Shown here: in pieces, positions 1 to 64,000 of the stretch | How positions within the stretch are numbered: the first letter of the stretch is position 1 | Layout: the number at the start of each line of letters is the position of its first letter | Assembly (NCBI GenBank): GCA_964019425.1 | Contig: OZ025810.1 | Span: 186,001 to 250,000 of the forward strand | Origin: Flectonema sp. DT1601 | Lineage: Eukaryota > Euglenozoa > Diplonemea > Diplonemida > Diplonemidae | Reading direction: 5' to 3' | Length of the DNA: 64,000 nt | The notes under the pieces: generated by a model | The model's input: only the letters and a program-made list of their open reading frames with translations | Told to the model about the DNA's origin: nothing | Databases searched by the model: none | Program-made: the position numbers and the translations under genes

Positions 1-516
1 TTGCTCAGCAGAGTCGATGGAATCACTTACTTCTTCGTTAAGTTTAGATAATCCAGCAATGCTTAGGATTATTCCCAACACGGTAAACAAAATCATCGCA
101 ATCGGAAATATTATCTTCGCCCACAAAGGGTGAAGTGGTGAAAATTTCGATCTCGTGAAATTAGATTGTTGATTCTTTCTCTCTCCCTCAATATAAATAT
201 CATCTGGACCACAGCAGCCAGTGCAGCTGCAGCCTGTGCAACAGAACGAGTCATCAACGTGGGTTGGTTTTGTGCTGCCACATCCACCACAGCATCTTGA
301 CAACGGAAAGATAATACAAAGCAAAAGCGACAATACCACAATCATTATCATAATAATACTTTCAGGCTCCTCAAGGTAAAGTAATTCATCACAATCTCTG
401 CTAATGGAAACGTCACCTGTCGGTTTGTTACAACCAAACATGTTCCCGGCGCTTTTACGAGCTTCGGTAAGCGTAATCATGGAGAACAACGCAACTGTAG
501 ATAAGTGTCGACTCAT
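1..516 (-). CDS. Prominin-like multi-pass membrane protein, N-terminal part
   Basis: The frame is open from an ATG at 516 to the window edge (172 codons seen, no stop), so the gene runs off the left end. Visible parts: a possible short signal peptide (residues 1-24), a hydrophobic segment at about 53-72, a cysteine cluster at 75-102 with many CC and CxxC pairs, and a second membrane segment at about 134-156. A membrane helix followed by a Cys-rich cytoplasmic loop and another helix is the prominin pattern, but the match is by layout only. The ATG at 516 is the first Met of this frame. Tweety-like or unrelated polytopic proteins remain possible. Confidence 0.6.
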   Translation of the reverse strand, partial: MSRHLSTVALFSMITLTEARKSAGNMFGCNKPTGDVSISRDCDELLYLEEPESIIMIMIVVLSLLLCIIFPLSRCCGGCGSTKPTHVDDSFCCTGCSCTGCCGPDDIYIEGERKNQQSNFTRSKFSPLHPLWAKIIFPIAMILFTVLGIILSIAGLSKLNEEVSDSIDSAEQ

Positions 517-716
517 TTTTTTTATTTTTCAAACAATTTGTTTTTATAAAGCTGTAGAATAAAAATGAATGAATTATATTTTTTTTTTCCAAATTACTAA
601 AAAGAAAAAAAAAAAAAAAACAGCCAAATCTACTCTCCGTATGTTTTCTACTTGGATTCTATTCTAAATAATTTTTCTTTTTTTTTTTAGTAATTACAAG
701 TCAGTAAAGAAGGACC

Positions 717-3087
717 CTACTCATATAGACCACCACCTCCAATTTCTTCTTCAGGAGGTTCACATCTGTGTGACATGGCAATCAGTTCTTGTGGATCTTT
801 TAATTTATAAAGTGTGAATACAGCTTGCAGTTTCGGTATCGGAGCGTAAGATAATTTTGCACCCTTCGCGGATAGCATGTATTTAATTAGATTGTGTTCG
901 AGTGACATTCTGAAAAAGTTGATCTGCCCGTCTTCTTCTGCCGGGTGTTCCTCAATTATTTCCAACTGCTTTAAGAATATTACCAGCGACGGAAAAACAG
1001 GTTGGGCCTGTTCTGGAGGAGCGATCATTTTCTCTTGTAAGATTTTTGTTCTATTTCTTGATAGAATATCATTCAGTTCTGTTACTAGAGGATGGAGTTC
1101 ACTCTGTTTCTCAACATGATAATGAGTGCTTCTTAAGTTAGCTGATGGTAGTTGAGATATACCTCCGTGAACAGCTACAAGCATATCCCAATTAGATAAT
1201 TGCCTTAACTCATTGCATACTAAGTATAATTTCTTAACAACATTAACTCGGGTGTCAAAACTCTCTTGACTAACGATCTGTTTTTCTTTTTTTGTTTTTA
1301 AGTTAGTTAAGTTAGTTAGAACTGATGACTACGAGGGGTCTGGGTAGCCCGCATCAGTAAGGACCCAATCGCGAGGATTGTAGTTTTATAATACCAATCA
1401 ATATCAGTATCGTAACTTATGAAATGGAAAGACACGAATGTCAAACAGTTGAATGCACAAAAGGTAGTTACTACTTTCCGATAACTATCCAAAACCCGAA
1501 CGGCACCATGTGCTACGACGCCATTCGAATCAACCTCCCGAACAATGTAAGCAACACTCACAAAGCAGGAAGCCACAAGAACAGAAACTATTCCATCAAC
1601 GCGCCATAGTAGACGATGGAGCAGAAAATCAAAAACTCTTAGGAACCGCCATTGATCCCTTCACGCCATGCCAATGTCAGCTCGTGAGGGGATCCACTTG
1701 GATCAAAGGTTTTCTCCCCCAACTCTATTTATCGTGGTTGCTGTCAGAAAATAAATAACAAAACATACAGCGTAAACAGTCCAGTTAGCCACCTTGTGAA
1801 TAAGGTCTCTGTAAGCCTTAAAGTGGGGTGCATTTCTTCCGAGTCCATTTCCTGGAAGCCACTTACAACCCATGAACTCACACGGGAGAAGATGATTGTG
1901 AACCTGTTGTTGTGTTTTAAAAGTACAGTAGTGTTACTCATCACATGACCACTTCAAAGCATAACACTTCTAGACCTGTCGCTACCAATTAGTTAAGAAG
2001 ATTAAATAATAATATCCATACATGTAGTGTGAGTAGTGTTAACTGCTCTGCAATTTCAGTTTCTGAGAAGTCTGCGAGTACACGGATTGGTGAGCGTACG
2101 AGTATCGGATCGAAGTCTTCACGTGCAAGAGATGGTGGTGGTGGCATACTGTGTTTTGTGTTTTTTTATAACCCTTTCATACCTCACGAACATTCAACAA
2201 TAAAACTACACAAACCTGTAGGCTGAAAGCGGTTTTCTGAGATGCTCATTTTGCTTCATAAGATCAAGAAGACGAGTGGGGATACTGTCTCTGTCAATAC
2301 GATTAGCAGTCCATCGGAGGAGAGTTCGATGCATGTCATCAGTGAAGTCAAAGTATGCAGTTTCGATCCAAGTCTCAAGTAACTGAATAACTCTCATTTG
2401 AATCTTATATCTCATAACTCTGTGTATGTTGTGATCCAACGGACTACGTTGAGCTTCACCAACTCGAACAACTTGTGGTATTTCGTACCTCTCTAACAGT
2501 TTATGAAGAACAGTTTGAGGCTGAGTGAACTCTCTGTATGTATCCCAGAAGACTTCGTTTACGTACTCTGTAGTGTGAGGATCAGTTATCTTAATTATCA
2601 AACGATCCAAGCTGAGATTCTTAATTACGAGTTCTGTCTCACAATTCTCAATGAGAGGAGGTGTTGAGGGATCAGTGACTACCATGTTCTGTCTTATTGT
2701 TTCTTTATTAAAACTTTCACAATACACTTCTCCAACATAATCTTCTTCTGTGACTACTGGAGGTGCTACTGGTCGGTCGGAAATTAGATACTTTACTTTT
2801 CGTTTAAAATCAAGCAATCTATCTTTGTTTTTGAAACAAACGCACCTAACTAGAATCAAGTCTGGGCATTGCCTGACACCTACCCATTTCTCTCTGAAAT
2901 ACTTAACTGCTATCTCTTTATAATGTTCTAGTAGAAGGTTATCGTCAGATAGCAGTACGAAAGGACTACTTCCCTTTACTCTGACGAAAAGTCTCATTTT
3001 TGATGGATCAGCTGGTACGACCCATCCATCTTGATGGAATGCCTGCTTCACGAGATCCGTCACAAACCGTTCTGGAGGTACCGACAT
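717..3087 (-). CDS. Ras guanine-nucleotide exchange factor (RasGEF), 4 exons
   Basis: Exons, in transcription order, are 3087-2216, 2148-2022, 1903-1769 and 1277-717; they join in frame to 564 residues. Donors are GTTTGT, GTATGG and GTATGT; all acceptors are CAG. Residues 1-150 form an N-terminal region I do not recognise. Residues about 150-255 match the RasGEF N-terminal (REM) domain (LSLDRLIIKITD, FWDTYREFTQP). Residues about 318-560 are the catalytic CDC25-like domain: SETEIAEQLTLL, then HNHLLPCEFMGCKW, NWTVYAIVSQES, and NNW/SNWDMLVAVHGGIS. It would load GTP onto a Ras-type GTPase at membranes. The third intron (1278-1768, 491 bp) is far longer than the others. Downstream spacing to the membrane-protein gene is 200 bp. 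Confidence 0.9.
1278..1768 (-). other. Oversized third intron of the RasGEF gene
   Basis: This intron is 491 bp, while most other introns here are 60-250 bp. Unlike the spacers it is almost free of homopolymers and has a fairly balanced base composition. On the minus strand it holds an open frame of roughly 86 codons (1576-1316), but that frame starts at GTG, not ATG, and matches no family I know. It may be an inserted element or gene fragment. Confidence 0.5.
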
Positions 3088-3241
3088 TTCTATTCGATGT
3101 TTTTTTTTTTATTATTTAAAAAACACGATCTGCATTGAACGAAATAAGTTAATCACGACATCACTTAATTATATCCATACTGATAGCATGCGTGGTGAGA
3201 ACCACTCAATTATTATAAAGTTATAGTCACTCATAAAAAGC

Positions 3242-5178
3242 TTACTTGCCTCCCCTAGCATATACCACACCCTTTGAGTTATCCTTTGATCCTGGTGGGT
3301 ATCGAGCGGCTTCACAACTTGCAAGCTGTGGTGGAATAACTTGACCATCGGCTTCGAGCTGTTTTTTTTTTTTTTTTTTTTTTTTTTTTCCTCCAGCAAC
3401 AGAGGAATATAAAAAAAAAGAGAGAAAACACACACCTTTTGTTTCAGAGCATACAGGGCTTCTGCGTCATTCTTAAGGACCACGAATGAAATGGCATCTC
3501 CCTTCATACCGGCTCTACCAGTTCTACCGATACGTTGAGAGTATCGTTCGATTGCTTCAGTTCCTTTGGGAAGATCATAATTTATTACGTGAGAGATTCT
3601 TTTAATGTCAATACCACGAGCAAGCATATCAGTGGCTACCATGACTCGGAATTCTCCTTCTCGGAATTTTGTAATAGCGTGCTCTCTCTCTCGTTGGTCT
3701 AAACCACCGTGAGAATATCCAACAGAAACACCCTCGTCAGAGAGGAGGGATGAAACCAGTTCAACGTCACTTTTTAAGTTTACAAAAATCAAAATAAGAG
3801 AATTGCTACTAATTTCGTTTAGGGTTGTGTGAATAAGTTGAACTATAGCTGCCTTCTTAATCTTTTCATCATTCAGAATGTGAATTGATTGCTTTATATC
3901 CGAAGGTGACGACAACCCAATCTTAATCTTAACAGGCCTTCTTAAATGTCTCTTCGCAATTGCTTCAAGAGACGCAGGCATGGTAGCGCTGAACATCACT
4001 GTGACTCGATATGTTTTTGTTGAGTCTTCGTCTTCTTCTTCGGCGGGTTTTTCATTCGAAGATGGCATTTCATTAAGGACTGTAATTACTTGTTCTTCCA
4101 TTCCTTCTTTAACCATACTGTCTGCTTCATCAAGAATGACGTAATTACATTGATTAAAGACTAAGTATCTTCTGTCTAATAAGTCACACATTCTACCTGG
4201 TGTTCCGATTACTATTTCAGATCCTCTTCGGATGTCCATTCCCTGATCTTCTAAACTTGCTCCTCCAACTACTGTTGTTGTTCTGAAATTGTAGGGTTTT
4301 GCGAATCGTTCAGCCTCATCAGTGATCTGCGCAGCTAGTTCTCTATTTGGACACATTACTATTGCGAAAGGTCCATCATCTTTATTAGAGTCATTCATCT
4401 GTGGTTGTTCTGAGACATATTGAATAAGTGGTACAACAAACGCACAGGTCTTTCCAGAACCTGTTTCTGCTACTCCCATAACATCTAATCGTCTTAACCC
4501 AATTGGGATGCATGCCATTTGTACTGGTGACGGATGTTTGTACCCAGCTTCTTTTATTGATTGCATTATCTCATTAGAGATTACTTTCTCTTTGTATGCT
4601 TCTTCCCATGATCGTAGTGGGTATGGACATGAAGAGCCTGCTCCAGATATTTGAATTTCAAAATCCTCTCGAAGTATCCGCCAGTCTCTTTCATTCATTT
4701 TAGATAAGTTTTTCGCAGACCAATGCGTGTTTGTAGTTCGCATTATATCAAATTCACGTCTTCTGCGACCGAGTTTCTTTTTATCGAGTTTGGCGTCTTC
4801 TTTTGCTTGTCTGATCGATCGTTCCTTCATCAGTCGAGCTTTCTCTAACTGTTGTTCAATCTTAGTCATGCCGACTTCGTCTCTTTTGTCTTCAGGAGGT
4901 TTGGATATTTCTACTGAAGGAGGATTACTACTCCGACGAGGTGTTGGAGATACGCTTGTTTGTCGCCGTTTTACATCCGAGTTATCGGGTGATAAGCTTC
5001 TGTCTCTCAGCTTTCTCATCCTCTCTTCGATAACTCTCTCATAATCAGTTTTCTTATTACTACTTTCAGTACTCCTTTCCTCTCTATCTTTTTCATTTCG
5101 TGACCGTTTTTGTAAGACGGGATTGATACTGTCAAGGTCAGTATTATCAATATCGATTTCTTCTTGTTGCCTTGTCAT
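3242..5178 (-). CDS. PRP28: Spliceosomal DEAD-box helicase PRP28/DDX23, 2 exons
   Basis: Exon 1 is 5178-3436 and exon 2 is 3358-3242; the product is 619 residues. Family knowledge: PRP28 swaps U1 for U6 at the 5' splice site. Seen: an Arg/Ser- and Glu-rich head (1-145), the PRP28-specific segment HWSAKNLSKMNERDWRILRE (about 152-171), a Q motif (GYKHPSPVQ), Walker A AETGSGKT (237-244), PNREL, TPGRM, DEAD (350-353), SAT (397-399) and QRIGRTGRAG (548-557). Exon 2 supplies a C-terminal tail ending in VVYARGGK. The intron ends in about 28 A residues before CAG instead of a pyrimidine tract. An in-frame upstream ATG (5265) would add 29 atypical residues, so I chose 5178. The gene agrees with the intron-rich genes around it. 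Confidence 0.93.
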
Positions 5179-5458
5179 GTTTTGTTGTTTATTAACTTTA
5201 AAATAGTTTTTTTTTAAATGAGATGGGTAAACACACTCAATTTCTTCTCTCTGACAAGTAAACAACTAATTACTCATAGTCAGCTCTATTAGATTCCATG
5301 TGTTAGTTGTTTTTTTATTTTTTCTCTTCCGTTTGTTTTTTTCCAACATTAACAAAGAAAAGAAAAAAAAGAAAAGAAAAAAAAAGGCTCAAAATTAAAA
5401 CAGAGACTTGACTAAATCTATTGGTTTCGGAATAATAATTTTTTAACAGAAAATTTTT

Positions 5459-6352
5459 TTACGATCTTGGAATTATTGATTTCGTAAGCTGGTCAAGTAT
5501 TAATTCATTTGCTTGCATCATTTCAGTTGTAACTCTGACAGCTGTTAGTTGGGCTTCTATCTCCTCCACTAGTTTATCGACGTCTTCAGGTGCATCTGGG
5601 AGGTTGTAGTCTGAGAGAGGATCATTTATTACTAGTTTTGACGTTTCCATTATCTCTTTTTGAATTGAAAGGATTTCTGATCCGAGAGCTCGATTGCTGA
5701 ATGTTTTGCAACCGTCAACGTCAGCTCCATGTTTTTCAGCTGCTTTACGGAGTTCAAGTGTTTTAGTGAGAGTGTCTTCCCAGTCTTTTGGTTTACCTTT
5801 AACAGAACTTTGATTTGAAGGATCAGTCGTGTCGACTGTTATCGGCTTTCTTGTTTTTCGTGTGAAATCACTTTCCTCATCAGGTGGTGGTGGCGGTGGT
5901 GAATCCGATTTTGGTGGTGGTGGTGGAGGTGGTGGCGACTCTTCAGTTTGCTTTCCAGGATTCCTGCTTTCCATAGTTTTCATAGCTTGTTCCCAATCAC
6001 TTTCTGTAGCCTTTGCTGCTCTAGCCATTTCTTGTAAAAATATATTCGTCGCCTCCGGATTCTTCCCCGCTGCGATATGCTTTGGATCAGCTTCTATCTT
6101 TGTTTTGTTTACTTCTTCAATGAATTCTATAATTCGTTTTAGATACTTCGCTCTTGCTGGCCTAGGTATAGCAGCCGCATCTTGTTCATCAGGCGGCAGT
6201 AGTCCCTGTCCCATACCAGTTGCTATTTGCAAAGCTTTAAATATATCACATATGAATCGAAATGGCGGCTTACTCAGCCGTTTTTCGGTCATTTGGGGAT
6301 CAGATATAAGAGGCTCTATGAGGTCCCTAGTGCGTTCCCAGTACTCTCCCAT
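5459..6352 (-). CDS. IFT54: Intraflagellar transport protein IFT54 (TRAF3IP1 / MIP-T3)
   Basis: Single exon, 297 residues. Residues about 1-115 match the calponin-homology-like microtubule/tubulin-binding head of IFT54, with the hallmark TEKRLSKPPFRFICDIF at 22-38, an ATGMGQGLL loop and HIAAGKNPEATNIFLQ at 92-107. Two runs of prolines (about 139-157) link to a charged, helical C-terminal part predicted to be coiled coil, which in known IFT-B complexes pairs with IFT20. The protein is shorter than the animal one (about 690) because the Lys/Glu-rich middle is missing. Its presence says the organism builds a flagellum. The start at 6352 aligns with the family; the frame is open for another 59 codons upstream (see findings). 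Confidence 0.9.
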   Translation of the reverse strand: MGEYWERTRDLIEPLISDPQMTEKRLSKPPFRFICDIFKALQIATGMGQGLLPPDEQDAAAIPRPARAKYLKRIIEFIEEVNKTKIEADPKHIAAGKNPEATNIFLQEMARAAKATESDWEQAMKTMESRNPGKQTEESPPPPPPPPKSDSPPPPPPDEESDFTRKTRKPITVDTTDPSNQSSVKGKPKDWEDTLTKTLELRKAAEKHGADVDGCKTFSNRALGSEILSIQKEIMETSKLVINDPLSDYNLPDAPEDVDKLVEEIEAQLTAVRVTTEMMQANELILDQLTKSIIPRS

Positions 6353-6677
6353 TATTATGTTGTGAGTGTATTGGTTCCTATTTTCATTAAATTGATATAA
6401 TATTTCTGATAACCATCTCAGAGGATCTCGATCAGGTCTGTCATCTCCCTTAAAATACGAATCGATGTTTTTAAGCAAAAAAAAAAAAAAAAAAAAAATC
6501 AACAAAACCAAGCAGTAGGCTTCTATCAAACACTCGCAAATCGTTCGACACTCGGTGGAAGAGTACTACAGGGATGTAGAATTCCTTGAATTGAATCGAA
6601 TGAAGATAATAAAATGTTATTGCGATTCTGTTATAAACAGTTCACTTCACAACAAATAGGTTAACTCAACAGTTATT
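6353..6677. other. Spacer between ARP1 and IFT54
   Basis: This 325-bp spacer holds a run of about 22 A (6478-6500) and, on the minus strand, open frames that read like protein (6352-6455 continuing IFT54 upstream; about 6525-6600 after a TTCAAG acceptor-like site). I could not tie these to a known domain. Confidence 0.4.
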
Positions 6678-8179
6678 CTACAAGAATGAATGTTTGTGAA
6701 GGCATCTAGGTCCCTCATCCTGATTGTTAATTTGTTATATTTTTTTCCAGTTTAAAATAATTTTTAAAAAGTATATAAATATTACATACAGCGTATGTTT
6801 GTAACCTTATCATCATTTTACGAAATGCCGATAAATTAGAAAGAATCGACCCACCCAACCATGTTGTGTACTTTCTCTCTGGTGGAGCGTGCAGTTTACA
6901 TTTTGTGTCTCTTGGTAGCTCTTTTCTAATTTCTGACAGTAGCCTATCACCGAATCCTCTGAACAGCGTGTTACCTCCAGCGATGTACATCTTGTTTACA
7001 AGTTCTTTACGTACGTCCATATCGCACTGTTTTGTTTTGTTTTTTTTTTCGTACCGATAATATAAAAATAACAAATCTGTTTTTTTTTTTTTTTTTACTT
7101 ACGCAGAAAAAGACAGACTTTCTTTATGGTGTGGGAAAGCATATCAGCGACACCAGCCTCCTCAGATCCAATCAGTTTTGGGTCAAACAACACTTCAGGA
7201 GGTCGGAAGCGTTCAGCTCCAAGTTGTATTTTACTGCCATCAGGTAATCTGTAGTCTGAAAGATCGTACTTCTTACCTACAACAAGAGCTTCCTCTTGTT
7301 GAGGCATGTAGGCAACGTAGCAGAGGTTTTCTTTAATCTGTTTTATTTAATTTGTTTTAATAGTTTAATCGTCAACTAAATGTCAACATATCTATTACAT
7401 ACCTGACGTACGATCTCGAATTCTGCGCTGGTGCAAAAATTATGACCAAGCTTTCGGAGTTGTAGTTGGAGGTATTTTGTGATGTCACGACCTCCAACAT
7501 CAGAGCGAGTTACAGCTCCAGGAATGACGAATCCCTCATAAACAGGACAGCAGTGAGTTACTCCATCACCAGAATCAACGACTACACCCGTTGCAGTACC
7601 AGCTGCGTACAGAGATAGTACAGCTTGCACAGAAAAGAATAGTGCTGGTACGTGGTGTTCTTCAAAGAATATTTCCGCTGCGCGTTCTTTATTTTTTCTG
7701 CTGTTCAAAGGAGGTTCTGTTAGCAGAACTGGGTGTTCTCTGATCGGAACATTTAACAAACCAAACATGTGATTCCATACTGCTTCCATATCACTCCAGT
7801 TGTTGACTTGTCCATGTTCCATTGGGTAGCTCAATGAGAGTATACCTCTGTGATGCTCTACAACATCTCCAACAAACAGATCTCCTTGTAAAACTCCTCC
7901 AGACATTACGTTTGGATGTTTCGGACGTCCAACTCTGTTTATAATTATTTATCGTATTCACAGAAATAACTAATTCAGAGCAGCGGTATAAAAACATACA
8001 TATTCTGCAACAATCTTGCTGGCATCTCTTCTCCACCGAAACCTGCCTTTATAGTTCCCGTACCCTGTGTTTTGATTATTGTACAGAATATTGTATTTAT
8101 TTCAGAGAGCAGTTTATAAAAACATATATAAAAAGGTTCTACATACGTTATCAATTACGACGGTTCTTGTGAATTCCAT
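6678..8179 (-). CDS. ARP1: Actin-related protein 1 (centractin), 6 exons
   Basis: Exons: 8179-8147, 8064-8000, 7934-7403, 7337-7119, 7026-6790 and 6719-6678. They join to 375 residues, against about 376 in animal ARP1. Phosphate loops DNGTGTIKAGF (10-20) and VVVDSGDGVTH are intact. The C-terminal half tells ARP1 from actin: FGDRLLSEIRKELP (actin has IADRMQKEI), and the end ADEGPRCLHKHSFL parallels EDGARSIHRKTF of human ARP1. ARP1 forms the short filament of dynactin, the cargo adaptor for cytoplasmic dynein. Exons 1 (33 bp) and 6 (42 bp) are tiny. Intron 4 uses a GTCTGT donor. A pyrimidine tract plus AG lies 31 nt before the ATG. Confidence 0.95.
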
Positions 8180-8210
8180 TTTATTGTTTAGCGGCGACCG
8201 TGTGGCCAAC

Positions 8211-8228
8211 CTATGAGAAAAAAATAAT
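8211..8228 (-). promoter_or_regulatory. Splice-acceptor-like tract in the ARP1 5' leader
   Basis: On the minus strand TTATTTTTTTCTCATAG ends at 8211, 31 nt upstream of the ARP1 start. It is a good polypyrimidine-AG acceptor with no coding exon before it, so it is either the end of a leader intron or a trans-splice site. Confidence 0.5.
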
Positions 8229-8348
8229 ACTAATGTGAAACGGTACAGGTGAGCTGGTATTTTTAGTAAGTTTTTTTTTAAAATTAAAGTAGGACTTTGA
8301 TACAAAGTCAAAGTATCCCAGAAGAGTGTAAATAACGAAACGCCACGA

Positions 8349-10610
8349 TCAACCTGCAGGTTGATCAGATGACGAGATGATGCTATCAGAAGGTGCAAAC
8401 AGAATAATTCTATCAAAAGAGTAAGCAGAAGCTTCAGATACCCAGAGAGAGTTCATCTGTTGCTGAGAGAAGTCTTCCAGGTAGTTGTAACCAAATGACG
8501 GAAGCAGAATAGTTTTATGCCCCTCGCTTCTGAGTTTTGAAAACACATTTCGCATCCTTTCGACAACAGTTTCAATACCAGCAATCTCCCAGTCATCCTT
8601 TCGATGATGAGACATCAGTGCTACTGCTATGCACCTTCTCTTACTACCCTGTAACAGGTTGTAGTCCTGGTCTATACAAATAAGACAATGAGGTAAGTAC
8701 ACAACACCTTGTTTACTGAGTGGCCAGTAAGGTTCCTTTCTCATGAAGTGATTTGTAAGCTGTCTCCCGTCTGAAGGGTTCCTCTTCTGCCACAGAGCGA
8801 GGATTGCAGAGGTTCTTTTTAGAAGTTGGTTTTCATCGCAAGCACAACATTCAGCTTCAAAGTCTCCAAGGAGGTCAAAAGGATTCGCACAAAAGACAAC
8901 AGCTGGTGATTCTAACTCTGGATTCTCAACTAAGTACTGAAGCGGGTCATGTGTTTCGATTATCTCATCATAACAACAATTAGATGGAGTTGAATGTATT
9001 AATTCACTCTTATCTGGGTACATACAACAACAACACTTTGATAACTTCTCAATAACGTGGTCGGGGAGTGATCGCGAAATTGCCATCATCGACATCACGG
9101 CAGCTGATTCCCTGCCACGGCACTCAGCAGCAGCATCAGCAGCGAGCTTAGTTGTTTCCGGAATTGGAAGTAAATATGAAGCGATACGAGTGAGATGATT
9201 ATTTTCGAGGTAGTGAGTTGTCACACACGTCAGCCATGATGGGTTTTCAGTAGTGCTGTTGTCATCACCTACTACTCTGCGAAGTAATTCGAAGGCGAGA
9301 GAAGAGAGTTGAACTTCAGCTTTCCATCTGCTGTCGATCTGATGAGTGGCAGCTAATAATCCTCCTGCTATCATACAAGTTGCGATGCTATCTCCTCCTG
9401 CGATAGCACACCACATTATGCTGTCAAACTTACCTTTAACATCGAGTACGTTCCATATGTCACCACCTGGATGGTCTTTGCGTATACTTGGAAGAAGGCC
9501 AGCCTGTACCATACGGCGTTCCTTTATAATTCTGGTCTTGTATTTCATCGGTAGATCGTAGTCATCACTACGTATCCATTTGTTGCTTATATCGGGTGGA
9601 AAACATCCATTTTTCGACCAATGCAACGCCCACAAAGCAGTTTTAAGACAAACAGTAACAGACTTTGGAGCAGTTTCCCTAAACGGATTATATAAAGGAA
9701 TATCTCTCAATATTTGGTAGAGATCTTTTTCATGTTGTGATAAGTGGTTGATTGACGAGAGCCATGCTTCACAGTCACTGTCAGTAATTTGTTGTTTCCA
9801 TTGACACCAAATAGATTTATTCTCATCGCTTGATAATAACAACAATTCTAAGTAAGTATTATTAACGTCTCTGTTATGTTGTAAGTGGACAGCATCGTAC
9901 AGAATAATATTATAAATGACAGCACACATTACTTCTAATGGATGAGAGTGCGTCACTATCGAAGTAATCACCGTTTGTGTTATTAATGAAATTTTACTAT
10001 TTGGAGCAAGTGCTAAACCAGAACAGCGAGCTAGTGCGTCGGAAGATGTGTTGTGAGGTCGTCTGATGTAGTCGTGAATGCCAGCTTTTCCTAATTGTGG
10101 GTTATGACTGGTTAGCTGTCCAAGTGAAGACACTGTCCTTGAATCAAAGGATGTGTAGTGCTGTTGTTTATAAGAATCACATAACTGATCTGTCAATACT
10201 TTTATATAATTGGAATCATCTGATAATTCAATTGATCGAAGTGCTACTAATGCTTGTGCTCCCAACACAGTAGTACTCCTTAGAGTGGAAGGGTCTAATT
10301 CATCGTCACTCCCCTGAGCGGTGAATGGCCATGGTACTTTTTCCTTACACAACTGTCCTGCCTTTGTATAACTTAATCCCTTACTAGTAACACCTAAACA
10401 GTCACCTACCAGTATACCAAGTAGTACATCACACTTCTTCTCTAAACTAATTTCTACAGAGAATCTTCCTTCCAAAGCGTCACAGTTGCTTATGTGTGTG
10501 TCACCTCGTCTTGGTTTCCTTTTTGAATAGGATTTCATAGTGGAAGTGTAGTAGTCTGGTAGCCATGATAGGCTTTTCATAGCAGCTGTTTGTCTATGAT
10601 TCTTATTCAT
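8349..10610 (-). CDS. ADP-ribosylglycohydrolase (ARH/DraG) domain fused to a PARG-like macro domain, both diverged
   Basis: Single exon, 753 residues. The N-terminal half (about 60-430) follows the ARH/DraG plan: LLGILVGDCLGVTSKGL (64-80, family GDALG), RCSGLALA (195-202), THSHPLEVMCAVIY (220-233) and IAGGDSIATCMIAGGLLAA (family GGDTDTxxxxAGALLGA). The usual TDDT metal site reads RSTT (111-114). The last quarter (about 555-745) resembles the bacterial-type PARG macro domain (DUF2263): VVFCANPFDLLGDFE, LLKRTSAILALW, then YWPLSKQGVVYLPHCLICID and a helix/strand tail ILLPSFGYN. The GGG and QEE catalytic motifs of that family read LLGDF and DEN. Family members remove ADP-ribose from proteins; with these changes the activity is uncertain, and it may be a sensor of ADP-ribose. 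Confidence 0.65.
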   Translation of the reverse strand: MNKNHRQTAAMKSLSWLPDYYTSTMKSYSKRKPRRGDTHISNCDALEGRFSVEISLEKKCDVLLGILVGDCLGVTSKGLSYTKAGQLCKEKVPWPFTAQGSDDELDPSTLRSTTVLGAQALVALRSIELSDDSNYIKVLTDQLCDSYKQQHYTSFDSRTVSSLGQLTSHNPQLGKAGIHDYIRRPHNTSSDALARCSGLALAPNSKISLITQTVITSIVTHSHPLEVMCAVIYNIILYDAVHLQHNRDVNNTYLELLLLSSDENKSIWCQWKQQITDSDCEAWLSSINHLSQHEKDLYQILRDIPLYNPFRETAPKSVTVCLKTALWALHWSKNGCFPPDISNKWIRSDDYDLPMKYKTRIIKERRMVQAGLLPSIRKDHPGGDIWNVLDVKGKFDSIMWCAIAGGDSIATCMIAGGLLAATHQIDSRWKAEVQLSSLAFELLRRVVGDDNSTTENPSWLTCVTTHYLENNHLTRIASYLLPIPETTKLAADAAAECRGRESAAVMSMMAISRSLPDHVIEKLSKCCCCMYPDKSELIHSTPSNCCYDEIIETHDPLQYLVENPELESPAVVFCANPFDLLGDFEAECCACDENQLLKRTSAILALWQKRNPSDGRQLTNHFMRKEPYWPLSKQGVVYLPHCLICIDQDYNLLQGSKRRCIAVALMSHHRKDDWEIAGIETVVERMRNVFSKLRSEGHKTILLPSFGYNYLEDFSQQQMNSLWVSEASAYSFDRIILFAPSDSIISSSDQPAG

Positions 10611-10710
10611 GTTCTGGTTAATATATACTTATGAAAGAAAATAATAATTAAAATAAAACGAAAGTTGTCATCAGATGTTGGCATGGCGACGTCGCTGAAA
10701 GAATGAGTAA

Positions 10711-10815
10711 GGAACCTCAGGGGGATAATAGTTTGACAATGTAAAAACAGTCACAACTTCAACGTATTAAAAAACAAAATTAACATCAAAGCACTTGACT
10801 GAAAAAGATTCGTAG
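10711..10815. repeat. Dispersed repeat family A, copy 1
   Basis: Begins at a G-run motif (CCTCAGGGGG) and continues with TTTGACAATGTAAAAACAG and a stretch ending ACTTGACTGAAAAA. Related copies lie at 26538-26640 and 63308-63410, each starting with a G run. The motif AAGGAACCTCAGGGGG recurs 215 bp on, at about 10925. Confidence 0.7.
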
Positions 10816-11672
10816 TTGTTAATCAAAGAAAAGGTACGTTTAAAAAAAAAAAAGAAAAAAACATAAAAAAGGGAAATATATATTTCTTTTTGTCTTACTG
10901 ACCAGAAGACGTTGTCTGGAAGAACAAGGAACCTCAGGGGGAATTCGAAAGGGGGACAGGTCGCGATAGGCCAAAGCAACACATTAAGACGATGAGCACG
11001 ATGAGGCAATTAGAAATTGCAACCCAACAAATTTGACAAATCAGCTTCTCATCCCAAGAGAACTGTTCGGCTATGTTCCGTTCATTTTTTTGATTCTTCT
11101 TCTTTTTTTTCTCTCTCTCCTTTTTTTTTTCCTCATCTAAACAAAAATACTTCACTTTGTGCGCCAATTGCACCTTGTGCTAGTAGGAAACAAACAAAAA
11201 AAAAAAAAAAAAAAAAAAAACGAAAATCTCAAACAGGGATTTTCACAAACGGATTTTTTTTCTTTTTTTTTTTTTCTCCTCCTTCATCTGACTCCCCCTT
11301 TGGGATTAGTTGCATCGTGTATGATTACAATAAAAATCCGAAGGGACGTTGATCGTATTCCAACGTCTTGGGAATATAAGTTTTGTTATTGAAAAAAAAA
11401 AAAAAAAAAAAAAAAAATTACTATCAAGACAAAGATAAAGGAGAGAAACGTTAATTAAAAAAAACACACTGCGCTATTATTCCATTTACACTGGAACATG
11501 TAGTTTCACTCACAGTCACCACTTTATCACCAGTAAGTTATTGGAGCTTTCATTCTATTTTCTTTTTTTTTTCGATATGTCGGATGTATCAGCAGGTTCC
11601 ATTTCAAAAAACTGATTTTCTCAAGAGCTCTCCGAGCATGGCTGGCACACCGTATCGACAGTTAGAATGTGA

Positions 11673-11704
<32 letters not shown>

Positions 11705-11923
11705 CCTCATTTGCTTAAAAATGTTTTTTTAAAAAAAATAGGGGGGATTTAATTCGATACGAAAGGGGGACTCGCGCAACAAATTAGAATCATCAAACTG
11801 GATTCCAAGAGAGCGGGGTGATTTGATAGACTGCAGCATTAAGCTCAGGGAGGGGGAAATTCAAAAAATACGAAGCTGATTGAAGAATGCTAACCGCAAC
11901 AGAGTCAAGTATGATGAAGAGTT

Positions 11924-11955
<32 letters not shown>

Positions 11956-12203
11956 AGTTTTCAGTTAAGTTAAATCTAACGTTGCTGTATAGCATGAGGC
12001 AATTATTTTCTTTCCCCCTTCCTACCCCACGACCGTTCCTTTTCGTACTTAAACACACAAATCAATGTCAAGCATTTAGTTATTTATTTAATGTATTTTT
12101 CCGTTTTTTCAAAAAAAAAAAAAAAAAAAAATTAGTTCCAATTATTGTTTGTTTCATTATTTTTGGGTATGCACAAAGATGAGAATCAAACAATCAAAAA
12201 AAA

Positions 12204-12312
12204 TAGAATTGCTTTGTAGCTTAAAATTATACAAAAAATAATAATACAATACTGTGATGTTTTGTTTGTACACGAAACCCCGTCAAGCAACATTCCTTTT
12301 CGCTCCTAACAG
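12204..12312. repeat. Dispersed repeat family C, diverged copy
   Basis: Shares the order AGAATTG, ATAATAATA, ACTGTGAT, TTTGTTTGTACACGAAACC and CAACATTC with the well-kept copies at 15391-15554 and 62943-63101, but lacks the central AAAGGAGGTT part. Confidence 0.55.
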
Positions 12313-13015
12313 AATAACACAAACTTCCTTCAACAGAGAACAACTACCCAAAGCATGAATTATACTTTTTATTTCCAACAAAAAAGGAGTTCTTTTTTTT
12401 TTTTTTTTTTTGAAGGAACCCACTAGTTGCTACCTCAACTCAACGCTTATAAAATGTGCTACTACTACTTTACAGCCAGAAAACAGAATGAGAAGAAAGA
12501 AAAAAAAAAAATAAGGGGAACAAAAAGGAGAGGAGGCACTGAATAGCATTTGGGTTGCATTTTAGAATTAACTGCTGTTTCACTTCTGATCACCAACCTT
12601 GCAAAATTTAAATAGATTGGTAGTTGATTTCAAGTGTGTTATTCACAATATGATTTGAAAAAAAAAAATAAAAATAAAAATTAAAAAAAATTCAAATCAG
12701 TTTCTACGTTCAGTGAATAATTAACCTTGACCGGTCTTGTTTGATAAGCTAATATAGACTGACGTTTTTTTTTTCCAAAGTAAATTTTTTTTTTTTTTTT
12801 TAAATTTTACAATAATATTGAAGGTCAATACTGCGACTAGCAAACTGTGTTTTCATATTACTATCATTTCAACCCGCCAGGTAGTGTGTAAAAAAAAAAA
12901 AAAAAAAGATAACGAACCGCTGTCATAGGCGATTAATCTTTTCACCGATATATGTATAAGTGCCTAGAGCATATGGAAGATTGACACTGCGTCTCCGTAA
13001 TAACAATCGAGATCC

Positions 13016-13053
<38 letters not shown>

Positions 13054-13132
13054 CCACTTTCCTCCCAATTAATTAAAAAAATTATAAAATATAGAAATAC
13101 TGCACTCCAGAATACCGATAAGGAGACAAGGA

Positions 13133-13300
13133 CGTAGGGGGGTTGTATGTTTGAATTTGTAAAATACAACTGTTTTGTATCGCATTAACATAACGATAAT
13201 TTAACTTCTGTTAAGGGCACACTATAGAGATGCTTACGTAAGGGGGGACTTTGATACGATACGAAAAGATGCGTAGGGGGGTAAATTGATACTGTATCAT
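13133..13300. repeat. Dispersed repeat family B, copy 1
   Basis: Marked by GTATGTTTGAATTTGTAAAA, TTTTGTATCGC, a region with CTGTTAAGG and GATGCTTA, and flanking GATACGATACGAAAAGAT and TAGGGGGG motifs. The same parts occur at 14999-15200, and the end part at 26245-26304. Confidence 0.7.
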
Positions 13301-13672
13301 TAAAGGAAATAATTTTTTTTAATTTTAATAAAAAGTCTCTCAGACAATCCTTGACTGTCAGCGGCAGCGTAGTGAATGACTGCAAATAAAAAAATAACGC
13401 CACTGGAGGCCGCGTCAACATAGTTGAGCGCCACTTGCCTATGTTACAGTAACAGTTTTTTATAAAACTCATGAGGGTAATAATTTAAATTAATAACCAA
13501 AACGAAACACCAGAGAGGGGCGGATTTTGTCAGTAGGGAGGTACTTAATTAATTCCTATTTAAATCAACTCTCACACCAAAAAAAACAACGAGACAGACC
13601 TGCCTCCAATTTATTTATTCGTATAAGCAACCACTTGACTCACACGAGGCAAACAGCAAAAGTCGGAGGGAG

Positions 13673-13703
<31 letters not shown>

Positions 13704-14410
13704 AAGTATCACGCTTTAAAGGACTTCCTTATAATGTACTAAACTATTATTTAGAAAATTAATAATATTTATAATAAAAAACACCGAGTAATCTAACTAT
13801 AATATGCGAACATGTGAAAATTCACACACCAGTTGAAATAAAATTAATAATGTAACAAAAAAAAAAAAAACGGGGAAATGATAAACTATTTGGAAATAGT
13901 ACGAAGTTCCACTTGTTTTATTTTTCAAGTAGTGACTCTGTTGAAACTTTTTTTTTTTTTTTTTTTTTTTTGTGTGTTTTACAAAATCATCCCTACAATT
14001 ACTCACTATTTCAAAATTATTCGAAGTGCAAATTTTTGGAGTAAGAGGATTTTCTTCACTAAAAATTAAAAAAAACTGTTTTAACAAATTAAAACGAATG
14101 AATCATAAATTGAGAGAATGAATTAATTGTTTTTCAAAAAAAATAATAATAATAATAATAAATTTTAATAAAATAAAATGATACAGTAATCAAGATCAGA
14201 GTCATGACTGTGACAGAACACGAGGGAAATTTGAAATGTTTGAATATATGTATGAAGCAATACATATATCAGGAGGGGGTTAACTGTTCGATTTTTTACG
14301 TAAAATACGAATGCATCATATGATAAACAACGTAACTTATAATTTTAACATTAGTTGTAAGATACAGATTTTTTTTTTTTTTCGGAGAACAAGGTATTCG
14401 GGCAGCCAAA

Positions 14411-14585
14411 TTTTATTTACTTATTTACGAAGCCTAGGAGCCAAAAGCCAGGAAAAGCTCAACAGGGTAACTAACTATCGCTACCAGCAACCGTGAGACT
14501 CTCACAGACGATAAGAGACGTAGAAATAACCCGGAACAAATGACTACCTAAACCCACCGCCCGCGCGAGCAGACAGTGTAAGAGA
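14411..14585 (-). repeat. Dispersed repeat family D, copy 1 (candidate SINE or LINE 3' end)
   Basis: About 175 bp, close to identical with 17633-17811. Read on the minus strand it ends in a short TAAA-type repeat, as 3' ends of many non-LTR retroelements do. Core words are CTACGTCTCTTATCGTCTGT, GGTTGCTGGTAGCGATA and GGCTTTTGGCTCCTAGGCTT. It is richer in G and C than its surroundings. No coding part is visible in either copy, so family assignment is open. Confidence 0.65.
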
Positions 14586-14816
14586 CGGCTGATAACGCCG
14601 ATTTTCGTCAAAGAGAGGGAGAACACCTCACATAAGATCAGTTATAAAGACCTTCACCCACAAAATGGGGATTGCGATCCAAAGAAAAAGTTCTTCGGCA
14701 CTTTAGAACAAGTCTTTGAAAAATCTCAAAGAATGTGGACTCTCAAAATTGGACCCCCAACAGGTCACACTCCACGCTTTTTGGGTTTTTTCATTCCCTT
14801 GCCCATAGCAGTTTGT

Positions 14817-14873
14817 ACCCCCTAGGGATTTGGATAAATAAATCAAGGTTAACACGCAACAAATCCTAGGGGT
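14817..14873. repeat. Short inverted repeat
   Basis: Arms ACCCCCTAGGGATTTG (14817-14832) and CAAATCCTAGGGGT (14860-14873) pair around a 27-base loop, with one bulge. The right arm runs into a G-run and a truncated family A sequence. Confidence 0.6.
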
Positions 14874-14998
14874 GGTGAAACTTTACAACTTCTGGGTATT
14901 AATACAAATTAGGAAAAAACATAGTATGGGATAAGGTATGTTTAATTAATAAACGGATATAATATTATTGTATTCTGTCTCAACTAATCGTCCGAATC

Positions 14999-15200
14999 TG
15001 GGGGGCGGGGGTAATTTATACGATACGAAAAGATTTATACGGGGGGTCGAATGTTTGAATTTGTAAAATACAAATTTTGTATCGCGTAACATAGCGATGG
15101 TTTAACATCTGTTAAGGATACAGTGACTATGGTGATGCTTAACTTAGCCTTTTAAAGTAACTATTAGGTTTCGAGAGTAATCCATATACGGGGGGGGTGG
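14999..15200. repeat. Dispersed repeat family B, copy 2
   Basis: The longest B copy. It carries GATACGAAAAGATTTATACGG, GTTTGAATTTGTAAAATACAA, TTTTGTATCGCGTAACATAG and the end part CTTAACTTAGCCTTTTAAAG. It is bounded by G runs at about 15000, 15041 and 15189. Confidence 0.7.
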
Positions 15201-15390
15201 GCAAATTTCATGCAGGATAAAGCACATCTGTGAAAACTCTCACAGACAATGCATGCTCTAGGATAAGAGCTGCTATTGCTTTTTCTTTTGCTTGAAATCC
15301 TTGTTTTTTATATTTTTCTTGTAATGTTTACTGGAAGTGACGTCTTAGTATCTTGAATGACTACGGGAGAGAGAAGTGTTTTTAAAAAAA

Positions 15391-15554
15391 AGAATTGGCT
15401 TCATCTTCAACTACACAGAAAATAATAATATAACAACTGTGATTTTTATGTTTGTGTCACGAAACCCAGTGAACCGACTTAAACTGATAAAGCTAAAGGA
15501 GGTTCACGTGTGCTGCCAACATTCTTTTTCCTTCTTACAATACTTGTTAAATGG
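15391..15554. repeat. Dispersed repeat family C, copy 2
   Basis: About 160 bp between two A runs, about 90% identical by eye to 62943-63101. Shared core: GTGAACCGACTTAAACTGAT, AAGCTAAAGGAGGTT, GTGTGCTGCCAACATTCTTT and ACAATACTTGTTAAATG before the trailing A run. Confidence 0.75.
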
Positions 15555-15803
15555 AAAAAAAAAAATGGAAAAAAAAAAGCAACACCCGAAGGCAATAACC
15601 GAACAAGAAAACGTAAATTCACACAACAGTGAATATACAGTGAGGGCACTCGTGTAGAATTGCCTTCATTCCCGCCAAGTAATGTCTAAAATAAGAAGGC
15701 GAGAGAGAGAGAAAAAAAAAGTTGCGAAGCCAGCAAAGAAAAAAAAAAAAAAAACAGGTTTACTTTTATTATTTCCCCTCAATTCACTTTTTTTTTCTTC
15801 CAT

Positions 15804-15835
<32 letters not shown>

Positions 15836-16127
15836 GTTTGTTTTTAATATTTTCAGTCTAAACACAACACCAACAGTTCGCAAAAATTAAGACCCACGCG
15901 TCACACAATGACGTGGTAGGCAGGGAAACAATAGAATGCTCTCCTTTTTTTTACATTGGGAAAGTACAAGACAGGTGCTCAGAAGGGACAGATCCGTTGA
16001 TTCACTTTTCGCTTCAGACTACTAATGCAACGTCGTATGCAACACAATAATAGTAAAGTGTGCATAAGAAACAACACTAGTAAAGATATCACTGTTATAA
16101 AGTCTCATGACAATCTATGGAACTTTA

Positions 16128-16159
<32 letters not shown>

Positions 16160-16233
16160 TTAAAAAAAATAGAACCATGGCTGCAATCGTTGCACAACTT
16201 TGACAGGAAACTCAAAACAGGTTTCTTTGCACA

Positions 16234-16264
<31 letters not shown>

Positions 16265-16763
16265 TTTTAGAATAAATTATTTATTATTTTTGCACGTTTT
16301 TTAATCACTTATCTATGTTAAGTGCGATTGCAAATTTTCATTTTAATAATTTTTTTATGTACGACGAAGTTATAACGCCAAACAATGAATTTTTTTTTTT
16401 TTTTTTTTTTTAAATCTTACTGGGAACGCACAATGATTTTCTTCCATTCACTCAATAAAAAAAAAAGAAAATTTAAAAGATACTCAAAACCAATATGTTC
16501 CCTATGTTATAGCCATCTTTAAAATTTGCAATAAACTATAAGGTAATTAGATGGTACAAACCATGGGTACTTAAATACTTTGTTTTTTTTTGTTTTAGTA
16601 AGGCAAGGAAAGCTCTTACCACGTCAAAAAAAAAAAAAAAAAAAAAAAAGCTCACACAATAAAGTGGTATATAAATCCATAATTCAAAGAAAGAAGACCC
16701 TACTGTGAGTCTATTAACTTCTTTCTAACTTACTTTTTTTCGGATTATAAAATTTTACCAAAG

Positions 16764-16806
<43 letters not shown>

Positions 16807-17435
16807 ATAACCAAAGTTGTTAAAGTAGTCTGGAAAAAAAGTACAGATAATTTTAATTTTTTTATTGTAATGTAATTGTAAAAGAAGAAGACTCTACTGT
16901 ATGAATCATCTGACTTCTTTACAATAAACTTAATCCATCATGGAAAGAAAAAAAAAAAAAAATAAAATAAAATAAAACTACTGTCTTTCAAAAAGGTTAT
17001 TAAAGTCTATTTAAAAATATTAATTTTCTTGCGAACGAAACACGTTTTCACATAACACAAGTTAAATCTCTCTTTTTTTTTTTTTTTTTTTCCTTTTTTT
17101 TTTTTTTTCTTTTGTAAGATCACGACAAAAGGCACGAGTCTGAAGAAAACAAAATATTCTTCTTCTTCTTCCCAATTAACTATTAAGCTACAAATTTAAT
17201 GACAACAAAAAAAAATAAAAAAAAAAGAGGAGGAAGAAGAAGACAGAAAAAAAGGCTCCCCCCGAATGTTAGAACACGTGAGAGGCGTGAGAGGCACACA
17301 TGAATCTCTCTCGCATTCTGAGACAAGAGGAGGGGAAAAAAAACACAAGACTTCCTTTAGAAGCGCTTTTTTTCAAACCTTTTTTTTTTCTACAAAATAC
17401 ACAAAACATAATTCGCAACTAAGCAGTGATTAGAA

Positions 17436-17467
<32 letters not shown>

Positions 17468-17506
17468 CGAGAAAAAAAAAAACGAAAGATTAATATAATA
17501 ATATTA

Positions 17507-17632
17507 TATTGGCTTAACGAAAAAACTCTACAGAAAAATCGTACTATAACACAATTGCTATGTTTTTACTTGTACACAAAAAAAAAACCGACTTAAACTG
17601 AAAGCCAAAACATTGTTTTCAGCTCTTGCAAT
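17507..17632. repeat. Dispersed repeat family C, diverged copy abutting family D
   Basis: Shares ATTGGCTTAAC, CTACAGAAAA, ACTTGTACACAAA and CCGACTTAAACTGA with the other C copies. It runs directly into the TTTA-rich edge of the second family D copy, so one element was probably inserted beside or into the other. Confidence 0.55.
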
Positions 17633-17811
17633 ATTTATTTTATTTATTTACGAAGCCTAGGAGCCAAAAGCCAGGAAAAGCTCAACAGGGTAACACGTTA
17701 TATCGCTACCAGCAACCGTGAGACTCTCACAGACGATAAGAGACGTAGAAATAACCTAGAACAAATGACTACCTAAACCCGCCTCTCGCGCGAGTAGACA
17801 GTGTTAGAGAG
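17633..17811 (-). repeat. Dispersed repeat family D, copy 2
   Basis: Same as 14411-14585 apart from scattered changes and a few extra bases near GGGTAACACG. The TAAA-type end points the same way, so both copies have the same orientation. Confidence 0.65.
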
Positions 17812-18036
17812 AATATACATTGTTAAATTCAACCACAACAAAAACAAACAGTGAGAATATCCATTGATGGGTAGAAATAATTATAAGAATAAAACGAGGA
17901 TAGCAAAAATAACCATTGAAAAACAAATTGAAATACACGAATTGATGTGGCTATTGATTCCAGATAAATACCTTCCCACCAAGTAAAGGCAATTACCCTG
18001 TCGAACAAAAACAAGTAAATCAAAAACAGCCGATAT

Positions 18037-19362
18037 CTATGGTAACATCGGAAATTCATTCTCTTTTTTATAAGGTCCTGTTCGTAGTAGGTCATCACCT
18101 GAGAACTGCCACATGTCGTCGTCATTCAGAATGAATGTAAAGTTTACTTTCCTTCTTTTATTAAACAACAAAGCAATATCAGAGACGCTAGATCTTCCCT
18201 TTATGATATAATCAGCGCTTGCCAGAAGTAAACAGTCTGTTACAACCTGTTGTTGATTGTTTGTCGTTGTGTTTCTGTGTTGCAAAAAAACCATTCAGAC
18301 CCCTCATTAGTCTGAGGAGGGAGTGCGAGATCCAGATTCCGCTCCATCATCGTAGCGCACCCTGCTATCTGTTTAGTCCCCCGACGGAAAGGGTCCCACA
18401 GCTACATATCTTCTCCGACTTCGTCGGTGCAAAAAAAGAAAACCAGTTATACATACCGAAATACCCTTCTGATAAGGGCTGAATTTCTTGCTCATGTGAG
18501 AGCCTCGGATGTCACCCTCAACAACTACTTCGTCTTTGCTAATTCGGGTATTATACTCGTCGTTAAATATGATCTTCTCTCCATACCTCTCAACCATCCA
18601 TGGAATAATCTCAGCCTCATCACTTGCTAAGAATATTACGTAATCCTTATCTCCTATTGTTGACACTACCCTGTCGATTTCAGAAGCGAAACAATCATAG
18701 GAAGGGTTGGTGTTTCTCTTTAATTTCATATCTGTTCCCCTGTAATGAACACCTATCATGTACTTGTCAGTGAAGTTTTTTCTTCCTTTGAATGCCTCAA
18801 CTTTCTCTAATACCGAAGTACGAGGTTTGATATATTGCTTTACAACTTTACTTAGAGATTCAACTCCACAAGGTTTTCCGCATTGCTTGGAAGGAAGCGG
18901 AAATGGTGTTGATTTAAGTTTTCGTTTTCCTTGAGCGACGTTAGAGAATGTTCCGAATTTTCCAAAACGGGCAAGGTATCTATTAAAGTGGACCTCCTCG
19001 ACCAATTGATTGTCAGTGAAATTCTTAATTCTAATCTCAGGATTAAAGAAGTAGGACCAATAATTATCACCAGACTTGTTAGTGTACATATCTGTGTCGA
19101 AGAACACTCGAACACCAAGTGCTCCATCTTGTTGTCCGTATCGAATGGCACCGACGACGTGCATTACGTCAGCGAACATTCCTTGACCCTTGAGATCGAA
19201 TAAAGGAAAGTCTTTCATCGAATAAATTACCATCATCTTTCCAGCAACTGTTTGATCTAATAACCCATCATCTAACTTATCTAACAGAGGTGTCTGAAAT
19301 AATACGAAAAGACACACGAAGACAACAACCAGATTGATGCGAGTAACGAGGCCAATTGTCAT
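18037..19362 (-). CDS. Golgi fucosyltransferase-like glycosyltransferase, 2 exons
   Basis: Exon 1 is 19362-18457 and exon 2 is 18246-18037; the product is 371 residues. A type II signal anchor (about 8-24, LVVVFVCLFVLF) suggests a Golgi lumen enzyme. IGVHYRGTDMK (203-213) is the GDP-fucose-binding HxRxxD region of the alpha-1,6/O-fucosyltransferase superfamily. Exon 2 gives the matching C-terminal motif VVTDCLLLASADYIIKGRSS (303-322) followed by VSDIALLFN. Reading through the GTATGT donor without splicing loses this motif, which confirms the intron. The acceptor sugar and linkage cannot be told. An earlier Met (19401) adds 13 residues, mainly Lys; I prefer 19362. Confidence 0.82.
18415..18427. 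repeat. Short perfect hairpin within the glycosyltransferase intron
   Basis: CCGAC-TTC-GTCGG, preceded by TTCT and followed by GC and an A run. A near copy stands at 51650-51662 with the same flanks. Confidence 0.5.
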
Positions 19363-20324
19363 GTTTTGCGTGTCTGTTTTTTTTTTTTTTAAATAAAACA
19401 TGAAAAATATTCAACAAACAGTAATCAACATTTTCAAAGTACCAAAATATGAAACAAAAAGTTTTCCTGTTATGACCACCCGCTGAAAGCAACAAGACAA
19501 CTGACGTGTCTCGGAGCGCACTAGAAGAAAATTTATTTATTCACAGCTATCGTTTTTTTTAAGAATAAAAAAAAAAAAAAAAAAACTTAAAACGACTTTT
19601 TGCTTCCTCCAGCTGGAAATATTGCCAAGGCCTCTGAATACTAAATCAGAGCAGCAGCAAGTAGAGAAATAATTTTATGAGACAAGAGAGAAGGTTAATA
19701 ATAATAATATCAGAAGAAGGAGAAGGGAGGGGATCGTTTGTGTGTAGGTTGAGGGAGGGAAATATGGTGCAAAAATAAAAAAAAAAATATCAGAAAAATT
19801 CAGTTTCCTTCGATAAATAATCAACAACAGTGATATCACTACGTCAATAGAAAAAAACAGTGACAGTACCACCGTTCAGTTAGTTTTTTTTTTTTTTCGA
19901 AGTAACTAATCATCCTCATTAGTTATAATACATAAAGTCGTGTGCAACTTGGCTAAAAAAAAAAAAAAAGTAGAAACAACTAAAGAGAAAGTAGTTGCTG
20001 TACGTAAGGGTTTACCGTTATTTTTTCTTTGCCTTGGCACTACGCTTGGAGAGCAAAAAAAGAAAAAAATTACCACTCAGATTGCTTCTTATAGGTATGA
20101 CCTTAAGAAATGTCTGCTTCCTTCGAACAGTAATATATGAACATGACTCGGTGGATTTGTTTGGGGCGTGTGATAAAAAGAAAAATATCAACTATCTCAG
20201 CACACGTTCTTGACTTCAACGAAACAAAACCAAACAACACGTAACACTTCAGCAGGTCAGGAATGACCTATCGTCGATAAGTGATGAAACGAATAAAAAA
20301 AAGAAAACAATTCAACCTAACCCG
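19363..20324. other. Spacer upstream of the glycosyltransferase
   Basis: About 960 bp with several A/T runs and AAT-rich stretches. An ACAG 12 nt before the glycosyltransferase start is acceptor-like. I see no gene. Confidence 0.6.
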
Positions 20325-21305
20325 CTACGTGGGATCATCTTGTATGAGTTTTTCATAATTAACAAGGCAATTCATGAGTCCGTAGTTTGGGTTTACAATC
20401 AGACGTTTTGAACGAATAAAATCAATTGCTTCATCAGTGCTATCGACTGTTCCGTTTCTGATATAATGAGCAGCAAGAACTGCACCTGATCTACTCACAC
20501 CAACGAAACAATGAACTAATACAATATTCTGACTGTCTCGTGAAAGTACTGATGTAATATAACGTGAAATTGAGTCAAAATGTAACGCAAGTTGAGGAGC
20601 TGCTTCAGGAACGTCCTCAACAGAGACAGAATAGTAACGAATTCCTTCATCGATATGCGCGTTTGGAACTTCGCGAGAAACATTAACAACATGAGTGATT
20701 CCAATCTCACGCAATTGATGAAGTGAAAGCGCATTTTGAGCATTTCCCAAATAGATTCTACTGGTAATCAGTGAAGGAGGTGTACAAGAAGATGTATGAG
20801 AATCGGTTAGTCTTTGAAAGACAATATTGTGAGCCTTTACTCTACACTCTGATTGATACGATGTCGAACTTGATGAGTCACAGCTGTCAACACTTGAAGC
20901 AGATGATTCTCTTGAGAGATTGTTATCAAAAAGATGATAATAATCTTTTTGAAAATCACTAAAACAAGAAAGATAACCGACCCTTTTAGTCATACAGTCT
21001 CTTGATAGTATTTTACACGCTCTTCCAATTAGTTGTCGGTGTTCCTTATCAGTTCCTTGAGTGTACACAATTACTGTTTCACAATACTCTCTAGACCTGA
21101 ATATTATTCTGTCAGCCATTCTTATAGAAGCCTCTATATCTTTAACTCCTCTTAAGTCACATGATTGTGAAATATTGCATTGAACACTACCTCTGATTAC
21201 ATTATTCAAATTGTTACCAAAATACAACAAACAGATGTTGCTATCGCCTTCTACAAAACTAGCCAGTTCGTCGCTAGTCACTCGAGTAAACGTTTCGCTT
21301 CCCAT
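20325..21305 (-). CDS. Dual-specificity protein phosphatase with N-terminal rhodanese-like region
   Basis: 326 residues. The catalytic domain is at about 178-322: SRIYLGNAQNAL opens it, D231 in VSVEDVPEA is the likely general acid, and VHCFVGVSRSG carries the P-loop with C266 and R272. The N-terminal 125 residues look like the rhodanese/CH2-type docking region of MAP-kinase phosphatases (by position and pattern, weak). A serine-rich linker (131-150) joins the two. It should dephosphorylate Ser/Thr and Tyr on a kinase. An upstream exon (21527-21434, GTAAGT donor) can be joined in frame at 21316 and would add a hydrophobic leader; I leave it out. Confidence 0.85.
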   Translation of the reverse strand: MGSETFTRVTSDELASFVEGDSNICLLYFGNNLNNVIRGSVQCNISQSCDLRGVKDIEASIRMADRIIFRSREYCETVIVYTQGTDKEHRQLIGRACKILSRDCMTKRVGYLSCFSDFQKDYYHLFDNNLSRESSASSVDSCDSSSSTSYQSECRVKAHNIVFQRLTDSHTSSCTPPSLITSRIYLGNAQNALSLHQLREIGITHVVNVSREVPNAHIDEGIRYYSVSVEDVPEAAPQLALHFDSISRYITSVLSRDSQNIVLVHCFVGVSRSGAVLAAHYIRNGTVDSTDEAIDFIRSKRLIVNPNYGLMNCLVNYEKLIQDDPT

Positions 21306-21688
21306 CTCAAGGGTTTCTAATTACCCTGCCAACCTGACTGTGTTGAGTTGATAAATAATAATAAACGATAATTTATAAAAACATTTTATTATATCACTTA
21401 TGAGACTTTCCACTGAACTTGTCGAACACTTACCTTTTGATAATATCGTAAATGGAGTAAAAGAAAAAGACGATAAAAGATGAACTGTAAAGAAAATAAC
21501 AAGAACTACCCCCCTACTTGTATTCATCTTCTCATAAAGTCGACTATGATCTCTTTGATGTATTCCGTGATTGTGAATGACTCAACTCCTTCAAATGTTT
21601 TATGGCAAGGCTTTTCGGAGCATTCTCAAGATAACTGAGAATTTGAGAATCCCACTTTGTTGATCACGACTGTGTTTATCGTTTCATA

Positions 21689-22492
21689 CTATGATGAAGA
21701 ATGAACTTCCCATATTCCAGGAGATTTCAACTTGTAGACAGAACTGATGTCATATTTAATAATGTGAGCGGCTGATGAATCAGTCTTGTTGTTGTACCAC
21801 CGACGGAGTAGGACGTGTGGTTTTGTTTTTGAGAAATCAAAGATAGCTGTCCCAGATAAAGTATTACAAGCTCTCGTAAGATCGAATAGCAGGGAGTTGT
21901 TTGAAATTAATAAATTGTCAACGACGAGAATAAGATCGTCGCTGGAGAACGCGGTTGCCAATGCGCGATCTTTCTTTCCTTTTAGAACTGCAGTTAGGAG
22001 AACAGAAACAAGATCCCCAAGTTTGAGAGATAGCTGGTGGCGAGTACCTCCATCTTTTCCACCACTGATGACTGTCAGTTCTATTGGAGTTCCAGAGTGT
22101 TTTTGACGTTCGATATTTACAAGTCGTTCTGCTTCCTCTCTGGCTTCTTGTTCTTTCCTTTCGCGTTCTATTGAAGGTAAGAAAGTCGTATCGATTGTCG
22201 GATCCTTTCCATAACTAACTTCAGCTGGGAGGTCTTCATCTTCTCCCTCATCGTCGTTGTTAAAACTGAGTGCTGCTGCCTTCGCCTTTCGTTCTTTCTT
22301 TCTCCTCTTTAGCATTTTCTCCTCCTTCTTACGCTCTGTCTCAAGTGCTCTTTTTTCCTTATCGACACGATTCGACTCCAGTTCTTCTTTCTTCGCCAGC
22401 CAGTCACCCTTACTCAATACCCCCGCAGTCTGTGATATAAATAAATTATCGGACACTGTGTCCGCCTTACCGAATCCAGCTGTGAGTCCCAT
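21689..22492 (-). CDS. FAM50: XAP5/FAM50 family nuclear protein
   Basis: Single exon, 267 residues. A charged helical head (about 25-75, Lys/Glu/Arg-rich) leads to LSFNNDDEGEDED and then the family mark IDTTFLPSIERERKEQEARE (about 99-118). The C-terminal XAP5 domain begins at about 135 (IELTVISGGKDGGTRHQLSL) and includes LLRRWY. Family members are nuclear and linked to spliceosome and chromatin work. The C-terminal end is shorter than in animals (about 339). Its ATG is only 14 bp downstream of the stop of the BTB gene, so the two must share a primary transcript or have overlapping UTRs. Confidence 0.88.
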   Translation of the reverse strand: MGLTAGFGKADTVSDNLFISQTAGVLSKGDWLAKKEELESNRVDKEKRALETERKKEEKMLKRRKKERKAKAAALSFNNDDEGEDEDLPAEVSYGKDPTIDTTFLPSIERERKEQEAREEAERLVNIERQKHSGTPIELTVISGGKDGGTRHQLSLKLGDLVSVLLTAVLKGKKDRALATAFSSDDLILVVDNLLISNNSLLFDLTRACNTLSGTAIFDFSKTKPHVLLRRWYNNKTDSSAAHIIKYDISSVYKLKSPGIWEVHSSS

Positions 22493-22506
22493 TGTGTGAG
22501 TCCTGG

Positions 22507-23972
22507 TTAGCGACTAGAATGTTCGAATTTGTTGTCGAAAAATGTTCTGTTTAGGATGTCATCATATTTTGGATTTGGTTGCCGTTTTTGTAATCCCACG
22601 GCTACAATACCTATGCTTTTTGTAGAAAACCTTTGAGGTATCTCACCATTAGTAATTTCAGCATAACTAAGACCTGGAGGAACGGGATAACACGGCAAAC
22701 TCAACATTCCTGAAGAGGTAATCGCAAGAAAATAATTCCCTGGCTCAAGCCTAACCGGTGATTCAAATGGAAGGCTTAATATCTCAGATTCAACACCGAG
22801 GCAGTTAACAGGTATGGTCTTACCCACACTTTGGGTTACACCGTTGCTTTGTTCAATAGCTATCATTCCCTCGACATTCATATCCGAAGGTCGATAAGAA
22901 TTTATTTGTAAATTTAATTTATTTATATTACAAGGGATTGTTATTTTTACAGGAACACCAAGTGCTCTTTCCTTTTGAATATTAACGTTAGACCTATCGT
23001 CGGAAGGTACAAAATTACCTACACTCATCAACTCGTCTGTTTTAATGTGGTCCAGGAGTGCTTCTGTTAGCTCATTCAGACAGTAGTAATTTGCTTCTAA
23101 GGCCATTCGTTTACATTTAAAGACCGATTCTGGAGGAATCACAGAGCCGTCTCGTAGATAATTTAATATTTCTCCGAAACAAGTACCGTCTCTGTCTATG
23201 AAAAAAGCTCCCGTCTCATCCTTGTCTAAGGGGATTTTATTTGATTGTATGTTGGACAACATCCATTCTTTACTATTTAAAGTTGACTCAGTAGTCATAT
23301 AAATAACACCACCAACGTTTAATCGAATTGTCATTGGAAGGTCACCTGTACGAGAGTAATTGAATTTTATGGATGTCGTCTAAAAAAGAAGAGAGTTTCT
23401 TTGGTACGTTTCTCATCATGAGATGATGAACCTGTTTAGTAAAAGATGTTATACTTAGAGAGTATTGACGTTTTTTTTTTTTTTTTTTTTCTTCTTTAAA
23501 CAGAACATTTGCCTGTTTTTTTTAAGGTATTTATTTGTAGTGTAACTGCAGTGTGTTCACGCATTGTGATTGTGAAAGGTCCCTCCGTTCCTGTTGTTGT
23601 TTTTTTTTTGTTATTACAGTGGACGCGAAGAGTTTCATTTACCAAAATCACTCACACAACAAAAAACATACCATCCAGACCCAGGTGTTTTAATTTGCTT
23701 ATTAATTCGGGAAGGAACGCCACAGCCGCTGCACGAAAACTGTTTTTTTTTTTTTTTTTTTTTTTTAAATCTCATGTTAAAAACTTCTTCCATCAACCAT
23801 CAACATAAACACATACACCAAGATCACTCTTTGAAGGAGGAAAGATAAACCCTACATTCATATGTTCCAGTCTAACAGGGTACGGTCCAGTGTACATATC
23901 TGGAATGCCCGGACCAGACATTTTCGGATCATTTGGATCTGGTGCAAAATCTGTTGATGGTGCTGTCAACAT
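22507..23972 (-). CDS. BTB/POZ (potassium-channel T1-type) protein, 2 exons
   Basis: Exon 1 is 23972-23856 (39 codons) and exon 2 is 23379-22507; the product is 329 residues. Exon 1 encodes a Pro/Asp-rich head (PDPNDPKMSGPGIPDMYTGP). The donor is GTAGGG and the acceptor is CTCTTCTTTTTTAG; the join adds TTSIKFNYSRTGDLP before the domain. Residues 55-143 are a T1/KCTD-type BTB domain: IRLNVGGVIYMTTESTL, DKDETGAFFIDRDGTCFGEI, LNYLRDGSVIPP. KCTD proteins are mostly adaptors for cullin-3 ligases; no channel helices follow. The remaining 185 residues look beta-rich and are unassigned. Using only the inner Met (23334) would give 275 residues. Confidence 0.83.
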
Positions 23973-24005
23973 TCCAAGTCAGCTGTTCTAGTGTGGCTGT
24001 GTATT

Positions 24006-24029
24006 CTAAAAAAGGAGGGGGGGGGGGGT
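24006..24029 (-). promoter_or_regulatory. Splice-acceptor-like tract in the BTB-gene leader
   Basis: On the minus strand a C10-TCC-T6-AG tract ends 34 nt before the ATG at 23972. No coding exon lies before it, so it is a leader-intron or trans-splice acceptor candidate. Confidence 0.5.
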
Positions 24030-26244
24030 GAAATATTATAAACAAACCCTGACTACAAATTAATTTAAAAAAAAAAGTCAACAAGCTCTGTCACGTGTAT
24101 TGATCATCTCGAAAGACGTCAAAGGAAAAGAAAAACCTTTTTCTGTAATAATCCCTGACGTTATCAGATCAGTAAGCCAGAGGCCTGCTGTGTACGTCCT
24201 ATTTAGGATTCTTTTTTTTTTTTTTAAAAAGAAATACTAAACAAGTGCCGCATACCTTTCAGTGTGTAGTGTTCTTTGAGAACACCTACTCCACTAAAAT
24301 GATGCGGCTCTACCACGACTGCCAATGACACATAAGAAAAGCAGCCTTTTACAGGTCACCAATGGGAAGGGGGGTTATACCAACGAGCAATAATAATAAA
24401 TATCCTTAATACGGGTTCACTCACTCATACCAACGGCAAGCCAGCACTGACACACACCGAACAAGGTTACTTACGAATAAGTTTTTTTTTTTTTTTTTTT
24501 TCTTTTGGTTTTTTTTTTTCATTCTTTTTTTCCCTCATCATTCTGTGTCTCCGAGCTGGTTTTTAACATGAAAACCATCAGAAAGTCATTTGTGGAACAC
24601 AGCTAAAGTCAACAACTGAGGTCGCGATTAAAAAAAAATAAAAATAATAATAAATACTCTCGATCAGAGTTTATCCGAAAAAAAACAATAATAGGCATTT
24701 CCTAACCGCGATTTGCTTTAATTGATCTTGGGAGTGACAATGAAGTACTTCATCAGAATGGCTTGGAGCCACCCTGGAATAACTGCACTATTCTGTCGTT
24801 AAAATATTATTATTTATTTTTTTTTTTAAAAGGTTTTGAGAGATATCATTATATTGATGAAAAACAGATAGATTGTATGTCGTGTTTTACCAGAAGAACT
24901 TTTTTTTTTTTTTTTTTTTTCTTACAAAAAAAAAAAAAAAAAAAAAAGAAAAATAAACAAAACAGACAATCGCTACTGATCTACAGCCAGATGCAAGAAC
25001 TCCTTCCAGAAGCTCTCGGGGGGGGGAATCGGAAGACGTGTTAAAAACAAAACAAACAGAGGGTTTGTAAAAGTTATTTTTTTTTTTTTTGAAATGTTAA
25101 TAAAGGGGGGAAAAGGGAAGCAGAAGCATAGCATCATATTCGACCGCAACTAACGGGATCAGGGATCGGCTAACTGAAAAAAAAAAGAATTCATCTTAAG
25201 TATCCCTGACTATACATTCACCAGTCATTAAACCGTGATGTAGTACCTATGGATTGCAAACAATCATTTCTCGTCCTACTCCCTTTCGAGAGAGAGCAGG
25301 ATCCTTAATTTAACACAAATAACATTTTAACAGACATCACGATTGATTCGCTCCAAGGCAATAAGCATAACACGAAAACGACGGAGAAGAATACCACACG
25401 ACACAGCTTCGAAGCATTCCGTGATGACAATTCACAGACGATTAAATGAAGAGAAAAGCTCACAATTTGACTATGTGACAATGTTAAGAACAAACACAAA
25501 TCCTAGTCTAATGTGATAAGGAAATGAAAGAGAAAAAGAGAGAATGAGAAACTCTCATTCCATCCCAGCAGTTGCCTTCTAAAGAAGGTTATCGGTGCGA
25601 TAAAATATTTATACACGACAACGACAACTAATAAGAACACGTGGAATGACAACTCACTGCAACCTAACGTCTCAAACAAAACTGCAAAGGAGCGACACGA
25701 GTTCGGAGGGGAACAAAAAATTAAAATCATTTTTGTACGCGCCGTAGATTCACCGCGTTTTTGACGTCAACCAGACTTATGCACGCGGATCAGCAACGAC
25801 GCACACTAACACTTCTTTAAGTTATCGGATGACTAATTTTATGTTTACTACTTCACATATAAACGAGTTAGAAGGGACGTCAAGCAAACAATACGATCAG
25901 AAGTGACCACATCAAAAAAAAGGGGGTTTCATTTTTTAACTTCGCGAAGAGAAAAAAAAAAAAAAAAACTCCTCTTTTCTTTTACTAGAGAGGGTTTCTC
26001 TAGTAGGCTGTACTTATTTTAAGATGAAACATTCTTTTTTAAAATTGACTTCTCTTCCAAAACGACAATAGGCACTGATGGTCACAGCAAATCTGCTGAA
26101 CAGTCGACAGTTTCCAGAACCTTTCTGGTTATACGTGTCTGCTAAGATGTTAAGAACAAAATAAAGTAATAAGCAGCAGTGAAACAATATTAAAAGGGAG
26201 GTTGGGAAAAATCGAAGGCTGCCCAGAGTGAAAATACAACTATA

Positions 26245-26304
26245 CGTGATGCTTAACTTAGCTTTTTGAAGTAACCATTTAGGGTTTCGAGAGTAATCCA
26301 TTTA
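26245..26304. repeat. Dispersed repeat family B, end fragment
   Basis: GTGATGCTTAACTTAGCTTT, then GAAGTAAC and GGTTTCGAGAGTAATCCAT, matches the right end of the copy at 14999-15200. Confidence 0.65.
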
Positions 26305-26537
26305 CCTCTATTCTTCTCCATCATCAGTTATAGTATAAAAATAAATCAATTAATATAATATTATATGCTTATAAAAAATAGTGCATTAAATCAAAAGATG
26401 CTCAACAAAGCTTTTGAGCATCTTTATATCAAAGGTAACTAGGTTAAGACAGTAGCGCAGTTGACTTGAAGTTATATTAGACACGGCAAGTGTCGTAAAG
26501 GATTCTACATAATAATCGTACGTATTGTAGTACGTTA

Positions 26538-26640
26538 GCGAGGGGGGGGGTGATGATAGTTTTTTTTTTGACAATGTAAAAAAGAATAGTAACAAACTTT
26601 AGGGTATTAATACGAAATTAATATCAAAAGTACGCTAGGA
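26538..26640. repeat. Dispersed repeat family A, copy 2
   Basis: Starts with a run of ten G, then TTTGACAATGTAAAA, AGGGTATTAATACGAAATTA and ATCAAAAGTAC. Matches 63308-63410 best. Confidence 0.7.
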
Positions 26641-27126
26641 GAGGGGGCTAAAAATAGTTCAACAAAAAATGTAAATCGACGGGGGAATAGAAACAAAAAA
26701 AAAAAAAAAAAAAAAAAACTCACGAATGATGCAAGTTCTAGCGCGCCTACCATCCTCCCTAAGACAGCAAAAAAAAAAAAAAAAAAAAAAAGACAAATAA
26801 CGAAGGAAAATAGGGGAAAACGTGCTGTATTATGAGTGAGTCGTTGCTATACCTAATCGTCCTTACCTATGCACGTACAGAATCACTCTTGATCTTATCA
26901 TAAGAAGGCAAAACAACATAAAATGTTATTTTTAGGATGATTAAAGGAATAGCAGAGTAGTTTAAAAAAAAAAAGAAAAAAATAATAGTAAGAGAGAACA
27001 CACGAAATTGATATTGTTTTAATCTGAGACAAAGAAAAAAAAAAGCAATTTTTTTTTGGAAACAAACAACAATACTATCACGCGTGAACATATCAATAAA
27101 ATGCGTCTAACTACATAAAAAAAAAA

Positions 27127-28770
27127 CTACTCATCCCCGTTGTCGGTATCATTGTTTTGGTTAATTAGTGCACGCTTCTCAATATCACCGTTAGGGTCTT
27201 CTATTTTCAAGAATCCCAAGCAAACAAGAATCAAATATCCATTTACACATAAGTAGAATACACAGAACAAGCTGAATGCTATCCACACGTACCACTTACT
27301 CGGTAAATCGTATGCTACTTGAATAATTGCGTACACATTTGATGCGAGTACCAAGGCTGAAATAATCCAAACAACAATAGCTGACCATCCCTTTGTTGCC
27401 CATTTCTTACACCTCGATGTAGACATACTAAAGTAGAGTGCTGGAAGCATTGCAAATGGAAGTTGAATACTTTGAGCAACGTTAAGCCATTCGTTAAGTG
27501 TGTCCATTCCAGATGGGTCACCCGGAGTCTCAATGGCAACAATCATCGCTGGAATCAAAGAAAAGCATCTTGAGATGAATGTTCTAGTCGCTGGTTTAAC
27601 TTTCATATCCAAGAACCCTTCCATAATAAACTGACCTGCATAGGTACCAGTAATGGTTGAAGCCTGACCTGCTGCAAGGACTCCAAGTGCCCAAATGTAC
27701 TTCCACCACTCAGCATTGTTGACTGCCTGAAGACAATCACCTGCTGATAGTAAGCCGATCTGATCTGTTCCGTCGTCACCTTTCGGGGTAATAACCTTCC
27801 CGTCGTAGTGGCAGACTGGGGAACCGTCGTCATTGAAGTACTTCAGGTTTGCGAACACCGCCACGACGAACAAATTAATTCCAAAAGAAATCATCAAAGC
27901 AATGGTCGACTCTAACTTATTGTAAAACACGGCTTCAGAAATCTTGTATTCAGCCTTCTTTGGGTTCTTCTCAAAGTTTCTGTCAATCTTTCTCGACAAC
28001 ACCAACGCCGAGTGTAAAAATAAATTGTGAGGCATAATCACAGCACCAATAAGTCCAATTGCTGATTGAAAAGTGTCATTATCTCCAATACGAGGCTCAG
28101 CCCATCCTCTGAATACCTCATCTTGAGGAGGAAGGCGACTGAAGTACTGGAAACCAAATGTGACGACCATCGTTGAAATGAAGATTCCAAACAACGCCTC
28201 CAGTTTTCGCATACCATTTCTATCGAGAAGCATAAAAGCAAAGCAATCAGCAGCAGTTATTAAACAACCAGCATAGATTGGGATTCTTCCACCACTTAGA
28301 ATCTTAATAGCAATTGCTGAACCAACAACTTCTTGACAGTCAGCGCAGATCAAAGCAGTCTCTGTCATAATCCACAGTGTGTATCGAACAGGTTTTGGAA
28401 AGGTCGTACAGTGCTGTGCCAAATGCTTTCCCGACACCACTCCTAACTTCGCTACAATATTTTGAAGAACGAGACCCATCACAGTTGCCCAGAACAGTAC
28501 CCAAAGTAATTTATACTGAGATGACGCACCAGCTTGTAAATCTGCTTCTAAGTTGCCCGGATCTAAGTAAGCGATACTCATAAGGAAACCTGGACCAGTA
28601 AACATCCATAATTTCTTCCATGAGAATTTCAGACTTCCATTTTCTACGTAATAATCAAATCCAGTACCACTGCTTACCATACTACCTCCCTCAGCGTCAT
28701 CATACTCGTCGTCGAGTACAGAGGGATCTACTGACTGCTCGCTAGTAAAGGTTACGTCGTCGTACCCCAT
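27127..28770 (-). CDS. NRAMP/SLC11 divalent-metal transporter
   Basis: Single exon, 547 residues, usual family length. A 50-residue acidic cytoplasmic head leads to about 11-12 membrane segments. The two metal-site motifs are intact: DPGN (70-73) in TM1, followed by LEADLQAGA, and MPHN (246-249) in TM6, followed by LFLHSALVLSRKI. Family members carry Fe2+ or Mn2+ with protons across the plasma or endo-lysosomal membrane. A long loop between TM7 and TM8 (about 310-345) carries Cys residues. The acidic ends (EDPNGDIEKRALINQNN) may hold sorting signals. No targeting can be proven. Confidence 0.95.
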   Translation of the reverse strand: MGYDDVTFTSEQSVDPSVLDDEYDDAEGGSMVSSGTGFDYYVENGSLKFSWKKLWMFTGPGFLMSIAYLDPGNLEADLQAGASSQYKLLWVLFWATVMGLVLQNIVAKLGVVSGKHLAQHCTTFPKPVRYTLWIMTETALICADCQEVVGSAIAIKILSGGRIPIYAGCLITAADCFAFMLLDRNGMRKLEALFGIFISTMVVTFGFQYFSRLPPQDEVFRGWAEPRIGDNDTFQSAIGLIGAVIMPHNLFLHSALVLSRKIDRNFEKNPKKAEYKISEAVFYNKLESTIALMISFGINLFVVAVFANLKYFNDDGSPVCHYDGKVITPKGDDGTDQIGLLSAGDCLQAVNNAEWWKYIWALGVLAAGQASTITGTYAGQFIMEGFLDMKVKPATRTFISRCFSLIPAMIVAIETPGDPSGMDTLNEWLNVAQSIQLPFAMLPALYFSMSTSRCKKWATKGWSAIVVWIISALVLASNVYAIIQVAYDLPSKWYVWIAFSLFCVFYLCVNGYLILVCLGFLKIEDPNGDIEKRALINQNNDTDNGDE

Positions 28771-29090
28771 TTGTGATTCGTATGTATTCTTCCTCTGACA
28801 CGGACCTGTTGATATAAATTATCAGAAATAGTACAATGGAATAAAAAGATTCTTTCGCTATGAAGAATTTGTGCTACAACTAACATAGAATTACAACGAT
28901 CTCCTGGATAAAGAGGAATATACTACAGTAGTGGAGGTTACAGTCACAAAGTTATTATTGTTTTCTAACTAAAAGTATCTAATCGGATATGGTCTACTAG
29001 ACCAATTGATCTAACGAATTGGAACTGTTTTGAACTAATGATGTCAATACTGACACGACGGTGAAGACCGTCCAGAGTCGGGATGCGTAG
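28771..29090. other. Spacer upstream of NRAMP
   Basis: This 320-bp spacer is free of long homopolymers. ATATCAACAG on the minus strand, about 36 nt before the NRAMP ATG, is acceptor-like. Nothing else seen. Confidence 0.5.
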
Positions 29091-30114
29091 TTAGGGAGAA
29101 TTTGAGAACCTGTCCTTCAATTGTGAACTAATCTCCTGTTTTATTAATAGTGAAGCCTGTGATGCTTTAACTAATTGTATTATAAAAACATACTTCAATG
29201 GAATCTTTCAGCTGCTGGAGTTCAGTTTGGTAGCGAGCAGCTTTTTCATTATGAACTGTACGGAGCTCAGTAAGATAAGAGTGCATTGATTCTCTTTGTT
29301 CTTCAGTTATTCCATCATTTGATTCTGGTAGAGAACACTCTTCATCTTCTGAGTCTCCGAAGAGGAACACGACTTCGTCATCTTGTGTGTCTTTCTCTTC
29401 GTCATAGGTTTCTTGAAGAAGCTTCTTTGCTGAGACTTGTTTGGGAGAAGGTTTCGGTGACTTACTAGTTGACTTCTTAACACTCGTCTTTGGTGTTTCA
29501 GGTTCTTCAGAGTTGCCTAGCCTGTTATTTCTTTTCGCAGCAGGCCTACCCCGCTTTGCAGGTTTCTTGACTGCAGGTTCTTCTGAACTTGAATCATCAT
29601 TTTCTGCCGGTGTTTTTGTTTTTGATATCTTAGCTGCTGCTTTCTTTGCGCTCTTCTTCTTAGCCGGTTTCGGTTTTACGGGACTCTCACTTGAAGAGGA
29701 AGAGGAAGACGATGGTGGCGGAGCAGACTTCTTGCCGGATGGCTTCTTAGCAGCCTTTTTTGGAGCCTTCTTCGGCTTCTTTATGTCAAGTGAGCTGCTG
29801 CTGTCACTCGAGTCGTCCGATTTTGGTGCCGATTTCTTAACGGCTGGCTTTCTGTTGAACTTCATTGCTCCCTTCGTAGACTTTGGTAATGTAATGGAAG
29901 CTGCCTTGGGTCTCTTAACAATTGGTACGCTGCTACTCGACGAGCTACTTGAAGATGAAACATTTCTTTTACGAACGGATTTCTTTGCTACTGATTTTCT
30001 TGCTGATTTCTTTGGCGCCGATTTTCTTCCTCTTTTCACGGATTTAATTTCCTCTGAAGATGAGGAGGAAGATGACGATGACTGGGGTTCAGGTTTCTTC
30101 TTCCGACCCGGCAT
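29091..30114 (-). CDS. Ser/Lys-rich nuclear protein with AT-hook-like motifs, 2 exons
   Basis: Exon 1 is 30114-29194 and exon 2 is 29135-29091; the product is 321 residues. The first 210 residues alternate serine/acidic blocks (S runs of 8-10) with Lys/Ala/Pro blocks such as KKSAKKAAAK, like histone H1 tails or Nopp140. KRGRPAAKR is a clear AT-hook core (GRP) and KRGRKSAPKK is a relaxed one. An acidic patch (FLFGDSEDEE) precedes a C-terminal helix (about 260-307, TELRTVHNEKAARYQTELQQ) that the splice extends with EISSQLKDRF, so the coiled coil continues across the junction and supports it. Likely chromatin- or nucleolus-bound; exact role unknown. The 230-codon open frame on the opposite strand is a composition shadow. 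Confidence 0.75.
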
Positions 30115-30266
30115 GTTATTAATGTCGTCCTGACTGAACTATTTTAATTAACCAAATAGAGAATAGTACATCTCATCATCGACGCAACATAACTACTAAA
30201 CAAAACTATCTAAAATAAAATAGGAAGTCAGAAAGAGGTGACGATAACCAAATTCAAAGTACACTA

Positions 30267-30953
30267 CTACAGCTTATCAAACAGATCATCATCAAGAAGT
30301 GGAGTGCTTAAGTCAAGTGGAACAGATTGAACAGGAGGAGTATTCAGAACTAGATTCTCTGGTGATGGACGAGGATGGAAATGAGCAGTAACATCCTTAT
30401 GATGTGGTTTAGCCGCTTCCTCGTCGTCACTTCCTTCATTACTACTGTCTGATATAATGTCTTCGTAGGTTAGGTCTGAAGGTTTTGCATAAAATACAGT
30501 TCCCCTATCAACTTCTGTTTTAATTTTATAAACAACAAAACCGATTACAACCATCCCAATCAACGTCAACGCTACAATTACACCAACGTCATTAGTGTTG
30601 TTCGTCTTCACAATTCCCAATAATTTGTATTGTTTCGTGTGTATAATTGAATCTTGACTCTCATTCTTATAAACAATTGTTAAGTTCGGCATTGAACACG
30701 TAATATTATTTGGTATTAATACTTGACCATAAAAAACCATTCCATTATCCACTGATGAAGTGGCCAATAAAACATCTACAGCTCCATCACATACACAAAT
30801 CCATTGTGTAAGCGTTCCATCAGGTATAGAATTAGTTATATTGAGTTGCAATGGCTGATCAGTTTCTACACTCAATTGAAGTGGTGATCCGGGTTCTGAT
30901 TTTATAAAAGTATTGGAGAGTAATAAACAACAAATAACACCAAGATGCGACAT
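30267..30953 (-). CDS. Small type I membrane protein, function unknown
   Basis: 228 residues from the ATG at 30953, which places a normal signal peptide first (SHLGVICCLLLSNTFIKS). The lumenal part (about 20-122) has four Cys (CVC, and others) and several N-glycosylation sites (NIT, NLT, NES). One membrane helix (about 124-146, VIVALTLIGMVVIGFVVYKI) is followed by an 80-residue acidic tail with a YEDI motif, SDSSNEGSDDEE (casein-kinase-2-like sites) and DLSTPLLDDDL, which resembles a dileucine sorting signal. Open frame upstream of 30953 encodes a Phe run and lies before a strong acceptor-like site. I do not recognise a family. It lies next to the giant surface-protein gene. Confidence 0.7.
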   Translation of the reverse strand: MSHLGVICCLLLSNTFIKSEPGSPLQLSVETDQPLQLNITNSIPDGTLTQWICVCDGAVDVLLATSSVDNGMVFYGQVLIPNNITCSMPNLTIVYKNESQDSIIHTKQYKLLGIVKTNNTNDVGVIVALTLIGMVVIGFVVYKIKTEVDRGTVFYAKPSDLTYEDIISDSSNEGSDDEEAAKPHHKDVTAHFHPRPSPENLVLNTPPVQSVPLDLSTPLLDDDLFDKL

Positions 30954-31254
30954 CACATTTCTGAATTTCTGTTTGATAACAAAAAAAAAAAAAAAATTGA
31001 TTATAAAAAAATTCATCATAACAAAGTATATTATCTGCATATCTCATACTGTAACATATCAAACAAAAATAAACAAAAAAAGGTTTCAGACAGACGATAC
31101 GAATTTCAAAAAGAATAATAAACACAACCAACAATCTCCTGAAAAGAAGAATCAGTTTTGAAAATTAGGTTTTTTAAAATAAGTGCTACACGACTCGAAA
31201 GAGTCCATTAAAAAAAAAAGATGTCAATAATATGTGTAAATGTCACTATCAGAG
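30954..31254. other. Spacer between the giant gene and the small membrane-protein gene
   Basis: This 301-bp spacer contains, on the minus strand, a T16 run then GTTATCAAACAG (AG at 30969-30970), 15 nt before the ATG at 30953: a strong acceptor-like site. Nothing else seen. Confidence 0.55.
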
Positions 31255-34200
31255 TTAAGTAACAACAACTACGATCACAATCACTACAATTAACGTCAAC
31301 ACTAATTGCGATTGAAAGCAGCGTGCTGAGGAATAGTCAAACGGAGACAATGCTAAACCATCTCTTGGGGACATATCGTCTGTGATATTTGGAGAAGGTG
31401 TCATCTCCACATCAGATGAAGGAAGAGGAGTGTCAGATGCTGAAGGAGAGATTGTAAAAACTGAAATAGGTTGCAAACCAAAATTCTGAACAAAATCACT
31501 ACTCTCATTCCTAACAATATTAATAATCATATTAAATAAGACATTGTGTTCCTCAACACCCTTGACACGAAATTCAATTACCGTACTACAATTAACCTGA
31601 CACGGAGAATCATCTTCATCATCTTCCAACGTTGAGATTCTTTTATATTTTTCGCCTTGTTGTAATATGTAGTCGGCATACAAAGTACACAAAGCTGTGT
31701 TTACTTTCATAGAGTGAGTTATAATTGATGTACTGACCTCTGTTTGATTACTAACAGGAAGTGATTTCATTGGAATGGCACAAATCCAATTGATGAAAAT
31801 ATTTATTGTCGGAATGCCTAATCGGAATCGGATATCTGTGAGGAGGACTGATACTAAGTGATCGACGTTAACAGCCAAGTCTTCCAGAGACATCTGAACT
31901 GTGGGTTCTGCAATCCAAAGAGGAGGTGCTTCAGTTTGCAGTTGCGGTGCCTGATCAGGCTCTATCATTGTAACATCTAACGATCCAATTTCAAAGGCTG
32001 GAAATTCAACAATTTTCCCATTTAACAGATCCCTGACATCGATTTCAGGATCAGAATAGCATTGAAGTGTCATTACAGCCCTAGCGCAGTATGCTGAAAA
32101 GAATAAACTGCTGAATGATACTTCAGCGTCGTCAATGGGTTTTGTTATGTTGTAGAGAGTTGTATTACCGCTTTCATCACCTACCTCACAAACTATTAGA
32201 AGGGTGACAGCACTGTTAGCGATCGATTTCAATTTCTCATCATTACTTCCTATTATTGTTAGTTGGATTTCAAAATGAGAATCAAGAGAGAGTCTCATCA
32301 GTTCTTTTGTTATTTCATAATTAGGATCTTGTCTTATTGACCTCAAGTGAGTAGCATTTAAAAAAACTTGTTCACCATCATATTTTGGTAGACTACAAGG
32401 ATATTTATTTTGCTGGAGTCGCATACAATCCGACCCTTCGATTCTCAGTTCCTTTATAGATATTATCTCAACGAATGAGAAAGCAATAACTCTATCGTTG
32501 TTACTTAACGACGATAAGAAGAACGATGCTCTGTTTGACGCAAGCAGACTTATGTTTCTTATCAAAGCTCGACCGTTCTGTAATCTAACAATTCTCTGAT
32601 TATTATGCAGGAGTTTCCAAGCAGATTCTACACACGGTGTTGGCTGTACGTAGAGACACTCTTGGTTTTTATGCAAATAAATATCAAGTTTATCGCTTTC
32701 AATAATTGGTCTGTTCACACAGCTGTAGTGGTTATTACGGGCGCATAAGTGTGGTTGTTCAGGTGGGATTTCTTCAAGGAGAAGAACGTCTGAACTAAAT
32801 TCATCGTCGATATCAGAAGGTGTATCACCAAAGCGTGATTTCATTGTTATTCTCATGTTAAAGTAATAACCCGATACTATGGAAATTTCATGGGATGGTT
32901 TCCAAAATGGTGATTCTCTCGATTGGATTTCCAATTCCACAAAATCAAATCCAGTTCCTACCGTAACCTCTGCTACCGTAATCGGAGTAATCCAAGGGTA
33001 ATAGGCATCACCTTTAGCAACTTTATCATTCTGTAGTCCAACAACCAAATCAAAAGGATGATGAATGCCATCAATACGTGTTGTCTTATTAATGGTGAAA
33101 GATACAACAGCTCTACCTTCAACGAATTGTGAAGAGAAAGAGTGAATTGAAGAGCTTCGATTACCTCCAGACGGAATTAATGAAGCAACAGCAACACTAA
33201 TAGAATCAGTTACCTGTAGGTTATCAACATCAAATAATAAGACGGTTATTGAGATTACTCTGCCAGAATAAATATGAATCTTACGCAGAGTTGAATCCCA
33301 GTAGCTGATGTCATCATCTCTAGCAGCTATTGTAACGGAATCACCTGAGACTGGAAGTATCCGATTACCTTGTAGCTGTTCTTCAATTCGTATAAAGTTA
33401 CTATACTCAACTCTTACGTCTAATGTCTGAGTTAATATAGTTCCCTCAGGAAGGTTTACAACTCCAGTAAAAACACATCTCCTAGCCACTTGATTAGTAG
33501 CTGGTGATTGCAATGGTTTCGGTGGATAAAACCTACCAGACAATATAATTAAACCAACTGATGAGGTAACTGATTGTAATTTAAAACAATTCAAAGGCTG
33601 CATTTCAACTTGTAATTGAGAAACAGCAAAATCTGACAATCCATGCTGTGACAGAACTATTCCACTTTCTGATAACCCTCTCAGTGACATACTATGTGAT
33701 AAATAACCAGTAGCATGCGACGATACTGTTGAAGGACGTGTTGCATTGTCTTTGATGATGAGGCTGTCTTCTTGTCTACCAGACGTCCAATAGAACGATT
33801 TGACTTTTGGTTTTAATATCTCAACTCGGATTTGCTGCGGATAAAAATCACGAACTGCATGAGAAGCCGTGACAACACACCTTCCTTCACCTAAACTACT
33901 AAACACGATTAGGAAAATACCATCATCTCCCTGTGGAATTACCGTTGGTAATGATGCAGTAGTACAACCAACACAATCAACACAGTTATAGTCAACAGTT
34001 ATGTTAGCAACTGTTGGGTCTAAAGAAGTGTAGTAAGTGTACGATTGCATATCAAAAGAAGACATTCCAATTTGAATTAAAATTTTATCACCAGCAACCA
34101 TCGTTCTCTGACTATTCCCGGAACCCTTCACATATAAGAATGCAGCTGGTTGGGACCAACTGACTTTACTGATGGATTCTCCCTTGGAGTCAACAACTGA

Positions 34201-37200
34201 AATTGGATTTCCGTCGAATTGGAGTTGAAGATCGTATTGCGGAACAGGACCTTTGTTAAGTATTAAAGTTATTTTATTATTATCATAAAGAGCTCCATCT
34301 ACCACAGGTGTCTTTGATGATAATTCAACTGAAGCAGAACTGTAAACGTCTGCCGTATGGGAACCATCACTCGCTTGAAGTTGAACAACTTCACGAGAAA
34401 CATAAGATGGAATAAGTGTTATGTTTGAGAACTTAACACGATGATATTGCTGAGGTTGTTGCCAAGCAAGAAGTGAAGGTCCTCCAGCAAACAGACTCAA
34501 GTCACCTGAATCATCTCCAATGTAACCAAAGTAATCAAACTCAACATGAGAAGAGTTTATTATCGATTTCATTATCTTAGTGACGACAAATCGAGTAGGT
34601 TTTCCAGACACAGTAAATGATCCGTTTCTATTCCCAACAGTAATGATACATTCCCAACAAGATCGTGAGAATCGAGCTCTATAAAAAGTTGTACCTGATC
34701 TCAGTATCATCAAATCCGTTGCGTTGTATTCGTCGATTTGAACTTCACCACCCATTCCGTTACCAGTTTTAGTACCGATAAAAGCCATCATTTCTCTCTT
34801 TATCGCTCCATCTTCACTTCCAGCTGGAATATTACTCGAGTCGACGTTTACTGCTGCTATCGAGAAAGGTTTCTTACGAGTTATAATACCCTGTGGGTGT
34901 ACTAATAGTGTGCTGTGGGCACAGGTTTTTACTTTGAAAATTGCCTCTTCGCCGTATGCATCCCAACGTACGTAGAAGTTATCACCACTAGCTGTTTGAA
35001 TTAATAATTTACAACCAGAACACGGTCTGATAAAACTAACTTTAAATGACATAGTGAGTTGGTTGAGTGCTATCCATCTCCCATCATGGTTAGTGTCAGT
35101 ACCAACTCCACAAGTACCATTTCCAATTCGAAGAAATCCACCATTTCCGTAGTGAAGACGATTGCGATCGGGTTGTCCTGTCCAGACAGATCGAATGTAT
35201 ATATTCATTTCTGGTTTTAAATCAATTGTAGTAGTGGTTGTCGCATCAACAGGTACGACCCAATCACCAGATATAGCAATAACCCTTTCCATTGTAATAG
35301 ATATTAAAGAACCAGTTAAATGATACTCTGAAGGTAACCGTTGCTTACTAACAACATCCAACACACTTACTATTTCTGTTGAACTGCTGAAAACACTTGA
35401 AAACGCTAAACGTTCGCTCAAAGACGGAAGTTCTGTTGTCGGTCTTTCAACGCATTCACTTGCAAGAGCTAATGAATAACAAAGACGAGACTCTACATAA
35501 CAATCCACACAAGGAGAGTGTAATGTTATCCACAGTGTTAATTGACCTTGAGTAGTGAAGAAGTTCGATTCCGGAACAAAGCCATTTTTTGATAAAACAG
35601 AAATTGTATAATTTACCAACCCGATTGCAAAACTATTCGAATTTGAACATGTTGAAGAAGCCTTTAAAGTGACGAGAATCTTTGATTTTGGATGAGAGTA
35701 GGAACGATGACCCGAAGAAGTTAAAACCCGAATTTGAATCGGAAAAGGAACTCCAACAGCAACAGCACCTGACTGGGTTATGTCGAAACCAAACCCTGCA
35801 ACTGACTTACTATATAAATATCTACCTAGCTTCTTTCTGTATCTCAATTTTTCATAGCAGTTATCATCACTGACCGGACTACTGATTACAACTTTCTGAC
35901 TGCGCTCACTAGTTGGGATCTTCCATTGGTGAATAGTCTTGAGAGAGTACGGGATCATGCCCTTCGCTGAGACTATAATATTTGTTGACAATTCAGTAAT
36001 ACCGTAGAATGAAATATTTCCTTTATCAGAGTAGTTGAATTGGATTGTAGTTCCGTGACTTGATAGGTTATCAGAACTTACGAATATTTGATTTAGAACA
36101 GAAGAGATGTTAACGATGTTCTCATTAATTGATTGATCCCAGTGTTGATATAAAACAGAGGTATCGCTGTTCCAATAGTAAAGAGTTCGTATTAACAATG
36201 TTATTTTAGTCGCACTTACACCACAGAAATCTTCAATTCCTGGCACGACCATAGCAGTGCTGTCGCCGACAGCTTCTGTTCCCCCGCTTACAAATTCAAC
36301 TGAAAAAAAAGTCTCAGGACTCACCGGCAACAAAGACAAATATATCATCACACAGGCTATCTCAACAGCGAACTGTTGGTTTGATTGTTCTACGGCTGTC
36401 GATGCCAATAGGCAGATTTTTATTTTTCCTCTATATAAAGGGGTTAGTTTACCTTTCCAAGATGCTAAGTCAATAATAATATCCCCGCTACCATCAGTAG
36501 GAGACGTCATTGGAATCTTTGATGATATCTGCAGTGTTGGTGTTCCGTATGTCACAGTTTCTGTATCACCACTCTCAGAGATGATTGTTTGGTCAGGAAT
36601 CTCTGAAGGTATTGTTAGGTACGGAGATCTACAGGCAGAACCTGAACACTCCCAAGGAAATTTATTATTAACTGAATAGTTACGAGGGGTCAAGTCTGGT
36701 ATCCAACTTCCCTGAAATAGACGTTGAGGTCTGACAGGTACGCTGATGGTACCTGAAACAGCATGTGATGTGATGTCAATATCTCCTGTTAGTGGATTTC
36801 GATTTATTAATTTAGTGTTTGGAATGAATATCCTGGTTGGGAATTCAATCGGGTTCTGAAGTTCTTTTAATAACAACGTAACAGAACAAGAGAGAACTCT
36901 CACACCCGTTGATATTGTTCCAGTTGCTGTGTTGCTGTATCGTTGTGTTCGGGTTGTGAAATGTAATTCAACAGTTTTTCCATCTACAAGATCAAAGCCA
37001 TCACTCTGCTTTAAAACAATACCATTGAATGTAGCGATTCCGCTATTCATGAAAACAGTTGAGTTCATGTTGCTTATTATGTTGGTTGTGGTCAGAGTTA
37101 TAACCCAATTCGGCCATTCAGACTCTTTTCCAAATACAGAAACAGCAGCAACTGTAACAGAAATGGGTTTTGAGTGACCCCTATAGAATTCTGTTAGTAT

Positions 37201-40200
37201 CTCTGTTGGACAATGTAAACGATCAACGTCGTTCATTAGCGAGAATTTTATTTCACTATTTCCACTTCCATCTGGTCCTGCTCCTGTTGTGCTGTGAAAA
37301 GTAACGATGCAATCAATGCAAGGCTTGCTTGTTCTTATTATGATGTTCTGAGATGTGCTTTTGTCATCAATAGTACTGTTGCTAGACGATATTATTTTAA
37401 CATCTTCAGTTGACTTCGATGATAACGACCATGGAAAAATAACACCGCTGTGATATTCATCAGGAACAAATCCCGAAAACGTTGGAGTTCCCGGGGTACA
37501 TTTTACCGTAACCCCAACACCAACCCCACTCTTTGATGGCGTAATCGCTTCAACTTTTATAGTAGTCGCAGGTATTCTGACTGATATGGGAACACTTGTA
37601 ATTATTTTATTGTTTACGTATTTATTTGATTCGTCAAGTCGGATGTTTAAATTACAAGGATTGTATCGTCCGCAATTGTCTGAGTTCGTTATTCTTATTT
37701 TAACAAAATGAGTAAAGTGGTTTGGAGATCTCACATCCCCTTCTGACAATAAGAATTCTGGGTTTGATGATAGAGTTGTGTGTAACACCTCAGTAACTGT
37801 TTCATAATAAAGTAAATTAGACTTTGTGTCGTCTAATACTCTGTGATACTTCGACATGATCGGATTGGTGTCTGATGACGTGAACACGAAACTACTAAAA
37901 TCAATACCCTGATTGAACAATTCTCCAACATTATCAGTAATTTTTAAGAGAACTACGTACGGATGCATCGCTTGTAAATATGAAAAAGAATGATTTGATT
38001 CTGGAAGTGATGGATCCCACGTATCAACAGGAACAGTTACCTTATCAGATGACGGTATTGAAATACCCTTTCCAATTCTTGTGAATGAATCAAACGGAAG
38101 GATGTCAATAATGTCGATTTTCTCAACAACATGTTTGTGAACTACTACCAAAGTCTTTGGACTGTTTTTAGTCACAAATCTGAATTCTATCTGAGAACTG
38201 TCGACTCCCTCTGACAGTGTTGGAATGAATATCTTTTCCAACACTCCCCCAAGCTTCCAATTTAATCCTCTTTCAATAATCTGCACAGGATTTACTTTAA
38301 ACTGAGCTGTAGAATAGTTTGCAAAAACATCACAAGGTTCACTTGGAGCTACTTCTGGTGAGTGTTTCCAAACTGCTTGAATTTTTATAAGGCATTCCCG
38401 ACCAGAGAAACAGTTAATAATATTACCGGAAGTGTTCGTCAGCAGGATGTAAGAATCCGGTCTTCTTTTTAAAATATTTATCCAAATTGGAGGTGATAAT
38501 ATTTCAACATTCTGTTGAAGGATTACTCTAAGACGGAATCCACATCCGTACTCATTAGGACACTTAGACAATAAACGCATTGTTACATAACTTGCTCCCT
38601 GACGAAGGTTGAAACAACCTGTTGATGAATTTGCGAATCCGGTTGGAGTCTTCCAAAGAAATGATGTCTTTAAACCAGCACTCTGAACCGGACATGACAA
38701 GTCTGCGATCGACTTAGCTTCAGGACATTGTATTACAACTACTACTCCTGTTCCGTAGGGTACTTTTTCATTTAATCGCAATAATTTTAAATTAATATCA
38801 ACTTTTCCATTCGTTGCGATATGTGAATAAGAAGGTTGTCCAGAAGGTCCTACAGCAAATGTTGTTGGTGTTTGAAGAACACGTACTGATCGTTGAGTTA
38901 GTTTCAGAGGATTCCAAATAGAGATTCGAGTTCCTACGAAGAGGGTTTCAAAAGTGCTGTTGTCGATCGAAGTTGAGATCGCATCGGCAATCCGACCCTG
39001 TTGGAAATATAACGAACCCCCTCCGGAAACTACTGGACCAGCATTCGTCGCTTGAAAAACTGATCCATCAGCTGTTTGAAAACACACAGCATACCTACCG
39101 AACGTATTAATTGATAACGTTGGAGGTAATGGTAGATAAAGCAACTTCCAATACTCAGTATTAACAACAGAATCCCATAAAACAACATCATTCGGATAGC
39201 ACCAATCAGTTTTACTGACACCTCCGTACAACACTCTCTGTGATGATAAAGCAACTGACATCACACTTGAATTTAATCTCTGATAATGATACTCCGACTG
39301 CTCTACAACAAGAAGACCAGGTACAGCAGTCCATCCCCCACCAACATTATCCTTAAAACATAAAATATAAACACCAATTTCAGAAGGTGTGATAAACGAC
39401 AAACTGACTATCCCGTTGCTAACGAGCTCTGGGTAGAATGAAGTCTCAACATAGGAATGGGCAAGACAACCAACGTCTATTGCATGTGATTGCAGAACTA
39501 GTTTATAATTATAAAATAATACGGCACCAGATATTGATGAATCAACCTGAAGAAGAAATCCTGGCTTCAGAACACCACCATCATAGTAGTCTGTTGCTTG
39601 TGAAGTAGTAGTTGTTGTCGTTTGAATTCCCGATGTAAAGTATTCCCAACTAATGATCAAAGAAGGAACAGTCATTAGGAGGTCTCCCTTGGCTGAAGGA
39701 AGTTCAATCCAACTTCTGAATAAGTAATCTTCATCAGAAGAGATGTCAGGTAGCTTTACAAACAAACAAACTCTAAACAAACCAGACACCTTTGGAAGAA
39801 TAATAACTGCTGAAGGGCTGCTTGTTAATTCGTCACCTGGACCAAGATCAATCACAGAAGCACTTCTATTCGAGAGTGAGTTATCACCACAACGATCACC
39901 ACCACCAACTAACATCAGGACGTCTCCTGCAGGATGAGGTAAGGTGTTGGCAGCGTAATCTTGAAGTTTTAAATTAATTTTTATAGTTTCCATCGCGTTG
40001 TAGTGACCTAAAGTACCCCAACCCACACCTCCAGGTTCCCAACTAGAACCGTCACTGAATATGTTGTACTCGCCTTTACTTTTGTGCCAAGTCAAGTCGT
40101 CAATTCTGTAACATATTTTATAACAACCAAACCGATCAGGTGTCGTAATAGTGAATGCTAACCTCGAGTCTGTTATGATTCTCTTACTAGTAGTAAAGCA

Positions 40201-43200
40201 ACCAGTTGGAGCAGCTTCAGTACCAGCAGCTGTTGAAACACACATCGTACTGTCATCACAGGATATAAACTTTGCTTCAAAGTAATCAGTGAACCCACGA
40301 ACATCTTCTGAAAGCATTTCACTACTACTATTAAACAATGATGAATACCCATTAATCTGTTGAATCGTAAATTGTCGAATAACACTACTTCGAAGACTTC
40401 CAGGCTGTGGCCACAATGAAGGTAACGCATACTGCCGTACACTCCAATATCGATGTAGAACAATCCAGTTGGTTGACCATTGTTGTCTGTAGCATAGGTT
40501 GTATTTGGTATCACCTTTCGGTATCGTGAAGTATAAGAATGTGTGATTTGAATTAGACTCTGCAATAGTTGGTGAAATATTACTCAAGACCGGCACACCA
40601 GCTGATGGTCGACATCTATCACACCAGCCAACAATTACAAAAGATGACAATTGTGAGTTCGCAATGCAGGTTTCTGTCGGTCGAACAAATTTAAAAATAT
40701 CATTTCCTGAAAGAAGGCTGTCAGAGTCAGTGACTTCTACTACCACATCAACATTACTTCTGTTGTCGGTGATATCGAGAGTGATGGCTGGTTTGTTTTG
40801 AATTCGCATAATGTTTCCGATTGATCTCCAATTCCAATAAAGAGTTTTACAGCAAACAACATACTCACCAGGTATGTTTGGTGCTTGAATCCAGAGTGGT
40901 TCCTCATCAAAGATGATCGACTCTGCCGGAGGATCAAGAACCGGAGCGGTAGTTCCCATAGGAAGGAGTTCTGATTCTGTATCAAGACTCCAATCATAAA
41001 ACTGAGGATAATCACATGGTCTGCTGTGATGAACAATACGAACCTTTCTAAGAGGTGGATTACTACTGACACTTCTATTTAGTTCAGCAATCCATATTGG
41101 ACCCCATGTCGCTGCACGAGTGTCGTTCATAGCCCATATTAATTCCGAGTTGTAGATATCCGGTGAATTTTGAAACGACCCAGCGATCAGTGGCTCTGGT
41201 TTCACAGAAATAGAATCACTGGGAGGGTGTAGTGAACTCCACTCCCCTGAATCATCCCAGGGAAGTACTCTCCATCCCTGACCTATAGAACCTTTTCTGT
41301 AACAAACTTGCCTTGACTGATACCTCCTTCCAGTAAATATTATTGAGTAAGACGTTGTTACGCTTGATAAATCATTTATAACATTTGATAGACTTGGAGC
41401 TTCGTTAGTCATTGCGATGAGATCTCTAGACGATGATGGATACTTTCCAACAGTTTCAGAGAATATAACATCACGAGTATCCCAGCATCCTATTAGAGGA
41501 GTTGATTCAATCTGATCACTAATATGGTAGCCGCTGTTTACAAGTCGAAGCTGATCACCTCCATCGGGAGACCAGTAAGTCAATTCAGAGAATAGTGTTG
41601 TTGTTATATTAGTAGGAAGTCTACTTAAGTCTGGATAATTAGATTTTATTCTAACTGTTCCCCAAGTCCTTTCCGTTAGGTCCATTATTGACCATTTAAT
41701 TTGTTCATCAAAAACTTCAAAAACTGGTCTCGTAGAAAACAACAACGCTGCGTCTCTTCTTCCAGACGTTGGAGCGCCTGAGGCACAACCAGAGTTGCAA
41801 TTCCAAATTTTTCTCCACATTGGTCGAGATGGGAGTGATTCGTTTCCATATCCTATGTTGTCGTTTAATTTCCAAAGAGATCGTTGGATCGAAGATGAAA
41901 AACAAACACTATATGACCCAACACTTGGAGGAAGTTTCACAAATGCGATTACAAAACCCTGCTGTGACAATTCAGAGAACGACTCCACTTGAGGATGAAG
42001 AAGTTCAGTTCCGATAATTGCAACGCCACCTGAAGTCGCATGATCAGACATAGCAGGGTATCCCGTTGGTAACCACTCTCCAGTAGCCGATACAAATGCA
42101 GATCCCAAATACGGCTTTCCAGATTCATAAGTCTCCTTTGAGCATTCCTCATCACTTGGAATCACTTTTACGGAGTCTACTTTCGCACAGTTGATGTTGT
42201 CTCTCGGAAGCATCGAACAGTTACTCCCTCCCATTGTAAAGTTCCAATCCAACTCTCTATTTTGTATTTTTATAACTGCGTATTGATTCACTGTTGGTTC
42301 CTTTACTTCAAACCAAACACCACTTGCGACAGATGTCCAGACTGCTTGATTGATTGGTGGTGCACTTCCAGTCATAGTTTCTGGTAACGCATAACCGCTG
42401 TCTTCAGTGAAGAGTAGCCACTCGTTATTGTGAATGAATTGTACGTAGTGAGGTCTATGTTTAAAACATATCAACCAGCTGCTGTCGTGATGTGGTGCAG
42501 TAAATGAAACAAAAGCTGTCATTGAAAACACATCACCCATCCCCAACTCTTCCGTTGCAATGCCATAACGTGAAATCGTACGAATCGCAGTAGCACCTGA
42601 GACGTATTCTTTACATCGATATCCAATGTTTGATTGGTAGCGGAATACTTTTATTATTAATTCTCCAAGAATATTATTTGTGTTGTTGAATAGTTTTTTA
42701 TGAACTCCATCAACCGTAGCTGATAATGAAAGCCTAACCTCCTGACCTTCAATAACTCCCGTTCGACTATTAGGGAACATCGAAGTTGTGTAATTATCAA
42801 ACTGAATTACTGTAAGAGATTCAGACATCGTTAGCGTGAGTGTTCCTGACTTCGACAATGAAAGTGATTCGGATGCTGACTCACTCAGAGTATTAGATAA
42901 TGTTATTGTGAAAGAATCGGATACTGATTTTGATTTTGTTATGCTTCCGGTAAAAGTAACAGACAACGACGCGGTTTTCGACAGTGAATACGTCTCTGTA
43001 AGTGAAAACGTGTCCGATTTACTTCTCGTAGCAGTTGGTAGTGATAGTGAAACAGTAGCACTCTGAGTACCAGTTTCAGAATAGGAATGCGACAGACTTT
43101 CTGAGAGAGATTTCGTAACAGACATCGTTAGTGAAGTAGTACGTGTTCGTGTGGGTAGAGAAAATGTTCTCGTGAAAGTCATCGAGTAACTGGGAGTAGG

Positions 43201-43908
43201 TAAACTCAACGATACTGTTTGTGTCTTTGTAAGTGAATCTGTGACAGTTCGCGAAGCTGTAGGCAAAGACAACGACACAGTCGAGGAATACGTCTTTGAG
43301 AACGTGTTAGATCCCGTTGGAAGTGTTAAGGAGTCGGAAAATGTTAAGGAAATTGTTCGCGTCGATGTAGGTAGTGACAGCGACACTGATATCGTAGGCA
43401 GAGACAGAGTAACTGATAGGGTGCGAGAATTCGTAACCGTCGTTCCCGTGGATGTTTCGGTTCGAGTGGGTAAACTAAAACTAACCGTCTGAGTCGGCAA
43501 TGAAAACGTAATTGTCGCTGTAGCAGTTGGAAGAGACATCGAAACTGTGGCTGTTGGAAAAGACCAGCTAACAGTTGCTGTTGGCAGCGACTCACTTTTA
43601 GAAGCCGTCGGAAGAGACAAACTCATCGTACTCGTCGGTAAACTCATTGAGGTGGTGTGAGTGACAGTTCCTGTGATTGGTGGAGTGATACTCATAGTTG
43701 GGGTTCCACTGTAGGTATTTGTTAAGCTTTTTGTAACTGTGAGGGTCCTACTAGTAAGTGATAAAGAACTTGATATGCTTCGACTGACCGTTTGAGTTCT
43801 TGTCGGAAGTGATAACGAAAGCGTCTTCGTTGCAGTCGCGCATTCCGCATCTTCTGGGTGGCTGCAAAGCAGCGTAACGATAACTACTAGCGACCACCTC
43901 ACAGTCAT
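31255..43908 (-). CDS. Giant modular, probably GPI-anchored surface protein (4,217 residues)
   Basis: A single uninterrupted exon of 12.65 kb. Residues 1-23 are a signal peptide. Residues about 25-365 (DNA about 42830-43840) are almost only S, T, L, P and V in a loose repeat of SLSLPT, likely O-glycosylated. About nine modules of 120-160 residues follow (DNA about 39.0-42.5 kb), each with a GxYxxC(Y/F/C) strand, often with Trp soon after, for example GEYVVCCKTLYWNW and GVYILCFKDNVGGGW. From about 38.6 to 33.9 kb a second module with PCxxC occurs (KPCIDCIVTF, SPCVDCYVES, RPCSGCKLLI, SCWECIITVG). The C-terminal end SSARCFQSQLVLTLIVVIVI and a few more Val/Thr fits a GPI signal: small residues, spacer, hydrophobic end with no cytoplasmic tail. 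S/T-rich SLSxP repeats occur, from memory, in surface proteins of free-living kinetoplastids. Role in adhesion or surface coat is inference. Confidence 0.85.
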   Translation of the reverse strand: MTVRWSLVVIVTLLCSHPEDAECATATKTLSLSLPTRTQTVSRSISSSLSLTSRTLTVTKSLTNTYSGTPTMSITPPITGTVTHTTSMSLPTSTMSLSLPTASKSESLPTATVSWSFPTATVSMSLPTATATITFSLPTQTVSFSLPTRTETSTGTTVTNSRTLSVTLSLPTISVSLSLPTSTRTISLTFSDSLTLPTGSNTFSKTYSSTVSLSLPTASRTVTDSLTKTQTVSLSLPTPSYSMTFTRTFSLPTRTRTTSLTMSVTKSLSESLSHSYSETGTQSATVSLSLPTATRSKSDTFSLTETYSLSKTASLSVTFTGSITKSKSVSDSFTITLSNTLSESASESLSLSKSGTLTLTMSESLTVIQFDNYTTSMFPNSRTGVIEGQEVRLSLSATVDGVHKKLFNNTNNILGELIIKVFRYQSNIGYRCKEYVSGATAIRTISRYGIATEELGMGDVFSMTAFVSFTAPHHDSSWLICFKHRPHYVQFIHNNEWLLFTEDSGYALPETMTGSAPPINQAVWTSVASGVWFEVKEPTVNQYAVIKIQNRELDWNFTMGGSNCSMLPRDNINCAKVDSVKVIPSDEECSKETYESGKPYLGSAFVSATGEWLPTGYPAMSDHATSGGVAIIGTELLHPQVESFSELSQQGFVIAFVKLPPSVGSYSVCFSSSIQRSLWKLNDNIGYGNESLPSRPMWRKIWNCNSGCASGAPTSGRRDAALLFSTRPVFEVFDEQIKWSIMDLTERTWGTVRIKSNYPDLSRLPTNITTTLFSELTYWSPDGGDQLRLVNSGYHISDQIESTPLIGCWDTRDVIFSETVGKYPSSSRDLIAMTNEAPSLSNVINDLSSVTTSYSIIFTGRRYQSRQVCYRKGSIGQGWRVLPWDDSGEWSSLHPPSDSISVKPEPLIAGSFQNSPDIYNSELIWAMNDTRAATWGPIWIAELNRSVSSNPPLRKVRIVHHSRPCDYPQFYDWSLDTESELLPMGTTAPVLDPPAESIIFDEEPLWIQAPNIPGEYVVCCKTLYWNWRSIGNIMRIQNKPAITLDITDNRSNVDVVVEVTDSDSLLSGNDIFKFVRPTETCIANSQLSSFVIVGWCDRCRPSAGVPVLSNISPTIAESNSNHTFLYFTIPKGDTKYNLCYRQQWSTNWIVLHRYWSVRQYALPSLWPQPGSLRSSVIRQFTIQQINGYSSLFNSSSEMLSEDVRGFTDYFEAKFISCDDSTMCVSTAAGTEAAPTGCFTTSKRIITDSRLAFTITTPDRFGCYKICYRIDDLTWHKSKGEYNIFSDGSSWEPGGVGWGTLGHYNAMETIKINLKLQDYAANTLPHPAGDVLMLVGGGDRCGDNSLSNRSASVIDLGPGDELTSSPSAVIILPKVSGLFRVCLFVKLPDISSDEDYLFRSWIELPSAKGDLLMTVPSLIISWEYFTSGIQTTTTTTSQATDYYDGGVLKPGFLLQVDSSISGAVLFYNYKLVLQSHAIDVGCLAHSYVETSFYPELVSNGIVSLSFITPSEIGVYILCFKDNVGGGWTAVPGLLVVEQSEYHYQRLNSSVMSVALSSQRVLYGGVSKTDWCYPNDVVLWDSVVNTEYWKLLYLPLPPTLSINTFGRYAVCFQTADGSVFQATNAGPVVSGGGSLYFQQGRIADAISTSIDNSTFETLFVGTRISIWNPLKLTQRSVRVLQTPTTFAVGPSGQPSYSHIATNGKVDINLKLLRLNEKVPYGTGVVVVIQCPEAKSIADLSCPVQSAGLKTSFLWKTPTGFANSSTGCFNLRQGASYVTMRLLSKCPNEYGCGFRLRVILQQNVEILSPPIWINILKRRPDSYILLTNTSGNIINCFSGRECLIKIQAVWKHSPEVAPSEPCDVFANYSTAQFKVNPVQIIERGLNWKLGGVLEKIFIPTLSEGVDSSQIEFRFVTKNSPKTLVVVHKHVVEKIDIIDILPFDSFTRIGKGISIPSSDKVTVPVDTWDPSLPESNHSFSYLQAMHPYVVLLKITDNVGELFNQGIDFSSFVFTSSDTNPIMSKYHRVLDDTKSNLLYYETVTEVLHTTLSSNPEFLLSEGDVRSPNHFTHFVKIRITNSDNCGRYNPCNLNIRLDESNKYVNNKIITSVPISVRIPATTIKVEAITPSKSGVGVGVTVKCTPGTPTFSGFVPDEYHSGVIFPWSLSSKSTEDVKIISSSNSTIDDKSTSQNIIIRTSKPCIDCIVTFHSTTGAGPDGSGNSEIKFSLMNDVDRLHCPTEILTEFYRGHSKPISVTVAAVSVFGKESEWPNWVITLTTTNIISNMNSTVFMNSGIATFNGIVLKQSDGFDLVDGKTVELHFTTRTQRYSNTATGTISTGVRVLSCSVTLLLKELQNPIEFPTRIFIPNTKLINRNPLTGDIDITSHAVSGTISVPVRPQRLFQGSWIPDLTPRNYSVNNKFPWECSGSACRSPYLTIPSEIPDQTIISESGDTETVTYGTPTLQISSKIPMTSPTDGSGDIIIDLASWKGKLTPLYRGKIKICLLASTAVEQSNQQFAVEIACVMIYLSLLPVSPETFFSVEFVSGGTEAVGDSTAMVVPGIEDFCGVSATKITLLIRTLYYWNSDTSVLYQHWDQSINENIVNISSVLNQIFVSSDNLSSHGTTIQFNYSDKGNISFYGITELSTNIIVSAKGMIPYSLKTIHQWKIPTSERSQKVVISSPVSDDNCYEKLRYRKKLGRYLYSKSVAGFGFDITQSGAVAVGVPFPIQIRVLTSSGHRSYSHPKSKILVTLKASSTCSNSNSFAIGLVNYTISVLSKNGFVPESNFFTTQGQLTLWITLHSPCVDCYVESRLCYSLALASECVERPTTELPSLSERLAFSSVFSSSTEIVSVLDVVSKQRLPSEYHLTGSLISITMERVIAISGDWVVPVDATTTTTIDLKPEMNIYIRSVWTGQPDRNRLHYGNGGFLRIGNGTCGVGTDTNHDGRWIALNQLTMSFKVSFIRPCSGCKLLIQTASGDNFYVRWDAYGEEAIFKVKTCAHSTLLVHPQGIITRKKPFSIAAVNVDSSNIPAGSEDGAIKREMMAFIGTKTGNGMGGEVQIDEYNATDLMILRSGTTFYRARFSRSCWECIITVGNRNGSFTVSGKPTRFVVTKIMKSIINSSHVEFDYFGYIGDDSGDLSLFAGGPSLLAWQQPQQYHRVKFSNITLIPSYVSREVVQLQASDGSHTADVYSSASVELSSKTPVVDGALYDNNKITLILNKGPVPQYDLQLQFDGNPISVVDSKGESISKVSWSQPAAFLYVKGSGNSQRTMVAGDKILIQIGMSSFDMQSYTYYTSLDPTVANITVDYNCVDCVGCTTASLPTVIPQGDDGIFLIVFSSLGEGRCVVTASHAVRDFYPQQIRVEILKPKVKSFYWTSGRQEDSLIIKDNATRPSTVSSHATGYLSHSMSLRGLSESGIVLSQHGLSDFAVSQLQVEMQPLNCFKLQSVTSSVGLIILSGRFYPPKPLQSPATNQVARRCVFTGVVNLPEGTILTQTLDVRVEYSNFIRIEEQLQGNRILPVSGDSVTIAARDDDISYWDSTLRKIHIYSGRVISITVLLFDVDNLQVTDSISVAVASLIPSGGNRSSSIHSFSSQFVEGRAVVSFTINKTTRIDGIHHPFDLVVGLQNDKVAKGDAYYPWITPITVAEVTVGTGFDFVELEIQSRESPFWKPSHEISIVSGYYFNMRITMKSRFGDTPSDIDDEFSSDVLLLEEIPPEQPHLCARNNHYSCVNRPIIESDKLDIYLHKNQECLYVQPTPCVESAWKLLHNNQRIVRLQNGRALIRNISLLASNRASFFLSSLSNNDRVIAFSFVEIISIKELRIEGSDCMRLQQNKYPCSLPKYDGEQVFLNATHLRSIRQDPNYEITKELMRLSLDSHFEIQLTIIGSNDEKLKSIANSAVTLLIVCEVGDESGNTTLYNITKPIDDAEVSFSSLFFSAYCARAVMTLQCYSDPEIDVRDLLNGKIVEFPAFEIGSLDVTMIEPDQAPQLQTEAPPLWIAEPTVQMSLEDLAVNVDHLVSVLLTDIRFRLGIPTINIFINWICAIPMKSLPVSNQTEVSTSIITHSMKVNTALCTLYADYILQQGEKYKRISTLEDDEDDSPCQVNCSTVIEFRVKGVEEHNVLFNMIINIVRNESSDFVQNFGLQPISVFTISPSASDTPLPSSDVEMTPSPNITDDMSPRDGLALSPFDYSSARCFQSQLVLTLIVVIVIVVVVT
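42830..43840 (-). repeat. Ser/Thr-rich coding repeats of the giant protein
   Basis: About 340 codons of degenerate SLSLPT-type units (TVSLSLPTATRS, TRTVSLSLPT and relatives). Units vary in length and codon choice, so this is an old repeat and not a recent tandem copy array. The opposite strand is open in places only because of the composition. Confidence 0.85.
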
Positions 43909-44319
43909 CCCGCATCTGGCCTTCGCATTTGGGTAGTAAACGTATAACTGATGAACTGTTTAAATTAAAACTAAACCCAGAAAGTTAAAAGGTACCAACC
44001 AGAGCACTAACTCACCTGTTGAAATAAATATTTAGAAAATAAGAAAGCAAGAAAAAAACCCACAAATCAACAGCAAAACAGCGTTAACAAGCAGAGCGAG
44101 CCACTCTAACCTAATGGGGTATTATATTGCAAGAGGGACCGTTAATAAAAGAGCAGAGGCTCTTGACTCTTGGGAGTCATTTCAGAGGTTCCATTTTTTT
44201 TTTTTTTTTTTGTTCGTAATTTCGACTTTTATTGCTGTTCTCTGCAGAATTATTTTATATATATTTTTTTTTTTTTTATTATTTTTTTTTTTTTCTCCTA
44301 CCCTGTCTCCCCTCTTCTC

Positions 44320-44351
<32 letters not shown>

Positions 44352-45780
44352 GTATTTTGTTTGTTCGCATGCCTTCTTCCCGCGTGCTCCTTTGTTTTTG
44401 ATCCCAGTGTGCAGAATGGGGATGCTGATCACTAAGTCGATGTTTATTTTCAACTTTAAGCAACCAAAAAAGAAAAAAGAAAATAATGAAAAAAGAAGAT
44501 AAGGAAAGAAAGAAAGAAAACTAAATAGCGAAGTCAACTACCTGTCTTTAGATAATTTGCTTTTTTTGTCTTCGACTTGGCAAAATTGCGGTTTTTCGAA
44601 CCAAAACTGTTAAAATTCTTGTTTCGTTTTATTTGTTTTTTTTTTTATTTTATTTATTTCACTTTTTTTTTTTTTTTTTTTGAGTAGAAAACAACACAAA
44701 CACCACAATCTGGAAACCATTCGCTTTTAGCAAGGCAGAGTCACTGTAGGTTTGGCGTTCTCAGATCCCGTAGACGTAGATACTAACCCTAACAACTAAT
44801 CGAGAATAAAAACACATAACACAAATAATTAGAAATTGAGTTTGTCCAAGGTTTCTATTTTTTTGTGCACAAGCAAAAAAAAAAAAAAAAAAAAACTAAC
44901 CAAACATAGATGTAGTAACTAATATATATTTAGTTCGTTTATATAGAGTTTGTGTGTTTCGTTTTTTTTTTTTTTTTTTTTTTCTTCCTTATAAAAAACT
45001 CGAAACGAAAAAAAACCGGGTAGAAAAAAAAAAAAAAAAGTGTATCCATCTGGTGGGGCTTCTTTCCCTCACCGAAGGATAAGAATACACTTTCGAGCTG
45101 ACAATAAAAAAGTTTTTTCTAGGTTTTTTTTTTTTTTTTTTCCCCTTTATTTTCTTTTCTCCTACATAGACTTGTAGTAAATAGATTCGCTCCAGATATA
45201 ATAATAAAATATTAAAATATTATCATGAAGCACAAGGAAAAAAAAAAAAAAAAGTACAGAGGGTCAGAAGTACTAGAGACTTTCTCAGTATATTTTTTTA
45301 AAAAAAAAATATATAAAATAAATAATAAAAATGGCGCAAAAAACCGAAAAAACCAACGCAATTAGTCACAAAAAAATAATAGATTTAAATCTCCACTGCG
45401 TGCTTTTTACACTAGTCTCTTACCTTCGATAATTCCTTTTATTCAATGCAAGAGTTGTTTTTCGCACTTAGGTTATCAGGAGGGTTACGTTAAAGAAATT
45501 GTCATCATCTGATTAAACTTCTGAAGGAATCAAGAAGTGACTTTGTAGACGCAGACACATTTGTGTTATCCAGATTTACAAAAAGCAGTTTGATGATGAA
45601 ATAGTTGTTTGCTATCTACTTATATTACAATTTTTTTTTTTTTTTTTTTAAATTCATTCAATGGTAGAACAAATTTTTTTTAAAAAAAAAAAAAAATTAA
45701 AAAAATAGCAGTGACTGGATGACTGGGATGTATTTTTTTTTTTTTTTTTTGATAAATTAGAATCCAATCAGCGTGTGTGT

Positions 45781-45817
<37 letters not shown>

Positions 45818-47928
45818 TCTCAAAAAAAAGATCTACAGTGTTACGTTTGGACAAAACCTGGTGATACCAGAATAATGATCAACGAAGAAAACTAGCAGTG
45901 CCTGAGAGATGACAAACAAAATTGTTCTTTAATCTCCTATCTGCTTCAGGTGTCCGATACGGTCCCTTCTAAAATAGGCTTGTTATTTTTTTATTTTTTT
46001 TAAAAAAACCTTAAGAGGAAGACAGTGACACAAAATCGCCTATTCCTTTTTTTTTTTTGTTTATGACCAAACTAACTGTGAAGAAATTTTAAAAAACAAA
46101 CAAAAAAAAAAAAAAAAACACAACATAGACGGGGAATAATAATAAAAACAAAAAGTAAAAAACTGAACCACACAAACTCAACCTGAACCTGAACCAAAAA
46201 AAAGAATAAGAGGGAACGGTTTCGTCAGAGATAAAATTACTTTTTAATTTTTTTTTTTTTTTTTAATTTTGTTGTTGGAAAAAAAAAAGAAAGAAAAAAT
46301 CATAATTAGCTAAATGTGTGTTTTTAATGGTAAAAATTACAAAAAAAATGAAAAACTTGTTCAAAGTAAACACATAGTATTAGTGAACAATTTTTTTTTT
46401 TTTTCTCCCTATTTTTGTACTTCCATTTTTTTCAATAGCTTTTTTTCGGCTAAAATAATTTGCCAAACTTAAGGAGGACTAGAAAAAAAATAAATTTGTT
46501 TGCTTCGAAAATTGGAAAAAAAACCAAAAAAAAAAAAAAAAAAAAAATTCTTATCAATAGGGCTAATTTGCTATTCCTACAAAAAAAATCTTTTTTTTTT
46601 CCCCCCTCTTCCTCAAACCCGTAAGCAGATTTCGTAGTTACGAAATCCGACTAAATTCACATTAGGCGATCTACTATGTGTGTTACAGGTTAGTTATTCA
46701 AGCAACAGTCCAAGGCTAAGTTTGTACTCTTTTTCCAGTTGCTCTGTTGTGAATGACACCAGCAAGAAAGTAATGGACGCGGGAAGAGTGGATAAAATTT
46801 TGATGAAATTGAGTTGTTGAATTCATATGTGATGGATTTCTTTTTTTTTTTTTTTTTTCCAATTAAAAACAATCCATTATGAGGATTTTTTTTAGTTTTT
46901 TCTACTTAAAAAAAAGACACCGTTCTGCACCACTGCAAAAAAGTGGTGACAGCCGAGATAGAAAAAAAGTAATTAAAAAATCAGATCAAATTTACGGTCA
47001 GATTTTAAGTTAAGAAAACTCTTTTCTGCCTTCTGAGTTCAAATTCCCAGAACGATTTCTTCAGTACAGCTACTTTTATATATGCCTGTTGGAGAATACT
47101 GTATAGCGACCGTACACAAACTCGCCTTGTTATGTCAATTCTCCGAAGAGTGATTTAGTTGTTGGGTTGTACTATGTACCGCTCAGATAGACTCAGTGCC
47201 AGTTGATGTGCTGCTTTGGCTGCATGTCACTACTTGATGCCCATGTGTGCCTTTCACGCCTTTATTGTCACTGACTGGCAAAGGTTCTTAAACTCATCGT
47301 TGAAAAACAAACCTTGTCTATTTTCTACACAAAAAAAAAACGCTCACAAGTGAAAATAATACCAACTGGTTAGTCACAGCGCTTACTTGACACAACCGTG
47401 TCTCAGAATGAAAATCTTCTACAAGACAGACAGATTTATAGACTTTTTTCGTTTATTTTTTGATTAGCTCTCTTGTCTTAACATAATATTATAAGTGAAT
47501 GTTTATTTTTTTTTATTTTATTTTATTTTAATTGTCTCGTAAATCTGGAGGATTCACAAGACGTCGCTGAAGAAACAATTCCTCAGTCAACCCTCCGAGA
47601 AAAAAACAATATGGTTGCGCAAGCTTCAGACCATTTTCTAGGCCTGATAAATACCTTTCCTGGTTTTCGCATAGGGCTTCATTTCTTTCGTTTCGTTTTT
47701 TTTTTTTTTTTTTTTGCAGTTGAAGGGAATTGAACAGAGTGACCTGCCGTCAAACGCGAAACGGGTTGAGAACAGCGTCACACTTATCGAGCGAGTGCTC
47801 GAAAAAAAAAAAAAGTAACCAGAATAAAAAAAAATAAACAAAACTAAAGAAACATTCAGGGTGCTTGACAGCGCAAGATAGCTCACATATGGGTGGTTCT
47901 TCCTTACATTTTTTTTTGTTTCTTGATT

Positions 47929-47948
47929 TTTTTTTTTTTTTTTTTTCG

Positions 47949-47980
<32 letters not shown>
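47929..47980. repeat. Back-to-back T and A runs
   Basis: A T run (about 18) is joined through CG to 32 A, forming a self-complementary palindrome with only CG at its centre. A similar arrangement with a short spacer is at 24901-24946. Confidence 0.7.
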
Positions 47981-47982
<2 letters not shown>

Positions 47983-49470
47983 ATTCGGAATCGAGTGATA
48001 GATCCACACCAGACCCCTCGGAAACCAATTCCTGCTGAGCTACACGCACAGTGAAGACATAACCTCCGGTACACGAACCAAGAAAACTCACTTCGTACTT
48101 CGAAAAGACACATGCCACTCAAACAACTCTTTCAACACGGTACACTAGAGTGTAGCGCGCTTATTAAAGGGGTAAAATTAAAGATTTTATTCAAAACAGA
48201 ACCCCAAGAGGCCACGGGGATTGGGTAGCAGCAAGAAAAAGAATTACTGCAAAAGAGATCTAGCGAGCTCTCACAATGAAGCTCAGAGTGCCTGCAAGGC
48301 AGTCGAAGGAAAGGAACCTGTTCAAACCTTAGAGTTAATAAACAAAGACTGACGAGACAGATGTATAATAATAGCGTCTGCTTAGCCTTGAGATGGTTCT
48401 TTCCCTAACAATTTCAAGCAAAGCAAAAGCAAACAAAATATATCAAAAACAACTGTCCAATAATCTGAACTGGATACCATACCAACACTGTAATGGGAAG
48501 GGATAGAAATGATCATATAAAAAAAAACGACAGAACATGCCCTGTTAATTTCTTTTCGGGGGGGATTGCGACACTGACCTCAAGAGACTACAAAATACCT
48601 TTCGCAAGTCATTACTACAACAGGAGGAGATGAAGTAATGAAAAAAAAAAAAAGTTTTTTTAATCCAGAGTGAACTTTAGCTCAAAATGTATCAATACCC
48701 TGACGATGTTACATCCGACTGCGCCTCGGATGCATTTCGCGAAGAGTATTGGACTGCTGTTCTCAGGCTTTCATTGTTTCTACTAATACGGAATAAAAAA
48801 AAAGTTTTTTTCACTTCACTAATAAGGCGACGATGACAAAAGGTCACTAACCACATCGTCTTTCCGTTCAGTGACTTCAAGGTTTTTCCCATATGAGTGA
48901 GTAAACAAAGTAACAATAGATATGTGGAAAAGAAAAAAAGGTACAAAAAGTGAGCACCTACCTGGAGTCTTCAGGTCAGCATGTCATTATGAGGGTTGCG
49001 TTACCTACGAAACTTGGGAAGTCCTCTTGCTTAGAAAATCAAAAAAAAAAAAAAGGGGAAAAAAAAGGAAATAAACACATTCGTTGTACTACAACGAAAA
49101 AAAAAAGAGAAAAAAAACATGAAAAGGATGAGAAAATAAAGAAAGGCAACATAAGGGCAATCGGTTTCCCTAAAGAAGATTATGCTGTAAGAAAATAATT
49201 CTCTTTCGCCGAATAGTAGTTTGAGACAAAAACAACTAACACACATTAAAAAAAATGACAACCTGATAAGAAGAAACATGTACTGATTGCTACCGACAGG
49301 TATATAAAGGTTTTTATTGTACAACGTGAGATAATTTATTAAAACGTCATTTTATGACCCGAGCATAGAGAGCAGCAGTTCGTTTGAATGATACAGGATG
49401 ATAGCCACTTTATAAGATGCTAAATAAGTACAGAAACAGTGTGGAAGTAATTCTCTCAAGCGTTGGGGTA

Positions 49471-49541
49471 GGGCATCCGCACTTTGATGACTACAAGTCA
49501 ATCAAAGGGCATCCGCACTTTGATGGCTACAAGTCAATCAA
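49471..49541. repeat. 36-bp tandem duplication, two units
   Basis: Units 49471-49506 and 49507-49541 begin GGGCATCCGCACTTTGATG and differ at one base (GACTAC against GGCTAC). The exact period and near identity point to a recent duplication. Confidence 0.85.
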
Positions 49542-51649
49542 CACAACTAACTAGTAGTGAGCTTTTCCGATAAACTACGAAATACAAGTCTACGAGTAAA
49601 CAAAAATATTTCTTTTTTTTTTCAGCGAAATGAACACCAACAAAATCCAACAGAGGTGGTAGTACAAAAAAAAAAAAAAAAAAAGATGATGAACAAAAGA
49701 AGTGACTTAAGAACTTAGTCTTCTTGGTATCAAAAATTGGCAATACACCTCCTCAGGTAAAAAATAGAAAAACCCCTCGTTTTTTTTGTGAAGAAAGAGC
49801 AGTGTGCGTACACAGCACTACATTCAAATAGAATAGAAAAAAAATAGGGGAAAAAATAATTACCGTAATCTTGGCATGCTACTCACCGCACGAAATTTCC
49901 TAAATACGAGGGGGGGGGCGGATACAAGAGTAAAAATAAAAGGCTATAGTAGCGGACTACCCAGCCTTACGAAGTAATTAGTAAATAGGGAGCCACAAAG
50001 AGCGCAGACCTGTCGGTCAATTGCAGGAAAGTTTGCTGCCCAGAATTCACCTTACTTAGTAAGGATGACGTAGTTGCGGAGTAGGAGGGTGTGTACAGAA
50101 CTTCAAACTTCGGTTCTTCACGACGAGGAGTGAGCTGATGTGAAAAAGTGTGCCGCCTCAAATTCTTGTAAATCATGAGTTGTGTCGGAACTACCTTTTT
50201 TTTTTAAATAGAAACGGGCTGACAGGACAATAACAACAAACAAAATACTGTCGCAGGGCTATTTTTCGATGCTCAAAAAAAGAAGAAAGCATAAAATGAT
50301 TGGATGACGTGAAGCTTGAAAAAAAAAAATAAAAATTCTTTTTCAGCTGTGTCAAATTAAAGCTTAGACGAGCGAATGGGGTGAAAAAAGATTTCCTTTT
50401 TTTTTTTTTTTTTTTTGTTTTTTTTTTTCCTGTTTTCCCTCTCTTAGCACAGAAGCACACAAAAGAGATGATGGGCACAGTTAACCATTTTAATGACAAC
50501 AATACTTGTAGTGGTGAAGTGACTAAAATTAAGTAAGGCAACACAAAAAATGAAGCTCAGATTAAATGAGCCACTTTGCCATCCCTAGACTTCCCTTACC
50601 TACATTGTTCTGTCGGCCAGAGAGTAAGGATACTTTTTTGTCGAAGTGAATCAGGTCTATGCCAAGGAAAAAAAAAAAAAAAAAAGGGAAGAAAAAAGGG
50701 AAAAAAGGGGGAAAAAAAAACCATCTAATCCGATTAATGCGAAACCGTCGACGAGAGAAGTTAATATTTTGACAAGGGTAAATTTAGAGGTAGAAGACAA
50801 AACTAATCAAAAAAAGAAAAAAAAGAAAGAAAAATTATTTTCTTAATTCTTTTTTTTTTTTTTTTTTTTTTTTTGTTAGTTATCTTGGAATAGCAGCAAC
50901 CCGTCTATTTTCGTGAAGTAGGTCTCGACACATGATTGCCTTGGCACTGACCAAAGCTATCTTTGAAAGATAGCAAAGCAAAGCACAACACTGCACAATA
51001 ACACGCTATCAGAATACGGGAACGGGGGTAACAGATTATGAGTATTTTTTTTTTCTTTTTTTTCTTCCAAATATTTTACGTCTGTTTTTAACTTTTGAAG
51101 GAAACAAAAAAAAAAAAAAAAAAAAAAAAAACAAAGGGCAATCTCAAAATGAAATGAACAATTTTTTTTTTTTTTTTTTTTTGCAACATGGTTTCTTATT
51201 GTATCAAACCCAGACAACGATAAAAATCCGTATTAACAATTCAAAACTTTCTATCAGCCACCAATCTCCGATGCAAAAAAAAAAAAAAATTTGAATCCAC
51301 TGGTAAACACTTTCCACGCCTCTTCCGTGCATAGTTACAGCAGTCGGTGCTGACATAAAATTCGGTGGGTCAAAGAAAAAGAATCGGCAAACTTCACTTT
51401 TTACTTACTAACTCACACTTTTTTTTTTGTTTGTGCGCAACCGGTAGAAAATCCTAATAAAGGAATAGGTAGTTACGCTGCCACAATTCTCTTTCTACCG
51501 AACAATGGGTTTGTAGGTACAAAAAAAAAAAAAAGAACCGTTCAGATTAGCCTTACATTTCGTTAAAAGCAGACAGAATCCTGTCGCACAGGGGAAAATA
51601 AATCATGATACATAAGAAATAACGGCTTTCAATCTGAATAGTTTCTTCT

Positions 51650-51662
51650 CCGACTACGTCGG
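51650..51662. repeat. Short perfect hairpin, second copy
   Basis: CCGAC-TAC-GTCGG with the flanks TTCT before and GCAC/A run after, as at 18415-18427. Confidence 0.5.
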
Positions 51663-52517
51663 CACAAACAAAAAAAAAAAAAAAAAAACCTTCGATAGAC
51701 ATTAATGGATCAGGTCGGGGGGTGAAAACTTTTATACTAACCTACGCTGTAAGACCGATATAAAGAAAGAAATAATAAAGAAAAGATTAAGGACGTACAG
51801 TACTTGGGTACAGCTCGCGAAGAAAATCCGATAAATATAGGGGAACAGGGTAGAGAAGAAAGAAACGAAGGCCTAATGCGAATGTGATTCTGTACAGCTG
51901 AGCCCCACACAAAGCGAAACACTGCTGGCATCAATGGTGCCGCAAAGGGCATCATTAACTTCTACCAGCTAAAAATAACCTTTTTTAATAAACTTTTTTT
52001 TTTCTTTGATAATATTATGTTTTTCTTCTTCTTTTTTTTTCTTTTTTTTTTTTTTTTGGAAATATCACTACAAGAAGAAAAGAGAAAGGGAAGAAAAAAA
52101 AAAAAAAAAAAAAAACCATAAAATAACAGCCCAAAATGACTATAGGAAAGCAGCTTCGAAAACAATCCCACTATCTATTTACCATCACCACTCAACTCAA
52201 TTCTTTACAAGTTGATAACTGTTTAGCTGACACTATCAAATATTAGGACATACTGTAACATAACGATATGGGAAAAGGGAGAATAGAAAAAAAAAAAACT
52301 GCTCTCCTGATATTCACCTTTCGTGAGCTGGAGCTCCTGTTAATATAACAACCATTCAGTGTGGACAGTTTTGTGCACACACTGACACAGGAACAACTTT
52401 CCTTACGTAAGTCGGTTCATATTTATGCCCGGCATGTAAGGTTTCGAATTGAGAGTCGAAAACCGACGTTCTCTTCAAATTACAGCGGGCTAATGCTGGA
52501 GAACGGGTGTTGAATAT

Positions 52518-53791
52518 TTATCCAGTCTGTTTATCCATGGATCCGGGATCAAGGGTTTCGCGCATATTCGCGAGCTGTGCATTAACTGCCACAGCCAAAT
52601 CATTGAGTGCAAAGTCACCATCACCATCTCCATCACCCGTCTTTACTTCAGTTCTTGAGATCTTTTGATGATCATCCAGTGAAGAGCTTGTAGGATTACC
52701 ACATCTAGAAAGAAAAGGATGGCTTAATGATACTTTAGAAGTGGGTCTGAGAGCAGGATCGAGCTGCAGCAGACTAACAACAAGTTCTTTTGCATCTGCT
52801 GCTACTCCTTCCCAGAGGTGCTTGTCTTTTTGTGGGAAGACAACTGAAGACCAGTCGTGTCCATGTTGCCTTCCTACTTGACTAACATGAAGAAGAGCTT
52901 CTTTAGTACGACCAGCAACACAAGGCCGTTTACCAACAAGTAGTAGGAAGAAGAGAAGTCCACAGGACCAGATATCAATTTGTTTTACTTCTGATCGCAC
53001 TTGAATCTTGAGGATTTCAGTGTTGGCCATCTTTAGAATTTCTTTAGAAGTCGTAACTCCACTTATAATCTCAGGGGCCATGTAAGAACAAGTACCATAA
53101 GGGGTACACACATCACTGTTGGCAAGTTTCGCAATCCCGAAATCTGTTAGCTTTAACTTGTTTGTCGCTGTCTCCACCAAGATATTCTCTGGTTTAATAT
53201 CCCTGTGTACAATATGATGACTATGAAGGTAGTCGACTGCTTCCAAAAGTTGTTTAATGAAATAGCCGCATTCCTGTTCACAAAAGAACATCCTTCCAGC
53301 ATCTTGATTCCTTCTAATTAATTCCCACAAGTCACAGTCCATCATTTCGTATATTAAATTTATAGTTGAGTCGGTTCTGACTACTTCATAGAGGGTTACA
53401 ATATTTGGGTGAACAACTCTTCTGGTTATTTCTACCTCTTGGGCCAGCCAAGCTATTTGGATTCTGTCTTTTCCCTCTGTTAAATCTTTTTCAATTACAA
53501 CTGTTTTCACTGCCCTGAGTTGCCTATCAGGTGTCTTGGTATATCCTCTGTAAACTTTAGCGAAATTACCCTCAGTCATCTCGGATTCTATGTCATATCG
53601 TTCTGAAATGTCCTGACACGTAATAATCGGCTTACTGAGATGCGAAATTTGCCCTGAGTGTGATTTTGTTTTTTTTGAAATATGGTACGTGTGTGCTGTT
53701 CGTAAACAGAGTATTGCATACCTTGGCTTTCCGCAACCTTAGTGATTGCCTTTTGTCTATTCTGTATCCTTGTTTCTTTTCTCGGAGGCAT
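52518..53791 (-). CDS. Ser/Thr protein kinase A (CAMK/ULK-like), 2 exons
   Basis: Exon 1 is 53791-53722 and exon 2 is 53653-52518; the product is 401 residues. The basic head starts MPPRKETRIQ. Kinase domain about 40-340: Gly loop EGNFAKV (51-57), Lys73 in AVKT, HRDIKPEN (173-180), DFG (194-196), GTCSYMAPE, and DIWSCG. All catalytic residues are present, so it should be active. Between APE and DIWSCG there is an insert of about 20 residues (TSKEILKMANTEILKIQVRS) also found in the paralog at 58323-59602. The tail ends DLAVAVNAQLANMRETLDPG, again shared. The phase-1 intron after residue 23 is at the same place in both genes. Substrates unknown. Confidence 0.88.
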
Positions 53792-54009
53792 TTTGTATTC
53801 GTCGTTGTTCTTGTTGAGTCCTGTCGAAATCAAAGTAATATGCTGAAAAATAAAATAATAAAATAAAAAAGGAAACACTGAACACTTTTTCTCGTGTCAG
53901 GAAGCCAACAAATAACAACCAGTCCCACAGTCATTTTACCAAAAATAAAAACAACAGACCAATCCCTTAGCAATGAAGGTAAGGATATGTCCCTCAACTG
54001 AGTGGGGGA

Positions 54010-55383
54010 TTAGTACTTTTCAGAAGGACAGGCATACTTAAGGATTAATCTGGGAACATAATAACCAACAAGTAGTACTGTCGATGTAACTCCCGCAATT
54101 TTCAAAGTGTTCATTCGACATCTGTTGCACTCTTCGTCCTTAGCCCAAGCAGATAAAGGAAGTTTTCCTTCTTTAAGTTCTTGCAGATGAGGAAGTGGTC
54201 CAAGTTCACCTTCTTCAACAACTTCACTCCAGTCCGCCTTCCATGAAGGAACAACAGCAAAAGCTAGTTCCTTCATTGATATCTCTGGATTGCTTTTAAG
54301 TGTTGCTTGAAGCACTTCAACACGTTCTCTGCAGTAACGAGCTTCTGCAGGGTTCTTAAGGAATCGTGTGACGAAGGCTTCTAACTCATTGACATCCCAG
54401 GTCTGGACTAAGGAAAGTAAATCAGGATTCAATGGTGATAATGCTCCAGGCATTGCAATACAACAAGGATACCAATACGAACCGTAGCGATCATCATCTT
54501 CATCAAAAGAAATTAAAAGTTTATCAGTCTTAACTTGACCAAACGTTCTCGTGTTGTCAACAGCTACCATATCAACATTACCACCCTCAACAGATCGAAG
54601 TACTAAGTTAACAGGAGTCCCATCTCTTTGTAATGTTATAATTGATATTAACACTAACTCTCCGAGTGTGTCATTATCCATCGCTTCGAGTAGCTTGACG
54701 AAGTCGTAATCTGTTGCAGTAGTTGATGACTTCAGAAGAAGGTCTTCAGCGTACGGCTTTCCTGCAGGGCAATTTTTAAATGCCATATCAACATCTAAGA
54801 ATCTTGATTCATTCACAAACTTCATTATAACATCGTGGCTACCAGAATCAACAAACTGCTCAACCGTAACGTACACATGTGGAGGGTAAGCACCTTCTAC
54901 CAGATTATATTGGTCGCAAAACGTTTTTGCAACTGCGTCTTTGACTTTCCCCGTGTCCGGAATATCAAATAAATTTAAACGAAAGCTTCTGGCCATTACC
55001 GTAGTCTGTGGCATTGATAGATAGCAGGCAACTCTGTTGTACGTTTCTTCTCTGAGGGATGTCATTGGATATAATCCTCGTTCTTTTACAACAATTGACC
55101 CAGCATCACAATGGACAATTACAACAGCTGCGGAGTTAGCGTGTGGTTGAATAACTTTCATTGATGCGAATGATGCTGATGAGTTCCAACAGTTTGCAAT
55201 AAAACCACTTAGTCTGGTTACTTCATCATCGAATTGACGAACTTTGTGTTCCAAGACAGAACCTGATGATTGCAACACGTTTGTTATTTCATCTGAAATC
55301 TTCTCATTCCAATCATTAACGTCGCACTCTTTTAAAAGAGCTTCAGCTTCTCTGTACTTCGCAAGAGCTTCGTCTAATCCCAT
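54010..55383 (-). CDS. Unrecognised tail-anchored protein with a possible kinase-like core
   Basis: Single exon, 457 residues from the ATG at 55383 (an earlier Met at 55452 adds 23 residues, mostly hydrophobic then Lys/His). The head (1-60) is helical and charged. The middle has a strand with Lys (GSIVVKERG), a helix with Glu, a hinge-like HVYVTVEQFV, then LQRDGTPVNLVL and VDMVAVDNTRTFG. This order resembles the lysine, DxxxxN catalytic loop and metal-binding DN of very divergent kinase-fold enzymes (HipA, PI4K-II or FAM20 type). That reading is inference only. The C-terminal segment (about 428-447, IAGVTSTVLLVGYYVPRLIL) is a membrane helix with a short basic end, so it is likely tail-anchored in ER or mitochondrion with the bulk in the cytosol. 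It lies between two paralogous kinase genes. Confidence 0.7.
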   Translation of the reverse strand: MGLDEALAKYREAEALLKECDVNDWNEKISDEITNVLQSSGSVLEHKVRQFDDEVTRLSGFIANCWNSSASFASMKVIQPHANSAAVVIVHCDAGSIVVKERGLYPMTSLREETYNRVACYLSMPQTTVMARSFRLNLFDIPDTGKVKDAVAKTFCDQYNLVEGAYPPHVYVTVEQFVDSGSHDVIMKFVNESRFLDVDMAFKNCPAGKPYAEDLLLKSSTTATDYDFVKLLEAMDNDTLGELVLISIITLQRDGTPVNLVLRSVEGGNVDMVAVDNTRTFGQVKTDKLLISFDEDDDRYGSYWYPCCIAMPGALSPLNPDLLSLVQTWDVNELEAFVTRFLKNPAEARYCRERVEVLQATLKSNPEISMKELAFAVVPSWKADWSEVVEEGELGPLPHLQELKEGKLPLSAWAKDEECNRCRMNTLKIAGVTSTVLLVGYYVPRLILKYACPSEKY

Positions 55384-56012
55384 ATGTCTTTTTTGAAATG
55401 TTGATTTATATGTATTGTGACTGTTGAGTAAGAATATGATTATCAATAACATCTATTGCAACACATAATTCCAACACACGCAAATACAAACCGTTACGCC
55501 ACGGTCAGCCAGGAAAAGGAACCGCTAGTGACTTTTTTTTTTTTTTTTTTTCCCCTCCTAAAAACGTTCTTATTTTTCTTTTTTTTTTTTCGAACGGATT
55601 TTTTTCTTTCTTTCTATTTTTTTTTTTTTTTTTTTTTTTCCCCCTCTCCGTCGTTGCTTGTGGTTGAGATGCGCAAACCACAGCCGCATTGCAATACGGT
55701 TCTGCTGGGACACATCTCTTCAAGATTAATTGGAATAAGAAAAGTCTCTCGTAGTCAACTTCAATAGATCATCGTGTTAAAGATATAATAAAGTTATGCT
55801 ATATATACTGTGATCTCAATTCCGCTGGGGTGATATCATCTGTACGTATGACTATTATAAAAAAAAGAAATGTGAGTTTCACATCTTTTTTTTTATGAAA
55901 TGGAATCTCCTTACGAGCTCAAAAATAAAAATATATAAAATAAAAAGAAGTGCGCGCATACGATCTTTAGAATGGTTGAAGGGAATCGCATGTCAGATTC
56001 GCTAACAACAAT

Positions 56013-56044
<32 letters not shown>

Positions 56045-56121
56045 GAGCAGTTTGTAGAGTTGGGGATGAAGTTTCCTTGACCTGTTCACCGCATTCTACT
56101 TTCTTCCTCTGCAAAGACAAC

Positions 56122-56152
<31 letters not shown>

Positions 56153-57022
56153 AATAAAAACAAAACAGTGAAAATCTCTAAAACATAATGACTACTACTT
56201 CGCAGAATGCTTAACTAGATTGGTGTGTGTGTGTAGTTCAGAAGGCAGCTACGGGAGAATTGTGTCACCCTCCAAACGTACGTTAATTAATATTATCTTG
56301 CAGGAATCAATTAAAAAAAAAAAAAAAAAAAAAAGTTGAAAAACAAATATCCGGTTAGAACAAGCTCTTCGACTGCATGAGCTAAAAAATGAAAACGCAA
56401 GTAACTTATTCCCTATCGAGTAATATGATAAGCAACCGCTATGGAAGTCGAACCTCTTTTATTTGTTCGTTTGTTTTTTGCGTAACAGATTACGCAATCG
56501 ACCCACAAAAAAAAAAAAAAAAGGGGAAAAAAAAATATAAACAGAAAAATTCTCCTAATCAACGAGTGTCGAAAAAGAGAACTTTCTTCTAGACTACAAA
56601 GAAACATAAAAAAAAAAAAAAAGAAAAAAAAAAAAAAAAGAGTAATAAACAAATCACTTCTTTATCGATAATTTTTTTTGTGAGAAAAAATAATTTTCTT
56701 CCCCACCGTATTGTATAAACAGCCTTTCCAAGATCAAGACTTATAAATTTCAGAAAATCGGAAAAATGAACAAAGGTTCATTGACTCATTTTTTTTCATT
56801 TCATTTCATTTTTTTTTTTTTTTTTTTTTCCCCCTTCCCCTTATACGTTGATAATTATCACTAGCACATGTTGTTAAATAACTAGAGTTTATTTCGCAAG
56901 GACGATGTACAGTACCCTTCACAAATGCGAAGGAGGAAGTTGTTTCTTTGAATGGGTGATAGGAAGGGGTAAATTAATACTTTTTTTTTTTTTTTTTTTT
57001 TTGAGGTCAAGGGTGGGGGGAG

Positions 57023-57056
<34 letters not shown>

Positions 57057-58322
57057 CTTTCTTTCTTTCAATTCAATTCAATTTCCGTCGTCTATCACGC
57101 TGGAACACACCGCATTATGGCGAAAGAAAAAAATACAAAAGTGAACACCGATGTCAATGTCTTAACAATATTATTTATAATAAAGTTACAGAGACCACGA
57201 TGACAGCAAATTTTTTTTTTGACGTCCATAAACCACCTGCACTCATTCGCAATAAAATCTGTGGTACACAACAAGCACAGAATAAGGTATGATAAATGGT
57301 AGCAGAGGAACTACAATCTCTAGCCTTTCTAATCAACAAAATATCGTGATTGAAACAAAAAAGAAAAAAAAAAAAAAACAAGAATCAGAAGCCCTCCCAT
57401 ATCATTAATTAGTTTTTTTTTTTTTTTTTTGATAGGAAAAAACAAACAAAAAAAAAAAAAAAAAAAACAGCAGTAACACAGTAGGTAGGAAACAAGTTAA
57501 ACATTTTACCCAACAAGAGGATTTTTGAGGGAAACAAGCATAGCCAGTAGTGGTAACAAGGACTGTAGGGGGAAATTCAAACCTGATTAAGGAAAAATTA
57601 ACACACAAAACAATTCAAAGCAACACCGGAACGCACATTCACGAACATAATCACTAGTACCGAACCGAGGTGGTATATTTGCTGAACTTTCTTGCTAGCA
57701 ATCCTATTGTAAGTTTTACTCCAAAAGTACGGAAAAACCTGAAGAACGCAACCGCGTGCTAGAAATCCTTCACTATTTAGGTCCTCACTCGAATTATGTG
57801 CCCCAAGTAAAAACCAGAGTATTGAAATTCTACCCTCTCGAATGTAGTTTTTAAATTTAAAAAAAAAAAAAAAATTAAAAATAAAATATAACAAAAAAAA
57901 GAGATAATTCGTTGATAAAACTTTTTTTATTCTTTCTATTCAGTAATTGATATATCAGATTGCAAGGGAAGCCTTGAAACTTATTTAATATGGATCATCG
58001 ACACAACACATAAACACATTAATACCAATCGGTGTCTCACGGTGTCTAATTTTCTTCAATTGTTTTACACGAAGGGGTTGGGAACGGAGAAAGGTTTCTT
58101 TCTTTTTTTTTTCTTCTTTCGATACTATACGAAGTACTACTGAGGGGTAATAAACAAAATTTGACAACGCTGACTCCCCAGCTGATTGCCTGTCCTCTGC
58201 GGACAACACAAACTTTGGTGCATGCAAAACGGGGTTTCGGGTGAATGAGTGAGAATAACAAATCGTCAGTTCAGTTGCTTGTCCTTTTCAAAATGATCGC
58301 CGTGCGTTGCAGGGTACGAATC
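55384..58322. other. Gene-free block between the unknown gene and kinase B
   Basis: About 2.9 kb of A/T runs (for example T22 then a G-rich gap then about 31 A at 56982-57053), and an (AAC)n microsatellite at 56007-56044. I see no gene. Confidence 0.75.
56007..56044. repeat. (AAC)n microsatellite
   Basis: About twelve AAC units with one AAT interruption near the left end. The open frames through it (poly-Thr or poly-Val) are not genes. Confidence 0.9.
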
Positions 58323-59602
58323 TCATCCAGCTTTAGTTCCATCTTCATCAAATGCCTCACGCATCGCGTGAACGTGAGAGTTAACCGCCTCCTGTTAATG
58401 AATTGTTTTTTTACTAATTAACCAGCAATTTAAATAATAAAAACCTACAGAACAAGATCATACCTGTAATTCCTTAATATTAACCTTATCAGTACTGTTG
58501 TCTGGTGCCTGAAGAGGTCCTACTGATCCAGTGTCAAGTCTAGAGATGAATCTGTGCTGCAATGCACTTTCTGCGGTTGGTCTGTCAGACGGGTCTAAAG
58601 ACAACAACAGCGATACTAACTTCCTACCTTCAGGCGAGACAGTTTTCCATTTCTTGTCATGAACCTCAGGAAACACGTGAAAATCCCACGCTTCAGGTTT
58701 CTTCATGAATGGGAGCAGATCTTCCTTTGTTTTTCCAACGATAGGTGGGAAAGATCCAATTAAGAGAAAGTACAATACAATACCGCAAGACCACAAGTCC
58801 ATACGCTTTACTCCTTCCTTAGTAGTTGGTACTTTAGGAATCTCAGTGTGATTCATCTGAAGAATTCCCTTACGAGTTCCTGATAAGATCTCAGGTGCCA
58901 TGTATGATCGAGATCCGAATGGTGTTGCTGAAGCAGATCCGACGACAACCTTGGCGATACCAAAGTCGGTTAATTTAACGATTCCGTTGCATTTTTGAAT
59001 CAGTAGATTCTCAGGTTTGATATCCCTATGAACAATGTCATGACTATGGAGATAAGCGACGACTTCAAGAAGCGACTTCATAGTAAAGACGACGTGTCTT
59101 TCTGTTATCCACATGCTATCTCTACGAAGTTCGTTTAAAAATTCCCAAAGATCACAATCCATCATTTCATATACGAAGTTCACTGTAGTTCCAGTCTTTA
59201 TAATTTCGTACAGCGTTACAATATTTGGATGGCTGACTCTTCTGGTTATTTCTATCTCTTGTGCCAACCAGGCGATCTTAATACCGTCTTTCTCTGACTT
59301 ATCTTTTGACGTCTCAATTACCTTGATTGCTCGTATCTCACGATCAGGTTTTGTGTATGAGCAGTAAACCTTAGCGAAGGATCCTTCACAGATTTGATTC
59401 ACTACGTCATAACGCTCAGAGATGTCGTCTAGGACGTAAAACGGCTTTATGTCGTCCGATCCGTCGGGTATTCCTGTATTGTTTATTAATATTTAGTAGA
59501 GTATGGGGTGTACTTGAAATATTAACAAAAAAAAAACAAACCTTTAGCCATCTCATTTTGCTTTTCTATGGTTTGTATCCGCTTCAACTTTTTTGGAGGC
59601 AT
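58323..59602 (-). CDS. Ser/Thr protein kinase B, paralog of kinase A, 3 exons
   Basis: Exons 59602-59542, 59473-58464 and 58391-58323; the product is 379 residues. Head MPPKKLKRIQ parallels kinase A. Seen: CEGSFAKV, AIKVIE, HRDIKPEN, LTDFGIAKV, FGSRSYMAPE, then the family insert KGILQMNHTEIPKV, then MDLWSCG. All catalytic residues are present. The last exon gives EAVNSHVHAMREAFDEDG, matching the end of kinase A, where no intron interrupts. Donors are GTTTGT and GTATGA, acceptors CAG. A long pyrimidine tract and ACACAG lie 37 nt upstream of the start. The pair probably arose by local duplication. Substrates unknown. Confidence 0.88.
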
Positions 59603-60337
59603 TTTGTTATTTGTATTTTGCTTACTTGATGTTTTTATTCTGTGTGGGTGAAAAAAAAAAAAAAAAAATTAAAAAAAAAAAAAAAAAAAAAAATAGATTT
59701 CACAGTTTTGATATAAAGCAGCAAAACACAATCTCATTCGTGCATCAACATAGTTCGTTACAATAAACTTAAAGGGCATCTCCGAGTCACCTCCACAGAG
59801 CTACAAGGCAAGCAGTAATAAATCTTTTGTTAGGATTGTACTATTGCCAAATATCCACTTTGTTCAATGGTAATGTAGAGCCCTCTGAACAATGTGAAAG
59901 ACCAATGGGCGAAAATAAAAAGAGGGAAAAAAGAAAAAAAGTGGGGAGGATGCGGGGGTGACAAAATTATTGAAACATCAAGGTAAAAAGAACTATAAAA
60001 AAATAAAAACTACCCTAGTAGTTTTCTCACAAGGTATTCACTTGGTATTAGAAGTAGTTATAATACAAGACGGAATTACCCGCCAACTGACTTCAGAGGT
60101 ACTTGTCTTCCAACAAGAACATCATGAGAAGGAAACATGTTCATTCTTTAACAAAGGAAACATGAGCGGATTCAATCACAGAAACAGGAATCCAAAAAAG
60201 AATATCAACTCTTTGACACAGTAAAATGGAACTGAACAGCCAGAGAAACAAACGCAAACAGAAACAAGAACGAAATATTTGAGAGCTCTCCAACTCCTAT
60301 AAACAAAAGTCTTTCAAATAACATCAGCGCACACATA
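59603..60337. other. Spacer between the cold-shock gene and kinase B
   Basis: This 735-bp spacer has two A runs at 59651-59693, which are the pyrimidine tract upstream of kinase B on the minus strand. The rest is unremarkable; the 88-codon plus-strand frame at 59958-60224 shows no recognisable domain. Confidence 0.55.
59640..59668 (-). promoter_or_regulatory. Splice-acceptor-like tract in the kinase B leader
   Basis: T18 then CACCCACACAG on the minus strand, ending 37 nt before the ATG at 59602, with no coding exon before it. Confidence 0.55.
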
Positions 60338-60991
60338 CTACTCTCTGGGTCTTGTTTCAGTATTCGCAGATTTAGTTGCCTTATCCCCACCACGATCTCT
60401 TGGGTGTTTAGATTCTCTCGGCGTGTGTCTGAGGGTATTTTTGCCAAACCTACTTAAGATTCCCTTCCCCAGTAGTAAATCTTGTTTTGCCTTGTCTGCC
60501 TCTTCTTTCGTAGTAAAAGTGATGGCAAATGAATCAGGACAAACCCTGGCTCCCATTGGGAGAGCCACTTTAATCGCCTGCAGCTGTGATTGCCTGCCAC
60601 CAATCATCTTCTTGAATGCAACGTCTGGTTCCTCTGGGGAAGTTAGGAACTTCGTATCTAAAAACGTCCATCTCGGTCTGTTTGATGGTGGCCGACTCTC
60701 AACGTATCGAATTCTTGCCAACTCACGAGTATAAGCAGTCTTCCAATTAACAACTCTACCTTCTGTGTCCATCCAAAGGTAATTGATTCCCTTATCTCCT
60801 ACTAGTTTTCTAACTTTTAACTGAGGTGACGCCGTGTCTATTTCAAAATCAACTTCTTTTCCTACAATTAAATTACCTCCTCCGAAAGCAGTAAAATGAA
60901 CCAAAACGTTAGATGGCAGTGAAGGTGATATTATGAACCCATAACCACGGTCTGCCATCCACTTTTCTACTTTTCCAGTGTAGACAACCAT
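60338..60991 (-). CDS. Cold-shock-domain RNA-binding protein
   Basis: Single exon, 217 residues. Residues 1-70 form a cold-shock (Y-box) domain: GKVEKWMADRGYGFI carries the RNP1 aromatic residues, followed by NVLVHFTAF (RNP2-like). The rest (70-185) is a conserved-looking alpha/beta region without a name I can give (LMGARVCPDSFAITFTTKEE resembles an RRM-like strand/helix), and the tail is basic and low in complexity (TPRESKHPRDRGGDKATKS). Euglenozoan cold-shock proteins such as RBP16 act on mitochondrial RNA, but no clear mitochondrial presequence is seen here, so location is open. Spacing to the EGF-like gene is 154 bp. Confidence 0.8.
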   Translation of the reverse strand: MVVYTGKVEKWMADRGYGFIISPSLPSNVLVHFTAFGGGNLIVGKEVDFEIDTASPQLKVRKLVGDKGINYLWMDTEGRVVNWKTAYTRELARIRYVESRPPSNRPRWTFLDTKFLTSPEEPDVAFKKMIGGRQSQLQAIKVALPMGARVCPDSFAITFTTKEEADKAKQDLLLGKGILSRFGKNTLRHTPRESKHPRDRGGDKATKSANTETRPRE

Positions 60992-61145
60992 TTTACGTAT
61001 GAATGTCTTATTAAGAGAATTGTTTGGTTATCGCATTTTGTTAGGTTTCAAACAACTTTTGATAAATGTCATCCTGAAAAGGACTACAAAAACAACATTA
61101 ATAAACTAAACTAGATCAACAATCAAAGAAGCATTCTGAATTGCG

Positions 61146-62201
61146 CTAGTCAAATGCAGCCCCTGCTCGGGTTTTTTTTTTTTTTGTTTTTTTCTTTTTC
61201 TTTGGTAAGTCAACTTCAGAAGGTGGAGCAGAGTCAAAACGCTCAATAAGTGGAGGAGGAAGTGGAGGGATTGGTGGATCATTGGGTTCATCGCTACCCT
61301 CATTACTATGCTCAGCCTGCTTACTTTTTTTTGGAGGAGGTGACGGGACCCCCATAGAAGGAGGTGATGGAATCCCAGGAGGTAATTCTGGAGGGACTGG
61401 AGAAGAAGTCAAGTTAAGTGTAACTGGTGAAAGACCATTCGATAATTCCTTTGAAATAATAGAACTGGAGGCAGCAACAACACCAAGTCCACTGTTCTCA
61501 CGTTCAGGAAGTGACGCATTATCTTGAACATCAACTCCAAGGATCGCATCATTGTTGTGAGCTCTGTGAACTTCAGAATCCTGAGATAAAAACTGTCGAA
61601 TATCCTTCTCTGAAACATTATTAGAAAGTTGTGGATTGCCGTCTAGTTCGAGACTCAGTTCAAGTGGAGTAGGGAGGCTGTTCCTTTTCTTTTTTTTCTT
61701 CTTTTTTTTCTTGGGTGTATTGCCCTCCGAAGACGCATCATCAGCGCGATACTTCTCAACTCGTTGCTCACGACGGAATGCGAATACTGACCGCAGAAGA
61801 AATCCCGAAATAAGCAAAACTGAAAGTACCGGCACAAGAATTACAAAAGGTAACCAAATAGGTACATCATCTTCTTTGTGTGGAGGAGGAGCAACTGTGT
61901 CTTGATAGTGCTTTGGGACTGAAGGGCAAGTTGCTGAACAACTCCCTGCAATGTTACACAGTTCACATGCACTTCCTGACCATCCACATTCTGCTGCACA
62001 TTCACATATTAAGTTTTTATCATATTCATGGCAGGTTCCTTTTCCATTGCACCATTGAGCGTTGCACGCTAATTGATCAAATGAACATCCAATACCTATC
62101 CACCCACTGTCACATTTACAAGCACCATCTGTACACAATCCATGACCGTTACACCCACTGGGTACGCACCCGATAACAATATTTAACAACACGGCAGTCA
62201 T
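61146..62201 (-). CDS. EGF-like type I membrane protein with Lys/Pro-rich tail
   Basis: Single exon, 351 residues. After a short signal peptide (1-10) come about 85 residues with 18 Cys that fit two EGF-like repeats (CNGHGLCTDGACKCDSGWIG and CNGKGTCHEYDKNLICECAA). One membrane helix is at about 114-140 (PIWLPFVILVPVLSVLLISG). The cytoplasmic part has a run of nine Lys (about 163-172), an acidic/serine middle, Pro-rich stretches (PPELPPGIPSPPSMGVPSPP) and a second Lys-rich block before the end. Lys runs come from AAA/AAG codons and may vary in length between strains. Probably a surface adhesion or sensing protein with SH3-type tail ligands; role unknown. Confidence 0.78.
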   Translation of the reverse strand: MTAVLLNIVIGCVPSGCNGHGLCTDGACKCDSGWIGIGCSFDQLACNAQWCNGKGTCHEYDKNLICECAAECGWSGSACELCNIAGSCSATCPSVPKHYQDTVAPPPHKEDDVPIWLPFVILVPVLSVLLISGFLLRSVFAFRREQRVEKYRADDASSEGNTPKKKKKKKKKRNSLPTPLELSLELDGNPQLSNNVSEKDIRQFLSQDSEVHRAHNNDAILGVDVQDNASLPERENSGLGVVAASSSIISKELSNGLSPVTLNLTSSPVPPELPPGIPSPPSMGVPSPPPKKSKQAEHSNEGSDEPNDPPIPPLPPPLIERFDSAPPSEVDLPKKKKKTKKKKTRAGAAFD

Positions 62202-62329
62202 GGAATCATAGTAGGGGACTGCTTGTTATTCTAATGAAAGAAAAAAAAAAAGATGTTAGCAGTGAGTATTAGGTATTTAATTATCATACCAACACCAATA
62301 CCCACCTAGAAAGGTGAGGTGTGATGCTT

Positions 62330-62611
62330 TTAGTTCTTGTTTGCATTTCTGTTTGAGTGCAGTATTACTTTTAAGTTATAGACACGTCCTTCGTCGTATA
62401 TCGTCGCGATACCTTCCTGGGGGTCATTCATTGAATCATTATAACAATGTTGAGGTTGTTTAGGTTGGCGTTTACTTACCCGTTTACTGTCACATTTGAT
62501 GTTGTCAAAATATTTTAGTGCTTTTTGAGCATTTGACATTAGTTTTTGGTGATGCAACTGTCGAGTAAGTCGTTCTATTGTGATTACGTCACCTCTACGT
62601 GATTTCGACAT
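62330..62611 (-). CDS. Small protein of unknown function
   Basis: 93 residues, single exon, 128 bp upstream of the EGF-like gene and in the same direction. Basic head (SKSRRGDVITIERLTRQLHH), a helix, then a neutral end. No homopolymer is translated and codon use resembles the neighbours, so I accept it as a gene, but I know no family. It could also be an exon of a larger gene. Confidence 0.45.
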   Translation of the reverse strand: MSKSRRGDVITIERLTRQLHHQKLMSNAQKALKYFDNIKCDSKRVSKRQPKQPQHCYNDSMNDPQEGIATIYDEGRVYNLKVILHSNRNANKN

Positions 62612-62942
62612 ATTCTACTGCCTAGGGCAGCTGTCATAAAAGTTTAAATGTTTAACAACGAACAGTTTTGTTATTCTTATAAAGAAGGCGAGCTTTTTTT
62701 TTTTTTTTTTTTTTTTTTTCCCCTCCCATTCCAAAAAATTATATTAATATGTGTACCAGAAGAAGAAGAAGAGAGAGAGATGGCATCAAGAGGCAAGCAG
62801 TAAAAAAAAAAAAAAAAAAAACGAACTCAAAGAAACTGTAAAGTTGTGGGGAAACAATAGCCTTGAGTATTATTTATAGTAATAAATAGTGTATTGTATC
62901 AAAAAATAGTCAGGGATTCGACGATGGTTAAAAAAAAAAAAA

Positions 62943-63101
62943 AGAATTGGCTTTAACTTCAACTATACAGAAAATAATGATATAACACTGTGATTTTTTG
63001 TTTGTGCACGAAACCGTGAACCGACTTAAACTGATAAAGCTAAAGGAGGTTTACGTGTGCTGCCAACATTCTTTTTCGTTCTTACAATACTTGTTAAATG
63101 C
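62943..63101. repeat. Dispersed repeat family C, copy 4
   Basis: About 159 bp between A runs. Best partner is 15391-15554. The shared edges AGAATTGGCTT and TTGTTAAATG show the element's limits. Confidence 0.75.
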
Positions 63102-63235
63102 AAAAAAAAAACAGTAAGAAATTTAAGTTTGATATAAGGTCTGCGGGGGAGTGAAATATCACACTCAAAAACTGCAACAAAATAAGGCAAGAAAACTTTC
63201 CGAGTGGAAAAAAAAAAAAAAAAAAAAAAAAAAAC

Positions 63236-63491
63236 CGATAATACAGGCTAACACTCTGCAAATGACGTACTTGCTCTACATTATAATCAATGTTTCTAAC
63301 TTATCTGCCGGATGAGGGGGTGAAACTTTGACAATGTAAAAACAGTAACAACTTTAGGGTATTAAAAACAAAATTAATATCAAAAGTACTTGACTGAAAA
63401 ATATTTGTATTTTTTGTTAGAATCCTTATGATCCGGATGAGGGGGGATAAAAAGAAACCGTTTTGATTTGGTTTATATGAATATAAAAACG

Positions 63492-63531
<40 letters not shown>

Positions 63532-63563
63532 TTAATACAGGCTAACACTCTGTAAGTGAGTTA
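63236..63563. repeat. Imperfect local duplication (unit E)
   Basis: AATACAGGCTAACACTCTG occurs at 63239 and 63534, each just after a long A run and each followed within 40-300 bp by a GGGATGAGGGGG-type motif. The unit between them includes a family A copy. Confidence 0.6.
63308..63410. repeat. Dispersed repeat family A, copy 3
   Basis: Starts CCGGATGAGGGGGTG, then TTTGACAATGTAAAAACAG, TTAGGGTATTAAAAACAAAA and ACTTGACTGAAAAATA. Nearly collinear with 10711-10815. Confidence 0.7.
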
Positions 63564-63926
63564 TTCAATTACGAATTAATCGTGAGCCCTGCGAAAATCG
63601 GGATGAGGGGGAACAAGATCTCAGTTGTTACTGAACTATCTTAGTACCCTCCTCCCCGGTTACAAAAAAAAAACTTGTTTTTTTTTGTACTAGTTTCAAG
63701 ACGTATCCGAAAAAAAATAAAAAAGTAGTGAAAACAGTCCTCCTTAAAAATAGAAGACAGCAAGAATTACAACAACATAAAATTATATCACAAATAGAGA
63801 GAATACCCCGTAAAAAAAAGAAAACAACAGTCGCGGAGAAAGGCGATAAAGTGCTGAACTCTTAACAAAAAAAAACAAATTACACTAAACCAAAAACACA
63901 GAACCGTATTAGAAAACCAATATCAA

Positions 63927-64000
63927 TCACACAGCTAAAACTGATTGTTTTGCTTGAACAGCTGTAACAGCAACAGTACTTATTATATCTTCAATGGTAC
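63927..64000 (-). CDS. Possible 3' end of the next gene
   Basis: One minus-strand frame is open from the right edge to a TGA at 63927-63929 and reads TIEDIISTVAVTAVQAKQSV then LAV. The residue mix looks like a real C-terminal helix, but only 23 codons are in view, so this is a guess. Confidence 0.3.
   Translation of the reverse strand, partial: TIEDIISTVAVTAVQAKQSVLAV

Follow-up and report, generated by a model that had tools for sequence, protein, structure and literature searches.

A giant single-frame gene and its paralogues: a family of probable anchored surface proteins built on a conserved cysteine scaffold

Introduction

The window (the whole stretch of 64,000 nucleotides that was analysed) contains an open frame of more than four thousand codons, in which the initial annotation had seen a giant surface protein composed of two types of repeat module. 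Is this frame a gene, is its product a stack of repeats, and what role might a protein of this size play at the cell surface?

Results

The open frame and its neighbours

The frame is uninterrupted on the minus strand (31255-43908, exactly the coordinates annotated; 4,217 codons and a stop) and is referred to here as P0001. At its base composition, 4,217 codons would be free of stops with a probability of about 10^-121; no stop-free stretch in the other five frames over the locus exceeds 165 codons. That P0001 is coding is shown by its homology, over nearly its whole length, to a colinear protein from another ENA source (P0003, see below). Its lack of introns had been contrasted with intron-bearing neighbours; the contrast held for an Arp1-like gene (6.7-8.2 kb; five GT...AG introns, read by eye) but not for the Nramp gene (profile positions 2-350 of 357 covered by one frame), the DEAD helicase (one frame covers the match) or the kinase at 58458-59402 (profile positions 6-263 of 263 in one frame). 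Because several neighbours are likewise covered by one frame, the absence of introns from P0001 is unremarkable.

Every one of the 16 frames of at least 250 aa in the window (1-64000) is read from the minus strand, and such uniform orientation is unusual over 64 kb. A gene order on one strand, together with the Ser/Thr-rich head of P0001, would suggest a kinetoplastid or bodonid source, but we rejected this origin in view of the cis-introns and the Arp1-like gene. The gene directly downstream of P0001 (30267-31040, minus strand, 257 aa) looks like a membrane protein by eye and gave no second genome match at E 0.01; it is a possible partner of the giant protein. A near-identical peptide (KKNVGSTR.PPLALSV) occurs on the minus strand in two regions (about 10600-18400 and 62200-64000) and is therefore probably a dispersed repeat. 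A 36-bp unit is tandemly duplicated at 49470-49541 (97% match), and a minus-strand frame at 61146-62201 matches the teneurin-type EGF profile (E 2.8e-07).

Layout of the protein

All features given below are on the minus strand. P0001 starts with a signal-peptide-like segment (residues 1-24, 43837-43908; cleavage site placed by eye) whose best 15-residue hydropathy mean is 1.97, and the N-terminus was hydrophobic in all 12 family members scanned (best 15-residue mean 1.41-2.55). It is followed by a Ser/Thr-rich head (residues ~25-364, 42817-43836; 49% Ser plus Thr, 14 LPT motifs) that is probably O-glycosylated. The length of the head differs among paralogues (Ser/Thr-rich over ~44-635 residues in 11 of the 12 members, absent in the C29 member), and the NCBIfam model ser_rich_anae_1 reached 16.1 bits, with 650 needed, on this head only. 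Beyond residue 364 lie 80 of the 82 Cys of the protein. The C-terminal segment (residues 4196-4217, 31258-31323) has a hydrophobic tail running right up to the stop and is GPI-signal-like by hydropathy. Such tails (best 15-residue mean >2.5) reach to within one residue of the C-terminus in P0001, P0003 and the paralogue at C12:291199 and to within seven residues in the one at C12:824377; in several other paralogues hydropathy showed no clear tail. On hydropathy, P0001 and P0003 thus have the layout of a GPI-anchored protein (signal peptide and terminal tail without a cytoplasmic part), and these two ends, taken together with the Ser/Thr-rich head, suggest a GPI-anchored stalk.

Paralogues in the host genome

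The genome searched comprises 89,535,806 bases in 92 contigs. A query of residues 380-1660 returned 35 matches at E <=10, and one of residues 1661-4217 returned 22 at E <=0.001, each count including the gene's own locus. Matching open frames of at least 3,599 aa were present at 18 or more loci: besides P0001 there are 17 other places with frames of 3,599-5,114 aa, and contig C47 carries five of these. At another five places (on C22, C30, C69 and C7, and at C47:250077) the matches lie in shorter frames only. Each of the 10 loci examined among these 17 has one long frame (10/10), the one on C29 extending past the stretch examined.

The five giant paralogues on C47 are clustered at 166-318 kb. 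The three copies compared (L002, L004 and L006) encode the same protein sequence in the first 1,259 codons (dN 0, dS 0.002-0.003), L002 and L003 differ at 1 of 4,800 bases, and L004 and L005 at none of 4,800. In view of this near-identity L002-L006 look like recent duplicates, and the cluster would be a recent segmental amplification unless it is an assembly artefact. The paralogues bear on the idea of a system for mating, kin recognition or allorecognition, in which they would act as markers of self, either as alternatives or co-expressed, and evolve under diversifying selection. Their divergence (21-66% identity over trimmed columns) on one conserved scaffold is what such a system might produce, and the five-copy cluster could be read in the same way; against it, no diversification was seen on C47, where the three copies compared are identical in protein over the stretch given above, and we consider a recognition role unlikely.

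The same genome gave 150 scored mitochondrial-carrier matches (none of 14 control genomes matched), with carrier genes in a tandem array at C5:190747-200559, and no match to light-harvesting proteins or to cadherins (one control genome matched in each case). Chitin synthase 1 matched neither this genome nor any control genome. The mitochondrial-carrier matches led us to reject an oxymonad (Monocercomonoides) as the source. Tandem 5S rRNA arrays occur on C16 and C20 (units of ~623 and 610 bases); no linkage of the spliced leader to them was seen in one unit inspected by eye and two scanned with Rfam.

A colinear homologue and the cysteine scaffold

P0003 (4,069 aa) was reached only with the Ser/Thr-rich head as query, among the matches listed (1,632 candidates scored). 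It aligns colinearly with P0001 over almost the full length (1662 bits; 1306 of 4259 columns identical, 31%). Although only 31% identical, it resembles P0001 in having a Ser/Thr-rich head, in sharing 71 of the 80 Cys and in its hydrophobic C-terminal tail. A tree of 12 sequences separated P0001 and P0003 from the rest with 100% bootstrap support, but its root is unsafe (C29 sits on branches of 42-86%, and P0003 could be the outgroup to all others). For this reason their orthology rests on distances: identity over trimmed columns is 35% between P0001 and P0003, 21-26% between P0001 and its own paralogues, and 21-29% between P0003 and those paralogues. Most simply, P0001 and P0003 would be orthologues, separated when the species split, and the paralogues would have arisen by earlier duplications.

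The family alignment (11 sequences, without the C29 member) contains 303 P0001 positions that are common to at least 10 of the 11. Cys stands out among them: of the 80 that follow residue 364, 59 are retained by 10 or more members and 46 by all 11, compared with 23 of 67 Trp (34%), 47 of 241 Gly (20%) and lower fractions for the other residues. Because so many Cys are kept, the whole ectodomain is best described as one conserved, fixed scaffold, most simply a disulfide scaffold. Such a fixed scaffold differs from the picture of a stack of repeats that vary in number.

Cys-bearing domains in fixed order, together with a Ser/Thr-rich head, would also suit a structural protein of the extracellular matrix or theca that is released from the cell and has no specific ligand. 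The hydrophobic tails of several members count against this reading, and we give little credence to a released protein.

Two types of module

Direct MAFFT alignment of the P0001 modules and leave-one-out HMMs were both unusable and were replaced by family profiles. The family alignment was divided into 28 blocks, nine set by hand on the type-1 (GxYxxC) motif and 19 spanning most of what remained, and HHalign was run on every pair. The type-1 blocks resembled one another, with 17 of their 36 pairs scoring at least 50%, and none of the 171 pairs between a type-1 and another block reached 20%. The analysis therefore supports nine related type-1 modules, with the weakest links at M1 and M9. This agrees with the first count of about nine, though the strict GxYxxC(Y/F) pattern occurs only four times in P0001. 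Their core consists of a D-x-hydrophobic-(K/R)-hydrophobic-V strand, then Cys, G-x-Y-x-x-C-(Y/F) and Trp, with exceptions in single modules.

From the head inwards the type-1 modules are M1 (42394-42771; Cys 432 and 481; 57% with M5), M2 (41839-42267; Cys 589 and 669; 95% with M4), M3 (41254-41712; Cys 808 and 869; 92% with M4), M4 (40786-41157; Cys 965 and 1019), M5 (40426-40803; Cys 1081 and 1139; 95% with M4), M6 (40045-40311; Cys 1223 and 1266; 92% with M8), M7 (39655-39996; Cys 1340 and 1381; 89% with M4), M8 (39286-39591; Cys 1481 and 1517; 91% with M5) and M9 (39001-39288; Cys 1570 and 1609; 79% with M7, over only 19 columns). M4 was folded by structure prediction, and the model of this one module is an Ig/FN3-like sandwich of seven strands at modest confidence (best Foldseek match in the PDB at E 1.5). 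The type-1 modules may be Ig/FN3-like.

The type-2 modules turned out to be fewer than the six or seven PCxxC modules first proposed. The looser motif xCxxC occurs seven times in P0001 and the strict PCxxC three times. Among the 19 other blocks only three pairs reached at least 20% in HHalign, leaving aside the top pair (T2421-T2499, 99%), which was not counted because the two blocks overlap: C2963-C3084 (86%), C2800-C3084 (83%) and C2197-C3084 (34%). Three modules are thus firmly linked, at residues 2700-2835 (35404-35811; Cys 2800/2803), 2872-2998 (34915-35295; Cys 2963/2966) and 2995-3118 (34555-34926; Cys 3084/3087), and residues 2112-2230 (37219-37575; Cys 2197/2200) form a weakly linked, possible fourth. 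The type-2 alignments are poor, and the structure prediction for type 2 gave no usable model (pLDDT 32). At the sensitivity of HHalign neither module type was recognised in the rest of the ectodomain, i.e., in residues 1637-2111 (37576-39000, conserved and Cys-bearing), residues 2231-2699 (35812-37218, conserved) and the mostly less conserved membrane-proximal residues 3119-4195 (31324-34554). A comparison by sliding windows agreed with these assignments.

Searches for known families

No Pfam-A family scored above its curated cut-off in P0001 or its family; one match, in a paralogue, was at E 0.014 (15.9 bits against a cut-off of 25). The modules had initially been left without a named domain, and the Pfam match that had been named beforehand as contrary evidence was not found. 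The further suggestion of new beta-sandwich families stacked into a long stalk is partly supported, with a sandwich model of modest confidence for one type-1 module, M4. Profile searches of PDB sequences gave matches at chance level only (E 0.056, 0.61 and 1.2), and two further searches were empty. Among the matches listed, protein searches with residues 360-4217 (1,625 candidates scored) and 1040-1640 (1,615 candidates scored) returned the query alone. Searches for prokaryotic or viral relatives, sensitive only to shared patterns or to tblastn, confirmed none (pattern scans with the type-1 region and A7 in viral contigs and with A7 in genome contigs; tblastn in phages).

An alternative is a component of cilia or extracellular filaments, similar to a subunit of mastigonemes (flagellar hairs), that polymerises via its cysteine-rich parts rather than acting as a membrane-anchored adhesin. 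A profile search of the window found a match to MIP-T3, which we take to be IFT54, and the organism therefore probably has cilia. The mastigoneme protein MST1 of Chlamydomonas carries nine Ig-like domains in tandem and, after them, a cysteine-rich region containing 26 disulfides, and was also predicted poorly by AlphaFold2 (PMC11015965). However, no MST1 chain was reached in our profile and sequence searches of PDB sequences, which may contain none, MST1 ends in a polyproline helix (PMC11015965) where P0001 has a GPI-like tail, and at least 18 loci are many for one filament. A filament subunit is accordingly an improbable identity for P0001.

Discussion

On balance we favour the view that P0001 belongs to a multigene family of long standing in a protist, whose giant products are each encoded in one frame, secreted and displayed at the surface on a GPI-type anchor, and that it probably serves as a stalk in the cell coat or in adhesion, which we infer to be the most likely function. 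The signal peptide would be removed and the chain held at the membrane by the C-terminal GPI-type signal. The ectodomain of ~3,700 residues, by our estimate equivalent to about 30 domains of Ig size, would form a rigid rod in which nine Ig/FN3-like modules and other cysteine-bridged domains follow one another in fixed order, and which keeps the head, rich in Ser and Thr and probably O-glycosylated, at a distance from the membrane. The disulfide scaffold would be kept for stiffness and length, and the head and the sequence between the cysteines would diverge between paralogues, so that each may acquire a separate role in binding or in the coat.

Giant surface proteins often gain and lose repeats, and so grow and shrink. 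In the present family the order is unchanged across the 11 members aligned, which come from two sources, and 46 Cys are invariant; this suggests that selection maintains a set length or shape of the molecule. We put forward more tentatively that the family may represent an undescribed class of eukaryotic surface molecule, with a rigid disulfide scaffold of ~3,700 residues, at least two domain families outside Pfam, and interchangeable stalks for coat or recognition; no such giant-protein family of protists appeared among the papers listed in our literature searches. If this is true, the scaffold would be common to two genomes, between which the copies are identical at only about one position in three. 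The two unnamed domain families and the map of conserved cysteines are offered for structural work.

Among known systems, the Ig/FN3-like sandwich folds showed no sequence similarity to P0001 in Pfam or the PDB. The nearest case in the way it works is MST1, likewise long and extracellular with nine Ig-like domains and a cysteine-rich part; it differs from P0001 in its length of ~1,930 residues, its polyproline end and its polymerisation (PMC11015965). Giant1-5 of Apilactobacillus kunkeei, compared by description and not by sequence, are bacterial and contain a beta-solenoid in Giant1-4, but like the P0001 family they form a multigene set of extracellular surface proteins, of 3,000-8,000 aa (PMC12863079).
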